From positions 9,162,501-9,226,500 of the forward strand of contig NZ_JAVDYC010000001.1 in NCBI RefSeq assembly GCF_031458255.1: a stretch of 64,000 nt of DNA, read 5' to 3'. Every line of letters begins with the position of its first letter. Within the stretch, counting starts at the first letter, position 1. This DNA is from Catenuloplanes niger. GTDB taxonomy: Bacteria > Actinomycetota > Actinomycetes > Mycobacteriales > Micromonosporaceae. The notes beneath the pieces were generated by a model. That model saw only the letters and a program-made list of their open reading frames with translations. It searched no databases and was not told the DNA's origin. Made by a program: the position numbers and the translations under genes. This document shows positions 1 through 64,000 of the stretch, in pieces.

Positions 1-1
1 C

Positions 2-946
2 GCCGTCTACCGGCTCCCCACCGAGGAGGAGGCGCGTTACGTGTCCGGCCGGACCGCGTCCGTGGTCGCGCAGCGGGCCGTGTGGACGATGCGGGAGCCG
101 GACCGGCCGCCCGCGGTCTGGCACCGCGACGACCGGCCTCACGTGCACACCGTCACCGGCGCCGACCTGCGCCGCGCCGTGGCGGCGGACGCCCGGGACA
201 CGGACGTCCTGGCGCAGCTGCGCTGGTTCCGGATCCGGGGCGCCGCGATCGCGCTGACCCGCTCGCAGGCCACCGCCGAGACGCTTCCGCTCGCCCGGGA
301 ACTCCTCCGGGTCCTCGCACCCGCCGGCGGCCTGCTCGCCGGCCACGTCCGGGACCTGGAACGCGCGCTGCACCCGGTCCTGCCGCACGTCCACGTCCTG
401 GACGCGAACCTCGCACTCGACCTGGCCGCGGCCCTGCGCCGCGCCGGTACGGGTGCGACCGCGCACGACCACGATCGCGCCCTCGGGCACGCGCTCGGCC
501 TCGACGCGCCGGCCGACGCGGACCGCCCGGACCCGTGGCGCCCGCTGGTGGAGGCGGCGTTCCCGCCCGGCGACCGCGCGGGCGCGGCCGGCCACTTCGC
601 GCGCTCGCTGCTGGAGCGGGCCGGCCTCACCGGGACCGCCCGGTTCGTCATCGACCTGGACGCGCTGTCGGCCACCGCGCGGGACGCGTGCGCGCGGCTG
701 CCGACGCCGGTCTCCCGGCGGTTCGCCGAGGCCGTGACCCCGGTGCTGGACCGGCGGTTCGCCGTGGCCGGGACCAGCTGGGCGGCGCTCCGGCTGCCGG
801 CGCTCGTGCTCGCGGCCGAGGCGGAGCACCGCGGTCTCCCGGCGGCCGGCGACCGCTTCCGGCAGCTCGCCGCCGGCCTCACGCTGCTGCAGGAGCGCGC
901 GGACGACCACACCCGGCTGGAGACGATCCTGCTGGCCCGCGCCTGA
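2..946 (+). CDS. Hypothetical protein, 5' end outside the window
   Basis: An open frame enters from the left edge with no stop and ends at 946. A GTG at 41 could start a 301-residue protein, but the codons before it stay open and read YRLPTEEEARY, which resembles the RLPTEAEWEYA motif of formylglycine-generating-enzyme (SUMF1) domains, so I take the gene as truncated by the window. The remaining roughly 300 residues are Ala/Arg-rich, predicted mostly helical, without signal peptide or membrane segment, and I recognise no domain. The GNVWEW motif normally found at the end of SUMF1 domains is absent, so the resemblance may be chance. It is convergent with the flavoprotein that ends at 960. Confidence 0.55.
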   Translation, partial: AVYRLPTEEEARYVSGRTASVVAQRAVWTMREPDRPPAVWHRDDRPHVHTVTGADLRRAVAADARDTDVLAQLRWFRIRGAAIALTRSQATAETLPLARELLRVLAPAGGLLAGHVRDLERALHPVLPHVHVLDANLALDLAAALRRAGTGATAHDHDRALGHALGLDAPADADRPDPWRPLVEAAFPPGDRAGAAGHFARSLLERAGLTGTARFVIDLDALSATARDACARLPTPVSRRFAEAVTPVLDRRFAVAGTSWAALRLPALVLAAEAEHRGLPAAGDRFRQLAAGLTLLQERADDHTRLETILLARA

Positions 947-959
947 GCGTGGACCGGGG

Positions 960-1871
960 TCAGTACCCGGCCGTCAGGTGCACGGCGGCGCCGGCACCGG
1001 CCAGGTAGCCGGACGCGACCGCGGCGGCCATCGACGGCGGCACGGTGGTGGCCGCGTCGCCGGCGGCGAACAGGCCGGGCACGCCGGTCCGGCACATCGC
1101 GTCGACGGTGATCGCCTCCACGCCCAGGTGCTCGTTCGACATGGTGACCGTGGCGCCGAGGTCCCGGGCCAGCGTCGATCGCTGGTACAGGAAGGACTTG
1201 ACCAGCAGCGCGGTCACGGCGAGCTCGCCACCGCCGGCGAAGGTGACCGCGCTCAGCCGGGGGCCGTCGCCGGTGAGCGCGGCGACCGGGCGCTCGTCCC
1301 ACCGGACCCGGCCGTCGGTCAGCCGGTCCCGGTCGGCGCCGGACAGCTCGGCGCCGTCGGTCAGCAGCGTGATGTCGTCGGTGTAGGCGCGCAGGTTCAG
1401 GGCGCCGTGCACGCCGACCGGCCCGGACGCCAGCACGGCCGTGGGCCGGTCGCGTGTCTCCCAGCCGTGGCAGAACGGGCAGTGGAAGACGTCGCCGCCC
1501 CACCGTTCGGCCAGGCCCGGCAGCGCCGGGTAGCGGTAGTCCATGCCGGGCGCGAGCACGAGCGCGCGCGCCCGCTCGCGGCGTCCGTCGCCGAGCGACA
1601 CCTCGAACGTACCGTCGCCGTGTCGTTCCGCTCCGGTGACGTCGCCGCCGCGCACCTCGACCGACGGGTACGCGGCCAGCTCCGCGCGGGCGGCGGCGTA
1701 GTACGCGGCGGGCCGGCGCCGGTCGTGCCCGAGCAGACCGCCGATGCCGGCGGCGGCCAGGTTGCTCTGCCGCCCGGCGTCGATGACCAGGGTGGTACGC
1801 CGGGCGCGGGCGAGGGTCAGGCCGGCGCTGAGCCCGGCCGCGCCCGCGCCGATGACGATGCAGTCGTTCAT
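960..1871 (-). CDS. Thioredoxin-reductase-like FAD/NAD(P) oxidoreductase
   Basis: This 303-residue pyridine nucleotide-disulfide oxidoreductase has the size and fold pattern of low-molecular-weight thioredoxin reductases. The FAD-binding GAGAAG motif lies at residues 8-13. A CPFC pair at 131-134 sits where thioredoxin reductase has its redox-active CxxC. A C-terminal FAD contact GLFAAGDAA is present near residue 270. The family reduces a disulfide on a small partner or low-molecular-weight thiol. No thioredoxin gene adjoins it, so the partner is unknown. It is transcribed divergently from an AraC regulator starting about 80 bp away, which may control it. The ATG at 1871 gives the expected N-terminal strand directly before the glycine motif. 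Confidence 0.85.
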   Translation of the reverse strand: MNDCIVIGAGAAGLSAGLTLARARRTTLVIDAGRQSNLAAAGIGGLLGHDRRRPAAYYAAARAELAAYPSVEVRGGDVTGAERHGDGTFEVSLGDGRRERARALVLAPGMDYRYPALPGLAERWGGDVFHCPFCHGWETRDRPTAVLASGPVGVHGALNLRAYTDDITLLTDGAELSGADRDRLTDGRVRWDERPVAALTGDGPRLSAVTFAGGGELAVTALLVKSFLYQRSTLARDLGATVTMSNEHLGVEAITVDAMCRTGVPGLFAAGDAATTVPPSMAAAVASGYLAGAGAAVHLTAGY

Positions 1872-1938
1872 GCCGGTCAGCCAACCGCGTCCGGTGCGCC
1901 GGCGCGATGCGGCGGCGTCGCACGGACATGCGCGTAGG

Positions 1939-1944
1939 TAGCAT
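1939..1944 (+). promoter_or_regulatory. -10 element TAGCAT of a leaderless promoter
   Basis: TAGCAT is followed by exactly 7 nt and then a GTG at 1952 that is in frame with the AraC-type regulator. This matches the actinobacterial leaderless pattern (TANNNT, 6-7 nt, start codon) seen at ten other genes in this window, and it favours 1952 over the upstream ATG codons as the start. Confidence 0.5.
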
Positions 1945-1951
1945 GACGCCG

Positions 1952-2812
1952 GTGGACGCGATGAGCCAGGCGATCGCCACGCTGCGGGTGGGCCGCGGCA
2001 CCGTCCGCCGGTTCCGGCAGTCGGGGGAGTGGGGCCTGAGCTACGCCGGGCTGACCGGCGCCGGCTTCCACGTGCTGCTGCACGGCACGGCCTGGTTGCT
2101 GTCCGCGGACCGGCCGGCGGTCGCGCTCGCGCCGGGCGACGTCGTGCTCGTCACCTCCGGCGCCGACCACGGGCTCGCCGCCACGGCCCGGCCGCTGCGC
2201 GGGCTGGTGCCGGTCGCGCTCGGCACGGCCGAGCCGGCGTCCGGGCCGGCCGACGCCGAGTTCCTCTGCGGCGCCTACCGGTTGCGGCCGCACCAGCACG
2301 TGCACCCGTTCCTGTCCGCGCTGCCGGACCCGATCGTGGTGCGGTCGGCCGGCCCGCCGGACCCGGTCGTGGCGTTGCTCGACGCGCGGCACGCCGCCGG
2401 GCCGATCGTCGACGCGGCGCGGTACGCGCTGCTGGACCTGATGATCGCGGACGCGCTGCGCCGGTGGCTGGCGACGACGGCGTGGCCGGTGACGCCGGAT
2501 CCGGCGGTCACCGCGGCCGTCCGCGCGATCGACGCGGACCCGGAGAACCGCTGGACGGTCCGCGACCTGAGCCGGTCGGCGGGCATGTCCCGGGCCACGT
2601 TCACCCGTCGCTTCACGGCCGCGGTCGGCCACCCACCCGCGGCCTACCTGCGCGGTCACCGGCTGCGGTACGCGGCCCGGCTGCTCCGCGAGACCGACGC
2701 GCCGCTCGCCACGATCGCCCGCCGCTCCGGGTACGCCACCGAGTCCGCGCTGGCCGGCGCGTTCCGCCGGGAGTACGGCATGGCACCGGGCGCGTTCCGC
2801 CGCGCCGGCTGA
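1952..2812 (+). CDS. AraC-family regulator with N-terminal cupin
   Basis: The N-terminal half resembles the cupin_6 sensor domain of AraC proteins (the stretch LAPGDVVLVTSGADHGLA is typical). The C-terminal ~95 residues carry the two helix-turn-helix motifs of the family, DLSRSAGMSRATFTRRF and then ATIARRSGYATESALAGAF, ending in the usual PGAFRR. Such proteins bind a small ligand or sense redox state and activate neighbouring genes; the divergent thioredoxin-reductase-like gene is the obvious candidate. In-frame ATGs at 1907, 1928 and 1943 would add up to 15 residues. I prefer GTG 1952 because of the promoter spacing. A perfect 10-bp palindrome GAAGATCTTC follows the stop codon. Confidence 0.85.
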   Translation: MDAMSQAIATLRVGRGTVRRFRQSGEWGLSYAGLTGAGFHVLLHGTAWLLSADRPAVALAPGDVVLVTSGADHGLAATARPLRGLVPVALGTAEPASGPADAEFLCGAYRLRPHQHVHPFLSALPDPIVVRSAGPPDPVVALLDARHAAGPIVDAARYALLDLMIADALRRWLATTAWPVTPDPAVTAAVRAIDADPENRWTVRDLSRSAGMSRATFTRRFTAAVGHPPAAYLRGHRLRYAARLLRETDAPLATIARRSGYATESALAGAFRREYGMAPGAFRRAG

Positions 2813-2864
2813 CGGAAGATCTTCGGCGGGGGAACCGGCGCCGGGCCCGCACCGTCCTACCGGC

Positions 2865-3743
2865 ATGCCGACACTCATCCGTCCCGCCGCGCTGCTGCTG
2901 ACCGCCGCGCTCCTGTTCACCGCCGCCTGTGCGAACGCGGACGACGCCGCGGAACCCGCGGCCGCCGCGCCCTCCGCGGTGCTGCCCGGCGCGCTGGTGC
3001 TGCGCGTCGACCACACCGGCGGTTTCGTCGCGCCGGAGACGGTCGCCACCCGGCTGCCGATGATCAGCGTGTACGCGGACGGCCGGGTCATCACCGAGGG
3101 GCCGGTCACGATGCAGTACCCGGCCAAGGCGCTGCCGAACGTGCTGCTGCAGCAGATCACGCCCGAGGACGTCACGCAGCTCGTCGAGCGGGCCCGCTCG
3201 GCCGGTGTGCAGAACGGCGCCGACCTGGGCCGCCCCGGCGTCACGGACGTGCCGACCACCCGTTTCACGCTGCTGACCGAGGAGGGCCTGCAGGTCACCG
3301 AGGCGTACGCGCTGTCCGAGGCGGCCGGTGCCGACGCGGGCCTGACCGCCGATCAGGTGCGCGACCGCCGCCTGCTCACCGAGCTGGTCACCGCGCTGCA
3401 GGACCTGCCCGCCACGCTCGGCGCGGACCGGATCGGTGACGCCGTCCCGTACCGGCCCACCGAGATCGCCGCGGTCGCCGCGCCGTGGCGGCCCGACGAC
3501 ACCGTCCCGGGCCAGCCGGAGGTCGCCTGGCCCGGGCCGGAGCTGCCCGGTACCTCCCTCGGCGACGGTCTCGACCTCGGCTGCGTGACCGCGACCGGCC
3601 AGGCCGCGGCCGACGTGCTCGCCGCCGCCGCGAACGCCACCGCCATCACGCCGTGGACCTCCGCCGGCAAGAAGTGGACCGTCCACCTGCGCCCGCTCCT
3701 ACCCGACGAGCACGCCTGCGCCGACCTGACCGGGAAGTCCTGA
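2865..3743 (+). CDS. Putative lipoprotein of unknown function
   Basis: 292 residues. The N-terminus has a short Arg-containing n-region, a hydrophobic Leu/Ala core and a lipobox FTAAC, so export and lipidation at that Cys are expected and the mature protein should sit on the outer face of the membrane. The body contains GALVLRVDHTGGFVAPE and later a YRPTEIAAVAAPW stretch. I recognise this as a conserved actinobacterial lipoprotein type but know no function for it. It stands alone between the AraC gene and a convergent MarR gene and is followed by a strong hairpin. Confidence 0.75.
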   Translation: MPTLIRPAALLLTAALLFTAACANADDAAEPAAAAPSAVLPGALVLRVDHTGGFVAPETVATRLPMISVYADGRVITEGPVTMQYPAKALPNVLLQQITPEDVTQLVERARSAGVQNGADLGRPGVTDVPTTRFTLLTEEGLQVTEAYALSEAAGADAGLTADQVRDRRLLTELVTALQDLPATLGADRIGDAVPYRPTEIAAVAAPWRPDDTVPGQPEVAWPGPELPGTSLGDGLDLGCVTATGQAAADVLAAAANATAITPWTSAGKKWTVHLRPLLPDEHACADLTGKS

Positions 3744-3749
3744 TCCATC

Positions 3750-3794
3750 GCGGGTCCCCGGCCGGGTCGTGAGTGCGAGCGGCCGGGGACCCGC
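3750..3794. terminator. Bidirectional terminator hairpin
   Basis: A perfect 15-bp stem (GCGGGTCCCCGGCCG and its complement) encloses a 15-nt loop. It lies between the stop codons of the convergent lipoprotein gene (3743) and marR-type gene (3800). No U-tract follows, as is common in high-GC actinobacteria. Confidence 0.75.
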
Positions 3795-3799
3795 CGAGG

Positions 3800-4234
3800 T
3801 CACCAGACCGGCCGGACGGGGGTGCGGCCGTTCGCGTGGGCGTCGAGGTAGGTGGTGAGGGCGGCGCGGACCGTGTCGAGGTCCGGCACGTGCCGTTCCT
3901 CGGTGGACCAGATCTCGGCGACGCGGGTGACCAGGTCGTGGCCGCGGGCGGTGGCGACGACGAGCTGCGCCCGGCCGTCCGTGGGGTGCCGGGTGCGTTC
4001 CGCGTACCCCCAGGTCTCGAGCTCGGTGATGAGGTGGGCGGCGCCCTGCTTGGTGACGCCGAGGTGGGCGGCGAGGTCGACCGCGGTGACGCCGCCGGTG
4101 TGCACCAGGTGGCCGAGCGCGTAGCCGTGGGCGGGGCGGACGTCCGGGTGGCCCTCCTCGGCGAGGCGGGCGTGCAGCCGGTCGGTGAACAGGCGGAACG
4201 CCATGGCGAGCAGCAGCGGGAGCGGGGTCGGCAC
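3800..4234 (-). CDS. MarR-family transcriptional regulator
   Basis: 144 residues with the winged-helix core of MarR proteins: GHLVHTGGVTAVDLAAHLGV, the recognition helix region KQGAAHLITELETWGYAERT and the wing HPTDGRAQLVVATARG. These proteins usually repress themselves and a divergent gene and are released by small phenolic or lipophilic ligands. Here the divergent gene is a frameshifted amidohydrolase, and two near-perfect 15-bp palindromes lie in the 46-bp gap between the two start codons. The GTG at 4234 sits 6 nt after a reverse-strand TATTCT, so the mRNA is probably leaderless. Confidence 0.85.
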   Translation of the reverse strand: MPTPLPLLLAMAFRLFTDRLHARLAEEGHPDVRPAHGYALGHLVHTGGVTAVDLAAHLGVTKQGAAHLITELETWGYAERTRHPTDGRAQLVVATARGHDLVTRVAEIWSTEERHVPDLDTVRAALTTYLDAHANGRTPVRPVW

Positions 4235-4240
4235 AACCCG

Positions 4241-4290
4241 AGAATAGACAAGTCACTGGTCCACTTCCTACGATAGACAAGTGACTGGTC
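4241..4290. promoter_or_regulatory. Divergent leaderless promoters with tandem MarR-type operators
   Basis: Two copies of GACAAGTSACTGGTC occur at 4247-4261 and 4276-4290. Each is a 15-bp palindrome with a single mismatched pair, and they are 29 bp apart. On the + strand TACGAT (4269-4274) is followed by 6 nt and the GTG at 4281, with TAGACA (4245-4250) 18 bp upstream as a possible -35. On the - strand TATTCT (4246-4241) is followed by 6 nt and the GTG at 4234. The operators overlap both promoters, so one repressor could shut off both genes. Confidence 0.65.
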
Positions 4291-5428
4291 CAAAAACCGA
4301 GATCGTGAACGTACGTGTCTTCGACGGCACCGGGCTGACCGCGCCACGCACCGTGCACCTCGGCGGCGGGCTGATCACCGCGTCGCCGGAGCCGGGCGGC
4401 ACGGCCGAGCGGGTCGACGGCCGCGGCGGCGTGCTGCTGCCCGGCCTGATCGACACCCACGTGCACGTGGAGCACCGCGACCAGCTCGCCGAACTGGCCT
4501 GCTGGGGCGTGACCACCGCGCTGGACATGGGCACGCCGCGCCCGGCCGACACGCTGCCGCTGCGGCACCTGACCGGGACGGCCGACCTGTTCAGCGCGGT
4601 GCATCCGGCGGTCGCCCCGGGCTCGGGCGCGATCCGGCGGATGGGCTACCCCGCGCGTGCCGCGGTCGCCGGCGCGGGGGAGGCGGACGCCTGGGTGGCG
4701 GCCCGGGTGACGGACGGCGCCGACTACATCAAGATCGCCGTGGAGGACCGGCGCCGGCCTGGCACCACCGCGCTGTCGCCGGGGACGGTGACCGCGCTGG
4801 TGGCCGCGGCCCGCGCCCGGGGCCTGCTGACGATCGCGCACGCGGTCACGCCGGCGACCTACGCCACGGCCGTGGCCGCCGGCGCGGACGTGATCACACA
4901 CGTGCCGGTCCAGGGCGTCGTGGACGGCGCCCGGATCGTCTCGCCCACGCTCGGCATGATGCGCGGCATCGCCGCGACCGTCGGCCGCACGCCCGTGCTG
5001 CGCCTGCTCGGCGCGCTGCGGATCGCACCCCGGATGGAGTTCGCGCACGCGCTGGCGTCCGTGCGGCTGATGCACGGGCGGGGCGCGACGATCCTGGCCG
5101 GCACGGACGCCAACGGCGACACCACCGCGCCGTACTCACCGCGGTTCGGCGCCTCGATGCACGAGGAACTGGCCTGCTCACCGAGGCCGGCCTCACCCCC
5201 GCCCAGGCACTGCACGCGGCCACCGCCGCGCCGGCCGCGGTCTTCGGCCTCGCCGACCGTGGCGTGGTCGGTCCTGGGCGGCGCGCCGACCTGGTGCTCG
5301 TCGACGGCGACCCGACGACCGACATCCACGCCACGGCCCGCATCCGGCACGTCTGGATCGCCGGCTCCCGGGTGGTCCGGGACGGCGGGATCAGCGGCAC
5401 CCGGCCGCCGGCGGCGGAAGCTCCCTGA
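4281..5428 (+). pseudogene. Amidohydrolase, interrupted by a -1 frameshift
   Basis: The first part (4281 to about 5171) is an amidohydrolase-superfamily enzyme (imidazolonepropionase/prolidase-like): early DG stretch, metal ligands in LPGLIDTHVHVEH, a candidate carbamylated Lys in DYIKIAVED, a His in LTIAHAV and a catalytic Asp in ILAGTDANG. After MHEEL the frame is lost. From 5174 the +1 shifted frame resumes the family's C-terminus with LLTEAGLTPAQALHAATAAP and then PGRRADLVLVDGDP, stopping at 5428. Restoring one base near 5172 joins both halves into about 382 residues of normal length. Either a real mutation or an assembly error. The 3' end overlaps the convergent gene by 38 bp. The substrate is unknown. 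Confidence 0.8.
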
Positions 5429-6701
5429 TCCGGATGTGGCGGAACGACACGGTGTCGCCGTCGCCGTGGTTCTGGATGCCGACGTGGCCGGCCAGCGACC
5501 GTACCGGGTCGGTGTCGGTGAAGTCGTTGATCTCCGTGCCGTTGAGCAGGATCCGCAGGCGATCGCCCTCGACCAGCAGCTCGAACGTGTTCCACTCGCC
5601 GGGCGGGTTCAGCGCGGCGTCGCGGGCGGCCCGGTCGGCGGCGCGGAACGTGTAGACGGAACCGGTGGTCCGGTCCGCGGCGTCGGTCGCGTCGATCTGG
5701 ATCTCGTAGCCGTTGTCGACGGCCGACCACGGATCGTCCGACGGCGGGAACCCGATGAACACGCCGCTGTTGTCGTCGCCGGACATCCGCCAGTCCAGCT
5801 TCAGCGAGTAGTGGGTGAACCGCCGCGCCGAGTACCAGAGCAGGCCCATGCCGCCGGTCGAGGTGAGCGTGCCGTCCGTGTTCGTGAACGAGCCCGGCCC
5901 GGCCTGCGACCAGCCGGCGACCGCACCGTCGTAGAGCGCGGTGTAGCCGGTCTCCGGCCGGCAGTCGGCACGCGCCGCGCCGGCCGCGTACCGGATGCCG
6001 CCGAGCAGGTGCTGCCGGAAGGCCGGGTCGGCGAACGACTCCGGGGTGTGGCCGCCGCCGGTGTAGAACGACCGGCCGCCGTCGAGCGTCTTGCACCAGG
6101 CGATCGGGTGGTCCGCGCCCATCGTGCCGCCGGTGTACGTGGACTCGTCCAGTGTGGACAGCACGTGCGCCGTGGCCCGCGGGTTGGTGCGGTAGTCGTA
6201 CCACTCGTCGGTGCGGGTCCAGGCCTGCGGCAGGTGCGCGGTGGCGGGATGCGCGCGGTCCTCGGTGCGGACCACGGCGGGCTGGACCGCCGGGTGCGAC
6301 GCGAAGTACGCGCCGACCAGCTCGCCGTAGAACGGCCAGTCGTACTCGGTGTCCGCGGCCGCGTGCACGCCCACGTAGCCGTGCCCGCCGCGGACGTACT
6401 GCTCGAACGCGGTCTGCTGGCCGGCGTCCAGCACGTCACCGGTGGTGCTCAAGAAGACCACGGCCTCGTAGCGGTCGAGCTCCGCAGCGGTGAACACGCC
6501 CGGGTCCTCGGTCGCGGTCACCGTGAACCCGCCGCCCTCGCCCAGGTCGCGGATCGCCTGCACGCCGGCCGGGATGGAGTCGTGCCGGAACCCGGCCGTC
6601 CTGGAGAAGACCAGTACGTCGTAGGGGTCGTCGGGGAGCGGCGCCGGTGCCGGCAGCAGCAGCGCGGCCGCGAGGATTCGACCGATCATGGCAACACCCA
6701 C
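5391..6701 (-). CDS. Secreted ThuA-domain / DUF1080 (LamG-like) protein
   Basis: 436 residues in three parts: a signal peptide (MGVAMIGRILAAALLLPAPA), a ThuA domain (about residues 25-250, with VFSRTAGFRHDSIPAGV, GHGYVGVHAA and the conserved WYDY region) and a DUF1080 / 3-keto-disaccharide-hydrolase-type jelly roll (about 250-432, with FIGFPPSDDPWSAVDNGYEIQID and AGHVGIQNHGDGDTVSFRHIRI). The combination is common in secreted Streptomyces and Micromonospora proteins thought to act on carbohydrates outside the cell. The ThuA domain is glutamine-amidotransferase-like. No sugar transporter lies next to it. Its last codons overlap the 3' end of the convergent amidohydrolase remnant. Confidence 0.85.
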   Translation of the reverse strand: MGVAMIGRILAAALLLPAPAPLPDDPYDVLVFSRTAGFRHDSIPAGVQAIRDLGEGGGFTVTATEDPGVFTAAELDRYEAVVFLSTTGDVLDAGQQTAFEQYVRGGHGYVGVHAAADTEYDWPFYGELVGAYFASHPAVQPAVVRTEDRAHPATAHLPQAWTRTDEWYDYRTNPRATAHVLSTLDESTYTGGTMGADHPIAWCKTLDGGRSFYTGGGHTPESFADPAFRQHLLGGIRYAAGAARADCRPETGYTALYDGAVAGWSQAGPGSFTNTDGTLTSTGGMGLLWYSARRFTHYSLKLDWRMSGDDNSGVFIGFPPSDDPWSAVDNGYEIQIDATDAADRTTGSVYTFRAADRAARDAALNPPGEWNTFELLVEGDRLRILLNGTEINDFTDTDPVRSLAGHVGIQNHGDGDTVSFRHIRIRELPPPAAGCR

Positions 6702-6792
6702 TTGTCGTCGTCGATGTGCGGGTTGTCCGGTCCCAGCATGCCCGATCCGGAAGCGGTCAATCTCGAGACTTCTGTAACTACTGGTATGTACG

Positions 6793-6798
6793 TAAGAT
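6793..6798 (+). promoter_or_regulatory. -10 element TAAGAT of the TetR operon
   Basis: TAAGAT is followed by 7 nt and the ATG at 6806, so the transcript is probably leaderless. The AT-richer stretch just upstream (6770-6792) contains the small palindromes TACTGGTA-like and TACGTA and is a likely site for autorepression. Confidence 0.45.
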
Positions 6799-6805
6799 CG
6801 GCCGC

Positions 6806-7384
6806 ATGGACGCGCGGGACCGACTGATCGAGGCGACCCGGGAGCTGCTGTGGGACCGCGGATACGTGGGCACCAGCCCGCGGGACATCCTGGCCCGCGC
6901 CGGCGTCGGGCAGGGCAGCATGTACCACCACTTCCGCGGCAAGGCCGACCTGGCCGCGGCCGCGCTGCGGCGCAACGCCGACGAGATGCGCGCGTCCGGT
7001 GAGACCGTGTTCGCGGACGGCACCGGCGTGCTGGACCGGCTGGTCGCCTACCTGACGCGGCGCCGGCCGGCGCTCCGGGGCTGCCGGATCGGCCGGATGT
7101 CCGAGGATCCGGACGTCCTGGCCGACCCGCGGTTGCGCGCCCCGGTCGAGGAGACGCTCGGCTGGTACCGCGAGCGGGTGGCCGACCTGCTCGCCGAGGG
7201 CCAGGCCAGCGGCGAGCTCACCACCGGTTTCGCGCCCCGGCAGGTCGCCGCGACCGTCGTCGCCGTCGTCCAGGGCGGATACGTCCTGGCCAAGGCCGCA
7301 CAGTCGGCCGAACCGTTCGACGACGCGATCGCGGGCGCGGTCGCGTTGCTGACCGCACTGCGCACCGAGGAGGAGCACGCGTGA
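6806..7384 (+). CDS. TetR-family transcriptional regulator
   Basis: 192 residues. Residues 1-55 form the TetR DNA-binding domain: RDRLIEATRELLWDRGYVGT, SPRDILARAGVGQGSMYHHF and the following KADL. The remainder is a helical ligand-binding domain with a TetR_C-like pattern (LAEGQASGELTTGFAPRQVA and VVAVVQGGYVLAKAAQ). An upstream in-frame start is possible but unlikely, since ATG 6806 has ideal leaderless promoter spacing and begins right at the domain. The stop codon overlaps the GTG of the next gene (GTGA), so it is the first gene of a coupled trio and probably its repressor. Confidence 0.88.
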   Translation: MDARDRLIEATRELLWDRGYVGTSPRDILARAGVGQGSMYHHFRGKADLAAAALRRNADEMRASGETVFADGTGVLDRLVAYLTRRRPALRGCRIGRMSEDPDVLADPRLRAPVEETLGWYRERVADLLAEGQASGELTTGFAPRQVAATVVAVVQGGYVLAKAAQSAEPFDDAIAGAVALLTALRTEEEHA

Positions 7385-7968
7385 TCGCCATGCAGTACCG
7401 GATGTCGTTGCCCGCCGACTACGACATGGACATCATCCGCCGCCGGATCGCGGCCGGCGGACCGCGCTTCGACGGTACACCGGGACTCGGCCTCAAGGCG
7501 TTCCTGATGCGCGAGAGCGGCGTCGACGGCTCGCCGGTGCACCAGTACGCGCCGTTCTACCTGTGGACCGACAGCGCCGCGGCCGCCCGGTTCCTGTGGG
7601 CGGGCGGCGGGTTCGCCGGGGTCGTCGCCTCGTTCGGCCGGCCGGTCGTGCAGACCTGGATCGGCGGCGGCTACCACCGCGGGGCGGCGTTCCACGAGCC
7701 GATCACCCACGCGGTACGGCAGGTCGCGCCGATCCCGGTGGACGCCGACCCGGCCGGCACCGCGGCCGAGGTCGGCGCGGCCGTGCGGGACCGGCTCGGC
7801 GAGGACGGCCTGCACTCGATCGCCTGGGCCGTCGACCCGCGCACCTGGGAGACGATGACGTTCGCGCTGCACGCCGGCCGGCCGGACCCGCGCGGGGGCG
7901 AGCTCTACCAGGCACCGTACGTCTGCGCGCCGCACGAGCCCGAGCTCGCGGTGGGGAGGCCGCGGTGA
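7381..7968 (+). CDS. DUF4865 family protein
   Basis: 195 residues matching the DUF4865 type: it opens MQYRMSLPADYDMDIIRRRI, then has GLGLKAFLMRE, YAPFYLWTDSAAAARFLW and a conserved W-containing C-terminal half. There is no signal peptide or membrane segment, so it should be cytosolic. DUF4865 genes commonly lie next to TetR regulators, as here. The biochemical role is not known. Both ends overlap neighbours by four bases (GTGA), which indicates translational coupling with the regulator upstream and the membrane protein downstream. Confidence 0.8.
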   Translation: MIAMQYRMSLPADYDMDIIRRRIAAGGPRFDGTPGLGLKAFLMRESGVDGSPVHQYAPFYLWTDSAAAARFLWAGGGFAGVVASFGRPVVQTWIGGGYHRGAAFHEPITHAVRQVAPIPVDADPAGTAAEVGAAVRDRLGEDGLHSIAWAVDPRTWETMTFALHAGRPDPRGGELYQAPYVCAPHEPELAVGRPR

Positions 7969-8396
7969 GACGTCGACGGACGCACCGGGCCGTGTTCGCG
8001 GCCGCGGGGGCGTACAACATCGGCTGGGGCTGCTACGCGGTGCTGGATCCACAGTGGTTCTTCCGGGTCACCGGGCTGCCGCTGTCCAACGCGCCGCAGA
8101 TCTTCGCCTGCCTCGGCATGGTGCTCGGTCTCTACGGCCTGCTCTACCTCGAGGTCGCGCGCCGTCCGGAGGCGGGCTGGCCGATCGCCGCGGTCGGCCT
8201 GACCGGCAAGCTCCTCGGCCCGGCCGGACTGGCGTGGCTGATCGTGACCGGGGTCTGGCCACCCACCACGGTCATCATGATCATCACTAACGACCTGATC
8301 TGGTGGATCCCGTTCGCGCTCTACCTGCGCGACGCCTGGCCGTCGTTCCGGGCGACGCTCACCGGTCCGGCCGCTGCGGCAGCACCTCCCCGGTGA
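7965..8396 (+). CDS. Small integral membrane protein
   Basis: 143 residues from a GTG that overlaps the previous stop codon. Four hydrophobic segments are visible: near residues 8-28, 42-62 (QIFACLGMVLGLYGLLYLEV), 70-92 and 97-117 (VIMIITNDLIWWIPFALYL). Short charged loops lie between them. This resembles small alkyl/terpenoid-type membrane proteins annotated only as conserved hypothetical. It is the last gene of the TetR-DUF4865 trio, so it may partner the DUF4865 protein at the membrane. The tail is Ala/Pro-rich. Confidence 0.75.
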   Translation: MRRRRTHRAVFAAAGAYNIGWGCYAVLDPQWFFRVTGLPLSNAPQIFACLGMVLGLYGLLYLEVARRPEAGWPIAAVGLTGKLLGPAGLAWLIVTGVWPPTTVIMIITNDLIWWIPFALYLRDAWPSFRATLTGPAAAAAPPR

Positions 8397-8550
8397 TCTG
8401 CGGCCGCCGCCCGCCGAACCGGCCGCGAACCGGCCGCCGGCCCAGCGGCGGGAGCGACCCGGCTGCTCGACTACGAGGTCACCGCGGACGCGATCGCGCT
8501 CGTCCGAAGAGGCGCCTCGCGCCGGGGGACACACGAGGCACCGGTGCGGC

Positions 8551-8556
8551 TAGGAT
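8551..8556 (+). promoter_or_regulatory. -10 element TAGGAT, leaderless
   Basis: TAGGAT with 6 nt to the ATG at 8563. There is no Shine-Dalgarno-like sequence, which supports a leaderless mRNA. Confidence 0.45.
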
Positions 8557-8562
8557 CGCCGC

Positions 8563-8871
8563 ATGTCCGAAGCGTTCGGCCCAGGTGCTCTCCCGGCGGA
8601 ACTCGTCGGCCGGTTCGTCGACGCGCTCGACGGCACCGACGGGTGGACGGCCGGTGACGACACGTGGGCGCGGGTCGAGGAGATCATCGAGCGGGCCCGC
8701 GTGTCCGCGCTGATCGGTGACGTCGAGGCGTTCGAGTGGACCGTGCGGGACCTGGAGATCGTCGGCGGCCGGCGGGGCGCCGGCCCGGCCCGGGGACGCC
8801 CGCAGCCGGAGCGGATCGCGCACAGCAAGCGGACCCTGAAGCACACGCTGAGACCGGCCCAGGCCCGCTGA
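8563..8871 (+). CDS. Small helical protein resembling CATRA-system-associated proteins
   Basis: 102 residues. The core reads VDALDGTDGWTAGDDTWARV, then an acidic helix, then ALIGDVEAFEWTVRDLEIVG. This layout (short helix ending in a Trp, Trp-containing helix, AxGDxxA helix, ExxG turn) resembles the CATRA-associated small proteins that accompany caspase/TPR conflict systems in actinobacteria. The comparison is from memory and weak. No caspase or TPR effector adjoins it. The next gene, an MFS exporter, starts one base after the stop codon (TGAGATG), so the two are coupled. The C-terminal 30 residues are basic and probably disordered. Confidence 0.5.
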   Translation: MSEAFGPGALPAELVGRFVDALDGTDGWTAGDDTWARVEEIIERARVSALIGDVEAFEWTVRDLEIVGGRRGAGPARGRPQPERIAHSKRTLKHTLRPAQAR

Positions 8872-8872
8872 G

Positions 8873-10126
8873 ATGACCGGCCGCGGCTCCGGTCCGCTCC
8901 GCGAACCGGACTTCCGCCGGTTCTTCGCGGCGACCGTGGCCGGGCAGCTCGCCGACCGGTTCGTGTTCCTGGTGCTGCCGCTGGTGGCGATCGTCTGGCT
9001 GGACGCGGACGAGTTCCGGGTCGGCGCGCTCACGGCCATGACCACGGCCGGGTCGCTGCTGATCGGGCTGCCGGCCGGTGCCTGGCTGGACCGGCGGCGG
9101 AGGCGGCCGGTCATGATCGGCGCGGACGTGCTCCGCGCCGCGCTGCTGCTGGCCGTGCCGCTGGCCTGGTGGGCGGGCCTGCTGACGATCTGGGTGCTGT
9201 TCGCGGTGGCGCTCGGCCACGGCCTGCTGACCGTGCTGTTCGACGTCGGCTACGCCAGCCACCTGCCGAGCGTCACCGGCCGCGACCGGCTGGTGCAGGG
9301 CAATGCCCTGATCGCGGCGGTACGGTCGGCGGTCAGCGTCGGCGGACCCGGCCTGGCCGGCCCGCTGGTCGCCTGGCTGGGCGCGCCGCTGACGCTGATC
9401 GTGAGCGCCGCCGGGCTGCTGCTGTCCGCGCTCGGCCTGCTCCGGATCCGCCGCCCCGAGCCGGTGCCGGCACCGGCGGCCGGCCGGCACCTGCTCCGGG
9501 AGGTCGCGGACGGGCTGCGGTTCGTCCTCCGCCATCCGCTGCTGCGCCCGATGCTGCTGACCGACGGCGTCTTCAGCCTGTTCCTGGTCACGTACCAGAC
9601 GATGCTGCTGGTGTTCCTGGCCCGGCACGCGGGCCTGGGGCCGGGCGGCATCGGCCCGGTGCTGTCCGTGATGGCGGGCGGCGGGCTCGCGGGCGCGCTG
9701 CTGGCCCGGCCGCTGATCGTCCGGTACGGGCCGGGCCCGGTCGTCTGGCTCGCGCCGCTGTGCACGGCACCGGCGGCCGCGCTGATGCCGGCGGCCCGGC
9801 CCGGCTGGCCACTGTGGATCGCGGTGGCCGGGCTGGCGCTGGTCTCGGCGGGCGGCGTGGTCCGGCTGATCGCCCAGACGGGCCTGCAGCAGGCAACCAC
9901 GCCGGAGCGGCTGCTCGGCCGGATGAACGCCACCGTCCGCTTCGTCCAGTGGGGCAGCATGCCGGTCGCGGGCCTGCTCGGCGGCGCACTCGGCGGCCTG
10001 CTCGGCGCACCCGCGGTGCTGTGGATCGGCGCGGCCGGAATGACCGCCGCGTTCCTCCCCGCGCTGCTGTCGCCCCCATTGCGGGCAACCCGCGAGATGC
10101 CGGTCACGGTCGTCGAAACGGCCTGA
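8873..10126 (+). CDS. MFS transporter (EntS/MFS_3 type exporter)
   Basis: 417 residues with twelve hydrophobic segments in two halves. Motif A of the superfamily is present as GAWLDRRRRRPVMIGADVLR (about residues 66-85). The opening LREPDFRRFFAATVAGQLAD and the QGNALIAAVRSAVSVGGPGLAG stretch are typical of the enterobactin-exporter-like MFS_3 family of drug or siderophore effluxers. The substrate cannot be told from sequence. It is coupled to the small protein upstream and followed by a long non-coding repeat region. Confidence 0.88.
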   Translation: MTGRGSGPLREPDFRRFFAATVAGQLADRFVFLVLPLVAIVWLDADEFRVGALTAMTTAGSLLIGLPAGAWLDRRRRRPVMIGADVLRAALLLAVPLAWWAGLLTIWVLFAVALGHGLLTVLFDVGYASHLPSVTGRDRLVQGNALIAAVRSAVSVGGPGLAGPLVAWLGAPLTLIVSAAGLLLSALGLLRIRRPEPVPAPAAGRHLLREVADGLRFVLRHPLLRPMLLTDGVFSLFLVTYQTMLLVFLARHAGLGPGGIGPVLSVMAGGGLAGALLARPLIVRYGPGPVVWLAPLCTAPAAALMPAARPGWPLWIAVAGLALVSAGGVVRLIAQTGLQQATTPERLLGRMNATVRFVQWGSMPVAGLLGGALGGLLGAPAVLWIGAAGMTAAFLPALLSPPLRATREMPVTVVETA

Positions 10127-10190
10127 CCCCGCCCCGCCACCGGCACCACCCACCCGAACGGCGCCGCAGGCCGCCGACGGCGGTTGCGGG

Positions 10191-10487
10191 GGCGCCTGAA
10201 CGCCGTGCGCGGCTCTGTCGCCGTTCCTGCGGGCATTCCCGCCGGACGCCGATAGCGGTGGGGGAGGCGTGATGCCGTGCGCCGTCCGGTTGCCGTTCGC
10301 ACGGCACTTCCGCCGGACGCGGACAGCGGCCGGCGGGGGGCGCGTGGCGTCGTGCGTCGTCCGGTCGCCGTCTCCGCAGGCATCTTGCGCGGGACGCGGA
10401 CAGCGGTGGTGGGGCGCCTGACGCCGTGCACGGTCCTGTCGCCGTCCCTGCGGGCATGCCCGCCGGACGCCGGTAGCGGTGGTGGCG
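10191..10487. repeat. Four imperfect ~74-bp tandem repeats
   Basis: Copies at 10191-10265, 10266-10338, 10339-10412 and 10413-10487 each run from a GGCGYSTGA-like start through GTCGCCGT and GCGGGCAT to GCCGGACGC and AGCGGTGG. A degenerate piece continues to about 10520. Each copy can fold a hairpin around GCGGGCAT; in the fourth the palindrome GCGGGCATGCCCGC is perfect. The period varies between 73 and 75 bp, so no reading frame is preserved. The rest of the 10127-10931 gap shows no convincing gene. Confidence 0.8.
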
Positions 10488-10931
10488 CGGTTCGGCGCCG
10501 GTGTCGCCCGTCGTGGCGGCCCATGAAATGCCGGGGCGCGGCGGGTGACCGGGGCAGGGCTGTCGCGGCAGCAGGTCGCGGTGGTGGGGGCGACCGGCTG
10601 CCGGGTGTGGTGCCGTTGCCGGCGTCTCGGGGAGCCGGTGACTCAGCACGGCGGTGGCCTCACGCACGGGTCGTTCGGAGCCGCGCGGGATCGCGGCCGG
10701 ACCACTGTGGGCGGTGTCGCCTCCGCCGAAAGTCGTAGGGTGGTCGGCGCGCGGATATGGCTGCGGATAGATGTGCGGGACCGGCCCGCGCCGCGATGAT
10801 CGCCGCGTGATGTCTTCGCGGAGCCGGTCAACACGCGTGCGGCGGTCGTCCGGCCGGCGGTGTGCGGCGCTGTCGCCGGCCGGCGGGCGGTGCCGGTCGT
10901 GACCCGGACGGCGGCGGTCCGCCCGACGGCG

Positions 10932-12467
10932 ATGCCGAGCCCGGTGCGCGCGCTCGACCGTTTCCGGCGGGCCCGCCCGGTCGCGTGGCGGACGGCCGGA
11001 TACGCGATCTCCGCCGGGTTCGCCGGTGGCGTCGGCGCGTTCGCCGGCCAGGAGGTGCAGGCGTCCTGGGGCCGCTGGGCCGCCGGCGGATACGTGCTGG
11101 CCACGCTGGTCACGCTGCTGTGGCGGCACCCCGCGGCCCGGTCCACGGCCACGCTGACCGCGCTGCTCGGCGCGGTCGTGGCGCCGCTGGTGTGGATGGT
11201 GACCGGCGGCCGGGGCAAGTCGACCGTCGGGATGGGCCCGCTGACCGTCGTCAAGCGGGCCGGCCGGCTGCTGGTCGAGTCCGGCAGCCCGTACCTGCCG
11301 GTGGCCGAGCTGACCGGGCCGGAGTCGCTGAACCCGTACGGCCCGCCACTCGCGGTCTTCGGGCTGCCGCACGCGCTGGGCCTGGACGGCTGGGCGGGCA
11401 ACCCGCGCACCTGGTTCGTGCTCAGCGCGGCCCTGCTCGGCTACGCGGCGCTGCGCCTGGTCCGGGCCGTCCGCCCGATGTGGACGCTGGCGGCCGCGTT
11501 CGCGTCACCCGTGCTGGCGCTGCCGGTCGTCCTGGGCAGCACCGACCTGCCGGTCCTCGGCCTGCTCGTGCTCGGCGTCGCGCTGCTGACCGGCGTCTCA
11601 CACGCCGGCGCTTCGCACGCCCGTGCTCCGCACGCCGGCGCTTCGCACGCCCGTGCTCCGCAGGCCGGCGGCTCGCACGCCCGTGCTCCGCACCCCGGCG
11701 CTTCGCACGCCGACCGGGCGGCCGGGATGGACGCCTCGCACCTCGGCGGCATGAGCGGCTCGCGGGCCGGTGACGTGGATGGTCTGCGGGCCGGGCCGGT
11801 GGGCGTGGTGCTCGCGGGTGCGGCGCTGGGGGTGGCGTGCGCGATGAAGGCGACCGCCCTGCCCGCCCTGCTCGTGCTGCTGCCGATGCTGTTGGCCCGG
11901 GGCGGCCGGCGCCCGGTCCGCTGGTTCGCCGTCTCGGGCGTGCTCGCGGCGCTCGGCGCGGCCGCCGTCACCGCTCCCGCGATGCTGGCCGGCGTGCGCG
12001 ACCTGGTGCACAACATGATCATGTTCCCGCTGCGGCTGACGTCGCAGCAGACCACCGCGGCCAGCCCGATGCCCGGGCAGGTGGTGGCGACGGACGGCTC
12101 CGGCGGCAAGCTGCTGATGATCGGCCTGTTGGCGGCGGCGCTGGTCGGGGTCTGCGCCCACCTGTGGCGCCGACCCCCACGTGACCTTCCCGCGGCCGTC
12201 CTGCGGATGACCGTGATCTGGTCCCTGATCTTCACGCTCGCCCCGTCGACCCGGTTCGGCTACTTCGTCTACCCACTGCTGATGCTCGGCCTGCGCAACG
12301 TCCTCCGAGACGGAGACCGAGACGCGGACCGAAACGCAGACCGAGACGCGGAGCGAGACGCGGACCGAAACGCGGAGCGAGACAGCAACAGCGGCCGGGG
12401 CTCACCGCGGGAGCACGGCGAGCCCCGGCCGGGTCAGGCGACGTCGATCGCGTCGACCTCGGCGTAG
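10932..12467 (+). CDS. Multi-pass membrane protein, GT87/DUF2029-like glycosyltransferase
   Basis: 511 residues from ATG 10932 (an upstream start at 10860 would add a basic extension). About nine hydrophobic segments alternate with loops. The loop after the second or third segment carries SGSPYLPVAELTGPESLNPY, typical of polyprenol-phosphate-mannose-dependent GT87 mannosyltransferases, which add sugars outside the membrane. Two low-complexity insertions stand out: a His/Ala/Arg-rich loop from 30-bp repeats (11601-11714) and a charged tail made of RDAD/RNAE units from 12-bp repeats (12318-12389). The tail runs through the terminator hairpin and overlaps the convergent gene by 34 bp, so the C-terminus may be a recent extension. 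Confidence 0.7.
   Translation: MPSPVRALDRFRRARPVAWRTAGYAISAGFAGGVGAFAGQEVQASWGRWAAGGYVLATLVTLLWRHPAARSTATLTALLGAVVAPLVWMVTGGRGKSTVGMGPLTVVKRAGRLLVESGSPYLPVAELTGPESLNPYGPPLAVFGLPHALGLDGWAGNPRTWFVLSAALLGYAALRLVRAVRPMWTLAAAFASPVLALPVVLGSTDLPVLGLLVLGVALLTGVSHAGASHARAPHAGASHARAPQAGGSHARAPHPGASHADRAAGMDASHLGGMSGSRAGDVDGLRAGPVGVVLAGAALGVACAMKATALPALLVLLPMLLARGGRRPVRWFAVSGVLAALGAAAVTAPAMLAGVRDLVHNMIMFPLRLTSQQTTAASPMPGQVVATDGSGGKLLMIGLLAAALVGVCAHLWRRPPRDLPAAVLRMTVIWSLIFTLAPSTRFGYFVYPLLMLGLRNVLRDGDRDADRNADRDAERDADRNAERDSNSGRGSPREHGEPRPGQATSIASTSA
11601..11714. repeat. 30-bp in-frame tandem repeat inside the membrane protein gene
   Basis: 3.8 copies of a 30-bp unit beginning CACGCCGGCG. The first two copies are identical. 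They encode HAGASHARAP repeated, in a loop between membrane segments. The unit is a multiple of three, so expansion keeps the frame. Confidence 0.85.
12318..12389. repeat. 12-bp in-frame tandem repeat at the 3' end of the gene
   Basis: Six units of CGARACGCRGAS (the last is degenerate) encode RDAD, RNAD, RDAE, RDAD, RNAE and RDSN. It lies directly before the terminator hairpin. Confidence 0.85.
12393..12430. terminator. Terminator hairpin between convergent genes
   Basis: An 11-bp perfect stem (GGCCGGGGCTC and its complement) with a 16-nt loop. It sits inside the last codons of the rightward membrane protein gene and just past the stop codon of the leftward GH43-like gene (12434), so it can serve the leftward transcript's partner as well as its own. 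Confidence 0.65.
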
Positions 12468-13810
12468 TTCGCGCCCTTGCCGTACGAGACGGTGTTGTCG
12501 CCGGCCCGCAGCGTCACGTCCCGCTCCGTCACCTGCCAGTTGTCCCACCCGGTGACCGGGTAGTCCACGGTTCCGGCCGCCGCGCCGTTGACGGTCAGCG
12601 TGTGACTCGCCGCCCCGGCGTCGGAACCGTTCGCGAAGCGGGTGTACAGCCGGTACGTGCCGGCCCGCGGCACGTGCACGGTGAACGTGACCCGGCTGTC
12701 CGCGAAGTCGATGCCGCCGACCACCGCGCCGTTGCTGGCGCCGCCTGCCGCGTACCGGGCGTTGGCGCGCGCGAAGTCCGCGTCCTCGGCCTCGTACCTG
12801 ATCTTGGCGCCCTCGACGATCGGCCGGCTGCCCTGCCAGTCGAGCCGCTGCGAGTACATGGCCCGGTAGGTGAAGTCCGCGTTCCAGCCGTGGAAGACGA
12901 TCCGGTCCCGGCCGTCCGGGCCGGTCACCACGTCCTGGCCGCCCGGTCCGCGCACCGACCCGGCGAACGCGTCCGTGGTCATCAGCGGCGTGGCCGCCTT
13001 GGTGTACGGCCCGCGCAGGCTCGTCGAGGTGGCGTAGCTGCTCACGTAGCTGCCGTTGCCGAAGAAGTTCGCGGAGTAGAACAACACGTACGTCCCGCCG
13101 CGCTTCCACAGCGTCGGCGCCTCCACCAACGTACCCTCGAACGGCTTGTTCTGTTTGATCAGCTGGGTCTCGGTGCCGGTGCGGCGCAGCCCGTCCGCGC
13201 TGACCTGCTGCAGGCGCAGCCAGGTGTCCTGCGCGCAGCAGTTGCCGTCGTTCTTCCACAGGATGTAGCGGCGCCCGTTCTCGGTGTACGACGACGCGTC
13301 GATCGCGCCGCCGATCTCCGGCGTGCAGACCAGTGCGGTGTCCCGGGGGACGAACGGGCCGCCGGGCGCGGTCGCGGTGGCCGCACCGATGCACTGCTTG
13401 CCGGAGGCGCGGTCGTGCGCCGTGTACCACATGACGAAGCTGCGCGGGCCGGTGGCGAACACCTCCGGCGCCCAGACGCCGTGGTCGCCGGAGCCGCCGG
13501 GTGGGAACGACCAGTCCGGGTCCGCCCAGGCGCCGAGCGTGGGGAGCGCGTCGGTGCCCTGCACGGTCCAGGTCACCAGGTCGGTGGAGGTGGCCCACTT
13601 GATGTTCCGGCCGTCGCTGTTGGTGGCGTAGGCGTAGTAGGTCCGGCCGACCTTCATCACGTCCGGGTCGGCGAAGTTCTGGTCGATGACCGGCCCGGAC
13701 GCGACCGCGACCGCCGGGGCGGCCGTGGCCGTGAGCAGGCCCACGGTCATGAGCAGGGCGGTGGCGGCCGCGATCGCGCGTCGCCGTGGTGCATCAGCAC
13801 GCATAGTCAC
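12434..13810 (-). CDS. Secreted GH43-like glycosidase with C-terminal CBM35/CBM6-type module
   Basis: 458 residues. A signal peptide of about 38 residues (RRRAIAAATALLMTVGLLTA) precedes a five-bladed beta-propeller of the glycoside hydrolase 43 type: DQNFADPDVMKVGRTYYAYA supplies the catalytic base Asp region, GVWAPEVF is the family's WAPDV-like motif, and EIGGAIDASSYTENGRRYIL and FEGTLVEAPTLWKRGGTYVL hold the later acidic residues. A C-terminal carbohydrate-binding module (about 330-458; EAEDADFARANARY, GGASNGAVVGGIDF, GDNTVSYGKGANYAEVDAID) follows. Likely an arabinofuranosidase/xylosidase-type enzyme acting on plant polysaccharide outside the cell. Start ATG 13810, or 13804 one or two codons later. 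Confidence 0.85.
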   Translation of the reverse strand: MTMRADAPRRRAIAAATALLMTVGLLTATAAPAVAVASGPVIDQNFADPDVMKVGRTYYAYATNSDGRNIKWATSTDLVTWTVQGTDALPTLGAWADPDWSFPPGGSGDHGVWAPEVFATGPRSFVMWYTAHDRASGKQCIGAATATAPGGPFVPRDTALVCTPEIGGAIDASSYTENGRRYILWKNDGNCCAQDTWLRLQQVSADGLRRTGTETQLIKQNKPFEGTLVEAPTLWKRGGTYVLFYSANFFGNGSYVSSYATSTSLRGPYTKAATPLMTTDAFAGSVRGPGGQDVVTGPDGRDRIVFHGWNADFTYRAMYSQRLDWQGSRPIVEGAKIRYEAEDADFARANARYAAGGASNGAVVGGIDFADSRVTFTVHVPRAGTYRLYTRFANGSDAGAASHTLTVNGAAAGTVDYPVTGWDNWQVTERDVTLRAGDNTVSYGKGANYAEVDAIDVA

Positions 13811-13862
13811 TCCACAGGGGTCGGTCGGTGGGGTTTCAACTTCGATCGATACCGGCGTTCTG

Positions 13863-15569
<1,707 letters not shown>

Positions 15570-15629
15570 GTGGGCGGACGGTGACGGTGTGCGGGTGGGC
15601 GGACGGTGACGGTGTGCGGGTGGGTGGCG
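15570..15629. repeat. 25-bp direct repeat, two perfect copies plus remnant
   Basis: Two identical 25-bp units starting GTGGGCGGACGGTGACGG occur at 15570-15594 and 15595-15619, followed by a partial third. They lie immediately downstream of the histidine kinase stop codon. Confidence 0.8.
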
Positions 15630-16853
15630 TCAGGCGAGCGGCAGGCGGACGGTGAACGTGGCGCCCTCGCCCGGTCGGCCGGCGGCCCGGACCGTGCCGC
15701 CGTGCTTCTCGACGACCTCGCGGACCAGCGCGAGCCCGATCCCGAACCCGGGGCGGGTGGACGTGCCGCGGTGGAAGCGGTGGAAGAGCCGCTCGGTGTC
15801 CGCCGGTGCGAGGCCCTGCCCGGTGTCCGCCACCTCCAGCACCGCGGTGCCGCCGGACGTGGTGGCGCGCACCAGGACCGTACCCCCGGGCGGGGTGTGC
15901 GCTAGCGCGTTGCCGACCAGTTCGCTCACCACCCGGCGCAGCGCGGACGGGATGCCCGGCACGGCCAGCGGCGCCGCCACGCCGTCCGCGACCAGCGTGA
16001 TCCCGCGGGCGGCCGCGCGTTCCGCGTCCTGCGAGACCGCGTCGCGGGCGAGCGCGGCCAGGTCGATCCGGGACGCGGTCGCCAGCCGGTCGTCCGCGCC
16101 GAGCCGGGCGGACAGCAGCAGGTCGTCGACGATCTCGCCGAGCAGCCGGGTGTTGCCGATCAACCGGTCCAGGTCGGTGCGGTGCTCCGGCGGCAGCGCG
16201 GGCCGGCGGGCCATCAGCTGGGCGCGGGTGTGCACCCGGGCGATCGGCGTGCGCAGCTCGTGGCTGGCGTCCGCGACGAACCGGCGCTGCCGGCTGAGCG
16301 CGTCGGCCAGCGGCGCCACCGACCGGCCGCCGACGAACAGGCCGGTGAGCACCGCGGTGACCAGGCCGATCGACTCGGCGACGCCGAGCGCGCGGAGCAG
16401 CAGGCGGCGGTCCGCGAGCTGGTACCGGGTGTCGAACACGGCCTGGACCGTGTCCGCGCCGCGGCGTTCGGTGAGCACCACGTAGACCGTGCCGTTGCGG
16501 GCGACCGTGACCTCCTGCGCACGGCCGGACCCGGCGACCGCGTCGAGCGCGTCGCGGAGCGGGAACCCCGGCGGGGGCGGTACGGCGCCGGTGTCCAGCG
16601 CGCCGCCGGAGAGCAGGATCAGCCAGGTGCAGCCGGGTGGCCCGCTCGGCACGCCGTGTTGCGCGTTCCAGTGCAGCTCGCGGCGGATCTGCACGTGCTG
16701 CCCCTGCACGAGCAGCGCGTAGGAGACGCCGCCGACCAGCGCGACCAGGCCGGCGACGACGAGCCCGGCGAGCAGCCCGATCTGCCGGCGGGCCCGGCTG
16801 ACGGCCCGGCGTTCGGCAACGGTCCAGCCGTCCCGCCGGACCGGGACGCTCAC
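15630..16853 (-). CDS. Sensor histidine kinase
   Basis: 407 residues. Two membrane helices (about 24-48 and 163-185) flank an extracytoplasmic domain of about 115 residues. A dimerisation domain with H-box RRFVADASHELRTPIARVHT follows (phospho-acceptor His in SHELRTP). The ATPase domain has N-box ELVGNALAHTPPGG, G1 DTGQGLAPAD and G2 PGFGIGLALV. No clear HAMP domain is seen. Its start overlaps the response regulator stop codon (ATGA). It is the last gene of the leftward arm of the ammonia-lyase cluster, so it may regulate or be regulated with it. Confidence 0.9.
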   Translation of the reverse strand: MSVPVRRDGWTVAERRAVSRARRQIGLLAGLVVAGLVALVGGVSYALLVQGQHVQIRRELHWNAQHGVPSGPPGCTWLILLSGGALDTGAVPPPPGFPLRDALDAVAGSGRAQEVTVARNGTVYVVLTERRGADTVQAVFDTRYQLADRRLLLRALGVAESIGLVTAVLTGLFVGGRSVAPLADALSRQRRFVADASHELRTPIARVHTRAQLMARRPALPPEHRTDLDRLIGNTRLLGEIVDDLLLSARLGADDRLATASRIDLAALARDAVSQDAERAAARGITLVADGVAAPLAVPGIPSALRRVVSELVGNALAHTPPGGTVLVRATTSGGTAVLEVADTGQGLAPADTERLFHRFHRGTSTRPGFGIGLALVREVVEKHGGTVRAAGRPGEGATFTVRLPLA

Positions 16854-17509
16854 AGCTCACCGAGCCGGTAGCCGAGCCCGTGCACGGTGCGGATCGCGGC
16901 CCGGCCGAGCTTGCGGCGCAGGTAGTAGACGTACGTGTCCACGATGGACGGCGCGGGCGCCTCGTCGAAGACCCGGCGGCGCAGCTCCGCGCGGGAGTGC
17001 ACGGTGGACGGCCGGGCCGCCAGGATGCGCAGCAGTTCGAACTCGCGCGCGGACAGCGGCACCCGGTCGCCGCTGGGCAGCACCGCGTCGCGCAGCGCCA
17101 GGTCGAGCAGGCCGCCGCCGATCCGCAGCGCCTCCGTGGCGTCCGCGGCGCGCCGGCACAGCGCGCGCAGCCGGGCACTCAGCTCGTCCAGGTCGAACGG
17201 CTTCGGCAGGTAGTCGTCGGCGCCGGAGTCGAGCCCGGCGATCCGGTCGTCGACCGCGCCGAGCGCCGTGAGCATCAGGGCTCTGGCCGGCACGGCCCGG
17301 GACCGCAGCCGGACGAGCAGGTCCAGCCCGTCGATCGCGGGCAGGCAGCGGTCGATGACCATCACGTCGTACGGCCGGCTGAGCCCGAGATGCAGGCCGC
17401 GATGCCCGTCCGAGGCGTGGTCGACGAGGTATCCCTCGCCGGCCAGCGCCTCGGTCAGGGTGCCGGAGAGATCGGCGTCATCCTCGACCAGCAACAGGCG
17501 GTGCGGCAT
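16850..17509 (-). CDS. OmpR-type response regulator
   Basis: 219 residues: a receiver domain with acidic pair EDD near residues 8-10, phospho-acceptor Asp in VMVIDRCLPAIDGLDLL, Thr in ALMLTALGAVDDR and Lys in DDYLPKPFDLDEL; then a winged-helix DNA-binding domain with LSAREFELLRILAARP, VDTYVYYLRRKLG and GLGYRLGEL. I chose ATG 17509 because a longer start would add a non-family, AT-rich leader. It partners the overlapping kinase. The 49-bp gap to the antiporter stop is unusually AT-rich and may hold a separate promoter. Confidence 0.9.
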   Translation of the reverse strand: MPHRLLLVEDDADLSGTLTEALAGEGYLVDHASDGHRGLHLGLSRPYDVMVIDRCLPAIDGLDLLVRLRSRAVPARALMLTALGAVDDRIAGLDSGADDYLPKPFDLDELSARLRALCRRAADATEALRIGGGLLDLALRDAVLPSGDRVPLSAREFELLRILAARPSTVHSRAELRRRVFDEAPAPSIVDTYVYYLRRKLGRAAIRTVHGLGYRLGEL

Positions 17510-17558
17510 GCGAAGAGAATGGCACAATTCAATCAGGCAATGACAGTGGTAAATGTCT

Positions 17559-18830
17559 CTAGCTTCGGAGGGAACCAACAACGGGTGCCGGCGAAACCGG
17601 GATCGCCCGTCCCGCCTCGCGCCGCTCGATCCAGGACAGCAGCGGCGTCGTCATCAGCGTGGTCACCAGCGCGACCAGCACCAGCGCGGTGAACAGCGCC
17701 GGGCCGACGATCCCGGCCTCCAGTCCCACGTTCAGCGCGATCAGCTGCATCAGGCCGCGCGCGTTCATCAGCGTGCCGACGCGCAGCGCGACCGGCTGCG
17801 GCTCGCCGCGCAGCCGGGCCGCGGCCCAGCAGCCGCCGAACTTGCCGGCCACCGCGACCGCCACGCAGGCCAGCGCGAACAGCAGCACGACCGGGTCGGA
17901 CAGCAGCGCGAACTCGGTGCGCAGCCCGGAGAACGTGAAGAACAGCGGCAGGAACACGATCTGGCAGATCGGGTTGAGCGTGTTCACCACGCTCTCGGTC
18001 CGCTCGGTGCGCGGCATGACGGCGCCGACCGAGAACGCGCCGAACACCGCGTAGAGGCCGATCTCGTCCGTGTACCAGGCGATCAGGAACAGCAGCGCGA
18101 CCGTGCCGAGCAGCCGCCCGGAGTCGCCGATCCGGTCGCCGGTCATCAGCAGCCGGGCGGCCGGGCGGGCGCCGTACCGGATCAGGACGCCGAAGAACGC
18201 GGCGCCGCCGATCGTGACCAGCGCGGGCAGCACGGCACCGGACGCGACCGCGAGCACGCAGGCGAGCAGCAGCCAGGCGACCCCGTCGTCGATCGCGCCG
18301 GCGGCCAGCGAGACCGCGCCGTGCCGGGTGCCGGCGTGCCCCTTCTCCGTGATGATCCGCGCCATCATCGGGAACGCGGTGATGGCCAGCGCCACGCCCA
18401 CGAACGCGGCGGACACGCCGATCGGGACGCCGTCCTCGAGCACCGCGACGCGGTCGCCGGTGAGCAGCACCAACAGCACGCCGAGCGCGAGCGGCACGGC
18501 CACCCCGGCGGCGGAGACCGCGCCCGCGGTGCCGGCCAGCCCGTGGATGCGGTGCGAGCGGAACGCGTACCCGGCCTGGAACATGAAGATGACCAGGCCG
18601 ACCTGCCCGATCACGTACAGCACCGGGTAGAGGTCGGGCGGGAACAGCGCGGCCTGCACGTCCGGCAGGAACAGGCCGAGCAGCGACGGGCCGAGCAGCA
18701 CCCCGGCCAGCATCTCGCTGACCACGGCCGGCTGACCGGCCCGGCCGAGCAGCCACGAGACTCCCCGGCAGAAGAGCAGGATGACGGCGACCGCGACGAA
18801 GAACCGCGGCGCCAGGTCGACGGGACTCAC
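17559..18830 (-). CDS. Cation/proton antiporter of the CPA2 family
   Basis: 423 residues with about twelve membrane helices. Family features include the GRAGQPAVVSEMLAGVLLGP opening, DGVAWLLLA in the middle (the Asp expected for ion binding) and the late MNARGLMQLIALNVGLEAGI motif typical of Na+(K+)/H+ antiporters. There is no C-terminal nucleotide-binding (TrkA) domain. The GTG at 18830 overlaps the P450 stop codon and its ribosome site (AAGGGGAGG) lies inside the P450's last codons, so it is coupled to the cluster. Its role could be pH or ion homeostasis, or export coupled to the pathway. Confidence 0.88.
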   Translation of the reverse strand: MSPVDLAPRFFVAVAVILLFCRGVSWLLGRAGQPAVVSEMLAGVLLGPSLLGLFLPDVQAALFPPDLYPVLYVIGQVGLVIFMFQAGYAFRSHRIHGLAGTAGAVSAAGVAVPLALGVLLVLLTGDRVAVLEDGVPIGVSAAFVGVALAITAFPMMARIITEKGHAGTRHGAVSLAAGAIDDGVAWLLLACVLAVASGAVLPALVTIGGAAFFGVLIRYGARPAARLLMTGDRIGDSGRLLGTVALLFLIAWYTDEIGLYAVFGAFSVGAVMPRTERTESVVNTLNPICQIVFLPLFFTFSGLRTEFALLSDPVVLLFALACVAVAVAGKFGGCWAAARLRGEPQPVALRVGTLMNARGLMQLIALNVGLEAGIVGPALFTALVLVALVTTLMTTPLLSWIERREAGRAIPVSPAPVVGSLRS

Positions 18831-20170
18831 AGGCCTCCCCTTTCGAAGTGGGTGGTGCACAACCGCTGCCGCCGCGCGTCGACCACCATCACGGTGCCCA
18901 GCACCAGCTGGGTGAGACTCCGGCCGACGTCCGCCCACCGGTCGCGGAACCGCATCGCGGCCAGCCGGGTCCGGCCCGGCGGGCGGGCGCCGGACGGGGT
19001 CAGGAAGCACGGGCCGCGCGACGGCAGCGACCGGGTGTGCGCGACGGACGAGGCGAGCGTGTGCCGGCGCAGCACCTCGCGGACCGCGGCGCGCAGCATC
19101 ACCGGCGCGGAGCCGCGGGCCGGGCAGGCCCGGTTCGCGACCACGCCGAACGGGATGAAGTGCGCGTCCCGCCGCCGCAGCGCGCGCCACCGGTCCGGGT
19201 CGAACGCGTCGTCCGCGGCCGGGCCGGTGCGCTGGTAGGCGAGATAGTTGAACAGCAGCACGGAACCGGCCGGGAGCGTGACGTCCGGGGTGACCTCGAT
19301 CGGCGCGGACGTGATCCGGTGCGCCACGCCGAAGAGCGGGTGCACCCGCAGCGTCTCGTCGATGATCCGGTCCAGCTCGTCGTCGTCCCGGGTGCCGAGC
19401 ACGCCGGGGTGCCGGGCGATCGCGAGCAGCACGTGCGCGGCGGCCTCGGACATCTGCACGACCGCGGTGTTGAAGAACGCGCCCTGCAGGTACCACGCGG
19501 TCTCCTGCGCGGTGAACGGCGGCGGCAGCGTGACCGGCGCGGTCCCGTCCTCGACCCGGCCGCGTAGGTACCGGGTGAGCCGGTCCCGCCGGTCCAGGTG
19601 CCGCAGCCCGCAGCACTTCAGCGCCGTGACCACGTCGTCCGCGTTCGCCACGATCATGGCGCGCACGTCCGGCGGGCAGTCCTCGCCGAAGACCAGCTCG
19701 TGGTAGACCTCGGCCCAGACCGGCATCATCGCGTCGCGCAGCCGCACGTGGGCGGTGCGGCCGGCCGGCAGCGTGTCCAGCATGCGCCGGGTCGCGGCCG
19801 TGGCCAGCTCGTCGGCGCGCGCGTGCGGCACGGCCAGGATCCGCCGGCTGGCCCGGGCGACCGTGGTGTAGCGCTCGCCGGGTTCCAGGTGCTCCTGGTG
19901 CATCTGCGGGCCGGGCGCGAGCCAGTACCAGAACAGGTCGGACAGCCCGGCACCGCGGCTGCGCCCGTCCGCGGCCGGATGCTCGTACACGCGCTGGAAG
20001 TGCTCGGCGCCGACCAGCGGGCCCGGCACCGGCACGCCCTCGGTCCCGTTCACCCGCGCGAAGATCCACTCCCGGAGCCGCACCACCGTGGCCGGCAGCC
20101 ACCGGGGCAGGGACCACACGCCGAGCAACAACGACAGCAACAGCAGCAGCGGTACGGCGGGCGCGGTCAC
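18827..20170 (-). CDS. Atypical membrane-anchored cytochrome P450-like protein
   Basis: 447 residues from a GTG overlapping the upstream stop codon (GTGA). A Leu-rich hydrophobic N-terminus (residues 6-36) suggests a membrane anchor, unusual for bacterial P450s. The K-helix ExxR is present (DETLR, Glu272/Arg275), as is the DPDRW segment. The heme loop FIPFGVVANRACPARG places the presumed thiolate Cys349 one residue further from Phe341 than the FxxGxxxCxG signature and has Val for the Gly. The I-helix GAFFNTAVVQMSEAAAHVLL lacks the acid-alcohol pair of oxygen-activating P450s. It may therefore use peroxide, perform an isomerase/dehydratase-like reaction or have lost activity. Confidence 0.8.
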   Translation of the reverse strand: MTAPAVPLLLLLSLLLGVWSLPRWLPATVVRLREWIFARVNGTEGVPVPGPLVGAEHFQRVYEHPAADGRSRGAGLSDLFWYWLAPGPQMHQEHLEPGERYTTVARASRRILAVPHARADELATAATRRMLDTLPAGRTAHVRLRDAMMPVWAEVYHELVFGEDCPPDVRAMIVANADDVVTALKCCGLRHLDRRDRLTRYLRGRVEDGTAPVTLPPPFTAQETAWYLQGAFFNTAVVQMSEAAAHVLLAIARHPGVLGTRDDDELDRIIDETLRVHPLFGVAHRITSAPIEVTPDVTLPAGSVLLFNYLAYQRTGPAADDAFDPDRWRALRRRDAHFIPFGVVANRACPARGSAPVMLRAAVREVLRRHTLASSVAHTRSLPSRGPCFLTPSGARPPGRTRLAAMRFRDRWADVGRSLTQLVLGTVMVVDARRQRLCTTHFERGGL

Positions 20171-21174
20171 GGCCGCACCTCGCGCAGCAGGTCCGGCGTG
20201 AGCTCCGCGAGCGTGGCCGCGCCGCACAGCGCCATCACCCGCACCACGTCCTCGTGCAGCCGGCGCAGCACCGTGGCGACGCCGTCCCGGCCGCCCGCCG
20301 CCAGCCCCCAGATCACCGGCCGTCCGATCAGGACCGCCGTGGCGCCGCGGGCCAGCGCGGTGACCACGTCGGTGCCCCGCCGGACGCCGCCGTCCAGCAG
20401 CACCGGGACCCGGCCGCGGACCGCCTCCGCCACGGCCGGCAGCGCGTCGATCGAGGCGACCGCGCCGTCCAGCTGCCGGCCGCCGTGGTTGGAGACGATC
20501 ACGCCGTCCAGGCCGCGGGCCACCGCCTCGGCCGCGTCCGCCGGGTGCAGCACGCCCTTGACCAGGATCGGCAGCCGGGTCACGGCGCGCAGCCGCAACA
20601 CGTCGTCCCAGCCGAGCGACGGGTCCAGCACGATGTCCCGGACCCGGCCGGTCACCGGGTCGCGCAGGTTCTCGCACGCCAGCCCGGACGGCAGGTCCAG
20701 GAAGCCGTTGCGCAGGTCGCGTTCGCGGCGGCCGAACACCGGCGAATCCACGGTCACCACCAGCGCGGTCACGCCGGCCGCGGCCGCGCGCCCGGCCAGG
20801 TGCGCGGTGAAGTCCCGGTCCGGCTGCGGGTAGAGCTGGAACCACAGCCGCGCGCCGGTGCCCGCGATCTTCTCGATCGGCGTGGTCGCGGCCATGCTGA
20901 CCGTCATGACCGTGCCGGTGTCCCGGGCCGCGTGCGCGGTGGCGGTCTCGCCGTCCGGGTGGGCGAGCCGGTGGAACGCGGTCGGCGCGATCAGCACCGG
21001 GCCGGGCAGCACGGTGCCGAACAGCGTCAGGCGCGGATCCGGCACGCCGGTCGCGCGCAGCACCCGGGGGAGCAGCCGCAGCCGGTCGAACGCGGTCTCG
21101 TTGGCGTGCACGGTCCGCTCGTCGCCCGCGCCGCCGGCGAAGAAGTCCCGGTGCACCGGGTCGAGGCCGGCCAC
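20167..21174 (-). CDS. FMN-dependent alpha-hydroxy acid oxidase/dehydrogenase
   Basis: 335 residues, slightly shorter than the usual 350-390. The TIM-barrel family motifs are intact: WFQLYP, VTVDSP, Lys206 in LPILVKGVLHPADA, the active-site His230 and Arg233 in VSNHGGRQLDG, and the phosphate-binding LLDGGVRRGTDVVTALA. Members oxidise lactate, glycolate, mandelate or 4-hydroxymandelate to the keto acid. In this operon an aromatic hydroxy acid is plausible, since 4-hydroxymandelate oxidases belong here. The GTG at 21174 leaves a 5-bp gap to the flavoprotein stop codon; no better start gives the family N-terminus. Confidence 0.88.
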   Translation of the reverse strand: MAGLDPVHRDFFAGGAGDERTVHANETAFDRLRLLPRVLRATGVPDPRLTLFGTVLPGPVLIAPTAFHRLAHPDGETATAHAARDTGTVMTVSMAATTPIEKIAGTGARLWFQLYPQPDRDFTAHLAGRAAAAGVTALVVTVDSPVFGRRERDLRNGFLDLPSGLACENLRDPVTGRVRDIVLDPSLGWDDVLRLRAVTRLPILVKGVLHPADAAEAVARGLDGVIVSNHGGRQLDGAVASIDALPAVAEAVRGRVPVLLDGGVRRGTDVVTALARGATAVLIGRPVIWGLAAGGRDGVATVLRRLHEDVVRVMALCGAATLAELTPDLLREVRP

Positions 21175-21179
21175 GGTGC

Positions 21180-22739
21180 TCAGGCCGCGAGCCGGTCGGC
21201 GACGAACGCGCGCAGCGGCGCGACGTGCACGTCCGGCCGGTCCCAGCGGTTCTCCAGGTTCTCCGCCAGGTGATGGACGCCGCCCGGCGCGCCGTCCCGG
21301 TAGTAGCGGACCACCGGGTGCAGGTAGGCCGCGTCGTGCGCCACACCGGGCGTGTCCTGCGCGATCCGGGACACCTCGATGTCGAACGGGTCCACCGTGT
21401 CGTGGTCCGGGCCGTACTCCAGCGTGACCACGAACGCGTGCGCGGCCGGGCCCAGCCCGCCCTCCCGGTGATGGGCAACCGGCACCTCCTCGTGATACGC
21501 GGCGCCGGAGTCCGACACCGTCACCACGTCGCCGAGCACGCCGAACTGCTGCCACAACCCGGACGAGCGGTTCACCCGGGCGATGATCGCACCGGTGACC
21601 GCGGCCGGGTCCGGCGACAGCGCCGCCGCCGGCCACGGCACCCCCGCGTACCGGCGGCGAAGGATCCGGTGCAGCGCGCGCACCGTGTAACGGAAGCCGT
21701 GGATGAAACCGTTGGTGGACTTCTTGAAGTCGCGCTCCTGGCTGAGCGTGCCCGCGACGAACAGGCCCGGCACGTCGACCGACTCGAACGCCGGGGTCTG
21801 CGCCGGGAAACGATCCTTGATCACCAGCGCGGGGCGGGCGGCGGCGTCGAAGATCGAGGCGTCGAACGCGAAACCGGTGCAGGCGATCACCCGGTCGTAG
21901 CGTAGCTCTTTGACCAGCTCGTTCGCCCGGGAGAACGCGAACGCGACGCGGAATCCGTCCGCGTCCTTCTCGATGCCGCGGACCGTGCCGTCCAGCACCG
22001 CGTTCGCGGACTTCAGCTGGTACGTGTCCAGGAAGTTGTTGTTCACGGCGCGCAGGTGCCCGACGTAGTGGGTGCGCCACGCCATCCGCACCGGGCTCGG
22101 CCCGGCCACGTGGATCAGCGTGGTCGTCTCCATCAGCGCGTCCGCGGTCTCGAACGCGGAGTTGCCCTTGCCGATGATCAGCACCCGCTGGTCCCGGTAG
22201 TCCCTCGGGTCGGTGGAGATGTCCGCGTAGTTCTCGGCCAGCTCGATGCCGGGGATCTCGGTCGCCCGGTACGGCCGGGACACACCGGTCGCGACGATCA
22301 GCGCCCGCCCGCGCCACACGTCGCCGCGCTGGTCGGTCACCTCGAACACGCCGTCGTCCGCGCGGCCCACCCGGACCGCCTCGGTGTCGTAGCGGATCCG
22401 GTGGGCCAGCGGGGCCGCCACGTCCGCGAGGTAGCGCACCATGTCGTCCGCGTGCGGGAAGTAGCGTTCGCTGTAGCGGGTGAAGCGCAGCGCCGGATCG
22501 TCGGTCAGCAGCGAGTTCCAGTCGAACCGCAGGTTCAGTTCCGGGTCGTCGGACCCGGTCCGCGGCTTGTTGATCGAGATCAGCGTCCGGTGCCGCGGGT
22601 AGCGGGTGAAGAAGGCACCGGGCGCCGCGGCCCGCTCCAGCACGAGATGGTCGTCGCCACTCGCCTCCAGCAGGGTGGCCAGCTGCAGCCCCGCCGGCCC
22701 GGCACCGAGGATGAGGTAATCGCGCGTCGCTTCGGTCAC
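21180..22739 (-). CDS. FOXRED2-like FAD/NAD(P)-dependent oxidoreductase (copy 1)
   Basis: 519 residues with two dinucleotide folds: GAGPAG at 12-17 for FAD and GKGNSA at 190-195 for NAD(P). Between and after them lie long conserved stretches (RYPRHRTLISINK, WNSLLTDDPALRF, THYVGHLRAVNNNFLDTYQLK, FIHGFRYTVRALH, LHPVVRYYRDGAP). From memory these match the eukaryotic ER flavoprotein FOXRED2 more closely than classic Baeyer-Villiger or N-hydroxylating monooxygenases. The reaction is unknown. About three quarters of positions look identical to the second copy at 24296. It starts 11 bp after the ammonia-lyase stop codon and belongs to the same transcript. Confidence 0.85.
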   Translation of the reverse strand: MTEATRDYLILGAGPAGLQLATLLEASGDDHLVLERAAAPGAFFTRYPRHRTLISINKPRTGSDDPELNLRFDWNSLLTDDPALRFTRYSERYFPHADDMVRYLADVAAPLAHRIRYDTEAVRVGRADDGVFEVTDQRGDVWRGRALIVATGVSRPYRATEIPGIELAENYADISTDPRDYRDQRVLIIGKGNSAFETADALMETTTLIHVAGPSPVRMAWRTHYVGHLRAVNNNFLDTYQLKSANAVLDGTVRGIEKDADGFRVAFAFSRANELVKELRYDRVIACTGFAFDASIFDAAARPALVIKDRFPAQTPAFESVDVPGLFVAGTLSQERDFKKSTNGFIHGFRYTVRALHRILRRRYAGVPWPAAALSPDPAAVTGAIIARVNRSSGLWQQFGVLGDVVTVSDSGAAYHEEVPVAHHREGGLGPAAHAFVVTLEYGPDHDTVDPFDIEVSRIAQDTPGVAHDAAYLHPVVRYYRDGAPGGVHHLAENLENRWDRPDVHVAPLRAFVADRLAA

Positions 22740-22750
22740 GAGAGGCGACG

Positions 22751-24232
22751 CTAGGCAGCACGATTCAGAAAAAACTCAGCCGTCAGGTCCGCGGCGCGCC
22801 GGACGTCGCCGTCGAGCGGCCGGTCCGGGTCGACCGGCGGGATCGCGTGCTCCAGCCGGTCGAGCAGCGCCGCGCAGGCCGGTGCGGTGGGCTGCCGGGC
22901 GCCGACGTGCGCGGCCTGGCGCAGGCCGAGCGCGAGCGAGCCGCACAGCAGGTGCAGCAGCCCGGCCCCGTCGTAGGCGCGCAGCGCGGCCTGCGTACCG
23001 AACGGCACCACGTCCTGGTTGTGCAGGTTCGTCGGCAGGCTCTGCACGCTGGCCGGCGTCGCGTCCCGCCGCAGCTGCGCGACGAACGCGGTGGTGGCCA
23101 GCTGCACGCCCTGCAACCCGTGCTGCTGCCCCGGCCCGGCCGCCAGCATCGGTGGCAGGCCGGTGTTGCGGGCCGGGTCGACCAGCAGGTCCAGCTGCCG
23201 TTCCGCGAGCGTGCCGAGCTGGGCGGTGACCGCGGCCAGCAGGTCCGCGGCGAACGCGGCCGGCTGGCCGAAGAAGTTCCCACCGTGCACCACGCCCTCG
23301 CCCGGGAACAGCAACGGGTTGTCGCTGACCGCGCGCAGATCCCAGGCGACCACGCCGTCGACATAGGACAGCGCGTCCTCGGCGGCGCCGAGCAGCTGGG
23401 GCGCGCAGCGGATGCTGTACGGCTCCTGCAGCGGGCGCGTCCCGGACGGCGCCGCACCGGCCAGCCGGGACCGCATGCGGGCGGCGACCACGGCCGCGCC
23501 CGGGTGCGCGTACGCCGCGATCAGCCGCGCGTCCAGGAACTGCGGGTCGCAGCCGAGCAGGTCGGCCAGCAGCGCGGTCAGGTGCTGCAGCGCGTGGTGC
23601 GAGCGGCGGACCGCGTGCTGGGCGAGCGCGAGCGCGGCCGTGGTCACCGAGACGCCGTTGACCAGCGCGAGCGCGTCCCGGCCGTCCAGCGTCAGCGGCG
23701 TCAGGCCGGCCTGCGCCAGCGCCACCGCGGCCGGCAGCCGCTCACCGGACAGGTAGGCGTGGCCGCGGCCGCGCAACGCCTGCGCCGCGTAGGCGAGCGG
23801 GATCAGGTCACCGGACGCGCCGACCGAACCGTACCGGGGCACGGCCGGCGTGAAACCGGTGCCGAGCGCGGCGGCCAGCGCGTCGATCACGTGCGGGGAC
23901 ACGCCGGACAGGCCGCGGGCCAGCGAACCGGCCCGGACCAGCAGCGCGGCCCGGACCAGCGGCACCGGCAGATCCGGGCCCTGACCGGCGCCGAGGTGGG
24001 CGAGCGTGTTGTCGGCCTGGTCCGCGTCCGTGGCTCGGCCGGCGTAGCCGACCAGCGCGCCGAAGCCGGTGGTCTGGCCGTAGATCGGGGTGTCGCCGTT
24101 GCGGGACTCGGCGAGGAAGCGGCGGCCGGCGGCGACGGACTCCCGGACCGGCGCCGGGACGTCCACCGGGATCGGCGCGGCGGCCGCGTGCAGGTCGTCG
24201 GCGGTCAGCGGCCCGGGCAGCGAGATCGGCAT
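22751..24232 (-). CDS. Aromatic amino acid ammonia-lyase (HAL/PAL/TAL family), tyrosine-type
   Basis: 493 residues, the size of bacterial HAL/TAL enzymes. The MIO cofactor triad is Ala139-Ser140-Gly141 in VGASGDLIPLA. The catalytic Tyr51 lies in IYGQTTGFGAL. QEPYSIRCAPQLLG and the NFFGQP region are conserved. The selectivity pair aligns at His79-Leu80 (NTLAHLGAG); in characterised enzymes HL goes with tyrosine, FL with phenylalanine and SH with histidine. No hut genes are nearby. Expected reaction: tyrosine to p-coumarate plus ammonia, or a tyrosine aminomutase, which shares the fold. First gene of the leftward operon; the last 10 codons are unusually AT-rich at third positions. Confidence 0.85.
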   Translation of the reverse strand: MPISLPGPLTADDLHAAAAPIPVDVPAPVRESVAAGRRFLAESRNGDTPIYGQTTGFGALVGYAGRATDADQADNTLAHLGAGQGPDLPVPLVRAALLVRAGSLARGLSGVSPHVIDALAAALGTGFTPAVPRYGSVGASGDLIPLAYAAQALRGRGHAYLSGERLPAAVALAQAGLTPLTLDGRDALALVNGVSVTTAALALAQHAVRRSHHALQHLTALLADLLGCDPQFLDARLIAAYAHPGAAVVAARMRSRLAGAAPSGTRPLQEPYSIRCAPQLLGAAEDALSYVDGVVAWDLRAVSDNPLLFPGEGVVHGGNFFGQPAAFAADLLAAVTAQLGTLAERQLDLLVDPARNTGLPPMLAAGPGQQHGLQGVQLATTAFVAQLRRDATPASVQSLPTNLHNQDVVPFGTQAALRAYDGAGLLHLLCGSLALGLRQAAHVGARQPTAPACAALLDRLEHAIPPVDPDRPLDGDVRRAADLTAEFFLNRAA

Positions 24233-24252
24233 GCGCGAAGGCTAGGGAGCGC

Positions 24253-24273
24253 TTCTCAGAACGGTTCTGAGAA
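24253..24273. promoter_or_regulatory. Perfect palindromic operator between the divergent cluster arms
   Basis: The arm TTCTCAGAAC and its exact complement flank one central G. Each arm also holds a small palindrome, TTCTCAGAA and TTCTGAGAA, so the site can equally be read as two direct copies of TTCTSAGAAC 12 bp apart. It lies in the 63-bp gap between the start codons at 24232 and 24296, where both promoters must be. Either a dimeric repressor or an OmpR-type regulator such as one of the two cluster regulators could bind it. Confidence 0.75.
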
Positions 24274-24295
24274 CCCGCCACTAGCGTCGCCCGGC

Positions 24296-25840
24296 ATGAC
24301 GCGCGACTACCTGATCATCGGTGCCGGTCCGGCCGGCTTGCAGCTCGCCGCGCTGCTGGACCGCGACGGGCGGGACTTCGCGGTGCTGGAGGCCGGCCCG
24401 GCGCCCGGCACGTTCTTCACCACCTACCCCCGGCACCGGCAGCTGATCTCCATCAACAAGGTCTACACCGGGCACCCGGACCCGGAGCGGAACCTGCGGA
24501 TGGACTGGAACTCGCTGCTGACCGACGACCCGGCGCTGCGCTTCGGCAACTACAGCCGCCGCTACTTCCCGGCCGCGGACGACCTGCTGCGCTACCTCGC
24601 GGACTTCGCGGCGCCGCTGGCCCACCGGATCCGCTACGACACCGAGGTGGTCCGGGTGTCCCGCGCGGACGGCGTCTTCGTGGTCGAGGACGCCGCCGGC
24701 ACCGTGCACCGGTCCCGCGCGCTGGTGGTCGCGACCGGCGTCCCGAAGCTCCACGTGCCGCCGATCCCGGGCGCGGAGCTGGCCGAGCGCTACGACACGG
24801 TCAGCGTGGACCCGGCGGACTTCACGAACCAGCGGGTGCTGATCATCGGCAAGGGCAACTCCGCGTTCGAGACCGCGGACGCGCTGCTGGAGACGACCGC
24901 GGTCACCCACGTGGCCGGGCCGCACGCGGTGCGCTTCGCCTGGCAGACGCACTACGTCGGGCACCTGCGGGCCGTGAACAACAACTTCCTGGACACGTAC
25001 CAGCTGAAGTCCGGCAACGCGGTGCTGGACGGCACGGTCGAGCGGATCGAGGCGCGACCGGACGGCGGGTTCCGGGTCGAGTTCCGCTACGCCCGCACCC
25101 GTGAGGCGGTCCGGGTGCTGCACTACGACCGGGTCGTGCTGTGCACCGGCTTCCGCTTCGACGCCTCGATCTTCGACGCGAGCGCCCGCCCGGCCCTGGT
25201 GATCGACGACCGGTTCCCGGAACAGACGCCCGCGTTCGAGTCGGTGAACGTGCCCGGCCTGTTCTTCGCGGGCACGCTCACCCAGCAGCGCGACTTCAAG
25301 AAGTCGACCAGCGGCTTCATCCACGGCTTCCGGTATGCGGTGCGCGCGCTGCACCGCATCCTGGCCCACCGGTACGAGCGGGCGCCGTGGCCCGCGACCG
25401 CGCTCTCCCGGGACGCGATCAGCGACGCGATCATCGCCCGGGTCAACCGCTCCTCCGGCCTGTGGCAGCAGTTCGCCGTGCTCGGCGACGTGATCACGGT
25501 GACGGACGCCGGCGCGGCCTACCACGAGGAGGTTCCGGTGGCCTACCACCGCGACGGCGGGCTGGGCACGCCCGCGCACGCGTTCGTGGTCACGCTCGAG
25601 TACGGCCCGGACCACGACACGGTCGACCCGTTCGACATCACCGTGCCGCGGATCGCGGAGAACGACCCGCTCGCCGCGCACGACGCCAGCTACCTGCACC
25701 CGGTCGTCCGGCACTACCGCGACGGCGCGCCGGCCGGCGAGCACCACCTGGCGGAGAACCTGGAGAACGAGTGGGACCTGCCCGCGGTGCACCGGATGCC
25801 GCTGGAGGTCTTCGTGAAGGAGCGCCTCGCGGATGGCTGA
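24296..25840 (+). CDS. FOXRED2-like FAD/NAD(P)-dependent oxidoreductase (copy 2)
   Basis: 514 residues, the clear paralogue of the protein encoded at 21180-22739 with the same motif order: GAGPAG near residue 9, TTYPRHRQLISINK, MDWNSLLTDDPALRF, GKGNSAFETADALLE, THYVGHLRAVNNNFLDTYQL, GFIHGFRYAVRALHRIL and LHPVVRHYRDGAP. It differs mainly in surface positions and the C-terminus. Heading the rightward operon while its twin lies in the leftward operon, it may act on a different intermediate or form a heterodimer. The stop codon overlaps the CoA ligase start by 8 bp. The reaction is unknown. Confidence 0.85.
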   Translation: MTRDYLIIGAGPAGLQLAALLDRDGRDFAVLEAGPAPGTFFTTYPRHRQLISINKVYTGHPDPERNLRMDWNSLLTDDPALRFGNYSRRYFPAADDLLRYLADFAAPLAHRIRYDTEVVRVSRADGVFVVEDAAGTVHRSRALVVATGVPKLHVPPIPGAELAERYDTVSVDPADFTNQRVLIIGKGNSAFETADALLETTAVTHVAGPHAVRFAWQTHYVGHLRAVNNNFLDTYQLKSGNAVLDGTVERIEARPDGGFRVEFRYARTREAVRVLHYDRVVLCTGFRFDASIFDASARPALVIDDRFPEQTPAFESVNVPGLFFAGTLTQQRDFKKSTSGFIHGFRYAVRALHRILAHRYERAPWPATALSRDAISDAIIARVNRSSGLWQQFAVLGDVITVTDAGAAYHEEVPVAYHRDGGLGTPAHAFVVTLEYGPDHDTVDPFDITVPRIAENDPLAAHDASYLHPVVRHYRDGAPAGEHHLAENLENEWDLPAVHRMPLEVFVKERLADG

Positions 25841-27296
25841 CCGGCCGTACCCCGGCGTGCTGCTGGATCTGCTGCGCGCGGCCGGCGACCGGGTCGTCTT
25901 CGAGGAACCGGACCGGGTGACCACCGGCGCGCAGCTGCTGGCGCTGACCGGCCGGATCGGCGGCGGGCTCGCGCGGGCCGGCATCAAGCCCGGCGACGGC
26001 GTGGCGCTCGCGGTCGGCGTCACGGCCGAGGCGCTCGCCACCGTGCTCGCGGCGCACGCGGCCGGCGCGCGGGTGACCGGGATCCGGCCCGGCCTGCCCG
26101 GCCGGCACCTCGCGCACGTGCTCGGCCAGGGCGACGCGGCCGTGATCGTGGACGCGGGCCGGGCCGCGTCGGTGCCCGCCGTGCCGCACCTGCGCACCGT
26201 GGCGTCGCTGCGGGACGGCCCGGACGAGGAGCCGGTGCCGCTCGCGCGGCCGGACGACATCGCACGGGTGATCCACACCAGCGGCAGCACCGGACTGCCG
26301 AAAGGCGCGCTGCAGACCTACGCCGCGCTCGCCGCCGGCTGGGCACCGCACCCGGAACGGTGGCCGCTCGCGCTGCGCCGGCTGGCCCCGCGGCTCGGCC
26401 GGCACCTGGTCTTCGGCACGCTCGCCAGCCAGGTGATGTTCGAGTACGGCACGATGGCGCTCGCGGCCGGCGGCACGCTGGTCGCGGCGGCACCGGACCT
26501 GCCCGGCGCGATCATCCGGCACCGCGCCACGTCCACCGTGATCACCGTGCCGAAGCTGCGGGCCGTGGTGGCGGCGGCCCGCGCGGCCCGGGCCGGCCCG
26601 GCGACGCTGCGCGCGTTGATGGTGTCCGGGTCACCGCTCGACCCCGCGCTGCTCGCCGAGGCGCTGGACGTGCTCGGCCCGGTGGTCTTCCACGGGTACG
26701 GGCAGACCGAGGCCGGCATGATCTCGATGGCGGCGCCGGAGGAGATGGCGGACCCGCGGGTGCGCGCCTCGGTCGGCCGGCCGCCGGCGGAGAACACGGT
26801 CGAGATCCGGGACGCGGCCGGCCACCCGGTGCCGCCCGGCGACATCGGTGAGGTGTTCGTCCGCACGCCCGTGCAGGCCTGCGGCTACCTCGGCGACCCG
26901 GCGGAGAGCGCCGCGGTCTTCACGGACGGCTGGGTGCGCACCCGCGACCTCGGCCGGGTCGACCCGGACGGCTATCTGCACCTGGCCGGCCGCACCCGCG
27001 ACGTGATCATCGTGAACGCGAACGTGCAGTACGCGGTCCCGATCGAACGGGTCCTCGCGGCCCACCCGTCGGTCGCGGAGGCGTGCGTGGTGGGCGTGCC
27101 GTCCGCGGCGACCGGTGAGGCCGTGCACGCGTACGTCGTACCGGCGGCGGGGGACCTCGATCTGGCCCTGCTGCGCGGCCTGGTCCGCGCGGAACTGGGC
27201 GCGGACGCGGTACCGGACCGGATCACCGTGATCGACCGGGTGCCGCTGACCCCGGCCGGGAAACCGGACCGGGACGCGCTCCGCCGGTGGACGTAA
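25833..27296 (+). CDS. AMP-binding acyl-CoA ligase
   Basis: 487 residues of the ANL superfamily. The P-loop motif is VIHTSGSTGLPKGAL (about 147-161). Further motifs are HGYGQTEAGMISM, GWVRTRDLGRVDPDGYLHLAGR and the A10 lysine in PLTPAGKPDRDALR. The protein is compact, with a short N-terminal subdomain, like benzoate/coumarate-type ligases. It would activate a carboxylic acid to its acyl-AMP and CoA thioester. In this context p-coumarate from the ammonia-lyase is the natural guess. No acyl carrier protein or ketosynthase is nearby to use the product. ATG 25833 overlaps the preceding gene. Confidence 0.85.
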   Translation: MADRPYPGVLLDLLRAAGDRVVFEEPDRVTTGAQLLALTGRIGGGLARAGIKPGDGVALAVGVTAEALATVLAAHAAGARVTGIRPGLPGRHLAHVLGQGDAAVIVDAGRAASVPAVPHLRTVASLRDGPDEEPVPLARPDDIARVIHTSGSTGLPKGALQTYAALAAGWAPHPERWPLALRRLAPRLGRHLVFGTLASQVMFEYGTMALAAGGTLVAAAPDLPGAIIRHRATSTVITVPKLRAVVAAARAARAGPATLRALMVSGSPLDPALLAEALDVLGPVVFHGYGQTEAGMISMAAPEEMADPRVRASVGRPPAENTVEIRDAAGHPVPPGDIGEVFVRTPVQACGYLGDPAESAAVFTDGWVRTRDLGRVDPDGYLHLAGRTRDVIIVNANVQYAVPIERVLAAHPSVAEACVVGVPSAATGEAVHAYVVPAAGDLDLALLRGLVRAELGADAVPDRITVIDRVPLTPAGKPDRDALRRWT

Positions 27297-27330
27297 GGAA
27301 TCCGAAAGACCCGGGGCCGGCCGCGCTGGG

Positions 27331-27336
27331 TAGCCT
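27331..27336 (+). promoter_or_regulatory. -10 element TAGCCT, leaderless
   Basis: TAGCCT followed by 7 nt and GTG 27344. It suggests that the two-component genes can be transcribed separately from the CoA ligase upstream. Confidence 0.4.
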
Positions 27337-27343
27337 GACCCGG

Positions 27344-28045
27344 GTGGGACACCTGGTGCTGGTCGTCGACGACGATCCGATCGTCAGCGACGTCGTGCGG
27401 CGCTACCTGGAGCAGGACGGCTGCGAGGTGCGGCTCGCCGCCGACGGCGCGGCCGGCCTGGCCGCGATCGAGGCGCGTCGGCCCGACCTCGTCGTGCTCG
27501 ACCTGATGATGCCGGGCGTGGACGGCCTCGAGGTCTGCCGCCGGCTGCGGCGTGACCTGCCCGATCTGCCGGTCGTCATGCTGACCGCACTCGGCGAGGA
27601 GGCCGACCGGGTGCTCGGCCTGGAGGTGGGCGCGGACGACTACGTCACCAAGCCGTTCTCGCCGCGCGAGCTGGTGCTGCGCATCCGGTCCGTGCTGCGC
27701 CGCACCACCGGGTCCGCGGCCGGCGCGCCGGACGGGCCGGCCGTGCTCACCGACGGCGACCTGGTGGTCGACACCGCGCGCCGGATCGTCACCCGCGGCG
27801 GCGCGCCGCTGTCGCTGACCGTGCGCGAGTTCGACCTGCTGGCGTTCCTGCTCGGCAGCCCCGGCCGGGCCTGGTCCCGCACCGACCTGCTGAGCCGGGT
27901 GTGGGGCTGGCGGTTCGGCGACCAGTCGACCGTGACCGTGCACGTCCGCCGGCTGCGGGAGAAGATCGAGGACGACCCGGCCGCGCCGCGCCGCATCCAC
28001 ACCGTCTGGGGCGTCGGCTACCGCTACGAGACGGCCGGCGGATGA
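27344..28045 (+). CDS. OmpR-type response regulator
   Basis: 233 residues: receiver domain [20 protein letters not shown] with the acidic pair, phospho-Asp in [16 protein letters not shown], Thr in [13 protein letters not shown] and Lys in [13 protein letters not shown]; winged-helix domain with [35 protein letters not shown] and VWGVGYRYE. Upstream in-frame starts exist, but GTG 27344 has ideal leaderless spacing and starts at the domain. It overlaps its kinase by ATGA. It is the second response regulator of the divergent cluster, not closely similar to the one at 16850. Confidence 0.9.
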
Positions 28046-29064
28046 CCGACCTGCTGCTGATCGGCGGGTACGCGTTGCTGGCCGGCGGCGTCGTCGGTGC
28101 CGGCGGAGCGCTGGCCCTGCGCCTGCTGCGCGGCCGGTCGATCCTGGTGCACATCGTGCTGCTGCTGGCCGTCACCGTGCTCGCGGTCGTCGCCGGCGTG
28201 GTCACGGTCGCCTACGCGATGTTCCTGTCCGGCCACGACCTGAGCGTCGTGCTGGTCACGGTCGGCGCCTCGGCCGTGGTCAGCCTGCTCGTCGGCGGCC
28301 TGTTCGGGCGCCGGCTGGCCGCGGCCGCGGTCTGGGCCCGCGCGGCCCGTGACCGGGAACGCCGGCTGGAGGCCGGCCGCCGGGAGCTCGTCGCCTGGGT
28401 CTCGCACGACCTGCGCACGCCGCTGGCCGGGCTGCGCGCGATGGCGGAGGCACTCGAGGACGGCGTGGTCGGCGACCCGGCCACCGCGGCCGAGTACCAC
28501 CGGCGCATCCGGGTCGAGGCGGACCGGATGACGCAGCTGGTCGACGACCTGTTCGAGCTGTCCCGGATCAACGCGGGCGCGCTGCGGCTGGCGCTCACCG
28601 CCGTACCGCTGCGGGATCTGGTCTCGGACGCGCTGGCCGGGGTGGCGCCGCTGGCCGTGAGCCGCCGGATCACGCTGGACGCGCTGGAGACGGGCTGGCC
28701 GGTCGTGCACGCCTCGGAACGGGAACTGGCCCGGGTGATCAGCAACCTGCTGGTCAACTCGGTGCGGTACACGCCGGCCGGCGGCACGGTCCGCGTCGAG
28801 GCGGGCCGGGACCACGCCGACGTGTGGCTCGCGGTCTCCGACACCTGCGGCGGCATCCCGGAACCGGACCTGGCCCGGGTCTTCGACGTCGCCTTCCGCG
28901 GTGAGCGGTCGCGCACCCCGGACCCGGCGCACACCGGCGGCGGCCTCGGGCTGGCGATCGTCCGCGGGCTGGTCGAGGCGCACGGCGGACGGGTCGGCGT
29001 GCGCAACACCGGGGGCGGTTGCCGGTTCGAGGTGCGCCTGCCGGCCGCCGTCATCGAACGGTAA
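28042..29064 (+). CDS. Sensor histidine kinase
   Basis: 340 residues. Three hydrophobic segments occupy the first 100 residues with almost no extracytoplasmic loop, so sensing is probably within the membrane. The H-box is [20 protein letters not shown] (His in SHDLRTP), the N-box [19 protein letters not shown], then [15 protein letters not shown] and [19 protein letters not shown]. It pairs with the overlapping regulator and is followed 36 bp later by a DM13 protein, a linkage that hints at redox or oxygen sensing. Confidence 0.9.
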
Positions 29065-29100
29065 GGGTCGGTGCCGGCCGGCGTGCGATCTACTGAGGAC

Positions 29101-29688
29101 ATGCTGATCCGACTTCTTCGCGCGCCGGCGACCTGGGCCGTGGCAGTGTGCCTGACGGTCGTCGCCGGAGCCGCCCTCTACTGGTTCCAGCCCTGGAAGG
29201 CGTTCACCGACCGTGAGGTGAACGACCGGCTCGCGGCCGTCCCGGCACCCATGACGTCCGCGGCACCGATGATGTCCGGGGAACCGATGATGTCCGGGGA
29301 GCCGATGACGCCGACGGCGCCGCCGGCGGGGCCGGTGGTCGTGCGCCAGGGCACGTTCATCAGCCACGAGCACGCGACCGAGGGCAGCGCCCGCGTCGTG
29401 CGCCACCCGGACGGCTCGCACACGCTCGAGATCGTCGGCCTCGACACGTCCGACGGCCCCGACCTGCGGGTCTGGCTCTCCGACCAGCCGGTCCGTCCCG
29501 GCACCGGCGGCTGGTACGTCTTCGACGACGGCGACCGGGTGGAGCTCGGCGCGCTCAAGGGCAACCGGGGCGACCAGACGTACGACATCCCGGCCGGCAC
29601 CGACCTGGACGACCTCGGCAGCGTCGCCATCTGGTGCATCCGGTTCTCCGTGTCGTTCGGTGCGGCCGCGCTCACACCCGCGGGCTGA
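29101..29688 (+). CDS. Membrane-anchored DM13-domain protein
   Basis: 195 residues from ATG 29101, preceded by GAGGAC. One N-terminal membrane helix (about 11-30) is followed by a Met/Pro-rich linker with an 18-bp repeat (APMMSGEPMMSGEP) and a DM13 domain: GTFISHEHATEGSARVVRHP, LEIVGLDTSDGPDLRVWLSD, and a late WCIRFSVSFGAA with the conserved Cys. DM13 domains have been proposed to take part in extracytoplasmic redox or hydroxylation reactions. Position after a two-component pair suggests it is their target or an accessory sensor. Confidence 0.8.
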   Translation: MLIRLLRAPATWAVAVCLTVVAGAALYWFQPWKAFTDREVNDRLAAVPAPMTSAAPMMSGEPMMSGEPMTPTAPPAGPVVVRQGTFISHEHATEGSARVVRHPDGSHTLEIVGLDTSDGPDLRVWLSDQPVRPGTGGWYVFDDGDRVELGALKGNRGDQTYDIPAGTDLDDLGSVAIWCIRFSVSFGAAALTPAG

Positions 29689-29704
29689 CCGAGGCCTTTA
29701 CCCG

Positions 29705-29736
29705 GTGATCGTTTCAGGCGAGGCTGGAACGATCAC
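29705..29736. promoter_or_regulatory. Inverted repeat ahead of the first XRE gene
   Basis: GTGATCGTTTC and GAACGATCAC form a 10-bp stem with a single bulge and an 11-nt loop, 20 bp before the start codon at 29757. It may be an operator for the XRE protein or the terminator of the DM13 gene. A GGTGATCG half-site recurs before the second XRE gene (near 30612). Confidence 0.45.
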
Positions 29737-29756
29737 ACCACGGGGAGGCCGCACAG

Positions 29757-30581
29757 ATGGACCGGGCACAGCTCGCCGACTTCCTCCGGACGCGCCGGGA
29801 GGCGTTGCAGCCGGAGGACGTCGGCCTGCCCCGTGGCCCGCGCCGCCGGGCCGGAGGGCTGCGGCGGGAGGAGGTCGCGGCGCTGGCCGGCATGTCGGCC
29901 GACTACTACAACCGGATCGAGCAGCAGCGCGGGTCGATCCCGTCGGAGCCGATGCTCGCCGCGCTCGCCCAGGCGCTGCAGCTCACGTTGAGCGAGCGCG
30001 ACCACCTCTTCCACCTCGGCGGGCACCCGGCGCCGCAGCGGGTCCGGGACGACCGGATCAGCCCGATCATGGCGCGGATCGTGGAGAGCCTGTCGGACAT
30101 ACCGGCGCTGGTGATGACGGACCTCGGCGAGACGCTGGTGCAGACGCCGCCCGCGGTCGCGCTGCTCGGCGACTACACCCGGTTCACCGGCCTGTCCCGG
30201 TACCTGGTCTACCGCTACTACACCGATCCGGCCACGCGTGAGCTCTACCCGGTCGCGGACCAGGAGAAGCGCGGCCGGGTCTTCACCGCGGACCTGCGGG
30301 TGGAGTACCGCAAGGATCCGGACGGCGTGCCCGGCGAGATCGTCACGGCGCTGCTCGCGGCCAGCCCGGAGTTCGCCGAGGTGTGGGGGCGGCACGAGGT
30401 CGACGTCGCGCACCACCACGACCTGAAGCGGTACCGGCACGACGAGCTGGGCGAGCTGGAGCTCTACGCCCAGCCGCTGCTGGACCTGGACAAGGACCAG
30501 TACCTGCTGGTGTTCACGGCCGTGCCCGGCTCGCCGAGCCACGAGAAGCTCCAGCGCCTCGCCGCCGGTATCCCGGGATGA
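29757..30581 (+). CDS. XRE-family regulator with MmyB-like ligand domain
   Basis: 274 residues. The N-terminal helix-turn-helix (about 1-80) has the family hallmark GLPRGPRRRAGGLRREEVAA, LAGMSADYYNRIEQQRG. The C-terminal ~170 residues match the MmyB-like PAS/ligand-binding domain (RYLVYRYYTDPATRELYPVA, LRVEYRKDPDG, VAHHHDLKRYRHDELGELEL, YLLVFTAVPGSPSHEKL). These regulators often control an adjacent divergent oxidoreductase, but here the neighbour is a tandem paralogue. A GGGGAGG ribosome site precedes ATG 29757. Confidence 0.9.
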   Translation: MDRAQLADFLRTRREALQPEDVGLPRGPRRRAGGLRREEVAALAGMSADYYNRIEQQRGSIPSEPMLAALAQALQLTLSERDHLFHLGGHPAPQRVRDDRISPIMARIVESLSDIPALVMTDLGETLVQTPPAVALLGDYTRFTGLSRYLVYRYYTDPATRELYPVADQEKRGRVFTADLRVEYRKDPDGVPGEIVTALLAASPEFAEVWGRHEVDVAHHHDLKRYRHDELGELELYAQPLLDLDKDQYLLVFTAVPGSPSHEKLQRLAAGIPG

Positions 30582-30660
30582 TCTCTCCCTGGATGAAGTC
30601 GGCCTTCAACCGGTGATCGCCCCCGGACACCATTGATCCGTCGAGGACGGGAGGTGGACG

Positions 30661-31272
30661 ATGGCGGACCGGGCGGAACTGGCCGGTTTTCTCCGGGCGC
30701 GGCGCGAGGCGTTGCGGCCGGAGGACGTCGGGCTGCCTCGCGGGCCGCGGCGGCGCACCGGCGGGCTGCGCCGCGAGGAGGTCGCGGCGCTGGCCGGCAT
30801 GTCGGCGGACTACTACAACCGGATCGAGCGGCAACGCGGCTCGGTGCCGTCCGCGCGGATGCTGGCCGGGCTGGCCCGCGGGCTGCGGCTGACCCTCGCG
30901 GAGCGGGACCACGTGTTCCGTCTCGCCGGGCTGCCGGCGCCGGACCCCGGCGACCATCCCAGCCCGATCGTGATGCGCGTGGTGGACAGCCTCGCGGACG
31001 TACCCGCGCTGCTGTTCTCCCGCCGTGGGGCGGTGCTGTTGCAGACCCGCCCGGCGGTGGCGCTGCTCGGTGACCGGACCGGGTCCACCGGCCCGCCGGG
31101 CGCCGATCCGCGGCAGGACGGCGTCTGGCGTCTCCGGCATCCCCAGCTGGGGGAGCTGGAGCTGCGCCGCACGTGGCTGTTCGATCCGGTCCAGTCGCAC
31201 CACCTGCTGGTCCTCACCGCCGTGCCGGGCTCGGCGAGCGACGAGAAGCTCCGGCTGCTGGCCGCCGTCTAG
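30661..31272 (+). CDS. XRE-family regulator, paralogue with internal deletion
   Basis: 203 residues. Residues 1-120 align closely with the preceding gene's product (GLPRGPRRRTGGLRREEVAA, LAGMSADYYNRIERQRG). The last ~45 residues match its end (HPQLGELELRRTWLF, LTAVPGSASDEKLRLLAA). About 75 residues of the MmyB domain between them, including the YRYYTDP segment, are absent without loss of frame. DNA binding should be intact; ligand sensing is probably lost or changed. A GGGAGG ribosome site precedes ATG 30661. Most likely a tandem duplication followed by an in-frame deletion. Confidence 0.85.
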   Translation: MADRAELAGFLRARREALRPEDVGLPRGPRRRTGGLRREEVAALAGMSADYYNRIERQRGSVPSARMLAGLARGLRLTLAERDHVFRLAGLPAPDPGDHPSPIVMRVVDSLADVPALLFSRRGAVLLQTRPAVALLGDRTGSTGPPGADPRQDGVWRLRHPQLGELELRRTWLFDPVQSHHLLVLTAVPGSASDEKLRLLAAV

Positions 31273-31304
31273 CGCGTAACCGGCGTCACACCCCCGACCG
31301 CAGT

Positions 31305-31354
31305 GCTTCGAATCCGAAGCGTGCTACGGTCTCAAACAGCTTCGAAATCGAAGC
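31305..31354 (+). promoter_or_regulatory. Paired MarR operators flanking the -10 of the quinone reductase gene
   Basis: GCTTCG-N4-CGAAGC palindromes lie at 31305-31320 and 31339-31354, 34 bp apart. TACGGT (31325-31330) lies between them as the probable -10. The same arrangement is repeated at 32800-32849 with identical distances. Confidence 0.75.
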
Positions 31355-31375
31355 AAAAGCGAGAGAAGGTCCGTC

Positions 31376-32287
31376 ATGAAGGCGATGCGATTCCACGAGT
31401 ACGGCGACCCGTCCGTCCTGCGCCTCGAGGACGTGGAGCAGCCGGTCCCCGGCGCCGGGCAGGTTCGGATCAGGGTGGCCGGCACCTCGTTCAACGGGGT
31501 CGACGCGAACATCCGCGCCGGCTACATGCAGGGCCCGATCCCGGTCGCGCTGCCGCACACGCCGGGCTCGGACGTCGCCGGCACGGTCGACGCGCTCGGC
31601 GAGGGCGTGGACCGCTTCGCGGTCGGCGACGCGGTGATCGGCTTCCTGGGGCTGGCCGCGGTCGGCGCGTCCGCCGAGTACGTGCTCGCCCCGGCCGAGA
31701 TCCTGGCACCCGCGCCCACGAGCATCCCGCTGGCCGACGCGGCCGCGCTGCCGGTGGTCGGCCTCACGGCGTGGCAGGCGCTGTTCGACCACGCGAAGCT
31801 GACCACCGGCCAGCGCGTGCTGATCAACGGTGCCGGCGGCGCGGTCGGTGCCTACGCGGTGCAGCTGGCCAAGCGCGCCGGCGCGTACGTGATCGGCGTG
31901 GTCGGCCCGCGCAGCGCGGACCGGGCCCGGGCCGCGGGCGCCGACGAGGTCCTCGACGGCGACGCGGGCACCGAGCCGGTCGACGTCGTGCTCAACCTCG
32001 CACCGGTCGCCCCGGAGCGGCTGGCCGCGCTGGTCGCGCTGATCTCGGACGGCGGCGTGCTGGTGAACACCACGGTGTGGATGCCGGCGCCGTCCGACGA
32101 GGCGCGCGGCGTGCGCGGGATCAACCTGTTCGTCCAGGGCGACGCCGCGCAGCTGGCCGGCCTGGCCGCCCGGGTCGACGCCGGCGAGCTGCGCGTCGAC
32201 GTCGCCCGCCGGGTGCCGCTTGCCGAGCTGGCCTCGGTGCACGCCGAGCCGGGCGCGGTCTCCGGCAAGACGGTCATCGTGATCTAG
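31376..32287 (+). CDS. Zinc-independent NADPH:quinone reductase (MDR family)
   Basis: 303 residues of the medium-chain dehydrogenase/reductase superfamily, quinone-oxidoreductase branch. The GroES-like domain begins MKAMRFHEYGDPSVLRLEDV and contains PHTPGSDVAGTVDALGEGVD. The NADPH fold has INGAGGAVGAYAVQLAKRAG. The structural zinc cysteines of alcohol dehydrogenases are absent. Members reduce quinones and enones and are typical targets of MarR redox sensors. A GAGAAGG ribosome site precedes ATG 31376. The gene is convergent with marR, and its promoter carries the shared operators. Confidence 0.9.
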   Translation: MKAMRFHEYGDPSVLRLEDVEQPVPGAGQVRIRVAGTSFNGVDANIRAGYMQGPIPVALPHTPGSDVAGTVDALGEGVDRFAVGDAVIGFLGLAAVGASAEYVLAPAEILAPAPTSIPLADAAALPVVGLTAWQALFDHAKLTTGQRVLINGAGGAVGAYAVQLAKRAGAYVIGVVGPRSADRARAAGADEVLDGDAGTEPVDVVLNLAPVAPERLAALVALISDGGVLVNTTVWMPAPSDEARGVRGINLFVQGDAAQLAGLAARVDAGELRVDVARRVPLAELASVHAEPGAVSGKTVIVI

Positions 32288-32787
32288 TTCTTCCGCTTGA
32301 CCCGGGGCCTGGCCGACCGGGGCGGCGTGGCCCGCATGTGCCGGCGGACCCGGCCGAGCACGTCGTTGAGCGTGGCCAGGTCGCCGGCCGTCATCGGGTC
32401 CAGCAGCAGGCGCCGGACGTCGGCCACGTGCCCCGGCAGCACCCGGCCGACCAGGGCGCGGCCGGCGTCGGTGACGGTCACCATCACGCTGCGCTCGTCG
32501 TCCGGCGACGGCGCGCGGGTGATCAGGCCGCGCTTGTCCAGCAGCCCGGCCTGGTAGGTCAGGCCGCTCCGGCTGTGCACCAGCCCGTCGGCCAGGTCGG
32601 TCATCCGCAGCCGGCCCCCGGGCGCGTCGGTCAGCGTGGCCAGGATCTGGAACTGCAGGTAGCTGAGGTCGCCCTCGGCGCGCAGGTGCCCGTCGACCGC
32701 GTACTGCAGCAGGTTGGCGACCTCCACCAGCGCGAAGTACGCGCCGAGCTCCTCGGGGGTCAGGCCGGATGTCGCATCACTCACCAC
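32284..32787 (-). CDS. MarR-family regulator of the surrounding redox genes
   Basis: 167 residues with the MarR winged helix: LSYLQFQILATLTDAPGGRL, RMTDLADGLVHSRSGLTYQ (recognition helix) and RAPSPDDERSVMVTVTDAGR (wing). No Cys pair typical of thiol-based sensors is present, so it more likely binds a ligand. A basic C-terminal tail (ARPRVKRKN) extends the protein. Its stop codon overlaps the quinone reductase's end by four bases, and its start faces the NmrA-like gene across a gap carrying two copies of the same palindrome found before the quinone reductase. This points to control of itself and both flanking genes. Confidence 0.88.
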   Translation of the reverse strand: MVSDATSGLTPEELGAYFALVEVANLLQYAVDGHLRAEGDLSYLQFQILATLTDAPGGRLRMTDLADGLVHSRSGLTYQAGLLDKRGLITRAPSPDDERSVMVTVTDAGRALVGRVLPGHVADVRRLLLDPMTAGDLATLNDVLGRVRRHMRATPPRSARPRVKRKN

Positions 32788-32799
32788 GTCATCCTACTT

Positions 32800-32849
32800 G
32801 CTTTGAATTCGAAACGCGTTATGGTTCGTGAGTGCTTCGAATCGGAAGC
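32800..32849. promoter_or_regulatory. Paired MarR operators in the marR/NmrA-like intergenic region
   Basis: A degenerate copy GCTTTGAATTCGAAAC (32800-32815) and a good copy GCTTCGAATCGGAAGC (32834-32849) are 34 bp apart, with TATGGT (32820-32825) between them exactly 20 bp from the first, as at 31305-31354. Confidence 0.75.
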
Positions 32850-32875
32850 ACCACCTCGTACGGCAGGAGACCACC

Positions 32876-33823
32876 ATGTCCGGCAAGAAACTGATCACGG
32901 TGCTCGGCGCGACCGGTGCGCAGGGCGGCGGCGTCGCCCGGGCGCTGCTCGCCGACGGCGGATTCGCGGTGCGGGCCGTCACCCGCGACGCCTCGTCACC
33001 GAAGGCGCAGGCCCTGGCCGCGCTCGGCGCCGAGGTGACCGAGGCGACGCTCGACGACCGGGACACCCTGCGCGCCGCGTTCGACGGTGCGTACGGCGCG
33101 TTCCTGGTCACCCCGTACTGGGAGCACCGCTCGCCCGAACGGGAACTGGTGGAGGTGGCGAACCTGATCGCCGCCGCCCAGGAGACCGGCCTCCAGCACG
33201 TGCTGTGGTCCACGCTCGAGGACACCCGCGAGGCCATCCCGGCCGGCGACGACCGGATGCCGATGCTCGACGGCGGCTACCGGGTGCCGCACTTCGACGT
33301 GAAGGGCGGCGCGGCCGACGCGCTGTTCGCCGCGTCCGGCCTGCCCGTCACGTACCTGCTGATGTCGTTCTACTGGGAGAACCTGCTCGGCGACCTCGCG
33401 CCGCAGCGGGACCCGGACGGCACGCTCGCCCTGCACCTGGCGGCCGGTGACGCCCCGATCGCCGGTGTCTCGGTGGACGACCTCGGCCCGATCGCGGTCC
33501 GCGCGCTCCGGGAACCGGCCACCACGATCGGCGCCACCGTCCCGGTGGCGACCGAACACCTGACCGGGCAGCAGATCGCGGACGCGTTCGGCACCGTGCT
33601 CGGCGAGCCGGTCGCCTACCGGCCGCCGACCCACGACCAGCTGCGCGGCTTCGGCTTCCCGGGCGCGGAGGAACTGGGCAACATGTTCCAGTACTACGCC
33701 GAGTTCCCCGAGTCCTACCTCGGACGGCGGGACACCACGGTCGCGCGGCAGATGCACCCGGGCTGGCGTCCCCTGACCGACTTCCTGGCCGCGCACCGCG
33801 CCGAGCTGACGGTGCCGGCGTGA
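32876..33823 (+). CDS. NmrA-family NAD(P)-binding protein
   Basis: 315 residues of the atypical short-chain dehydrogenase type. The glycine motif is TVLGATGAQGGGVARALL, the NmrA signature. YWEHRSPERELVEVANLI and HFDVKGGAADALFAASGLPV follow. The canonical catalytic YxxxK is not evident, so it may sense NADP(H) rather than catalyse a reaction, or act as a quinone or isoflavone-type reductase. ATG 32876 lies about 10 nt after GGCAGGAGA. It overlaps the next gene by four bases (GTGA) and shares MarR operators with the quinone reductase. Confidence 0.88.
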   Translation: MSGKKLITVLGATGAQGGGVARALLADGGFAVRAVTRDASSPKAQALAALGAEVTEATLDDRDTLRAAFDGAYGAFLVTPYWEHRSPERELVEVANLIAAAQETGLQHVLWSTLEDTREAIPAGDDRMPMLDGGYRVPHFDVKGGAADALFAASGLPVTYLLMSFYWENLLGDLAPQRDPDGTLALHLAAGDAPIAGVSVDDLGPIAVRALREPATTIGATVPVATEHLTGQQIADAFGTVLGEPVAYRPPTHDQLRGFGFPGAEELGNMFQYYAEFPESYLGRRDTTVARQMHPGWRPLTDFLAAHRAELTVPA

Positions 33824-35148
33824 CACCGTTCCGCGCACCCGGCACGCCGGAGTACGTGGCGGCCGGCGCCGCGTTCCAGCTCGCGGCGCCGGTCGACCCG
33901 GCCGGGGCGTTCACTGCCCGCTCGGTCGCCGACGTGACCGACGCGGTCGCCGCGGCCCGCCGGGCCGGCCGGCCACTGCGCGTGCACACCACCGGCCACG
34001 CGCTCGGCCGGGCCGCGCCGCTGACCGGATCGCTGCTGGTCCGGCCGATCATCGACGCGCCGGTCGAGGTCGACCCCGGCACCCGCACCGCGCGGGTGCC
34101 GGCCGGGAAGACCTGGGCCGACGTGCTGACCGAGACGCTGCCGCACGGGCTGACCGGCCTGCACGGCTCGTCCGGCACGGTCGGCGTCATCGGGTACCTG
34201 CTCGGTGGCGGCCTGAGCTTCTACGGTCGGCGCTTCGGCCTCGCCGCGAACGCGGTCCGGTCGTTCACCGTCGTGCGCGCGGACGGCGCGGTCGTCGAGG
34301 CCGACGCGACCCGCCACCCGGAGCTGTTCTGGGCGCTGCGCGGCGGCGGAGGCGGATTCGGCGTCGTGGTGGCGGCGGAGATCGACCTGGTGCCGATGCA
34401 CGCGGTCGTCACCGGCATGGCGGTCTGGGACGCGGCCGACGCGCCCCGGATCGCACCGGCCTGGCAACGGTGGGCGCGCACCGCACCACCGGAGATCACC
34501 ACGTCGCTGCGCATGCTGTCGCTGCCACCGCTGCCCACGCTGCCGCCGCACCTGGCCGGCCGCCGGGTGCTCGCGCTGGACGGCGCGGTCACCGCCACCA
34601 CCCAGGCCGACCTGCCCGCCGCGGTACGCGTCGCGGACGAGCTGCTGTCGCCGCTGACCGCGCTGGCCGCGCCGGTGTCGAACACCTGGGCACCGGCGGC
34701 ACCGGCGGCCGTACCGCTGGTCCACCTGGACCCGCCGCGCCCGGTCCCGTTCCGGTCCGGGTCCGCGCTGGTCGACGAGCTCGACGAGGCCGGCTGGGCG
34801 GCGGTGTGCAACGCCGGGCCGAGCCTGCTCGCGCTCGAGTTCCGGCAGCTCGGCGGCGCGTTCGCCGCACCTGCGGCCGGCGGCGGCGCGCTCGACCGGT
34901 TCGCCGCGCCGCTGCTGCACTACGCGGTCGGCCTGGCCGGCGACGACACCGCGCGCGACCTGCGCGCGGTCCGGGCCGCGATCGAGCCGTACCGCACCGG
35001 CTACACCGCGCCGAACTTCGTCGAACACGCCGACGCTCCACAGCGGACGTTCGACGACGACGTCCGCGACCGGGTCGACCGGGTGCGGCGCGCCGCCGAC
35101 CCGGACGGACTGTTCCGCGGCGACCACACCGCACCGGTGCGGGGCTGA
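33820..35148 (+). CDS. FAD-linked oxidase (PCMH/BBE type)
   Basis: 442 residues. The FAD-binding PCMH domain occupies about 25-195, with LRVHTTGHALG (the RxxGH-like site that in some members is attached to FAD through His), VPAGKTWADVLTETL, LTGLHGSSGTVGVIGYLLGG and FWALRGGGGGFGVVVAAE. A substrate domain follows, ending in the berberine-bridge-like NFVEHADAPQ and RAADPDGLFRG. Family members oxidise alcohols, sugars or phenols with oxygen. The second covalent Cys of bicovalent enzymes is not seen. Coupled to the NmrA-like gene by a GTGA overlap. Confidence 0.88.
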   Translation: MTPFRAPGTPEYVAAGAAFQLAAPVDPAGAFTARSVADVTDAVAAARRAGRPLRVHTTGHALGRAAPLTGSLLVRPIIDAPVEVDPGTRTARVPAGKTWADVLTETLPHGLTGLHGSSGTVGVIGYLLGGGLSFYGRRFGLAANAVRSFTVVRADGAVVEADATRHPELFWALRGGGGGFGVVVAAEIDLVPMHAVVTGMAVWDAADAPRIAPAWQRWARTAPPEITTSLRMLSLPPLPTLPPHLAGRRVLALDGAVTATTQADLPAAVRVADELLSPLTALAAPVSNTWAPAAPAAVPLVHLDPPRPVPFRSGSALVDELDEAGWAAVCNAGPSLLALEFRQLGGAFAAPAAGGGALDRFAAPLLHYAVGLAGDDTARDLRAVRAAIEPYRTGYTAPNFVEHADAPQRTFDDDVRDRVDRVRRAADPDGLFRGDHTAPVRG

Positions 35149-35317
35149 GCACCTGATCGTGCGCGAAGCCGCTCGCCGGGCGGCCGCGCGAGCCGCCGGC
35201 CGGCGACGCGACGCCGGCCGTGCCGGTTCCCGGCCCGACCCGGGTCCCTGACGGAACGCGCCCACGTGCCCGGCGACGGCACGTGGGTGCCCGCCGGCGG
35301 CCCCGATCCCGCCGGGC

Positions 35318-35941
35318 CTACGGCGCGGTGGCGCGGATGCCGGCCAGCACGACGTCGACGATCGTCTCGGCCACCTCGCGGGTGAAGGGCCGGCGTCGCC
35401 GGTTGACGTAGAGGAACACCGGGCCGGACAGCAGCTCGGTGAGCAGGTAGCCGTCGACGGGCGGGATCTCTCCCGTGGCCACGGCATCGTCGAATCGCCG
35501 GCGCACGGTGGCGAGCCGTTGGTCGTGAGCGGCCCGGACGGCCTCGTCGAGCTCCGCGTTCCCGGGAGCGGAGACGGTGGCCTGGAACAGGGCCCGGTCG
35601 ACCGGGCTCGCCAGGCGCTCGGCGAACAGCAGCAGGAAGTCGACCAGGTCCCGGCGCAGATCGCCGGAGTCACGCAGCGGCGCGGCGTCGTCCGCGTACT
35701 GCGACAGTGCGGCGCTGACGAGCTCGGCGCGGTCCGGCCAGTTGCGGTAGACGCTGTTCCGGTTGACCCCGGCGAGCTCGGCGACCTCCTCGTAGCGCAG
35801 GCCGGCCACGCCGTCGCGGGCGACGAGCTCGGTCGTCGCCGCGAGGATCTGCGACCGGACCCGCGCGTTGCGGCCGCCCGGCCGCGCCGCCTGCCGTGCA
35901 CCGGCGTCGTCCGTCCCAGCGATCCCCGCGTTCTCCGGCAC
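35318..35941 (-). CDS. TetR-family transcriptional regulator
   Basis: 207 residues from GTG 35941 (GTG 35956 is an alternative five codons earlier). The DNA-binding domain is VRSQILAATTELVARDGVAG, LRYEEVAELAGVNRNSVYRN; the ligand domain contains DRALFQATVSAPGNAELDEA and LLTELLSGPVFLYVNRRRRP of the TetR_C type. It faces an FAD monooxygenase gene. The gap between them contains a 25-bp AT-rich palindrome (35998-36022), the likely operator. Confidence 0.85.
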   Translation of the reverse strand: MPENAGIAGTDDAGARQAARPGGRNARVRSQILAATTELVARDGVAGLRYEEVAELAGVNRNSVYRNWPDRAELVSAALSQYADDAAPLRDSGDLRRDLVDFLLLFAERLASPVDRALFQATVSAPGNAELDEAVRAAHDQRLATVRRRFDDAVATGEIPPVDGYLLTELLSGPVFLYVNRRRRPFTREVAETIVDVVLAGIRATAP

Positions 35942-35997
35942 GCCCCTGATTCTCACACCGCGCTCGCTCTGGACACCACGGTGGATCCGCCCTAGCC

Positions 35998-36022
35998 TTA
36001 AAGAGACATAAATTCTCTTTAA
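35998..36022. promoter_or_regulatory. TetR-type operator palindrome
   Basis: Arms TTAAAGAG and CTCTTTAA are perfectly complementary, separated by 9 bp. Its AT content is in sharp contrast to the surroundings. It lies between the divergent TetR (start 35941) and FAD monooxygenase (start 36138) genes. Confidence 0.7.
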
Positions 36023-36137
36023 CGGCGTACGGGGCGGTCGGGCTTCGGCGGGCCGTCCGCCCGCGACGTCGTGCTCGCCCGTCCATCGCAGCCGGCGCGG
36101 TAGCTCCCGGCTCGTCGTCACCGTTTGTGGGGTACGC

Positions 36138-37253
36138 ATGAAAATTCTGGTCTCCGGCGCGGGCGTCGCCGGTCTCGCTCTCGGACGCGTGCTCGGCACG
36201 AGCGGCCACCACGTCACCGTCGTCGAGCGGGCCGGCCGGCTCCGGGGCAACGGGTCGCCCATCGACATCCGCGGGGACGCGATCGAGGTCGCGGGGAGGA
36301 TGGGCATCCTCCCCGCGGTGCGCGACGCGCGGATCCGGATGACCGAGCAGGTGCACTTCGTCGACGAGAACGGCGTGGCCGTCGGCCGGCTCCCCGCCGA
36401 CATCGGCGATTCGCCCGACGACCTCGAGATCGCCCGCGAGGACCTGTCCCGGATCCTGGCCGACGCGCAGCCCGAGACGGTACGCCTGCGCCTCGGCGAG
36501 TCGGTCACCTCGATCGCCGCGCACGACGACCGCGTGGACGTCGGGTTCGCCTCCGGCACCGCGGAGCGCTTCGACCTCGTCCTCGGGGCCGACGGCGTGC
36601 ACTCGGCGGTGCGGCGGCTCGTGTTCGGCCCGGAGCGCGACTGGATCCGGCATCTCGGGCTCTACGTCGCCATCGCCGACATGCCGGGTGAGGCCGACGC
36701 CGGCGCCGAGCGGATCAATCCGATGTACAGCTATCCGGGGCACCTGGCCGGCGTCGCCCGGTTCAAGGACCGGGCGATCGGTCTGCTGATGTTCGCGTCG
36801 GACCCGATCGACTACGACCACCGCGACGTGGATGCGCAGAAGGCGATCCTGGCCGACCGGTTCGGCGACTGCCGGGCGTGGAAGGTGCCGGCGATCCTCG
36901 ACGCGGTGCGCGCCGACCCCGACGTCTACTTCGACTCGATCAGTCAGATCCACCTGCCCGGGTGGCACCGGGGCCGGGTCGCGCTGGTGGGCGACGCCGC
37001 GCACTGCGCGTCGCCCCTCGCGGGCCGGGGCACGTCGCTGGCGCTGACCGGGGCGCAATTCCTCGCCGAGGAACTGGAGCGCGCGGACGGCGACCACGTC
37101 ACGGCGTTCCCGCGCTACGAGGCCCGCCAGCGGCCCTACGTCACGTTCGCCCAGGGCACGGTCGAGGGCGGCGGCGCGCTCCTGGTGCCGCCCACCGCGC
37201 AGGCGATCGCCGCCCGGAACCGGCTGCTCCAGCCGGTCGCGGCCGGCCGGTAA
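36138..37253 (+). CDS. FAD-dependent monooxygenase (TetX/PHBH fold)
   Basis: 371 residues of class A flavin monooxygenases: FAD motif MKILVSGAGVAGLALGRVLG, DG motif LVLGADGVHSAVRRLVFG, GD motif GRVALVGDAAHCASPLAGRG. The conserved GNGSPIDIRGDAIEVAGRMG stretch after the first motif is typical of the TetX-like branch that hydroxylates tetracyclines or other aromatics. The substrate is unknown. It is probably repressed by the divergent TetR protein, a common arrangement for xenobiotic-detoxifying hydroxylases. Confidence 0.88.
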   Translation: MKILVSGAGVAGLALGRVLGTSGHHVTVVERAGRLRGNGSPIDIRGDAIEVAGRMGILPAVRDARIRMTEQVHFVDENGVAVGRLPADIGDSPDDLEIAREDLSRILADAQPETVRLRLGESVTSIAAHDDRVDVGFASGTAERFDLVLGADGVHSAVRRLVFGPERDWIRHLGLYVAIADMPGEADAGAERINPMYSYPGHLAGVARFKDRAIGLLMFASDPIDYDHRDVDAQKAILADRFGDCRAWKVPAILDAVRADPDVYFDSISQIHLPGWHRGRVALVGDAAHCASPLAGRGTSLALTGAQFLAEELERADGDHVTAFPRYEARQRPYVTFAQGTVEGGGALLVPPTAQAIAARNRLLQPVAAGR

Positions 37254-37563
37254 CGCGAGCGGCCGGCCGGTGGCGCGGGGCGGTCGGCCGAATGGCGGTC
37301 GGCCGCCGCCGGGCGTCCCGGTGGCCGGCGCCGTGCCGGGACGCGGGTCAGGTGGCCGGCTTCAGGCAGGCGAGCAGGGCCGGGCCGGCCTCGGCTGGAA
37401 GTCCGACCACGTCATCCTCACCCGTGCGTTGCGGCGCCAGGACCTCAAGGACGGGTTTGGCAAGGTGGTGCAGGACAAGGAGGTCTGACCCGTTTGCCAG
37501 GGCATGTTCGACGAAGGTAATTTCGTGTCCGGCGTTCTCCACTGACGCAAAGAAGCGTGATGA
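37254..37563. other. Gap with possible decayed coding remnants on both strands
   Basis: On the + strand 37397-37488 the codons have strict G/C third positions and read GWKSDHVILTRALRRQDLKD and on to KEV before a stop, as if the 3' end of a lost gene. On the - strand a GTG at 37542 opens 64 residues to 37348 (FVEHALANGSDLLVLHHLAK), with unusually relaxed third positions. Neither has a family I recognise or a convincing ribosome site. Confidence 0.35.
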
Positions 37564-37833
37564 ATGAGTGCCGGGACATTGGCGCTGGCGGAACTGGACC
37601 GGCACGACCGGGGTCGATTCCGCTGTGGCTGTGCGGCCGGTACGGCGGAGACGCACGTGCCGGCCATGCTCCGGGCGCTGATGCGTGAGGGCATCTGGCT
37701 GCCGCCGCGGGAGGGATTCGGCAAGAACCATGAGGAGGCGGAGGCGATCGCCGAGACGGTCGAATCCGATTCCGCCCGCCGAAGCTATTACCGGCATCAA
37801 TTCGCCGGCCGGAAGAAGCGTCCGAAGCAATAG
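37564..37833 (+). CDS. Small hypothetical protein
   Basis: 89 residues: an N-terminal part with a CGC motif (FRCGCAAGTAETHVPAMLRA) and a charged C-terminus ending RHQFAGRKKRPKQ. No membrane segment or signal peptide. Ribosome site weak (AAGAAG, 8 nt upstream). Its third positions are less G/C-strict than the neighbours'. It heads a run of three small genes on the same strand, spaced 17 and 53 bp, that ends in an Imm21-like protein. Function unknown. Confidence 0.5.
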   Translation: MSAGTLALAELDRHDRGRFRCGCAAGTAETHVPAMLRALMREGIWLPPREGFGKNHEEAEAIAETVESDSARRSYYRHQFAGRKKRPKQ

Positions 37834-37850
37834 CGAGCGGAAAGGACGAC

Positions 37851-38114
37851 ATGGGGCCGATCGCCGTGCTGCGGAGCCTCGCCGAGGTGGCGCGCCTGCC
37901 CGGACCGGCCGCGCTGCCGGACCGGCTGGCCGCGGCCGAGGAACATCTCGGCCCGGCCGACTTCCGCGGGGTCTGGGGCGACGACGGCTTCCCGGCGGAG
38001 GAGGCCGAGGCCGTCGAGGCCGCGCGATGGCATCTCGGCGCCGGATCGGCCGGGATCAACCTGATGCACGAGGACCAGGGTGTGCCGTTCCGGCTCACCG
38101 TGACGGCGACCTGA
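37851..38114 (+). CDS. Small hypothetical protein
   Basis: 87 residues preceded by a good ribosome site (GGAAAGGACGAC before ATG). Acidic helical protein (LPDRLAAAEEHLGPADFRGV, PAEEAEAVEAARWHLGAGSA) with a Trp-containing middle and a polar C-terminus. I recognise no family. By position it may belong functionally with the Imm21-like gene downstream. Confidence 0.6.
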   Translation: MGPIAVLRSLAEVARLPGPAALPDRLAAAEEHLGPADFRGVWGDDGFPAEEAEAVEAARWHLGAGSAGINLMHEDQGVPFRLTVTAT

Positions 38115-38167
38115 ACGGTGCGACACCCGGGCGGCCGGGCGCCGCGGGCACGGGACGGGAGAATTCG

Positions 38168-38683
38168 ATGCGCAGCGTGCAGTCCCTCGGCGGACCGCTG
38201 ATCCTGCTGCCGTACGACGCGGTCCGGTCGTGGACCGGGTCCTGCGGGCCCGGCGGCGAGGACGAGGTGGACGAGGAGGAGACCGAGTACTGGCGGGTCA
38301 GTGAGCTGGTGCGGGACTACGCGGAACCGGTGGACGCGGCCGGGGTGCAGGCGCTGGTGCTGGCCAACGGCCGGGCGCCCACCGCCTTCATGGCCGACCT
38401 CGGGCTGCTGGTCCAGGTGCTGGCGCACGGCGGCCGTACCCCGCCGCTCGACCGGGCGCGCGAGGTGCTGCCCCGGCTGGAACCTGCCCGCGTCACCGAG
38501 TGGTCGTGCGGCGGGCCGGGGCTGCTCTTCGACTCGGCTCGGTGCGGCCGGGGCGTGCACGACGGGGACGGCCTGCCGGTCGCCCTCCCCGCCGGCCGGT
38601 ACCGGGTCTCGTCCGGGTACTGGCTCCCGGCGGACGACACGGACAGCTCGCTGGCACTCACCACGGTCGAGTGGCTGCCCTGA
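38168..38683 (+). CDS. Imm21-like immunity protein
   Basis: 171 residues from ATG 38168 with a GGGAGA ribosome site. The opening SVQSLGGPLILLPYDAVRSW, followed by an acidic stretch, then AGVQALVLANGRAPTAFMAD and LGLLVQVLAHG, matches my recollection of the Imm21 family of polymorphic-toxin immunity proteins (GGPLILLP, then a 'lvLgdep..ta.lp' segment). Immunity proteins bind and block a cognate contact-delivered or secreted toxin. No toxin gene is in the window, so this is an orphan immunity gene or a member of an immunity island. Cytosolic, no signal peptide. Confidence 0.65.
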   Translation: MRSVQSLGGPLILLPYDAVRSWTGSCGPGGEDEVDEEETEYWRVSELVRDYAEPVDAAGVQALVLANGRAPTAFMADLGLLVQVLAHGGRTPPLDRAREVLPRLEPARVTEWSCGGPGLLFDSARCGRGVHDGDGLPVALPAGRYRVSSGYWLPADDTDSSLALTTVEWLP

Positions 38684-38964
38684 CCACGACGAGGCACCGG
38701 TACGCGGCGTCCTGACGAGACAGCGCGAACGGTGTCCGGGCGCGCACCGCTGACACGGAGGAGCAGGCGGCCGACCCGCGGGTGGAGGCGGACGCGGTCG
38801 TGCGCGGCGCGGACACCCGGTGGTACCCGATCTCCCGGCGGCGTGTGGCGTGCCGGACGTCCGCCGAAACGTCCGCGTCCGGCCGGGCCGGCGTCGGCCG
38901 GGAACGGCAGCGGGTGACGTGACCGGTGTCCGCCCGGGGAGGCGGCGTCTGCTAGAACAGCGAG
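38684..38964. other. Short gap, possible coding fragment
   Basis: From about 38752 one frame keeps strict G/C third positions for some 55 codons (EEQAADPRVEADAVVRGADT and RWYPISRRR) up to a stop near 38920. It has no start codon or recognisable family and may be a gene remnant. TAGAAC at 38953-38958, 6 nt before GTG 38965, may be the -10 of the next gene. Confidence 0.3.
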
Positions 38965-41247
38965 GTGCCGGATCAATCGTTCGGGACCCGGTTACGCGCG
39001 CTGCGGCGGACGGCCGGGCTGACCATGGAGCAGCTGGCGGAGGCGTCCGGGGTCAGCGCGCGAGCGATCAGCGACATGGAACGCGGGCACAGCCGCGCGC
39101 CGCAGGCCCGCACCCGCGCCGCGCTGGCTGCCGCGCTCGGTGCCGGTGCGGACGCGCTCGCCGGCGACCTGCCGGCCCGGACCGACGGCCGCCCCCGCGC
39201 GCACGACCTGCCCCGCGCGATCACCGACTTCGTCGGCCGGGACGACGAGATCCGGCGGGTACGCGCGCACGCGGCCACCGCCGGGACCGGGCCCGCGCCC
39301 GTCGTGGTGGTGCACGGCCAGGGCGGCCTCGGCAAGACCGCGCTCGCGCTGCACGTCGCGGGGGAGCTGGCCGGCGAGTACCCGGACGGCCGCTTCCACA
39401 TCGGCCTGCGCGGTGCCGGCACCGAGCCGCTGCCGCCGGGTGAGGCGCTGGTGCGGGTGCTGCGCGCGCTGGACGTCGCGCCGCGCCGGATCGCCGGTGA
39501 CGACGACGAGCGCGCCGGCCAGCTCCGGGACGTGCTGCGCGACCGCCGATGCCTGCTGGTGCTGGACGACGCGGCGGACGAGGCCCAGATCCGCCCGCTG
39601 CTGCCCGCGGACGGCCCGAGCCTCACGCTGGTCACCAGCCGGCGCGCGCTGGCCGGCCTGGAGGGCGTGCTGCGGATCCCGCTCGCGCCGCTGGCCCCGG
39701 CCGAGTCGGCCGCGCTGCTCGCCCGGATCGCCGGGCAGGCCGCGGACCCCGCCTGCGCCGCCGACGTCGACACCGTGGCGGCGCTCTGCGGCCACCTGCC
39801 GCTCGCGCTGCGCATCGCCGGGACCCGGCTCGCCAGCCGCCCGTCCTGGACCGTCGGGCACCTGGTCGCGCGGCTCGCCGACGAGGACCGGCGGCTGGCC
39901 ACGCTGACCGCGGGCGACACCTCGGTCGAGGCCGCGTTCGCGTTGTCGCACGCCCAGGTCTCCCCGGCCGGGCGGGCACTGTTCCGCCGCCTCGGCCACG
40001 TGCCCGGCCCCGACTTCGGCGTGCCGATCGCCGCCCTGCTCATCGACGAACCCGGCAGCGATCCGGCCCGCGATCCGGCCCGCGAACCCGGCAGCGATCC
40101 GAGCCGGGACCCCGCCCGGCAGTCCCGCGCCGACCCGCTGGCCGCGTTGGACGAGCTGGTGGAGATGGGCCTGATCGAGGACGCGGGCCCGGACCGCTAC
40201 CGGTTCCACGACCTGATCCGGCTGTTCGCCCGCGACCGGCTGCGCCGGGAGGAGCCGGCCGGTGCCCGGGCCGCCACCGAGCAGGCCATGTCCCGGCGGC
40301 TGCTGGACACCGCGATCGTCGCCGGCCGCTGGTTCGAGCCCGGCTACGGCGCGCCGCCGGACGGCTGGACCGGGCTGGTTCCGCTGCCGTCCCAGGACGA
40401 CGCGGCCGCCTGGCTGCACCTGGAGACGGAGAACTGGTTCGGCGCGTTGCGCGTGATGGCCGCGGCCGGCGACGACCAGCTCGTCGTGGACACGGCCGAG
40501 GCGATGCACTGGTACTCCGACCGCACCCACGTCTGGACCGGCTGGTACGAGGTGTACGCCCTGTCCCGGGCCGCGGCCGCCCGGCTGCCGGACCGCCGCC
40601 AGGAGGTCACCCACCTCAACTATCTCGCGTGGGCGGCCGTGACCTGCGTGCACCGCACGGACGAGGGCGCCCGCCTGGCGATGGCGGCGTACGACCTCGC
40701 GGTGACGCTCGGCGACCTGCGTGAGCAGGCGTGGGCGCTGCAGTACGCGGCCGAGTCGTGGCGGCACGGCGGTCAGCCCGCGCGGTCGCTGGAGACGGTC
40801 CGCCGCGCGCTGCCGCTGGCCGACGCCGCCGGTGACCACGACTCGTACGTGCAGCTCTTCCAGCGGATCGGCGTGGCCCTGATGGACCTCGGCCGGTACG
40901 ACGAGGCACTCGACTCGTTCCGGACCACGTTGCGGGAGCTGGACCGCCGCCCGGTCGCACCCGGGCCCGCGCTCGGCGCCCGGACCGGCGCGCACACGTT
41001 CGCCGCGCTCGCGCTCGCCGAGGCGGGCCGCTGGCCGGAGGCGCTGCGCGAGGCGGAACGGGCGCTGCCGCTCGCCACCGAGTTCGGCGGGAACAGCATG
41101 CTCAGCATCGTCCACCTGGTGCGCGGCCGGGCCCGCAACGCGCTCGGCACGGACGGCCGGGACGACCTGCACCGCGCGCTGGAGCACATGGACATCGCCG
41201 GGTACCACAAGTACGAGGCGATGGCCCGCGCGGAGCTTTCTGCGTAA
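38965..41247 (+). CDS. XRE / NB-ARC / TPR transcriptional regulator
   Basis: 760 residues. Order of domains: N-terminal XRE helix-turn-helix (FGTRLRALRRTAGLTMEQLA, AISDMERGHSRAPQARTR), NB-ARC STAND ATPase with Walker A VVVHGQGGLGKTALALHVAG, Walker B CLLVLDDAADEAQ and the GLPLAL-like CGHLPLALRIAGT, then a winged helix and TPR-like repeats from about 500 onward (LGDLREQAWALQYAAESWRH). A low-complexity GSDPARDPAREPGSDPSRDP insertion lies near residue 370. Such proteins are signal-integrating regulators of secondary metabolism or stress and oligomerise on ligand binding. GTG start with possible leaderless promoter. Single gene. Confidence 0.88.
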   Translation: MPDQSFGTRLRALRRTAGLTMEQLAEASGVSARAISDMERGHSRAPQARTRAALAAALGAGADALAGDLPARTDGRPRAHDLPRAITDFVGRDDEIRRVRAHAATAGTGPAPVVVVHGQGGLGKTALALHVAGELAGEYPDGRFHIGLRGAGTEPLPPGEALVRVLRALDVAPRRIAGDDDERAGQLRDVLRDRRCLLVLDDAADEAQIRPLLPADGPSLTLVTSRRALAGLEGVLRIPLAPLAPAESAALLARIAGQAADPACAADVDTVAALCGHLPLALRIAGTRLASRPSWTVGHLVARLADEDRRLATLTAGDTSVEAAFALSHAQVSPAGRALFRRLGHVPGPDFGVPIAALLIDEPGSDPARDPAREPGSDPSRDPARQSRADPLAALDELVEMGLIEDAGPDRYRFHDLIRLFARDRLRREEPAGARAATEQAMSRRLLDTAIVAGRWFEPGYGAPPDGWTGLVPLPSQDDAAAWLHLETENWFGALRVMAAAGDDQLVVDTAEAMHWYSDRTHVWTGWYEVYALSRAAAARLPDRRQEVTHLNYLAWAAVTCVHRTDEGARLAMAAYDLAVTLGDLREQAWALQYAAESWRHGGQPARSLETVRRALPLADAAGDHDSYVQLFQRIGVALMDLGRYDEALDSFRTTLRELDRRPVAPGPALGARTGAHTFAALALAEAGRWPEALREAERALPLATEFGGNSMLSIVHLVRGRARNALGTDGRDDLHRALEHMDIAGYHKYEAMARAELSA

Positions 41248-41319
41248 CTTCCTGCGTGGACTGCCGGACCGTACCGCTGATTGCATGGACGCAGTCGCAC
41301 CACGCACTCAGGGAGCATC

Positions 41320-42153
41320 ATGACCTACGTGACCACGCCCGACGGCACCCAGATCTACGTCAAGGACTGGGGTGCCGGGCGCCCGGTCGTGCTCAGCCAC
41401 GGCTGGCCGCTCAACTCGGACAGCTGGGAGTCGCAGGCGCTGCACCTCGCCGCGAACGGCTACCGGGTGATCGCGCACGACCGCCGCGGCCACGGCCGGT
41501 CCACCCAGACCTGGCACGGCAACGAGATGGACACGTACGCCGACGACCTCGCCGCCGTGATCGAGGCCTTCGACCTGCGCGACGTGACGCTGATCGGCTT
41601 CTCCACCGGCGGTGGCGAGGTGGCCCGCTACATCGGCCGGCACGGCACCGCCCGCGTCGCGCAGGCCGTGCTGGTCTCCGCGGTCCCGCCGCTGATGCTC
41701 CGGACCGACGACAACCCGGGCGGCGTACCGCTGGAGGTCTTCGACGGTCTGCGGGCCGGCTCGCTGGCCGACCGGTCGCAGCTCTACCGGGACCTCGCGG
41801 ACGGCCCGTTCTTCGGCAACAACCGGCCCGGCGCGACCGTGTCGCAGGGCATGCGGGACTCGTTCTGGCTGCAGGGCATGGCGTCCGGTCACCGTAACGC
41901 GTACGAGTGCATCGCCGCGTTCTCGGCCACCGACTTCCGCCCCGACCTGGCCGCGTTCGACGTGCCGACGCTGGTCGTGCACGGCGACGACGACCAGGTC
42001 GTGCCGTTCGAGGTGGGCGGGAAGGCGTCCGCCGCGCTGATCAAGGACGCGGAGCTGATCGTCTACCCGGGCGCGCCGCACGGCATCACCGACACGCACA
42101 AGGACCGGCTCAACAGCGACCTGCTGACGTTCCTGAACACCTTCAAGAACTGA
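41320..42153 (+). CDS. Alpha/beta hydrolase, cofactor-free haloperoxidase type
   Basis: 277 residues. Ribosome site AGGGAG 6 nt before ATG 41320. The fold signatures are [15 protein letters not shown] (oxyanion hole), [10 protein letters not shown], the nucleophile elbow [14 protein letters not shown] (Ser in GxSxG), Asp in [13 protein letters not shown] and His in [22 protein letters not shown] is the hallmark of bacterial non-heme chloroperoxidases, which are perhydrolases/esterases in vivo. No signal peptide. Standalone gene before the helicase. Confidence 0.9.
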
Positions 42154-42190
42154 CAAACACCCCATCGCGGGTACGGCCCGGCAGGTCTCC

Positions 42191-42196
42191 TATCGT
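42191..42196 (+). promoter_or_regulatory. -10 element TATCGT, leaderless
   Basis: TATCGT, 7 nt, then ATG 42204 of the DEAD-box helicase; no ribosome site is present. Confidence 0.5.
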
Positions 42197-42203
42197 TGAC
42201 CTC

Positions 42204-43985
42204 ATGGAACACGAACCGTTGGACACCGAGGCAGGCTTCTCCGGGCTGGGTCTGCGCGCGGAACTGCTCCGCGCGCTGACCACCCTCGGCTACGAGGAGC
42301 CGACCCCGATCCAGCGGGAGGCGATCCCGCCGCTCGTCGCCGGTCACGACCTGGTCGGCCAGGCCGCGACCGGCACCGGCAAGACCGCCGCGTTCTCGCT
42401 GCCGCTGCTGCAGGGGCTGGACGCGAACCGGCGGGAGAACGAACCGTGCGCGCTGGTGCTCGTCCCCACCCGCGAGCTCGCCGAGCAGGTCTCCCAGGCC
42501 GTCCACCGCTACGGCCGTGACCTGGGCGTCCGTGTCCTCCCGGTGTACGGCGGGCAGCCGATCGGCCGGCAGCTGCAGGCCCTCGCCCGCGGCGTCGACG
42601 TGGTCGTCGGCACGCCCGGCCGCGTCCTCGACCACATCGACCGGGGCACGCTGCAGCTCGGTGACGTGCGCACGGTCGTGCTCGACGAGGCCGACGAGAT
42701 GCTGGACATGGGGTTCGCCGAGGACATCGAGGCGATCCTGGCGGAGACGCCGGCGGAGCGGCAGACCGTGCTGTTCTCCGCCACGATGCCGCCCCGGATC
42801 GACGCGATCGCCCGCCGGCACCTGCGCGAGCCGGTCCGGATCACGATGGGCCGCAAGACCGTCGAGCCGGGCGAGATGCCGCTGGTCCGGCAGAGCGCCT
42901 ACATGGTCGCCCGGCCGCACCGGGCGGCCGCGCTCGGCCGGATCCTGGACGTGGAGGCGCCGACCGCGGCGATCGTCTTCTGCCGGACCCGGGAAGAGGT
43001 CGACCAGGTCACCGAGACGCTGAACGGGCGCGGGTACCGGGCCGAGGCGCTGCACGGCGGGATGAGCCAGGACCAGCGCGACCGGGTGATGAACCGGTTG
43101 CGGGCCGGCACCACCGAGCTGCTGGTGGCGACGGACGTGGCCGCCCGCGGCCTGGACGTGGAGCAGCTCACCCACGTGATCAACTTCAACGTGCCGGTCG
43201 CGCCGGAGGCGTACGTGCACCGCATCGGCCGGGTCGGCCGGGCCGGCCGCGAGGGCTGCGCGATCACCCTGGCGGAGCCGCGCGAGCAGCGCATGCTGAA
43301 GGCGATCGAGCGGCTCACCGGCCAGCGGATAGCGGTGGAGAAGCTGCCGACCGTGACCGACCTGCGCGCCCGGCGGCTGGAGCTGACCCGCGCGTCGCTG
43401 GAGGCCGGGCTGGAGGCGGACGACTTCGAGCGGTTCCGGGTCGTCCTCGAGTCGCTGACCGGCGAACACGACGTGGAGAACGTCGCGCTCGCCGCGATCA
43501 AGCTGCTGCACGAGGCGGCCGGCGGCGACGAGGACGAGGAGGAGATCCCGTCGCCGGTGCCGCTGCGCGAGCGCACCCCCCGCGACCGCGACGGCCGCCC
43601 GGGCGGCCGTGACCGGGACGGCCGCGCCGGTGGCCGGGACTGGGACCGGGACGGCCGCACCGGCGGTCACGGCCGGGACCGCGACGGTCAGCCGGGCGGC
43701 CGGGAGGGCGGCCGGCCCGCGCGCGACTCCTCGTCGGACGCCGGCGTGACCCGGCTGTTCGTCGGCCTCGGCCGGCGCGCCGGGCTGCGCCCGCAGGACC
43801 TGGTCGGCGCGATCGCCGGCGAGTCCGGCATCAGCTCCCGCGAGATCGGCGCCATCCAGATCACCGACCGGTTCTCCCTGGTCGAGGTGCCGGAGTCGGC
43901 CGCCGAGATGATCATCGACGCGCTGCAGCACAGCTTCATCCGCGGCCGCCGCCCGTCCGTGCGCCGGGAGCGCTTCACCCGCTGA
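42204..43985 (+). CDS. DEAD-box RNA helicase (DeaD/CsdA type)
   Basis: 593 residues. All helicase motifs are seen: Q motif FSGLGLRAELLRALTTLGYE...PTPIQ, Walker A QAATGTGKTAAFSLPLL, PTRELAEQ, DEADEMLDMGF, SATMP, ATDVAARGLDVEQ and HRIGRVGRAGREG. A Gly/Arg/Asp-rich linker (about 455-510) precedes a DbpA-type RNA-binding domain (TRLFVGLGRRAGLRPQDLVG and GAIQITDRFSLVEVPE). Such helicases remodel structured RNA, ribosome precursors and mRNA in the cold. Leaderless promoter. A perfect 16-bp hairpin lies about 70 bp past the stop codon. Confidence 0.93.
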   Translation: MEHEPLDTEAGFSGLGLRAELLRALTTLGYEEPTPIQREAIPPLVAGHDLVGQAATGTGKTAAFSLPLLQGLDANRRENEPCALVLVPTRELAEQVSQAVHRYGRDLGVRVLPVYGGQPIGRQLQALARGVDVVVGTPGRVLDHIDRGTLQLGDVRTVVLDEADEMLDMGFAEDIEAILAETPAERQTVLFSATMPPRIDAIARRHLREPVRITMGRKTVEPGEMPLVRQSAYMVARPHRAAALGRILDVEAPTAAIVFCRTREEVDQVTETLNGRGYRAEALHGGMSQDQRDRVMNRLRAGTTELLVATDVAARGLDVEQLTHVINFNVPVAPEAYVHRIGRVGRAGREGCAITLAEPREQRMLKAIERLTGQRIAVEKLPTVTDLRARRLELTRASLEAGLEADDFERFRVVLESLTGEHDVENVALAAIKLLHEAAGGDEDEEEIPSPVPLRERTPRDRDGRPGGRDRDGRAGGRDWDRDGRTGGHGRDRDGQPGGREGGRPARDSSSDAGVTRLFVGLGRRAGLRPQDLVGAIAGESGISSREIGAIQITDRFSLVEVPESAAEMIIDALQHSFIRGRRPSVRRERFTR

Positions 43986-44223
43986 CCATCGGCATGTCCA
44001 GCCGCCAGGCCGGCTCGAGCGACGCGATCGGCCGCCGGAGCCGGCCCCGGATCGCGGAGGTGATGTCCGTCGTCTCGACGGACATCACCTCGAACCCGGC
44101 CCGCCCGCAGCGCATCCGCCGCCCCACCCACGGCGGCGTCACGCCGATGAACCCGTCCCGCACCGCCATCGGGTGGACCGCGTCGAACTTGTCCGGTGCC
44201 GCGCTGTGCCGGCCGTCGCTCAT
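43975..44223 (-). CDS. Small hypothetical protein
   Basis: 82 residues, overlapping the helicase 3' end by 11 bp. It reads MSDGRHSAAPDKFDAVHPMA, then DGFIGVTPPWVGRRMRCGRA and a Pro-rich end. Third positions are G/C-rich on this strand. The rightward frame across the same DNA is less plausible. No family recognised. A perfect inverted repeat lies inside it, so the region could instead be the helicase's 3' untranslated end. Confidence 0.45.
   Translation of the reverse strand: MSDGRHSAAPDKFDAVHPMAVRDGFIGVTPPWVGRRMRCGRAGFEVMSVETTDITSAIRGRLRRPIASLEPAWRLDMPMVSG
44057..44091. other. Perfect 16-bp inverted repeat with 3-nt loop
   Basis: GAGGTGATGTCCGTCG, a TCT loop and the exact complement. It could be a terminator for the helicase transcript (stop codon at 43985) without a U-tract, or coding sequence of the small leftward gene. 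Confidence 0.7.
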
Positions 44224-44298
44224 GAGAGCACTTCCGGCCGCCGCGATGGGGACGGCGGTCGACGCGGAGTGATCGGCTGTGTTGTTGCCGACACGCCG

Positions 44299-44313
44299 AC
44301 ACGAGATCTAGTG
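44299..44313. promoter_or_regulatory. Possible NrdR-box-like site
   Basis: ACACGAGATCTAGTG resembles the NrdR repressor box (ACAC-AT-rich centre-GTG) and lies just upstream of the riboswitch, where NrdR sites occur in other nrd promoters. Only one reasonable copy is seen; functional sites are usually paired. Confidence 0.35.
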
Positions 44314-44334
44314 GGTTGCGTGGGACGCGTACCC

Positions 44335-44545
44335 AGATATGGTGTTGCACGCAGCTGGTTCGGGCGGCGTGGAAACGTGGCGTCCGAGGCAAGAGGGAAC
44401 CCGGTGTGAGTCCGGGACTGCCCCGCAGCGGTGAGTGGGAACGAAAGCCGTCACAAGCACTGGGTGTCGTCACAGGCGCCTGGGAAGCGACGGCCGGTAG
44501 GCGACCGGCACGGTCACGCCCGCGAGTCCGAAGACCTGCCAGCGC
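44335..44545 (+). promoter_or_regulatory. Cobalamin riboswitch
   Basis: The conserved core is clear: GAGGCAAGAGGGAACCCGG, GTGTGAGTCCGGGACTGCCC, CGCAGCGGTGAGTGGGAACG, GAAAGCCGTCAC, then the CTGGGAAGCGACGGCCGGTA segment and the B12 box GAGTCCGAAGACCTGCC ending near 44540. It precedes the class Ia ribonucleotide reductase genes. In Streptomyces, coenzyme B12 shuts off the class Ia nrdABS operon through such a riboswitch, letting the B12-dependent class II enzyme take over; the same is expected here. Confidence 0.93.
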
Positions 44546-44575
44546 ACCGCGTCGCCCCTCGGGGGAGGCGCGGTG
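44545..44575 (+). terminator. Probable riboswitch expression-platform hairpin
   Basis: CACCGCG and CGCGGTG close a long GC stem around CGCCCC/GGGGG immediately after the B12 box. It is placed to act as the terminator that forms when cobalamin is bound. Confidence 0.5.
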
Positions 44576-44701
44576 GTCCGAGGCCGCGCGGGACGGCCGA
44601 CGCCGACCAGCCGCTGCGGCCGCGATCCACGCGTGCCCGGTGGTGGCCTGCGCCCGCGCGGCCCCGGACCCTGTCGAGGGATTCGGACTCGCGAGGAGCG
44701 A

Positions 44702-47110
44702 ATGAGGATGACGGCCACCGAGACCGCGGTACCGGCGCGGACCACACGAACACCAACACCGACGCGGGTACGCACGCGCGACGGCGCGCTCGAACCCGTC
44801 GACGCCGACCGGATCGTGCGGGCGGTCGCGCGGTGGGTCGCGGACCTGGGGGAGGTCGACCCGCTGCGCGTGGCGACCAGGACGATCGGCGGCCTGTACG
44901 ACGGCGCGACCACGGACGAGCTGGGCGAGCTCGTGATCCGGACCGCGGCGGAGCTGATCGGCGAGGAGCCGCAGTACTCCCGGCTCGCGGCCCGGCTGCT
45001 GATCACGGCGGTCGAGGAGGAGGTCGCCGGGCAGGACATCGGCACGTTCGCCGAGTCGATCGGCCGGGGGCACGCGCTGGGCCTGATCGGCGACGCCACC
45101 GCCGCGTTCGTGGCGGCGCACCGGGACCGGCTCGACGCCGCCGTCGACAGGACCAACGACCTGCGGTTCGAGTACTTCGGGGTGCGCACGGTCGCGGACC
45201 GCTACCTGCTGCGCCACCCGCACACCCGCAGGGTCGTCGAGACACCGCAGTACTGGCTGCTGCGCGTCGCCTGCGGCCTGTCCCGGACGGTGGACGAGGC
45301 GATCGGGTTCTACCGCCTGATGGCCGGCCTGGCCTACCTGCCCAGCTCGCCGACGCTGTTCAACTCCGGCACCCGGCACACCCAGATGTCGTCGTGCTTC
45401 CTGGTCGACTCGCCGCGCGACGAACTGGACTCGATCTACGAGCGCTACCACCAGGTCGCGAAGCTGTCGAAGTTCTCCGGCGGGATCGGCATCTCCTGGT
45501 CCCGGGTACGCGGCCGGGGCGCGCTGATCCGCGGCACGAACGGCCGGTCGAACGGGATCGTGCCGTTTTTGAAGACGCTGGACGCGGGCGTGGCCGCGGT
45601 CAACCAGGGCGGCCGGCGCAAGGGCGCGGCCTGCGTCTACCTGGAGCCGTGGCACCCGGACGTGGAGGAGTTCCTGGAGCTGCGGGACAACACCGGCGAG
45701 GAGTCCCGCCGCACCCACAACCTGAACCTGGCCAACTGGATCCCGGACGAGTTCATGCGCCGGGTCGAGGCGGACGCGGACTGGTCGCTGATCGACCCGT
45801 CCGACGCGCCCGAGCTGCCGGACCTGTACGGCGCGGCGTTCGACGAGGCGTACCGCGCGGCGGAGAGGAAGGCGGTCCGGACCGTCCGGGCCCGTGACCT
45901 GTACGGCCGGATGATGCGCACGCTCGCGCAGACCGGCAACGGGTGGATGACGTTCAAGGACCCGGCCAACCGGCTGTCCAACCAGACCGGCGCGCCCGGC
46001 AACACCATCCACCTGTCCAACCTGTGCACCGAGATCCTCGAGGTGAACTCCGACGACGAGACCGCGGTCTGCAACCTGGGCTCGGTCAACCTGGGCGCGC
46101 ACGTGACCGCGGCCGGCGTCGACTGGGCACGGCTGCGCGCCACGGTACGGACGGCGGTCGTCTTCCTGGACCGGGTCATCGACATCAACTACTACCCGTC
46201 GGCGCAGGCGGCCGCGTCGAACCCGCGCTGGCGGCCGGTCGGGCTCGGGCTGATGGGTCTGCAGGACGCGTTCTTCACGCTCCGGCTGCCGTTCGACTCG
46301 GCCGAGGCGCGGGAGCTGTCCACCCGGGTGCAGGAGGAGATCCTGCTGACCGCGCTGGAGACCTCCGCCGGGCTGGCCGAGGAGCACGGCGCGCATCCGG
46401 CGTTCCCGGAGACCCGGGCCGCCCGCGGCGATCTGCACCCGGACCTGTGGGGCGCCACGCCGGTGCAGACCGCGCGCTGGGCCGCCGTCCGGGCCCGGGT
46501 CGCCGCGACCGGGCTGCGCAACTCGCTGCTGGTGGCGATCGCGCCGACCGCCACGATCGCGTCGATCGCCGGCGCCTACGAGTGCATCGAGCCGCAGGTG
46601 TCCAACCTGTTCAAACGCGAGACGATGTCCGGTGAGTTCCTTCAGATCAACACCTATCTGGTACGGGAACTGAAGGCCCGCGGGCTGTGGACCGCGCCGA
46701 TCCGGGAGCGGATCAAGCGCGCCGAGGGCTCGGTGCAGGGCATCACGGAGCTGCCCGCGGACGTGCGGGAGCTGTTCCGGACCGCGTGGGAGCTGCCGCA
46801 GCGGGCGCTGATCGACCTGGCCGCGGCCCGTGCGCCGTACGTCGACCAGTCGCAGTCGCTGAACCTGTTCATGAGCGCGCCGACGATCGGCAAGCTCTCC
46901 TCGATGTACCTCCACGCCTGGAAGTCCGGGCTGAAGACCAGCTACTACCTGCGCTCGCGACCGGCGACGCGGATCCAGCAGGCGACCGTCGCGGTCACGG
47001 CGCCGGCGGTCACGGCGCCGGCCGTCGCGGCGCCGGCCGTCGCGGTTGCCGACCCGGAGGCGCTCGCCTGCTCGCTGGAGAACCCCGAGTCCTGCGAAGC
47101 CTGCCAGTAG
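44702..47110 (+). CDS. nrdA: Class Ia ribonucleoside-diphosphate reductase, alpha subunit
   Basis: 802 residues from ATG 44702 with GAGGAGCG ribosome site. An ATP-cone allosteric domain (about 20-110, RVRTRDGALEPVDADRIVRA) precedes the ten-stranded barrel. Active-site residues: Cys in QMSSCFLVD (disulfide partner), NLCTEIL (thiyl Cys and Glu), CNLGSVNLG (second redox Cys), and the C-terminal shuttle CEAC at 798-801 that accepts electrons from thioredoxin/glutaredoxin. It reduces ribonucleoside diphosphates with NrdB. An Ala/Val repeat linker (VTAPAVTAPAVAAPAVAVAD) precedes the tail. Regulated by the upstream cobalamin riboswitch. Confidence 0.95.
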   Translation: MRMTATETAVPARTTRTPTPTRVRTRDGALEPVDADRIVRAVARWVADLGEVDPLRVATRTIGGLYDGATTDELGELVIRTAAELIGEEPQYSRLAARLLITAVEEEVAGQDIGTFAESIGRGHALGLIGDATAAFVAAHRDRLDAAVDRTNDLRFEYFGVRTVADRYLLRHPHTRRVVETPQYWLLRVACGLSRTVDEAIGFYRLMAGLAYLPSSPTLFNSGTRHTQMSSCFLVDSPRDELDSIYERYHQVAKLSKFSGGIGISWSRVRGRGALIRGTNGRSNGIVPFLKTLDAGVAAVNQGGRRKGAACVYLEPWHPDVEEFLELRDNTGEESRRTHNLNLANWIPDEFMRRVEADADWSLIDPSDAPELPDLYGAAFDEAYRAAERKAVRTVRARDLYGRMMRTLAQTGNGWMTFKDPANRLSNQTGAPGNTIHLSNLCTEILEVNSDDETAVCNLGSVNLGAHVTAAGVDWARLRATVRTAVVFLDRVIDINYYPSAQAAASNPRWRPVGLGLMGLQDAFFTLRLPFDSAEARELSTRVQEEILLTALETSAGLAEEHGAHPAFPETRAARGDLHPDLWGATPVQTARWAAVRARVAATGLRNSLLVAIAPTATIASIAGAYECIEPQVSNLFKRETMSGEFLQINTYLVRELKARGLWTAPIRERIKRAEGSVQGITELPADVRELFRTAWELPQRALIDLAAARAPYVDQSQSLNLFMSAPTIGKLSSMYLHAWKSGLKTSYYLRSRPATRIQQATVAVTAPAVTAPAVAAPAVAVADPEALACSLENPESCEACQ

Positions 47111-47144
47111 CGCCCGCCCGCCGTACCCCCGAAGGACTTGCAGA

Positions 47145-48140
47145 ATGCTCCTGGATCCTGGAATGGACCTGACCCTGCGGCCGATGAAGTACCCGCACTT
47201 CTTCGACCGCTTCAAGGACGCCATCAAGAACACGTGGACGGTCGAGGAGGTCGACCTCCACTCCGACCTCGCCGACCTCGCGAAGCTGTCGCCCGCGGAA
47301 CAGCACCTGGTGTCGCGGCTCGTCGCGTTCTTCGCGACCGGTGACACCATCGTGGCGAACAACCTGGTGCTCAATCTCTACCAGCACGTCAACTCGCCGG
47401 AGGGCCGCCTCTACCTGTCCCGGCAGCTGTTCGAGGAGGCCGTGCACGTCCAGTTCTACCTGAACCTGCTCGACACCTACGTGCCGGACGAGAAGGAGCG
47501 GTTCGCGGCGTTCGCGGCGGTGGAGAACATCCCGTCGATCGCCCGCAAGGCCGAGTTCTGCTTCCGGTGGATCGACTCGGTCTTCGAACTGCGCGAGCTG
47601 CGCACCCGGGACGACCGCCGGAAGTTCCTGCTCAACCTGATCTGCTTCGCCGCCTGCATCGAGGGCCTGTTCTTCTACGGCGCGTTCGCGTACGTCTACT
47701 TCCTGCGCTCGCGCGGTCTGCTGCACGGCCTCGCGTCCGGCACCAACTGGGTGTTCCGCGACGAGTCGATGCACATGGCGTTCGCGTTCGACGTGGTCGA
47801 CACGGTCCGCGCGGAGGAGCCGGAGCTGTTCGACGCGGAGATGGAGCGGCAGGTGCGCGACATGCTCGCCGAGGCGGTCGAGTGCGAGGTGCAGTTCGCG
47901 GCCGACCTGCTCGACCAGGGCGTGTCCGGCATGTCACCGGGCGACATGCGGGAGTACCTGCAGCACGTCGCGGACCGCCGGCTCGCGCTGCTCGGCATCG
48001 CGCCGATGTACGGGTCGGCGAACCCGTTCGCGTTCATGGAGTTGCAGGACGTGCAGGAGCTGTCCAACTTCTTCGAACGCCGGGTCTCGGCGTACCAGGT
48101 CGGCGTGACCGGCTCCGTCGCGTTCGACGACGACTTCTGA
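47145..48140 (+). CDS. nrdB: Class Ia ribonucleotide reductase, beta subunit
   Basis: 331 residues, starting 34 bp after nrdA with GAAGG ribosome site. The diiron-carboxylate ligands are in order: Asp67 (ATGDTIV), Glu98 and His101 in FEEAVHVQFY, then Glu in CIEGLFFYG and the later DESMHMAF pair (Glu, His). Tyr105 occupies the EExxHxxxY radical position. The protein forms the tyrosyl radical that is transferred to NrdA. The C-terminus (VTGSVAFDDDF) is the peptide that docks on NrdA. A stem-loop 10 bp after the stop ends the operon. Confidence 0.95.
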   Translation: MLLDPGMDLTLRPMKYPHFFDRFKDAIKNTWTVEEVDLHSDLADLAKLSPAEQHLVSRLVAFFATGDTIVANNLVLNLYQHVNSPEGRLYLSRQLFEEAVHVQFYLNLLDTYVPDEKERFAAFAAVENIPSIARKAEFCFRWIDSVFELRELRTRDDRRKFLLNLICFAACIEGLFFYGAFAYVYFLRSRGLLHGLASGTNWVFRDESMHMAFAFDVVDTVRAEEPELFDAEMERQVRDMLAEAVECEVQFAADLLDQGVSGMSPGDMREYLQHVADRRLALLGIAPMYGSANPFAFMELQDVQELSNFFERRVSAYQVGVTGSVAFDDDF

Positions 48141-48149
48141 TGCGGCCGC

Positions 48150-48182
48150 CACGTGCCCTTTGAGACGATCAAGGGGCACGTG
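48150..48182 (+). terminator. Terminator of the nrdAB operon
   Basis: CACGTGCCCTTTGA pairs with TCAAGGGGCACGTG (14 bp, one G-T pair) around a 5-nt loop, starting 10 bp after the nrdB stop codon. Confidence 0.75.
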
Positions 48183-48212
48183 GCACGTCTGCACAACGGA
48201 ACGGACTCTTCG

Positions 48213-48719
48213 ATGACCCTCCCGGACCTCGCCGGCCGACCGCCGTCCGCGTCCGAGCTCACGCTCTCGCAGATCATGGACCAACACCACACCAACCTGA
48301 TGGGTACGGTCCACGGCGGGCGCATCCTCAACCTGATCGACTCCGTGGCCGGTGTGGTCGCGGCCCGCCACTCCGACGGCCCCGCGGTCACGGCCGCGAT
48401 CGACGAGACCGCGTTCCTGCAGGCCGTGCGCGTCGGCGACGTGGTGCACGTGCGGGCGCGGATCACCTGGGCCGGGCGCAGTTCGATGGAGGTCGCGGTG
48501 CGCTGCACCGCGGACCGCTGGGACCGCGCGGTGCCGCCGACCGTGGTCGCGACCGCGCATCTGGTCATGGTCGCGGTCGACGACCGGGGCAGGCCCCGCC
48601 CGGTCCCGCCGCTGGAACTGACCACGGACGAGGAACGGCACGCGTTCCACCTCGCGGAGATCCGCCGCAAGCACCGCCTGGTCCTGCGCGACGAACTCGC
48701 GGCCGCCGCGGCCGGCTAG
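48213..48719 (+). CDS. Hotdog-fold acyl-CoA thioesterase
   Basis: 168 residues from ATG 48213; a longer start (48153) would lie inside the nrdB terminator. It matches the YciA/ACOT cytosolic acyl-CoA hydrolase type: ELTLSQIMDQHHTNLMGTVH, GGRILNLIDSVAGVVAARHS, then ETAFLQAVRVGDVVHVRARI and TVVATAHLVMVAVDDRGRPR. The family hydrolyses acyl-CoA esters and forms hexamers. The N-terminal extension is short. It is the last gene before a strong hairpin at 48742. Confidence 0.9.
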   Translation: MTLPDLAGRPPSASELTLSQIMDQHHTNLMGTVHGGRILNLIDSVAGVVAARHSDGPAVTAAIDETAFLQAVRVGDVVHVRARITWAGRSSMEVAVRCTADRWDRAVPPTVVATAHLVMVAVDDRGRPRPVPPLELTTDEERHAFHLAEIRRKHRLVLRDELAAAAAG

Positions 48720-48741
48720 CGAACCGCCCCCGCGACCCCGC

Positions 48742-48780
48742 GGCGCCCGTTCACGTCGCCGGTGCGACGTGAACGGCGCC
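48742..48780. terminator. Strong hairpin terminator
   Basis: GGCGCCCGTTCACGTCGC pairs with GCGACGTGAACGGCGCC (17 bp, one bulged C) around a CGGT loop, 22 bp after the thioesterase stop codon. The ACGTGARCGGCGCCGTGGTC sequence recurs twice in degenerate form up to 48845. Confidence 0.75.
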
Positions 48781-48841
48781 GTGGTCGCCTGAGCCCGTGG
48801 TCACATGGGCGGCGCCCGTGGCTACGTGAGCGGCGCCGTGG

Positions 48842-49405
48842 TCACGGAGCGGCGGCGGGGCGCTCGGGACGGCGGGGACGGTGGCGGGACGGATCGTCGC
48901 GCGGGCGCTGCCCCGGTGGGGCGAACAGCGGGCGCAGCGCCCGTTCCAGCTCGTCGGCCTCGCGCGCGAACGACAGGTGACGCTGCCGGGTCATCCCGAC
49001 ACCGCACCAGCCGAGCACCGCCGCCAGCGCCAGCGCGAGGTACGGGACCGGGTTGCCGAAGCCGGTCACGAAGGCCAGCAGCGGGAGTGTCGGCAGCCCG
49101 ACCATCGCGGCGAGGACGTAGTACATGTGCCCGTAGAACAGCGGGTACCAGGACTCGACGATCCGGCCGGTCACGACCGTGCTCCGCGCGCGGGGGCCGA
49201 TGTGCGCCGTCAGGTACGGCGACGGGTGGGTCGACGAGTTCGCCGGCATCCGCGCGCGGACCCGGCCGGAGTCGGAGACCCGGGACGACAGCCCCGTGCT
49301 CTCCCGGAGCCGAGCCGAACGCTCCCGGACGGTGGCGATCGTCTCCGCGGGCGTCGCGCCGCGGACCGTGATCTCGACGGCCCGCCGTATTCGCCGGACA
49401 CTCAC
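48842..49405 (-). CDS. Membrane protein, paralogue A (unknown function)
   Basis: 187 residues from GTG 49405. About 90 N-terminal residues (VEITVRGATPAETIATVRER, GLSSRVSDSGRVRARMPANS, STVVTGRIVESWY) precede two membrane helices (about 91-113 and 121-142) and a basic/Pro-rich C-terminal tail. Clearly homologous to the next gene upstream (49516-50211), with which it shares the N-terminal VSDSGRVRAR motif and helix spacing, so they are a tandem duplication. No domain recognised. Confidence 0.7.
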   Translation of the reverse strand: MSVRRIRRAVEITVRGATPAETIATVRERSARLRESTGLSSRVSDSGRVRARMPANSSTHPSPYLTAHIGPRARSTVVTGRIVESWYPLFYGHMYYVLAAMVGLPTLPLLAFVTGFGNPVPYLALALAAVLGWCGVGMTRQRHLSFAREADELERALRPLFAPPGQRPRDDPSRHRPRRPERPAAAP

Positions 49406-49515
49406 CCTCGCCGCCCCCTCGATCGTCCCGCCACCCTACGACACCGCTGCCGGTGGCGCCGCCGCCGTGCGCCCGCCGTCGGTGCGCCGCGGTCGAGGCC
49501 CGTCCGGGCGAGCGG

Positions 49516-50211
49516 TCACTCCGGCGTCGCGGGACGCAGGCCGGACGGGCGCGGACGCCCCGGTGCCGGGTCGCCCGGCGCCGCCGCATGCTCGCGTGCG
49601 TCGCGCGGCGGACCGTCGGGTGGTGCCGGACCGTCGGGCGGTGCCGGCGGACCGTCGGGTGACGGCCCGGTGGGGAGCGGCGGGGTGGGCTCCGGGTGGC
49701 CGCCGGGCCGGGGGCGGTCGCGGAGGGCGAGCAGGAGGTGAGCCGCGCGGTCCAGGTCGGGGGCGTTCGCCGCGAACGCCACGCGACGGTGGCGGGTGGT
49801 CAGGAAGCCGACGTGGCCGAGCAGCAGCGCGCCCACCCCGCACACGTAGAGACCGGGATTGCGCGGGCCGCCCTCGAACGCCAGGATCGGCAGCACGGCC
49901 AGCGCGAGCAGCCCGGCGAGGCCGTAGTAGAGGTAGGAGTAGGCCACCTCCAGGTAGGACTCGCGGATCTGGCCGGTCAGCACCGTGCCGCGGTCGGCGG
50001 CGACGAGCCGCGCGGTGAGGTGCGGCGCCATGTGGGTCGGCGAGGGCACCGGCAGCCGGGCGCGCACCCGGCCCGCGTCGGAGACGTGGAACGACACGCG
50101 CGTGCCGCCCACCACGACGGCGCCCCGCTCGCGGACGGCGGCGATCACCTCGGCGGGGCCGGCGCCGGCCACCTCGATCGTGATCGGCCGTCGATGCCGC
50201 CGGAAACCCAT
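49516..50211 (-). CDS. Membrane protein, paralogue B with Pro/Gly-rich tail
   Basis: 231 residues from ATG 50211. N-terminal part ITIEVAGAGPAEVIAAVRER and FHVSDAGRVRARLPVPSPTH, then two membrane helices (VAYSYLYYGLAGLLALAVLP and GLYVCGVGALLLGHVGFLTT) and a ~75-residue tail of PDGPPAPPDG repeats. The paralogue A homology stops before the tail. Both genes are preceded by a CGTAGGGTGGC sequence on their own strand, so the promoter was duplicated as well. Function unknown. Confidence 0.7.
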   Translation of the reverse strand: MGFRRHRRPITIEVAGAGPAEVIAAVRERGAVVVGGTRVSFHVSDAGRVRARLPVPSPTHMAPHLTARLVAADRGTVLTGQIRESYLEVAYSYLYYGLAGLLALAVLPILAFEGGPRNPGLYVCGVGALLLGHVGFLTTRHRRVAFAANAPDLDRAAHLLLALRDRPRPGGHPEPTPPLPTGPSPDGPPAPPDGPAPPDGPPRDAREHAAAPGDPAPGRPRPSGLRPATPE

Positions 50212-50378
50212 GTGCCCCGCCTCCCGTGTCCGCAGCCACCCTACGTGATGATCGCTGACGCGCGCGTCGAGCAGCGGGCCGGGGGAGTGCGGGCGCGGTG
50301 GCGAGCGGGTCCGCCGTACCGGTGCCGGTTTCGGGGTGTTCGGGTCTGAAATGTGCCCTGATCAGCGAGAATGACGGG

Positions 50379-51380
50379 ATGACGGTGCGGCGGGGGATGC
50401 GGCGGTCGGCGGTGCTCGGCCTCGCGGTCGCGATGGCCGCGGGATGCGGCGGCGGGCCGGGGGCGCCGGTCGCGCAGCCGGGCGCCACGGCCGGCCCGCA
50501 GGCGTGGCCGAGCGGCCCGCCGCGGTTCACCGGTGCGCCCACGCCGGTCCGGCCGCCGGCAGGTTCCGCCGCTCCCTCCCTCCCGGCCGCGACACCGGGC
50601 GGCACCGCCTGGCCGACCGGTGTCCCGGCGTCGACCGGCACCCTGGCGCCGACCGGAACCCCGGTGTGGCCCGGGATGCCCGTGCCGACCGGAACCCCGG
50701 TGCCGCCCGGGATGCCCGTGCCGGGGCAGACGGCGACACCGGCGCCCGGGGGCACGCCGAGCGGCACGCCCACCGCGGGCGGCGACGGGGTGCTGAAGCG
50801 GGGCGAGAGCGGGCCGGAGATCGTGGCGCTGCAGCGGCGGCTGGACGCGCTCGGCTACTGGAACGGGCCGGCCGACGGGCGGTTCGGCGCGCTCACGCTG
50901 CAGGCGGTGTACGCGGTGCAGAAGGCGGCCGGGATCGCGCGCACCGGGCGGGCCGACGCCGAGACGCTCGCGGCGCTGGCCGGTGGCGTGCGGCCGGTCG
51001 CGCGGAGCCGCAGCGGGCACAAGGTCGAGATCGACCTGGAGCGGCAGCTGCTGATGCTGGTCGACGACGGCGCGGTCACCCGGATCCTCAACACCTCGAC
51101 CGGGTCGGACGAGTACTACCGCCACCGGGGGCGGCGCTACCTCGCGGACACGCCGGCCGGGCGGTTCACGGTCGGCCGGCAGATCGACGGCTGGCGGTAC
51201 GGTCCGCTCGGCCCGCTCTACCGGCCGAAGTACTTCAACGGCGGGATCGCGGTGCACGGCGCGCACGACATCCCGCCCTACCCGGCGTCGCACGGCTGCG
51301 CGCGGTTGTCGATCGCGGCGATGGACTGGGTGTGGAGCAGCGGCGAGATGCCGGTCGGCACCCGGGTCTGGGTCTACTGA
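50379..51380 (+). CDS. L,D-transpeptidase lipoprotein with peptidoglycan-binding domain
   Basis: 333 residues. A lipobox (VAMAAGC) ends the signal peptide. A long Pro/Gly/Thr-rich linker (PTGTPVWPGMPVPTGTPVPP) spans the wall. Then comes a peptidoglycan-binding_1 domain (about 140-205, KRGESGPEIVALQRRLDALG, FGALTLQAVYAVQKAAG) and a YkuD catalytic domain with HGAHDIPPYPASHGCARLS, containing the His and the SHGC nucleophile. It should form 3-3 crosslinks in peptidoglycan or attach proteins to it. Start ATG 50379 gives a proper lipoprotein signal. Confidence 0.9.
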   Translation: MTVRRGMRRSAVLGLAVAMAAGCGGGPGAPVAQPGATAGPQAWPSGPPRFTGAPTPVRPPAGSAAPSLPAATPGGTAWPTGVPASTGTLAPTGTPVWPGMPVPTGTPVPPGMPVPGQTATPAPGGTPSGTPTAGGDGVLKRGESGPEIVALQRRLDALGYWNGPADGRFGALTLQAVYAVQKAAGIARTGRADAETLAALAGGVRPVARSRSGHKVEIDLERQLLMLVDDGAVTRILNTSTGSDEYYRHRGRRYLADTPAGRFTVGRQIDGWRYGPLGPLYRPKYFNGGIAVHGAHDIPPYPASHGCARLSIAAMDWVWSSGEMPVGTRVWVY

Positions 51381-51677
51381 GGACGGACCCGGCCATCGGC
51401 TCGGAACGTCGCGGGCGTCCATCATGGACGGCGGGGAATCCGTGCGGATTGGCCGGCACCTGAGCGAGTATCCGGTCCGGCACGGTGTGCGGGTCCATGG
51501 TTTTGTCGGAATTACCGTTCCGAACGCCGCGCTGCTACCAACGGTGACCTTGCCGCGCGTCGAGCGCGTCAGGGCTCCGGGTACGCCCGGCGCGCGATCG
51601 CCTGTACCCGGGCGAGCGCGCGTCGGGCTCGGCTGTTGCGGTCGCTTCCGAACGGTGGCGCGACCCACCGGCCGGGG
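51381..51677. other. Non-coding gap between convergent genes
   Basis: No plausible gene on either strand; the longest frame lacks a ribosome site and family features. No strong hairpin was found by eye. Confidence 0.5.
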
Positions 51678-54461
51678 TCAGCGGTCCAGCAGCTGGGCCA
51701 GGTGGACGGCGGGGCGGTCGCGCAGGTCGGCGACCTGGGTGCGGCAGGAGAAGCCGTCGGCCAGGACCACGGCGCCGGGGGCGGCGTCCAGCGCGGGCAG
51801 CAGGTTCTGCTCCGCGACCGCGACCGAGACCTCGTAGTGGCCGATCTCCACGCCGAAGTTGCCGGCCAGGCCGCAGCAGCCGGCCAGCCGGGTCACCCGG
51901 GCGCCGGTCGTGGCGAGCAGGTCCGCGTCGGTCTTCCAGCCGATCACCGCGTGGTGGTGACAGTGCGGCTGCGCGACCACCTCCACGTCGGACAGGTCCG
52001 GCGGCGTCCAGCCGGGCGTCTGCGACAGCAGCTCGGCCAGCGTGCGCACCGAGCCGGCCACGGCCTCCGCGTCCGGGTCGCCGGGCAGCAGCTCGCGCAC
52101 GTCGGAGCGCAGCACCGCGGTGCAGGACGGCTCGATGCCGACGATCGGCACGCCGGCCCGGGCGTCCGGGGCCAGCGCCGCCACGGTACGGCCGAGGATC
52201 TTCTTCGCCGAGTCGAGCTGGCCGGTGGTGATCCAGGTCAGGCCGCAGCACACCGACCCGGACGGCAGCCGCGGCTCGTACCCGGCGGCGCGCAGCACCC
52301 GTACCGTGGCGTCCGCGACCTCGGGGGAGAACGCGTCCGAGAACGAGTCCGCGAACAGCACGACCGGTTTCCGGTCCGTCTCCGCCGGCCGGAACGTGCG
52401 CCGGAACGGCTTGCGGGCGAACGCGGGCACGGACCGCCGCCCGTCGACCCCGGCCAGCCACAGCGCGAGCCGCCCGACGCCGGGCAGTCGCACGCCGAGG
52501 TTCGCCAGCCGCGGCACCCACCCGGCCAGCCGCGCCCAGAACGGCAGCTTGCCGAGCGTGTAGTGCGACCGGGGCCGGATCTTCCCCCGGTACGTCTGGT
52601 GCAGCACCTCGGACTTGTACGTGGCCATGTCGATGCCGGTCGGGCAGTCCGACGCGCAGCCCTTGCAGGACAGGCACAGGTCCATCGCGTCGTGCACGGA
52701 CGGGTGCGACCAGGCCAGCTCGCCGCGCACCACCTCCTGCAGCACCCGGGCCCGCCCGCGGGTGGAGTCCTTCTCCTCGCGGGTGGCGAGGTAGGACGGG
52801 CACATCACGCCACCGGCCGCGGAGTTGTCCGCCCGGCACTTGCCGACGCCGGTGCAGCGGTGCACGGCCTGGCCGAGGTCACCGTCGTCGTGCGGGTACG
52901 CCATCGCGAGCGTCGTCAGCGGGAACCGGCCGGCCGGGCGCACGTCCGCGTCGATCGGGTCCGGGTCGACCAGCACGCCCGGGTTGAGCAGGTTGTCCGG
53001 GTCGAACGCGGCCTTCACGCCGGCGAACAGCGCGATCGCGTCCGCGGAGTACATGTGCGGCAGCAGCTCGGAGCGGGCCCGGCCGTCGCCGTGCTCACCG
53101 GACAGCGACCCGCCGAACTCGCCGACCAGCTTCGCCGCGTCGGTCAGGAACTCCCGCATGATCTTCGTACCGCCGGGCTGGTCCAGCGGCAGGTCCAGGC
53201 GCACGTGCATGCAGCCGTCGCCGAAGTGCCCGAACGGCGCCGAGGTCATGTCGTACGACGCGACCAGCTCGTCGAACCGGGCCAGGTACGCGCCGAGCCG
53301 CTCCGGCGGGACGGCCGCGTCCTCCCAGCCGGGCCAGGCCGGCTTGTCGGACGGGGCGCGCCCGGCCAGGCCCGCGCCGTCCTCCCGGATGCGCCACAGC
53401 CGGGCCTGGACGGCCGGGTCCGTGACGACCAGGCTGGACTCGCCGATGCCGTCCGCCGCGAGCGTGCGGGCGCGCGACTCGACCTCGCCGGCGTCGTCGC
53501 CGGCCAGCTCCACGAAGAGCCAGGCGGCACCGGACGGCAGCGGCGGCACCGCGTCCGGCCCGCGGCGGGCGCGCAGCACGTCCAGCAACCGGGAGTCGAG
53601 GCCCTCGCACGACGTCGGGCCGTGCGCGACCACGGCGGGGGAGGCCTCACCGGCCGCGACGATGTCCGGGAAGCCGAGCACGACCACCACCCGGACCGGC
53701 GCGTCCACGACCAGCCGCACGGTCGCCTGCGTGATCACCGCGAGCGTGCCCTCGGAGCCGACCAGCGCGCGGGTCAGGTCGAAGCGCTCCGGCAGCAGGT
53801 GCTGCACGGCGTAGCCGGAGACCTGCCGGCCGAACCGGTCGAACTCGGTGCGCGCGGTGGCGAGGTGCCGGTTCATGGTCTGCCGCACCGCGCCGAGCAC
53901 CGCGTCGGCACCGCGGGCGAACGCGCCGCTCCCGTCGTACCCGGTGATCAGCTTTTGACCGCCGGCCGTCAGCAGCTCGAGGCCGGCCACGTTGTCGGAG
54001 GTGCGGCCGTAGGCCAGCGACCGCGAGCCGCACGCGTTGTTGCCGATCATGCCGCCGATCGTGCAGCGCGGATGGGTGGACGGGTCCGGGCCGAAGCGCA
54101 CCCCGTGCGGCGTCGCGGCCTTCTGCAGGACCGCGTGCACGGTGCCGGGCTCGACCACCGCGGTCCGCGCCTCCGGGTCGACGCCGAGCACCCGGTTGAG
54201 GTGCCGGGAGAAGTCGAGCACGATGCCGCGGCCGACCGCGTTGCCGGCGACGGACGTGCCGGCGCCCCGGCTGGTCAGCGGCACGCCGGCCGCCCGGGCC
54301 ACCTCGAGCGCGGCCGCGACCTCGTCGGTGTGCCGCGGGCGGACCACGGCCAGCGGCGGGATGCGGTAGAGCGAGGCGTCGGACGCGTACATGCCACGCG
54401 TGCCGGCGTCGGCACGCACCTCGAGCCCGGCCCGCTCCAGCGCCGCCACTACATCAGTCAT
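51678..54461 (-). CDS. Fused FAD-linked oxidase / Fe-S CCG-domain dehydrogenase (GlcD-like)
   Basis: 927 residues. The N-terminal FAD PCMH domain (about 40-220: LTSRGAGTSVAGNAVGRGIV, CTIGGMIGNNACGSRSLAYG) and FAD C-terminal domain with APFGHFGDGCMHVRL and GEHGDGRARS resemble D-lactate / glycolate / 2-hydroxyglutarate dehydrogenases. An Fe-S domain follows with HRCTGVGKCR and CLSCKGCASDCPTGI (two 4Fe-4S binding sets), then two CCG domains (SVCCGLTW and GCCGLAGNFG), as in GlpC/LldE. Electrons from the 2-hydroxy acid would go through the clusters to quinone. Start ATG 54461, seven nt after the shared palindromic -10. Probably regulated by the divergent GntR protein. Confidence 0.92.
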   Translation of the reverse strand: MTDVVAALERAGLEVRADAGTRGMYASDASLYRIPPLAVVRPRHTDEVAAALEVARAAGVPLTSRGAGTSVAGNAVGRGIVLDFSRHLNRVLGVDPEARTAVVEPGTVHAVLQKAATPHGVRFGPDPSTHPRCTIGGMIGNNACGSRSLAYGRTSDNVAGLELLTAGGQKLITGYDGSGAFARGADAVLGAVRQTMNRHLATARTEFDRFGRQVSGYAVQHLLPERFDLTRALVGSEGTLAVITQATVRLVVDAPVRVVVVLGFPDIVAAGEASPAVVAHGPTSCEGLDSRLLDVLRARRGPDAVPPLPSGAAWLFVELAGDDAGEVESRARTLAADGIGESSLVVTDPAVQARLWRIREDGAGLAGRAPSDKPAWPGWEDAAVPPERLGAYLARFDELVASYDMTSAPFGHFGDGCMHVRLDLPLDQPGGTKIMREFLTDAAKLVGEFGGSLSGEHGDGRARSELLPHMYSADAIALFAGVKAAFDPDNLLNPGVLVDPDPIDADVRPAGRFPLTTLAMAYPHDDGDLGQAVHRCTGVGKCRADNSAAGGVMCPSYLATREEKDSTRGRARVLQEVVRGELAWSHPSVHDAMDLCLSCKGCASDCPTGIDMATYKSEVLHQTYRGKIRPRSHYTLGKLPFWARLAGWVPRLANLGVRLPGVGRLALWLAGVDGRRSVPAFARKPFRRTFRPAETDRKPVVLFADSFSDAFSPEVADATVRVLRAAGYEPRLPSGSVCCGLTWITTGQLDSAKKILGRTVAALAPDARAGVPIVGIEPSCTAVLRSDVRELLPGDPDAEAVAGSVRTLAELLSQTPGWTPPDLSDVEVVAQPHCHHHAVIGWKTDADLLATTGARVTRLAGCCGLAGNFGVEIGHYEVSVAVAEQNLLPALDAAPGAVVLADGFSCRTQVADLRDRPAVHLAQLLDR

Positions 54462-54463
54462 AG

Positions 54464-54475
54464 GTAACATGTTAC
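54464..54475. promoter_or_regulatory. Symmetric -10/operator palindrome GTAACATGTTAC
   Basis: A perfect 12-bp palindrome. On the + strand TAACAT (54465-54470) is 7 nt before GTG 54478; on the - strand TAACAT (54474-54469) is 7 nt before ATG 54461. One site therefore supplies both divergent leaderless -10 elements and is an ideal operator for the GntR regulator. Confidence 0.75.
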
Positions 54476-54477
54476 TC

Positions 54478-55146
54478 GTGCCCCAGCTCAGCCTGCCGCC
54501 AGAGGCCCCCACCCTCGCCGACGCGGTCGCCCGCGCGGTCCGTGACGGCGTCGCCGCCGGCCAGCTCGTGCCGGACACCACCTACTCCGTCTACCAGCTG
54601 GCCGAGCTGCTCGGCGTGTCCCGCAGCCCGGTCCGCGAGGGCCTGCTCCGGCTCGCCGAGGCCGGGCTGATCGAGATCCGCCGCAACCGGGGCTTCCGGG
54701 TGCTGCCACCGCGGGTCGCGGACGTCGAGGAGATCATCGGCATCCGGCTCGCGCTGGAGCCGGACGCGGCACGCCGGGCCGCGTCCGACGGCACGGACGC
54801 GCAGCACGCGGCCGTCGCGACCGCGCTGGACCAGATGGCCGGCGCGGCCGCGCACGACGACGAGGCCGCGTTCTGGGCCGCCGACCGCGCGCTGCACGAC
54901 CTGCTGCTGCGCGCCGCCGGCAAGCCGCGCACCGCCGCGATCGTCGACGGGCTGCGCTCCACCACCGCGCTGCTCGGCCCGCCCACCACGGCGAGCGGGC
55001 GCACCCTCGCCCAGATCCACGCCGAGCACCAGCCGGTCGTCGCCGCGGTCCTGGCCCGGGACGGCGACGCCGCCTTCACCGCGATGCACGCCCACCTCGA
55101 GGCGACCGGCGCGCTGCTGGTGCGGAATCTGCGTCGCGTTTCGTAA
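54478..55146 (+). CDS. GntR-family regulator, FadR/FCD subfamily
   Basis: 222 residues. The winged helix has TTYSVYQLAELLGVSRSPVR, EGLLRLAEAGLIEIRRNRGF and the FCD effector domain includes IIGIRLALEPDAARRA, RALHDLLLRAAGKPR, IHAEHQPVVAAVLARDGD and AFTAMHAHLEATGALLV (metal-ligand His residues). FCD regulators of lactate/glycolate dehydrogenases (LldR-like) often lie next to their target, as here. GTG 54478 is chosen over an ATG three codons upstream, which lies within the palindrome. Confidence 0.9.
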   Translation: MPQLSLPPEAPTLADAVARAVRDGVAAGQLVPDTTYSVYQLAELLGVSRSPVREGLLRLAEAGLIEIRRNRGFRVLPPRVADVEEIIGIRLALEPDAARRAASDGTDAQHAAVATALDQMAGAAAHDDEAAFWAADRALHDLLLRAAGKPRTAAIVDGLRSTTALLGPPTTASGRTLAQIHAEHQPVVAAVLARDGDAAFTAMHAHLEATGALLVRNLRRVS

Positions 55147-55213
55147 CCTGGTCGAAATGGACCTTGACCTGCCCCGGGGGCCGCTTCGGGCGGGCTGGGC
55201 GGTGTCGGTCCGC

Positions 55214-55242
55214 TTGACGGTAATGTGTCGGAAATTTACGAT
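55214..55242 (+). promoter_or_regulatory. Promoter of the nitric oxide synthase gene
   Basis: TTGACG (55214-55219), a 17-bp spacer and TACGAT (55237-55242) make a near-consensus housekeeping promoter in a locally AT-rich stretch. It is the best -35/-10 pair I saw in the window. Confidence 0.65.
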
Positions 55243-55287
55243 CCTCATCGCTCTTAACACGATCTAGTGCGAGACGGTGGGACAAAC

Positions 55288-56499
55288 GTGGGTACACCCG
55301 GCTATCGGGACCATCCCGTTGCTGACTGGGATCCGGACGCGCCGATCGACGTGGCGGAGGCCGAGGAGTTCCTGGTGCAGTACCACGCCGAGAACCCCGG
55401 CGTGGGCGACGTGGCGGCCCGGCTGGCCGAGGTCCGCACGGAGATCGCGGCCACCGGCACCTACGAGCACACGCTGGACGAGGTCACCTACGGCGCGAAG
55501 CTGGCCTGGCGCAACGCCAGCCGGTGCATCGGCCGGCTCTACTGGCGCAGCCTGCACGTGCTGGACCGGCGCTCGGCCCGCACGCCGCACGAGATCTACG
55601 CCGGCCTGGTGCGGCACCTGGAGATAGCCAGCGGCACCGACGTCCGCCCCGGCGCCCGCGCGGTTCGCCAGGGCGCGATCCGGCCGGTGCTCAGCGTGTT
55701 CGCCCCCGCGAAGCCCGGCCGGCCGTACGCCCGGGTGTGGAACGACCAGCTCATCCGGTACGCCGGATACCGCATGCCGGACGGCACCACGCTCGGCGAC
55801 CCGGCGCAGGTGGACTTCACCGAGTCGATGGAGCTGCTCGGCTGGAAGGGCGAGAAGACGCCGTTCGACGTGCTGCCGCTGATGGTGGAGACACCCGAAC
55901 ACGGCCTGCACATGTACGACCTGCCGGAGAACGTGGTCCTCGAGGTCCCGCTGACCCACCCGGACCACGGCTGGTTCGCCGAGCTGGGCCTGCGCTGGTA
56001 CGCGGTGCCGGCCATCGCGAACCAGCGGCTCCGGATCGGCGGCGTCGACTACCCGCTGGCGCCGTTCAACGGCTGGTACATGGGCACCGAGATAGGCGCC
56101 CGCAACCTGGCCGACACCGACCGTTACGACCTGCTCCCGGTCGTCGCGCAGCGGCTCGGCCTGGACATGAGCTCCGAGACCACGCTGTGGCGGGACCGGG
56201 CGCTGGTCGAGCTGAACCGGGCGGTGCTGCACTCGTACGAGCGGGCCGGCGTGAAGATCACCGACCATCACACCGAGGCCGCCCGGTTCCTCGAGCACGT
56301 GCGCCGCGAACAGCGGGCCGGCCGCGAGGTGCCGGCCGACTGGAGCTGGATCGTGCCGCCGATGTCCGGCGCGGCCACGCCGGTCTTCCACCGCTACTAC
56401 CACGAGGCCGACCAGCGCCCCAACTTCTACCTCGACGAGGAGGCGCGGCTGCTCGCCCGGTACGGCCACGCCCGGGCGAGCATGCCGCTGCACTCATGA
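55288..56499 (+). CDS. Bacterial nitric oxide synthase, oxygenase domain
   Basis: 403 residues from GTG 55288 (GGTGGGA ribosome site; GTG 55267 would add seven residues). The heme-thiolate Cys80 lies in KLAWRNASRCIGRLYWRSL, the NOS signature. The substrate Glu268 is in NGWYMGTEIGARNL. The WIVPPMSGAATPVFHRYY region forms the pterin/dimer interface. No reductase domain is attached, as in other bacterial NOS, so a cellular flavodoxin/reductase must serve. It makes NO and citrulline from arginine. In Streptomyces NO from NOS nitrates thaxtomin; in bacilli it gives stress protection. A globin gene converges on it directly. Confidence 0.95.
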   Translation: MGTPGYRDHPVADWDPDAPIDVAEAEEFLVQYHAENPGVGDVAARLAEVRTEIAATGTYEHTLDEVTYGAKLAWRNASRCIGRLYWRSLHVLDRRSARTPHEIYAGLVRHLEIASGTDVRPGARAVRQGAIRPVLSVFAPAKPGRPYARVWNDQLIRYAGYRMPDGTTLGDPAQVDFTESMELLGWKGEKTPFDVLPLMVETPEHGLHMYDLPENVVLEVPLTHPDHGWFAELGLRWYAVPAIANQRLRIGGVDYPLAPFNGWYMGTEIGARNLADTDRYDLLPVVAQRLGLDMSSETTLWRDRALVELNRAVLHSYERAGVKITDHHTEAARFLEHVRREQRAGREVPADWSWIVPPMSGAATPVFHRYYHEADQRPNFYLDEEARLLARYGHARASMPLHS

Positions 56500-57021
56500 C
56501 CGGGCGCCGTGCCCGGCCTGACCCAGCATGTGCGCGGCCATCCAGTCGTAGACCCAGATCCACGCCGCGCTGGTCGACGACGACCAGTCGTCGGAGACGT
56601 CGCCGACCGCGCGGACCAGCGCATGCCCGACGTACGGGTAGTGCTCCGGCAGCACGCCGTACCGGTCCGCGTGGTGCGCGCCGAGCCGGTGCAGCGACCG
56701 CTCCATCTGCACCGCGTACCGCTCCGGCTCCACGAGCGCGCGGATGCCGTCGAGCAGCGCCCGGCACAGCTTCTCGTTCTGCGCCGTCATGTCGTCCGGG
56801 AACATCGCCCGCACCCCGGGAGCCATCGCGAACAGGTGCCGGTAGAACGCCTCCGCCAGCGCGACCGGCCGCTCGGCCACCGACGCGGCGGTCCGCTGCA
56901 CGATCCGCATGGCCTCGGCGTCCGGCCGGGGATGGTCGCCGGGCGCACCCGACGGCGCCCGGGAGACGCTCGCCGCGTAGACAGCTCCGGTGCCGCGGCC
57001 CGTACCTCCGAAATCGATCAC
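56494..57021 (-). CDS. Flavohemoglobin-like single-domain globin
   Basis: 175 residues from GTG 57021, six nt after a reverse-strand TATAGT, so probably leaderless. The globin fold is seen in MRIVQRTAASVAERPVALAE, AFYRHLFAMAPGVRAMFPDD, SLHRLGAHHADRYGVLPEHY (proximal His in the F helix) and YPYVGHALVRAVGDV. It ends WIWVYDWMAAHMLGQ without the reductase domains of flavohemoglobin. Single-domain globins oxidise NO to nitrate. It is convergent with the NO synthase and overlaps its end by six bases, so a role in NO disposal or delivery is likely. Confidence 0.88.
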   Translation of the reverse strand: MIDFGGTGRGTGAVYAASVSRAPSGAPGDHPRPDAEAMRIVQRTAASVAERPVALAEAFYRHLFAMAPGVRAMFPDDMTAQNEKLCRALLDGIRALVEPERYAVQMERSLHRLGAHHADRYGVLPEHYPYVGHALVRAVGDVSDDWSSSTSAAWIWVYDWMAAHMLGQAGHGARS

Positions 57022-57027
57022 CGATGC

Positions 57028-57033
57028 ACTATA
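57028..57033 (-). promoter_or_regulatory. -10 element TATAGT of the globin gene
   Basis: Reverse-strand TATAGT with 6 nt to GTG 57021; no ribosome site, hence leaderless. Confidence 0.5.
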
Positions 57034-57067
57034 ACGTCCGCTCTCGATAGGTTGTGCGGCTGTACAT

Positions 57068-57085
57068 GGTTTTTGTCCGAAAACC
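57068..57085. promoter_or_regulatory. Inverted repeat upstream of the globin and DinB-like genes
   Basis: GGTTTT and AAAACC arms with a 6-bp spacer, in an AT-rich patch between divergent genes. A possible operator for NO- or stress-responsive control. Confidence 0.4.
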
Positions 57086-57181
57086 CGGATCAACCAGCAG
57101 TTTCAGCCGTGTTACGCGGTGCGGCACCGTCCACACCGGAAATGGTTTGTCCCGCCGGCCGGTGCCGCCGATGATGCGGGG

Positions 57182-57763
57182 ATGGGGACGACACGACGTG
57201 CCGACATGTTCACCGCGGACGGGCGGCCGTCCGACGACGACCCGCGGGAGCACGGGCCGACCATGGCGGACGAGCGCACCACGCTGATGGAATCGTTGCG
57301 GGTGGCGCGGCTGACGGTGGAGATGAAGTGCGCCGGGCTGGACGCGGCCGCGATGGCCCGGCGCAGCGTCCCGCCGTCGACGATGTCGCTGCTCGGGCTG
57401 ATCCGGCACCTCGCCGACGTCGAACGCGCCACCTTCCGCGTCCTGCTGGCCGGCCAGGACGCACCGCCGCTGTTCAGCACGCCCGGCGACCGGGACGGCG
57501 ACTTCGACGGCGCGGTCGCGGACCCGGCGGTGGTCACGCAGGCGTGGTCGGCGTGGCGATCGGAGATCGAGTTCGCCGACCGTCTGGTGGCCGCGGCGCC
57601 CAGCCTCGACATCACCGCCGACGACCCGGACAACCGGCACGGCAGCGGCGGCGGCTCGCTGTCCCTGCGCGACGTCCTGATCGGCACCGTCTACGAATAC
57701 GCCCGCCACGCCGGCCACGCCGACCTCCTCCGCGAACGCATCGACGGCCGCGTCGGACAATAG
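57182..57763 (+). CDS. DinB-like DUF664 protein
   Basis: 193 residues of the DUF664 branch of the DinB/mycothiol-dependent enzyme fold: ERTTLMESLRVARLTVEMKC, SLLGLIRHLADVERATFRVL (first metal His), AWSAWRSEIEFADRLVAAAP and a C-terminal IGTVYEYARHAGHADLLRERI with the other His positions. Family members bind a divalent metal in a four-helix bundle and may use mycothiol; the substrate is unknown. ATG 57182 gives a short polar leader. Its stop codon abuts the remnant of a metallo-hydrolase. Confidence 0.85.
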   Translation: MGTTRRADMFTADGRPSDDDPREHGPTMADERTTLMESLRVARLTVEMKCAGLDAAAMARRSVPPSTMSLLGLIRHLADVERATFRVLLAGQDAPPLFSTPGDRDGDFDGAVADPAVVTQAWSAWRSEIEFADRLVAAAPSLDITADDPDNRHGSGGGSLSLRDVLIGTVYEYARHAGHADLLRERIDGRVGQ

Positions 57764-57765
57764 GC

Positions 57766-58044
57766 GGCCCGTCGCCGGAGGTCGCCGCCCTCGCCCGCGA
57801 CGCCGACCTGCTGATCGCCGAGGCCTCCTACGCGGACGACGTGCCCGGCGACGCGCGCTGCTGCCTGTCAAGCGCCCGGATCGCGGCCCGCCGGGCGGCC
57901 CGGGCCGGTGCCGGCCGGCTGCTGCTCACCCACCTGATGCCCGGCACCGACCCCACCGCGGCGCTCGCCACCGCCACCGCCACCGCGGAGTTCACCGGGT
58001 CGGTCGACGTGGCCGGTGCCGGCCGTACGCTCGATCTGGCCTGA
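57766..58044 (+). pseudogene. 3' remnant of an MBL-fold metallo-hydrolase
   Basis: The frame reads GGPSPEVAALARDADLLIAE, ASYADDVPGDARCCL, RRAARAGAGRLLLTHLMPGT and ends GAGRTLDLA at 58044. This is the normal C-terminal third of RNase-Z-like metallo-beta-lactamases (the GxGPSxxL start, ADLLIAEA and LTHLMPG). The N-terminal two-thirds with HxHxDH are absent: immediately upstream is the DinB-like gene. There is no start codon, so the piece is not expressed as an enzyme. The DinB-like gene appears to have been joined to it by deletion. Confidence 0.8.
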
Positions 58045-58078
58045 GCGCGGGGCCGGTCACCGGTTACCCTCGGCGGTG

Positions 58079-58393
58079 ATGGCACATGATGGTGACGCCG
58101 AGGCGGTGGGCAGCAGGTTTCCGCGGTTCGCGGCCGAGCTGGCGGCCGCACTGCGGGCGCGGGGCGACGGGCGGCTGGCGGATCAGGTGGCCGGCCTGCG
58201 TGTCGTGCGGGAGTGCGACTGCGGCGACGACTTCTGCCGGAGCTTTCACACCGCGCCACCGCCGGACGGGCCGTACGGTCCGGGTCACCGGTGCGTCACC
58301 GTCACGCCGGAGCGGGACGGGACGTTCGTGCTGGACGTGGTCGACGACGTGATCGTGTATGTCGAGGCGCTCACCCGGGCCCGCCTCGACTGA
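58079..58393 (+). CDS. Conserved hypothetical protein with Cys motif
   Basis: 104 residues from ATG 58079 with TACCCT 8 nt upstream. An N-terminal helix (AAELAAALRARGDGRLADQV) precedes CDCGDDFCRSFHTAPPPDG, with Cys residues spaced C-x-C-x4-C, and a short beta C-terminus (GTFVLDVVDDVIVYVEALTR). It resembles small actinobacterial proteins of unknown function. The Cys cluster could bind metal. Confidence 0.65.
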   Translation: MAHDGDAEAVGSRFPRFAAELAAALRARGDGRLADQVAGLRVVRECDCGDDFCRSFHTAPPPDGPYGPGHRCVTVTPERDGTFVLDVVDDVIVYVEALTRARLD

Positions 58394-58397
58394 CCGC

Positions 58398-59171
58398 TCA
58401 CCCGCCGAACAGGTCCCGGTGGCGGACGCTCCACGCGATGTGCGCCTCGGTCGCCGCGACCGTGCCGTCCGTCAGCCAGGACGCCTGCGGCTGCTGCCCG
58501 GCCGCGGCGAGCCGCCGGACGAGCGCGAGCACCTGCCGCTGCTGGTCGATCACCTCGTCGGCCAGGCCGTCCAGCGAGGTCAAGCCGTACCCGGCGGCGA
58601 AGATCTCCAGGCGGCGACGCCGGTCCGGCGGACTCGGGTGGTGCATCGACCGCATGCTCTCCGCGTCGTCGCGGAACGGCGCCACGTACTCCAGCGCGTA
58701 GGCCACGTCGAAGATCGGGCGGCGCGGCCCCGCATGGTCCCAGTCGAGGACGCCGACCGGCCGGGTGCCGCGCCACACCAGGTTCCACGGTCCGAAGTCA
58801 CCGTGACAGACCAGCTCGCCGGGCCGCGGCGGCGCCGAACCCGAGGACCAGACCGCGTCGGTACGGGGACGGAAGCCCGCGATCGCGTCGTGGTAGTCGC
58901 GCAGCAGCCGCGCCATCGCCCGCAGCCCGGACTCGTCCACCACCCGCGCCCAGCCGTCACCGCCGGAGTCACCGTTGACATAGGACAGCACTTCCCGGCC
59001 CTGGTCGTCGATCCCGAGCACCCGCGGCGCGAACGGGAACCCCACGTCGGCCAGATACCCCAGGACCTCGTGCACGGACGCCGACCACGGATGCATCGGC
59101 CGCCGCACGGTGTCCCCGATCCGCACCACCCGCCGGTGCGCGTCCGCCTGCAACACCTCGTGCTCCACCAC
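58398..59171 (-). CDS. Aminoglycoside-phosphotransferase-like kinase (APH family)
   Basis: 257 residues. The catalytic loop is VCHGDFGPWNLVW (Asp and Asn of the HxDxxxxN motif) and the metal-binding Asp is in GVLDWDHAGPRRPIFDVAYA. The N-lobe is reduced (VGFPFAPRVLGIDDQGREVL, SYVNGD hinge). Such proteins phosphorylate small molecules such as choline, homoserine, macrolides or aminoglycosides; the substrate cannot be told. Convergent with the preceding hypothetical gene, with a 4-bp gap. No export signal. Confidence 0.85.
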   Translation of the reverse strand: MVEHEVLQADAHRRVVRIGDTVRRPMHPWSASVHEVLGYLADVGFPFAPRVLGIDDQGREVLSYVNGDSGGDGWARVVDESGLRAMARLLRDYHDAIAGFRPRTDAVWSSGSAPPRPGELVCHGDFGPWNLVWRGTRPVGVLDWDHAGPRRPIFDVAYALEYVAPFRDDAESMRSMHHPSPPDRRRRLEIFAAGYGLTSLDGLADEVIDQQRQVLALVRRLAAAGQQPQASWLTDGTVAATEAHIAWSVRHRDLFGG

Positions 59172-59223
59172 GCCCCGACGCTACCGCCGCACCACCGCCC
59201 CGGGCGATCGGATTCCAGCCGCT

Positions 59224-59697
59224 TCAGGAACCGCCGTCGGTGGTCTCCCGGAGCGTGCCGTCCGGCGCGAATCGGTAACGGCGGGGCGGGTCCATCAGCG
59301 CGACCAGCCGTTCCATGGCGGCCTGCCGGTCGGCCCGCTCGCGCCCGCTCGGGTCGGCGACGCGGAACGCGAGCAGCGGCACGCCGAACGGGTCGATGTC
59401 GCCGGCCGCGGGGGCGCCCTCCTCGGCGAAGCCGAACAGCGCGCGCAGCACCGGGCCGCCGCCGAGCTCCAGCGGGTGGAACGGCAGTGGGTACGGCTCA
59501 CCCGTGACCGTCGATCGCACCGGGTGCTCGCCGGCCCAGTAGGGCAGCGAGCCGGTGCCGAGCGGGGTCACGTCGTATTCCGGGTGCAGCTCGCGTACCC
59601 GGGCGACGACCTGCGCCGGATCCGGCCGGGCGGCGCCGCGCAGGGCGGGACGCGGATCTCCGGCACTGAACGCGAGCAGCGCGGTCTTCGAACCCAT
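59224..59697 (-). CDS. Hypothetical protein resembling DUF6928
   Basis: 157 residues from ATG 59697, seven nt after a reverse-strand TACCCT (leaderless). The opening MGSKTALLAFSAGDPRPALR and RVRELHPEYDVTPLGTGSLP resemble DUF6928 proteins of actinobacteria (which begin MGAKTALLvya). The C-terminal third, RADRQAAMERLVALMDPPRR, is polar. No catalytic motif is recognised. Next to a divergent DUF574 methyltransferase about 80 bp away. Confidence 0.6.
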   Translation of the reverse strand: MGSKTALLAFSAGDPRPALRGAARPDPAQVVARVRELHPEYDVTPLGTGSLPYWAGEHPVRSTVTGEPYPLPFHPLELGGGPVLRALFGFAEEGAPAAGDIDPFGVPLLAFRVADPSGRERADRQAAMERLVALMDPPRRYRFAPDGTLRETTDGGS

Positions 59698-59704
59698 GGT
59701 CCAC

Positions 59705-59710
59705 AGGGTA
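59705..59710 (-). promoter_or_regulatory. -10 element TACCCT, leaderless
   Basis: Reverse-strand TACCCT with 7 nt to the ATG at 59697. Confidence 0.45.
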
Positions 59711-59775
59711 CGGCGTCCACAGTGGAGCCGAAGATCGGTGTAAGGTCGCGGGGACGCCGGCTTCGGAGGTTCGCG

Positions 59776-60582
59776 GTGGAACGTCGTGGTGAGGATCTGC
59801 AGACGGACCGGGCGCACGGTGCGCGGATCTACGATTACATCCTGGGTGGCGGCGACAACTTCGCGGTCGACCGGGAGGCCGCGGAGAACTCGCTGCGGAT
59901 CTGGCCGGCGCTGCGGCCGCACATGCGGGCCAACCGGGACTTCATGCACCGCGTGGTTCGCTACCTGGCGGCCGAGTGCGGGATCCGGCAGTTCCTGGAC
60001 ATCGGCACCGGGCTGCCGACGTCGCCGAACCTGCACGAGATCGCGCAGCGGGTCGACCCGGCCGCGCGGGTGGTCTACACGGACAACGACCCGCTGGTGC
60101 TGGCGCACGCGCGGGCGCTGATGTCCGGCACCGCGCGGGGGCGCACCGCCTACGTCGACGCGGACATGCGGGACCCGCGGACGATCCTGTCCGCGCCGGA
60201 GTTCCGGGCGACGCTGGACCTGAACGAGCCGGTCGGACTGCTGCTGATCGCGATCGTGCACTTCATCGAGGACGACGCGGAGGCGCTGCGCGTCGTCCGG
60301 CAGGTGCTGGACGTGCTGCCGTCCGGCAGCTACCTGGCGATGTCGATCGCCACGGACGAGTTCGACCCGGTGCCGCTGGCCGAGGTGCGGCGGGAGTACA
60401 ACCGGCTCGGTGAGACGTTGGTCTTCCGCGACCGGGCGACCGCGCTGGGCTTCTTCGACGGCCTCGACCTGGTCGAGCCGGGCCTGGTCCAGGTGCACAA
60501 GTGGCGCCCGGACGGCGGCGGGGACGCGGGCGTCGCGGACCGGGACATCGCCATGTACGGCGCGGTCGCCCGCAAGCGGTAG
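59776..60582 (+). CDS. DUF574 SAM-dependent methyltransferase
   Basis: 268 residues from GTG 59776 preceded by GGAGG. It carries the DUF574 signature: ARIYDYILGGGDNFAVDREA, then PHMRANRDFMHRVVRYLAAE, IRQFLDIGTGLPTSPNLHEI (SAM-binding), VVYTDNDPLVLAHARALMSG and HFIEDDAEALRVVRQVLDVL. The family is abundant in Streptomyces and relatives; a few members methylate natural products, most are of unknown substrate. Upstream frame extension to 59110 would cover the DUF6928-like gene and is rejected. Confidence 0.92.
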   Translation: MERRGEDLQTDRAHGARIYDYILGGGDNFAVDREAAENSLRIWPALRPHMRANRDFMHRVVRYLAAECGIRQFLDIGTGLPTSPNLHEIAQRVDPAARVVYTDNDPLVLAHARALMSGTARGRTAYVDADMRDPRTILSAPEFRATLDLNEPVGLLLIAIVHFIEDDAEALRVVRQVLDVLPSGSYLAMSIATDEFDPVPLAEVRREYNRLGETLVFRDRATALGFFDGLDLVEPGLVQVHKWRPDGGGDAGVADRDIAMYGAVARKR

Positions 60583-60690
60583 CCCGCGCCGGTTCGTGGT
60601 GACCGGCGGCGCTGACCGGCAGGGAGGCCGCCCGCGGCCGACCGGTGCCCGCGGGAGCACCGTGACGCGCCCGGGCCGGAAGCGGGCACC

Positions 60691-61350
60691 TCATTCTCGT
60701 GGATTCTCGCGGAGCGGGCGGACCGCGGCCGGGACCGGCGCGTGCTCGTCGACGTACTGCGTGGTGAAGCTGCCGGAGTAGCCGAAGATCGGGCCGAAGC
60801 GGCGGTTCGCCACGGTGACCTCGATCCGGAAGCGGCCGGCGTCCTCGTCGTACCACTCGTGCAGTCCGGCCTCCCCGCTGAACAGGCGCGGGCAGCGGAC
60901 ACCGCCGCGGAAGCGCTGCTGCCCGCTGCGGATGTGCAGGCCACCGGCCGCGTCCACGGTCAGGTGCAGGTCGACCGCGATGTGCTGGTGGGTGCCCAGG
61001 TAGTCGACGAGCACCTGCCGGCGCTCGCTGAAGACCATGGTGGCGTCGAACCGGCGCCGGCGGGCGGCCGCGACCTCGAACGTGCGCACGAACGTGAGCG
61101 TGGGCCGGCCGTACGAGTCGGCGTAGGCGTAGTTCTCGATGGTGAACGGGATGTCGGTGCCGGTCTCCGGGAAGAGCACGTGCCGGGCCGTGCCCAGGTG
61201 CAGGAACGGCGTGACGAACGCGGGGCCGCGCCAGACGCGGTCCATCACGCCGGTGCCGACGCAGCCGCGGGCCGCACCGAACCGTTCCCGCAGGCGCGGG
61301 TGCAGGCGGTCGAAGTCGGCGCCGAGCGCGCGGGCGAAGATGTCGGTCAC
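60691..61350 (-). CDS. DUF4166 protein
   Basis: 219 residues from GTG 61350, overlapping the preceding stop codon. It matches DUF4166: IFARALGADFDRLHPRLRER, GVMDRVWRGPAFVTPFLHLG, then FVRTFEVAAARRRRFDATMV and RFGPIFGYSGSFTTQYVD. The domain is found with fatty-acid/phytoene-like or saccharopine-dehydrogenase-like proteins; the role is unknown. Coupled to the SRPBCC-type membrane gene upstream and controlled through the MarR operators at 62036. Confidence 0.85.
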   Translation of the reverse strand: MTDIFARALGADFDRLHPRLRERFGAARGCVGTGVMDRVWRGPAFVTPFLHLGTARHVLFPETGTDIPFTIENYAYADSYGRPTLTFVRTFEVAAARRRRFDATMVFSERRQVLVDYLGTHQHIAVDLHLTVDAAGGLHIRSGQQRFRGGVRCPRLFSGEAGLHEWYDEDAGRFRIEVTVANRRFGPIFGYSGSFTTQYVDEHAPVPAAVRPLRENPRE

Positions 61351-62021
61351 AGTGTCTCCAGCAGGGTGGGCGCGGTGGCGGCGCGGCGGTCGGACGGGTG
61401 GCGGAGGCAGCGGCGGGCGGCCGGGGTGTCCCGGCCGGGCGGCAGCAGCAGGGCGGCGAGCGCGGTCAGCGCGACGATCAGCGGGTGCGGGCCGAGAGCG
61501 GCGGCACCGGCCACGACGGCGACCCGCACGATCACCTCCAGCCAGGCGTTGCGCAGCGCGCGCCCGGGTGGGACACCGCGTTCCAGCCACAGCCGCAGCC
61601 GGTCGAACGACCACGCGGTGGCCCAGCCGAAGACCGGGCGGAAGACCAGATCGATCAAGGGCCACCGCGGCGTGTACGTGTACCCGGTGAGGAACCGCAC
61701 GCCGCCGGCGACCGGCACGTAGCGCCAGTAGCCGCGGCCGTCCCCGATCGGCGACCGCGGGTCGGCGGAGCCGAAGCGCAGCGCGGACGTGCGGGTGCCG
61801 TCCGGCCGGTCGCGCTGCCCGGCGTGCACGCCGTAGCCGCCGATCTCGACGCCGGGCAGCACGGTGGTCACATAGCGGAACTCGGCCGGCGCGGTGCCCG
61901 GGACCGGGTCGATGCGCCCGAAGCGCACGTCCCACCGGCAGTGCCGCACCGGGTCCTGAGTCGCCGCCCAGACGTCGTCGAGCGGTGCCGAGATCACCGC
62001 TTCCACGTAGATCGAACGCAC
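61347..62021 (-). CDS. SRPBCC-like membrane protein
   Basis: 224 residues from GTG 62021 with GGGGAGG ribosome site. An N-terminal SRPBCC/polyketide-cyclase-like domain (about 1-145: IYVEAVISAPLDDVWAATQD, WDVRFGRIDPVPGTAPAEFR, GYWRYVPVAGGVRFLTGYTY) is followed by membrane segments (VIVRVAVVAGAAALGPHPLI and ALTALAALLL) and an Arg-rich tail. This domain usually binds a lipophilic ligand. It is the first gene of an operon with DUF4166 and has two perfect palindromes at its promoter. Confidence 0.75.
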   Translation of the reverse strand: MRSIYVEAVISAPLDDVWAATQDPVRHCRWDVRFGRIDPVPGTAPAEFRYVTTVLPGVEIGGYGVHAGQRDRPDGTRTSALRFGSADPRSPIGDGRGYWRYVPVAGGVRFLTGYTYTPRWPLIDLVFRPVFGWATAWSFDRLRLWLERGVPPGRALRNAWLEVIVRVAVVAGAAALGPHPLIVALTALAALLLPPGRDTPAARRCLRHPSDRRAATAPTLLETL

Positions 62022-62035
62022 GCCGGCCTCCCCGT

Positions 62036-62083
62036 TTGAGCAGTTGCTCAACGGAGCGTACGAGGTTTTGAGCACATGCTCAA
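62036..62083. promoter_or_regulatory. Two perfect MarR operators
   Basis: TTGAGCAGTTGCTCAA (62036-62051) and TTGAGCACATGCTCAA (62068-62083): perfect 7-bp arms with 2-bp centres, 32 bp apart. They lie between the stop codon of the MarR gene (62091) and the start of the SRPBCC gene (62021), so they must serve the latter's promoter. Confidence 0.8.
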
Positions 62084-62090
62084 GAGCGGG

Positions 62091-62504
62091 TCAGAGCAGC
62101 GTACGCAGGATCCGGTCGAGCGCGGCGCGGTCGTCGTCCGGGAGCGCGCCGAAGAGCCGGTCGGCCTCGGCGCGGCGGGCCGCCTTGATCGCCTCACCGG
62201 CCGCGGCGCCGGCGTCGGTCAGCGAGACCAGCGTGGCGCGCCGGTCGTCCGGGTCGGGGTGCCGGGCCGCGTACCCCAGCGTCTCCAGACCGTCGATCAC
62301 CTCGGTCGCGGACCGGGGCGCGATGTGCAGGTGTTCCGCGACCGCGCTGAGCCGCAACGGGCCGTGGTGGGACAGCACGCCGAGCGCCCGCGACTGACTG
62401 GGCGTGATCGAGAACGGCGCGAGCGTCTCCCGGCTGGCGTGCCGCAGCCGGCGGGCGACGGCCCAGAACAGTTCAGGAAGCGAGTCGGGCGACGGTGAGG
62501 ACAC
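62091..62504 (-). CDS. MarR-family transcriptional regulator
   Basis: 137 residues from GTG 62504; longer starts add an unlike leader. The winged helix shows ITPSQSRALGVLSHHGPLRL, SAVAEHLHIAPRSATEVIDG (recognition helix) and HPDPDDRRATLVSLTDAGAA. It lies directly upstream of the SRPBCC-DUF4166 pair in the same direction and divergent from an ABC exporter. The paired palindromes at 62036 are its likely target; a different palindrome precedes the ABC gene. Confidence 0.88.
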   Translation of the reverse strand: MSSPSPDSLPELFWAVARRLRHASRETLAPFSITPSQSRALGVLSHHGPLRLSAVAEHLHIAPRSATEVIDGLETLGYAARHPDPDDRRATLVSLTDAGAAAGEAIKAARRAEADRLFGALPDDDRAALDRILRTLL

Positions 62505-62595
62505 GGGGGACAGCTTGCCATCCCGGTGCCGACCGCCGAGAAGCGCGCGCCGAGCCGGAATAACGGTGGCGGGTGATGGGGTTGCAGCCTCATGA

Positions 62596-62608
62596 TGAGG
62601 TAACCTCA
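62596..62608. promoter_or_regulatory. Palindrome TGAGGTAACCTCA upstream of the ABC exporter
   Basis: Perfect 5-bp arms with a TAA centre, 16 bp before the TTG start at 62625 and between divergent marR and ABC genes. A candidate MarR operator, though unlike the TTGAGCA sites. Confidence 0.5.
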
Positions 62609-62624
62609 GTAAAAGGAGAACGCG

Positions 62625-64000
62625 TTGCCACGAGACCGACAGAAACCCTCCGAGGCCGAGAAGGCCCAGGCGCGCGCCGTGTCGCTGCGCCGCATCACCG
62701 CACTGTTCGCCCCGCACCGCGCGTCCCTGACGGTCGTCACCGCGATCATCGTGGTCTCCGCCGCGGCCGGGATGGCGTCACCGTTCCTGCTCCGCGAGGT
62801 CATCGACACAGCGCTTCCCCGGCAGGACCTGACGCTGCTGTCCTGGCTGGTCGGCGGCATGATCGCGGTCGCGGCCGTGACCGCGGCGCTCGGCGTCGTG
62901 CAGACCTGGATCTCCACCCGCGTCGGCCAGGAGGTCATGCACCGGCTGCGCGTCGACGTCTTCACCCACCTGCAACGGCAGTCCGTCGGGTTCTTCACCC
63001 GCACCCGCACCGGCGAGGTGCAGTCCCGGATCACCAACGACATCGGCGGCATGGAGACCGTGGTGACCAACACCGCGGCCGGCATCGCGGCGAACCTGAC
63101 CACCGCGGTCGCCACGATCGTCGCGATGGTCGCGCTGTCCTGGCAGCTGTCGCTCGCGTCCCTGGTCGTGCTGCCGCCCGCGATCTACTTCACCCGCAAG
63201 GTCGCCGGCATGCGCCGGGAGATCGTCGCCGAACGCCAGCGCGAGCTCGCCGACCTGAACGTCACCATCGAGGAGGGCCTGTCCGTCAGCGGCGTCCGGC
63301 TCAGCAAGACGATGGGCGCCGGAAGCCACCAGATCGCCCGGTTCACCGGCTCGTCCGCCCGCCTGATCGACCTCGAACTGCGCTCCGAACTGGCCGGCCG
63401 CTGGCGGATGGCCACGATGAGCATCATCTTCGCCGCGATCCCCGCGCTCATCTACCTCTCCGCCGGACTGCCGGGCAGCGCCGGCGCGGTCAGCATCGGC
63501 ACGCTCGTCGCGTTCACCGCGCTGCAGAACGGCCTGTTCCGCCCGCTGATGGGCCTGCTCAGCGTGGGCGTGCAGATCACCGCGTCACTCGCGTTGTTCG
63601 CCCGCATCTTCGAATACCTGGACCTGCCGGTCGAGGTGGCCGACCCGGCCCGCCCGGTGACGCTGACCGCGCCGCGCGGCCACCTGCGCCTCGAGGACGT
63701 CACCTACGCGTACCCGGGCAGCGACACCGCGGCCGTGGCCGGCGTGACGCTCGACGTGCCCGCGGGCAGCAGTCTCGCGTTGGTCGGCGAGACCGGCTCC
63801 GGCAAGAGCACGCTCGCCGCGCTGATCTCCCGCCTGCACGACCCCGACTCCGGCCGCGTCACCATCGACGGCGTCGACCTGCGCGACCTGCGCCTCGACG
63901 ACCTGGCCGGCATCATCGGCGTCGTCAGCCAGGAGACCTACCTGCTGCACACCACGATCCGGGAGAACCTGCGCTACGCGAAACCGGACGCCACCGACGC
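62625..64000 (+). CDS. ABC exporter, membrane plus ATPase half (truncated by window end)
   Basis: Start TTG 62625 follows AAGGAG by 6 nt, and the frame stays open to the end of the window (459 codons). A short polar leader precedes six membrane helices (e.g. VVTAIIVVSAAAGMASPFLL, AAVTAALGVVQTWISTRVGQ) with the exporter coupling sequence GFFTRTRTGEVQSRITNDIG. The ATPase begins LRLEDVTYAYPGSDTAAVAG and has Walker A ALVGETGSGKSTLAALISRL and the Q-loop VVSQETYLLHTTI; the signature and Walker B lie beyond the window. A homodimeric or heterodimeric lipid/drug exporter, adjacent to a divergent MarR gene. Confidence 0.92.
   Translation, partial: MPRDRQKPSEAEKAQARAVSLRRITALFAPHRASLTVVTAIIVVSAAAGMASPFLLREVIDTALPRQDLTLLSWLVGGMIAVAAVTAALGVVQTWISTRVGQEVMHRLRVDVFTHLQRQSVGFFTRTRTGEVQSRITNDIGGMETVVTNTAAGIAANLTTAVATIVAMVALSWQLSLASLVVLPPAIYFTRKVAGMRREIVAERQRELADLNVTIEEGLSVSGVRLSKTMGAGSHQIARFTGSSARLIDLELRSELAGRWRMATMSIIFAAIPALIYLSAGLPGSAGAVSIGTLVAFTALQNGLFRPLMGLLSVGVQITASLALFARIFEYLDLPVEVADPARPVTLTAPRGHLRLEDVTYAYPGSDTAAVAGVTLDVPAGSSLALVGETGSGKSTLAALISRLHDPDSGRVTIDGVDLRDLRLDDLAGIIGVVSQETYLLHTTIRENLRYAKPDATD

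Follow-up and report, generated by a model that had tools for sequence, protein, structure and literature searches.

A tyrosine-type ammonia-lyase, two flavoproteins and a divergent P450 in a conserved and apparently co-regulated nine-gene cluster of actinobacteria

The genes that diverge from a single short gap in the genome of Catenuloplanes niger raise the question of which of them form a unit, how that unit is controlled and what chemistry it performs. The gap, 63 bp long, occupies positions 24233-24295 of the window (the whole stretch of 64,000 nucleotides that was analysed) and is flanked by 12 genes, counting both sides. The open reading frames and Pfam domains confirm the gap, the strands and the gene families named in an earlier sequence-only reading of this DNA, which however counted eleven genes although its own list sums to 12. 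Leftward from the gap, on the minus strand, lie an MIO aromatic ammonia-lyase of the tyrosine type (22751-24232; Pfam Lyase_aromatic, 426 bits), the FAD/NAD(P)H flavoprotein A (21180-22739; Pyr_redox_3, 148 bits), an FMN-dependent L-alpha-hydroxy acid oxidase (20167 to about 21183; FMN_dh, 400 bits), a divergent P450 with a TM-like segment at its N-terminus (18827-20170), a Na/H antiporter of the Na_H_Exchanger family (17559-18830; Pfam, 156 bits), the OmpR/PhoB-family response regulator RR1 (16850-17581; Pfam, start codon uncertain) and the sensor histidine kinase HK1 (15630-16853; Pfam), in which hydropathy indicates two TM-like segments. Rightward, on the plus strand, lie flavoprotein B, a lyase-linked paralogue (24296-25840; Pyr_redox_3, 146 bits), an adenylate-forming ligase (25833-27296; AMP-binding, 172 bits), a second response regulator (27287-28045), a second histidine kinase whose ORF (27901-29064) overlaps it, and a DM13 protein (29071-29688).

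Comparison with relatives delimits a conserved unit of nine genes, 15630-27296, and the conservation of this cluster is well supported; because the layout recurs in other genomes, it is not due to chance. P450 relatives occur at 331 places in a collection holding one genome per species, and the lyase-bearing cluster is present in 41 of 80 named P450 loci, with RR1 and HK1 in 41/41 of these and the antiporter in 38/41. An MFS carrier takes the place of the antiporter in some relatives. The co-occurrence of the families, which had been put forward as a check on the sequence-only reading, is found, at a level well above independence in counts that are uncorrected for kinship, and the lyase-bearing cluster persists, rearranged, in a different family. 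The “trio” of flavoprotein A, hydroxy-acid oxidase and P450 is more widespread than the lyase and often lyase-free, flavoprotein A adjoining the oxidase and P450 in most loci, and the lyase, ligase and flavoprotein B occur elsewhere as a stand-alone module. The 45 lyase-side flavoprotein rows form a single clade in the tree (local support 98), and the divergence of the lyase is correlated with that of flavoprotein B (r 0.88, 40 rows); flavoprotein B is missing or broken at loci L075, L096, L078 and L149. It is well supported that the unit consists of a “core” (flavoprotein, hydroxy-acid oxidase, P450, antiporter and two-component system) and an “add-on” module (lyase, flavoprotein B and ligase). 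The second two-component system and DM13, which had also been counted as members, do not belong to this pattern: they stand beside the cluster in only one (G003) of eight same-family relatives with the full layout, and, among the 80 named loci, some of which end too early to tell, DM13 was matched in none and the second response regulator in one (L097, 45% identity).

The gap contains, at 24253-24273, an inverted operator, TTCTCAGAAC-G-GTTCTGAGAA, which is a perfect 21-bp palindrome and is accompanied by a leftward -10 box, TAGCCT (24239-24244, minus strand), and a rightward one, TAGCGT (24282-24287, plus strand), each 9 nt from its own half-site. The sequence-only reading had overlooked this palindrome. 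It is the sole match in the window at up to 3 mismatches, and no other site of the 9.74-Mb genome has fewer than two mismatches to the full half-sites with their N5 spacer; if the core is shortened and the spacer set to four bases (N4), three sites elsewhere in the genome match. The box TCTCAGA-N4/5-TCTGAGA occurs in 39/39 divergent gaps compared, inverted in every one, and TAnnnT lies exactly 9 nt from the half-site in 73 of their 78 half-sites; in the lyase gaps of L047, L152 and L153 the box was not found (2-3 mismatches of 10). In most lyase-free loci this half-site is repeated in direct orientation with an 11-bp period, chiefly where RR1 is linked. Of the 21 lyase-free loci in which RR1 is linked, 18 have the box, direct or inverted, upstream of the flavoprotein of the trio at no more than 1 mismatch of 10; among lyase-free loci without linked RR1 the figure is 2 of 15, and among control ORFs 4 of 382. 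Two of those 18 boxes are better read as inverted. Five loci, chosen by eye, contain a third half-site, spaced exactly 11 bp from its neighbour. TAnnnT at a fixed distance was sought at the direct-repeat promoters and found at 0 of 18, and a PhoB-type direct repeat is absent from the window's genome at up to 1 mismatch. The RR1-linked direct repeats of the same half-site in lyase-free loci suggest that RR1 probably activates both divergent promoters via the box; regulation of the cluster through the box is well supported by these sequence comparisons, the leftward and rightward transcripts are probably leaderless, and the nine genes are apparently switched on jointly by their own sensor.

The lyase retains the MIO-forming Ala-Ser-Gly at A139-S140-G141 and a His79-Leu80 pair that phmmer aligns with His89-Leu90 of the Rhodobacter sphaeroides tyrosine ammonia-lyase (TAL), both being invariant in 10/10 rows, and its nearest solved structure is 2o6y, presumably that same TAL. 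The role of His89 in the selectivity pair is described in PMC8773403. The match agrees with the earlier proposal of an aromatic amino acid, probably tyrosine, as starting material, and the lyase probably deaminates L-tyrosine to p-coumaric acid. The top NCBIfam models for the lyase describe histidine ammonia-lyases and stay under their cut-offs, at 346 and 334 bits, and a lyase of the bagremycin/ferroverdin kind was rejected at 213 bits for BagA_FevW against a cut-off of 1000.

The P450 has the expected fold, with many structural matches tied, and it keeps the ExxR motif and the haem ligand (Glu272 in 87/88 rows, Arg275 and Cys349 in 88/88). Canonical P450s have the haem loop FxxGxRxCxG, whereas the loop here reads P-F/Y-G-V-x-A-N-R-x-C-P-A, which is one residue longer before the Cys than in CYP11B2 and has no Gly two positions after it. 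The protein is regarded as a divergent member of the P450 fold and not as a canonical monooxygenase. Its family is remote in sequence from every solved structure, its O2-activation region is non-canonical, and the operon encodes no redox partner. By title, 16 of the 50 listed structural matches are of the CYP152/OleT type, tied with CYP17 and CYP51; the I-helix (221-252) contains FFNTAVVQ and no Arg-Pro, the latter being a CYP152 feature. The hydroxy-acid oxidase has an FMN_dh domain with catalytic His238 and Arg241, and these residues are near-invariant over 79 rows together with Lys214, Asp151, Tyr123 and Arg160 (numbering of the 343-aa read). The flavoprotein, for which the name FOXRED2-like comes from the sequence-only reading, has weak matches in the PDB, the best with an E value of 7.7e-07.

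On balance, the nine genes probably constitute a regulon devoted to a specialised oxidative pathway. The claim of a single co-regulated, undescribed pathway is supported, for nine genes, by the shared box and by co-occurrence, and the pathway would be one derived from p-coumarate, with a product and chemistry that can be proposed as follows. The control scheme and the joint action of core and add-on module are well supported: HK1 would signal to RR1, which would bind the gap box and activate both promoters from the -35 position, the box geometry being of the PhoB type except that one half-site is turned round so that both directions are served, and the nine genes would act together. The lyase would probably convert L-tyrosine to p-coumaric acid, which the ligase may adenylate and transfer to CoA or to an amine; flavoprotein and P450 may oxidise the side chain to an alpha-hydroxy acid, which the FMN oxidase could convert to an alpha-keto acid and H2O2; the P450 may use this H2O2, and the antiporter may export the product or balance ions. 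Because, among 38 genomes with the P450 but without a linked lyase, only five hold a cluster-type lyase elsewhere, the substrate of the trio need not be p-coumarate. A more specific scheme appears improbable: that the P450 alpha-hydroxylates an aryl acid with H2O2, that the FMN oxidase makes the keto acid and returns H2O2, that a mobile lyase-ligase-flavoprotein module specialised the pair for tyrosine-derived acids in one lineage, and that an OmpR-family box switched between direct and inverted form. The peroxide link between oxidase and P450 is weakened by L129 (Nonomuraea solani) and L169 (N. gerenzanensis), where flavoprotein and P450 occur together and the oxidase is absent, and by the Acrocarpospora loci L119, L125 and L132, where the flavoprotein is absent.

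The sequence-only reading had instead placed a true CoA ligase on a route from tyrosine to a cinnamoyl-CoA, with all twelve genes as one unit, a model that is possible but doubtful. The family assignment stands: the ligase has AMP-binding domains, an intact ATP loop and an ATP-site Lys477 conserved in 63/63 rows, the feruloyl-CoA synthetase 8wev is among its nearest solved relatives, and the lyase is of the tyrosine type. CoA activation is nevertheless doubtful because the catalytic His of CoA ligases (His207 of 4-chlorobenzoate CoA ligase; PMC10804368) is replaced by Gln200, its column holding Gln in 44 of 46 lyase-locus rows (with one Leu and one His) and Met, Ala, Pro or Gln in 17 other rows; against a unit of twelve genes stands the single relative in eight noted above. 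It is unlikely, too, that the ligase is an amide bond synthetase which joins p-coumarate, or an oxidised form of it, to an amine, leaving the trio to oxidise the amide. In favour of this reading, the best solved matches, 6sq8 and 6h1b, are McbA, by the concordance at a constant offset of 3 of D201, E221, Q394, E400 and K483. The column of Asp201 is however occupied by Gln in the ligase, neither of the acidic entrance residues, E221 and E400, is conserved (D201, E221, Q394 and E400 of McbA: PMC6282839, PMC10804368), and similarity to McbA in sequence is modest.

The production of p-coumarate could also be questioned, since MIO lyases and mutases are alike in fold and sequence and one of the nearest solved relatives of the lyase, 2rjr, is a tyrosine aminomutase; the lyase might then make beta-tyrosine. 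This is highly improbable, as the R. sphaeroides TAL outscores the aminomutase, if by a small gap (231 vs 219 bits), and the NCBIfam mutase model reaches 267 bits against a cut-off of 501. That the cluster is catabolic or detoxifying, degrading a plant phenolic acid sensed outside the cell while the lyase merely feeds or tunes it, would fit the wide occurrence of the trio without the lyase, the short segment between the two TM-like stretches of HK1 and the aromatic-ring hydroxylase adjoining HK1 in the window, but is quite unlikely. Catabolic clusters usually include ring-cleavage or beta-oxidation genes, whereas clustering of neighbour ORFs of at least 80 aa gave just three groups common to at least 6 of the 80 loci, the first of them sulfotransferases, and it would be pointless to make p-coumarate from tyrosine in order to break it down.

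The reading of the nine genes as a regulon for an oxidative pathway has no published counterpart that was recognised in the open-access literature. An akazaoxime/enteromycin product was rejected, PMC9967187 describing an NRPS/PKS route from glycine, leucine and propionate, and a defence system was rejected also, PADLOC giving only three weak matches (best 23.9 bits). The cluster is common to many soil actinobacteria, and a small, portable pathway without PKS or NRPS may escape standard cluster mining. The predicted RR1-box switch makes the pathway directly testable, a single OmpR-family site is apparently found naturally in both direct and inverted form, and, if the product were found, a new class of phenylpropanoid chemistry in actinobacteria could be named.

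Among known systems, McbA and the 4-coumarate and 4-chlorobenzoate CoA ligases share with the cluster ligase the adenylating-enzyme domains and the ATP-site Lys, whereas the cluster ligase lacks both the CoA-ligase His and the McbA Asp. The CYP152 peroxygenases (P450BSbeta, OleT) share the P450 fold, with many tied structural matches, but the cluster P450 differs in its missing I-helix Arg-Pro, its haem loop and its TM-like N-terminus, and CYP17 and CYP51 match it as well as CYP152 does. The naringenin pathway of Streptomyces clavuligerus (tal, ncs and ncyP), as set out in PMC4640377, likewise combines an ammonia-lyase with a P450 in an actinobacterium, but it has a chalcone synthase, its tal is separate from ncs-ncyP, and its TAL has Tyr105 where the cluster lyase has His. 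Lyases 56-63% identical to the cluster lyase sit outside such clusters on S. clavuligerus pSCL4 and in three other genomes; the pSCL4 protein is not equated with the characterised naringenin TAL because the tal of that paper is SCLAV_5457, identified through EncP (37% identity) and bearing Tyr105. The R. sphaeroides TAL agrees with the cluster lyase in its MIO tripeptide and its His-Leu selectivity pair, while the cluster lyase is accompanied by two flavoproteins and a P450. Boxes of the PhoB type consist of direct 7-bp half-sites with an 11-bp period beside the -10 element. The 7-bp half-sites and 11-bp period next to the -10 are common to PhoB/OmpR boxes and to this family of sites, which in lyase-free relatives is likewise direct, whereas in the lyase-bearing divergent gap the half-sites are inverted.

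The gene cluster and the 63-bp gap between its lyase and flavoprotein B genes (24233-24295) are confirmed by open reading frames, codon-position G+C and Pfam, but the eleven genes counted in the sequence-only reading are twelve, in its own list as well. The comparison covered 20 stretches, retrieved with the flavoprotein, from 19 genomes that share the window's order (and, for 18, its family). The window's divergent layout is repeated in eight same-family genomes (G001, G002, G003, G007, G018, G032, G057 and G082), where an arm of ligase and flavoprotein B faces an arm of lyase, flavoprotein A, FMN oxidase, P450, antiporter and RR1-HK1 (an OmpR/PhoB-family response regulator and its sensor histidine kinase). 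Insertions occur in two of the eight, between lyase and flavoprotein A in G002 and between antiporter and RR1 in G032; G027 has the two cluster halves on separate contigs. Five of the ten remaining genomes (G023, G024, G094, G086 and G015) hold a partial set without a linked lyase, and the other five only a distant flavoprotein (42-45%). The second two-component system and DM13 gene, previously taken as members, follow the ligase only in the window and G003 in this same-order comparison, and the boundary of the nine-gene unit is therefore set at 15630-27296; in G019 (L056) similar genes lie together at a distance of about 4 kb from a flavoprotein of 43% identity, with the rest of the cluster absent. 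Because the genes inside the window's two operons abut or overlap, there is no space in them for an intervening ferredoxin gene; the survey of neighbours in other loci covered ORFs of at least 80 aa, so that small redox partners could escape notice.

The window's genome (9.74 Mb, one contig) has Catenuloplanes japonicus as its closest named relative among the loci compared. Adjoining HK1 on the same strand is an aromatic-ring hydroxylase gene (FAD_binding_3 and Rng_hyd_C, 13863-15269), which is not generally conserved, although a 39% match also adjoins HK1 in L043 and L061, as do fragments in L039; two tandem MmyB-like regulators (29757-31272) directly follow the DM13 gene. Elsewhere in the window (44339-48140) a cobalamin riboswitch (89.5 bits) immediately precedes genes for the ribonucleotide reductase large subunit with an ATP cone (44573-47110) and small subunit (47046-48140); in actinobacteria, ribonucleotide reductase genes are known to come under B12 control.

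The gap contains an operator-like box, which in the window reads TTCTCAGAACGGTTCTGAGAA. The pattern TCTCAGA-N4/5-TCTGAGA is found with at most 2 mismatches of 14 in 39/39 lyase/flavoprotein B gaps (the window and 38 named loci), and on 73 of 78 sides TAnnnT stands outside the half-site at a distance of exactly 9 nt, the only offset at which it occurs in the 20 nt scanned; it is present on both sides in 34 of the 39 gaps, against a shuffled expectation of 0.0001. In the window these -10 boxes are at 24239-24244 (leftward promoter, minus strand) and 24282-24287 (rightward, plus strand), so near the start codons that both divergent messages are probably leaderless. Beyond the 39 gaps, the core is perfect in the unlinked modules L150 and L151, has one mismatch of 10 in L165 and L166 and one mismatch in L149, and is degenerate in L075 and L096, the ligase/lyase gaps of Cellulomonas; in the lyase gaps of L047, L152 and L153, at 2-3 mismatches of 10, a box can no longer be recognised. 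Across the window's genome the full box with a 5-base spacer has one exact occurrence, and the sites next in rank carry 2 mismatches; the short core TCAGA-N4-TCTGA is exact at three other places (G000:C1:1121783, 4122834 and 6112472), and the direct-repeat version is absent at up to 1 mismatch.

That direct-repeat version is the form that the half-site mostly takes in lyase-free loci, with an 11-bp period, upstream of the flavoprotein gene of the trio (flavoprotein A, oxidase and P450). Of 40 such loci tested, L119, L125, L132 and L136 were dropped for want of a flavoprotein match; a direct or inverted box was present in 18 of the 21 that have an RR1-type match and in 2 of the 15 that lack one (Fisher 2e-5; some of these loci are closely related), compared with 4/382 control ORFs. 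The exceptions are L118, L126 and L137, which have RR1 and no box, and L106 and L121, which have a box despite lacking RR1; L120, among the 15, offers only 2 nt of upstream sequence. L105 and L117, two of the 18, fit the inverted form better, the two forms differing at one scored base. TAnnnT was found in the 20 nt after direct-repeat boxes in 0/18 cases. A third half-site, spaced exactly 11 bp from its neighbour, is present in five loci chosen by eye (L060, L065, L073, L074 and L077). Given the conservation of the box, its spacing and its linkage to RR1 in these comparisons, RR1 very likely binds it.

The REARRANGEMENT test brought out a new gene order in L158, L159 and L160, three genomes from another family: flavoprotein B-ligase; antiporter-P450-oxidase-flavoprotein A; lyase divergent from flavoprotein A; and HK1-RR1. 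All nine genes are present in L158 and L159, while in L160 the antiporter is unmatched and flavoprotein A is scored as its paralogue; in all three, a box with 0-1 mismatch of 10 stands at the flavoprotein B promoter and another in the lyase gap. Since the genes have been reshuffled and the box has stayed at each promoter, these loci provide strong comparative evidence that the nine genes form one regulon.

The distribution of the genes was mapped over the best 80 of 331 loci from a P450 profile scan with one genome per species, in which the presence of the P450, being the query, is uninformative, and in which gene absences are upper limits, as some loci stop at a contig edge (e.g. L085, L120 and L136). 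The lyase is present in 41 of these 80 loci, all with FMN oxidase, RR1 and HK1, 38 with the antiporter, 38 with the ligase and 39 with two flavoprotein matches, one of which (L078) retains flavoprotein B as a 35-residue remnant only; the three without a visible ligase (L059, L076 and L089) all stop inside flavoprotein B. The 39 lyase-free loci have FMN oxidase in 38, flavoprotein in 35, antiporter in 22, RR1 in 22, HK1 in 21 and ligase in 14. As labelled in the records, lyase loci belong to Micromonosporaceae genera and Cellulomonas, and lyase-free loci to Actinomadura, Nonomuraea, Kibdelosporangium, Nocardia, Streptomyces and others.

Several records call for separate remark. The Rhodococcus rhodnii NRRL B-16535 label may be wrong, because its gene layout is nearly that of Kibdelosporangium aridum (L108/L112); NZ_LT559118.1 (Nonomuraea gerenzanensis, 11.85 Mb) is listed as a plasmid, yet is chromosome-sized; and in L093 (Actinoplanes liguriensis) the start of the lyase gene contains a sequence resembling a library-preparation transposon end, probably an assembly artefact. 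In L104, L119 and related loci a Sulfotransfer_4 protein is encoded next to the ligase (Nonomuraea and Actinomadura) or with the oxidase on one side and the P450 on the other (Acrocarpospora); in other loci an MFS carrier or DUF6282 protein follows the P450. The trio has a housekeeping region with ruvA, ruvB and secD close by in L108, L116, L122 and L128 (Kibdelosporangium and an Actinosynnema strain); these genes were identified in L108 and inferred from ORF size and order in the others.

Co-occurrence was evaluated in 394 genomes of the class, the window's included, with kinship ignored. The P450 profile (E 1e-80) matches 13 and the lyase profile (E 1e-150) 9; both match in 7, including the window's genome and spanning three families, against 0.3 expected under independence, and 6 have the P450 alone. 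The lyases of the two lyase-only genomes (G203 and G538; 61% and 56% identical to the window's) look like another type, because the only cluster gene in their vicinity is a 32%-identical ligase-like match in one of them. The 59% relative in G177, one of the genomes with the P450 and no linked lyase, apparently belongs to that other type as well. In Streptomyces clavuligerus pSCL4 (L170, 8932-10362) a lyase 63% identical to the window's has no such cluster round it and is flanked by long ORFs with AMP-binding-like matches, unannotated in the record used.

The lyase, flavoprotein B and ligase can also stand apart as a module. The 40 handles with a P450 and no linked lyase represent 38 distinct genomes, two of them listed twice, and five of these genomes hold an unlinked cluster-type lyase: the full divergent module with its own box in G152 and G166, lyase and flavoprotein B split between frames in G155, and flavoprotein B broken in G023 and missing in G171. 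The complete module is also found unlinked in two further genomes, G200 and G339. The four unlinked lyases of L150, L151, L165 and L166 share 85-87% identity with the Phytohabitans lyase (L068), which suggests transfer of the module. A FastTree tree built from 130 flavoproteins places the 45 lyase-side copies in a single group (local support 98). Adding the trio copies from lyase loci gives a clade of 91 rows (support 100), in which the lyase-free L101 is the only additional row; on the simplest reading of this topology, flavoprotein B arose by duplication of the trio flavoprotein and afterwards travelled with the lyase. Pairwise distances over 40 rows with all four proteins correlate at r 0.88 for lyase and flavoprotein B and 0.67 for lyase and P450. 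The cluster lyases all fall on one side of a branch in the lyase tree, with weak support (6).

The evidence on conservation and regulation gives good support to a mechanism in which HK1 acts through RR1 on the box to activate both promoters, and in which the nine genes work together. Judged by residue identity, the lyase probably deaminates L-tyrosine to p-coumaric acid, which the ligase may adenylate and pass to CoA or an amine; flavoprotein and P450 might then give an alpha-hydroxy acid, which the FMN oxidase would convert to an alpha-keto acid and H2O2, and the antiporter may export the product or balance ions. The flavoproteins have nucleotide-binding domains with weak similarity to monooxygenases and thioredoxin-type reductases. 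The FMN oxidase, nearest to hydroxy-acid and lactate oxidases, keeps the expected catalytic residues. Sequence alignment of the P450 to solved P450s is confined to the C-terminal half, and its AlphaFold2 model (mean pLDDT 73.9, pTM 0.78; residues 337-352, including the haem loop, below 50) shows a P450 fold. Across 88 relatives Cys349, Asn346-Arg347, Pro350-Ala351, Thr235 and His91-Gln-Glu-His94 are invariant, and Asn234 stands in 84 of the 88 at what we assign as the usual position of an acid. Because a putative H2O2-forming oxidase adjoins a P450 with an altered oxygen-activation region, the P450 may use the peroxide. The I-helix Arg-Pro of the CYP152 peroxygenases is, however, absent from the window's P450, and this, like the lack of an oxidase in L129 and L169, counts against the link. 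PMC7431475 describes engineered cascades in which a P450 peroxygenase first makes an alpha-hydroxy acid; these use dehydrogenases in place of an oxidase.

The Pfam, MIO and selectivity features of the lyase are those of tyrosine ammonia-lyase, although its best NCBIfam models are histidine ammonia-lyases, below their cut-offs. The chain 2o6y, labelled 'putative histidine ammonia-lyase' in the PDB table, we take to be the R. sphaeroides TAL, and 2o78 its His89 variant. These assignments fit the lyase alignment and PMC8773403. The solved chains nearest to the ligase are, in order, 6sq8/6h1b, 8pyy/8ppp/8pyx and the feruloyl-CoA synthetase 8wev. The 8ppp group is presumably ShABS, and K483 of the amide bond synthetase McbA fits 6sq8/6h1b at an offset of 3. 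These two chains are identified as McbA because D201, E221, Q394 and E400, as given in PMC6282839, fit at that constant offset. The window's ligase does not keep Asp201 of McbA or its acidic entrance residues E221 and E400, and the catalytic His of CoA ligases (PMC10804368) is replaced in it by Gln200; residue counts for the ligase exclude rows below 42% identity or 1100 bases. No description of the cluster combination, the P450 subfamily or the box was found in the searchable open-access literature. Every enzyme superfamily of the cluster is already known, and the cluster is filed as an uncharacterised actinobacterial specialised-metabolism cluster.
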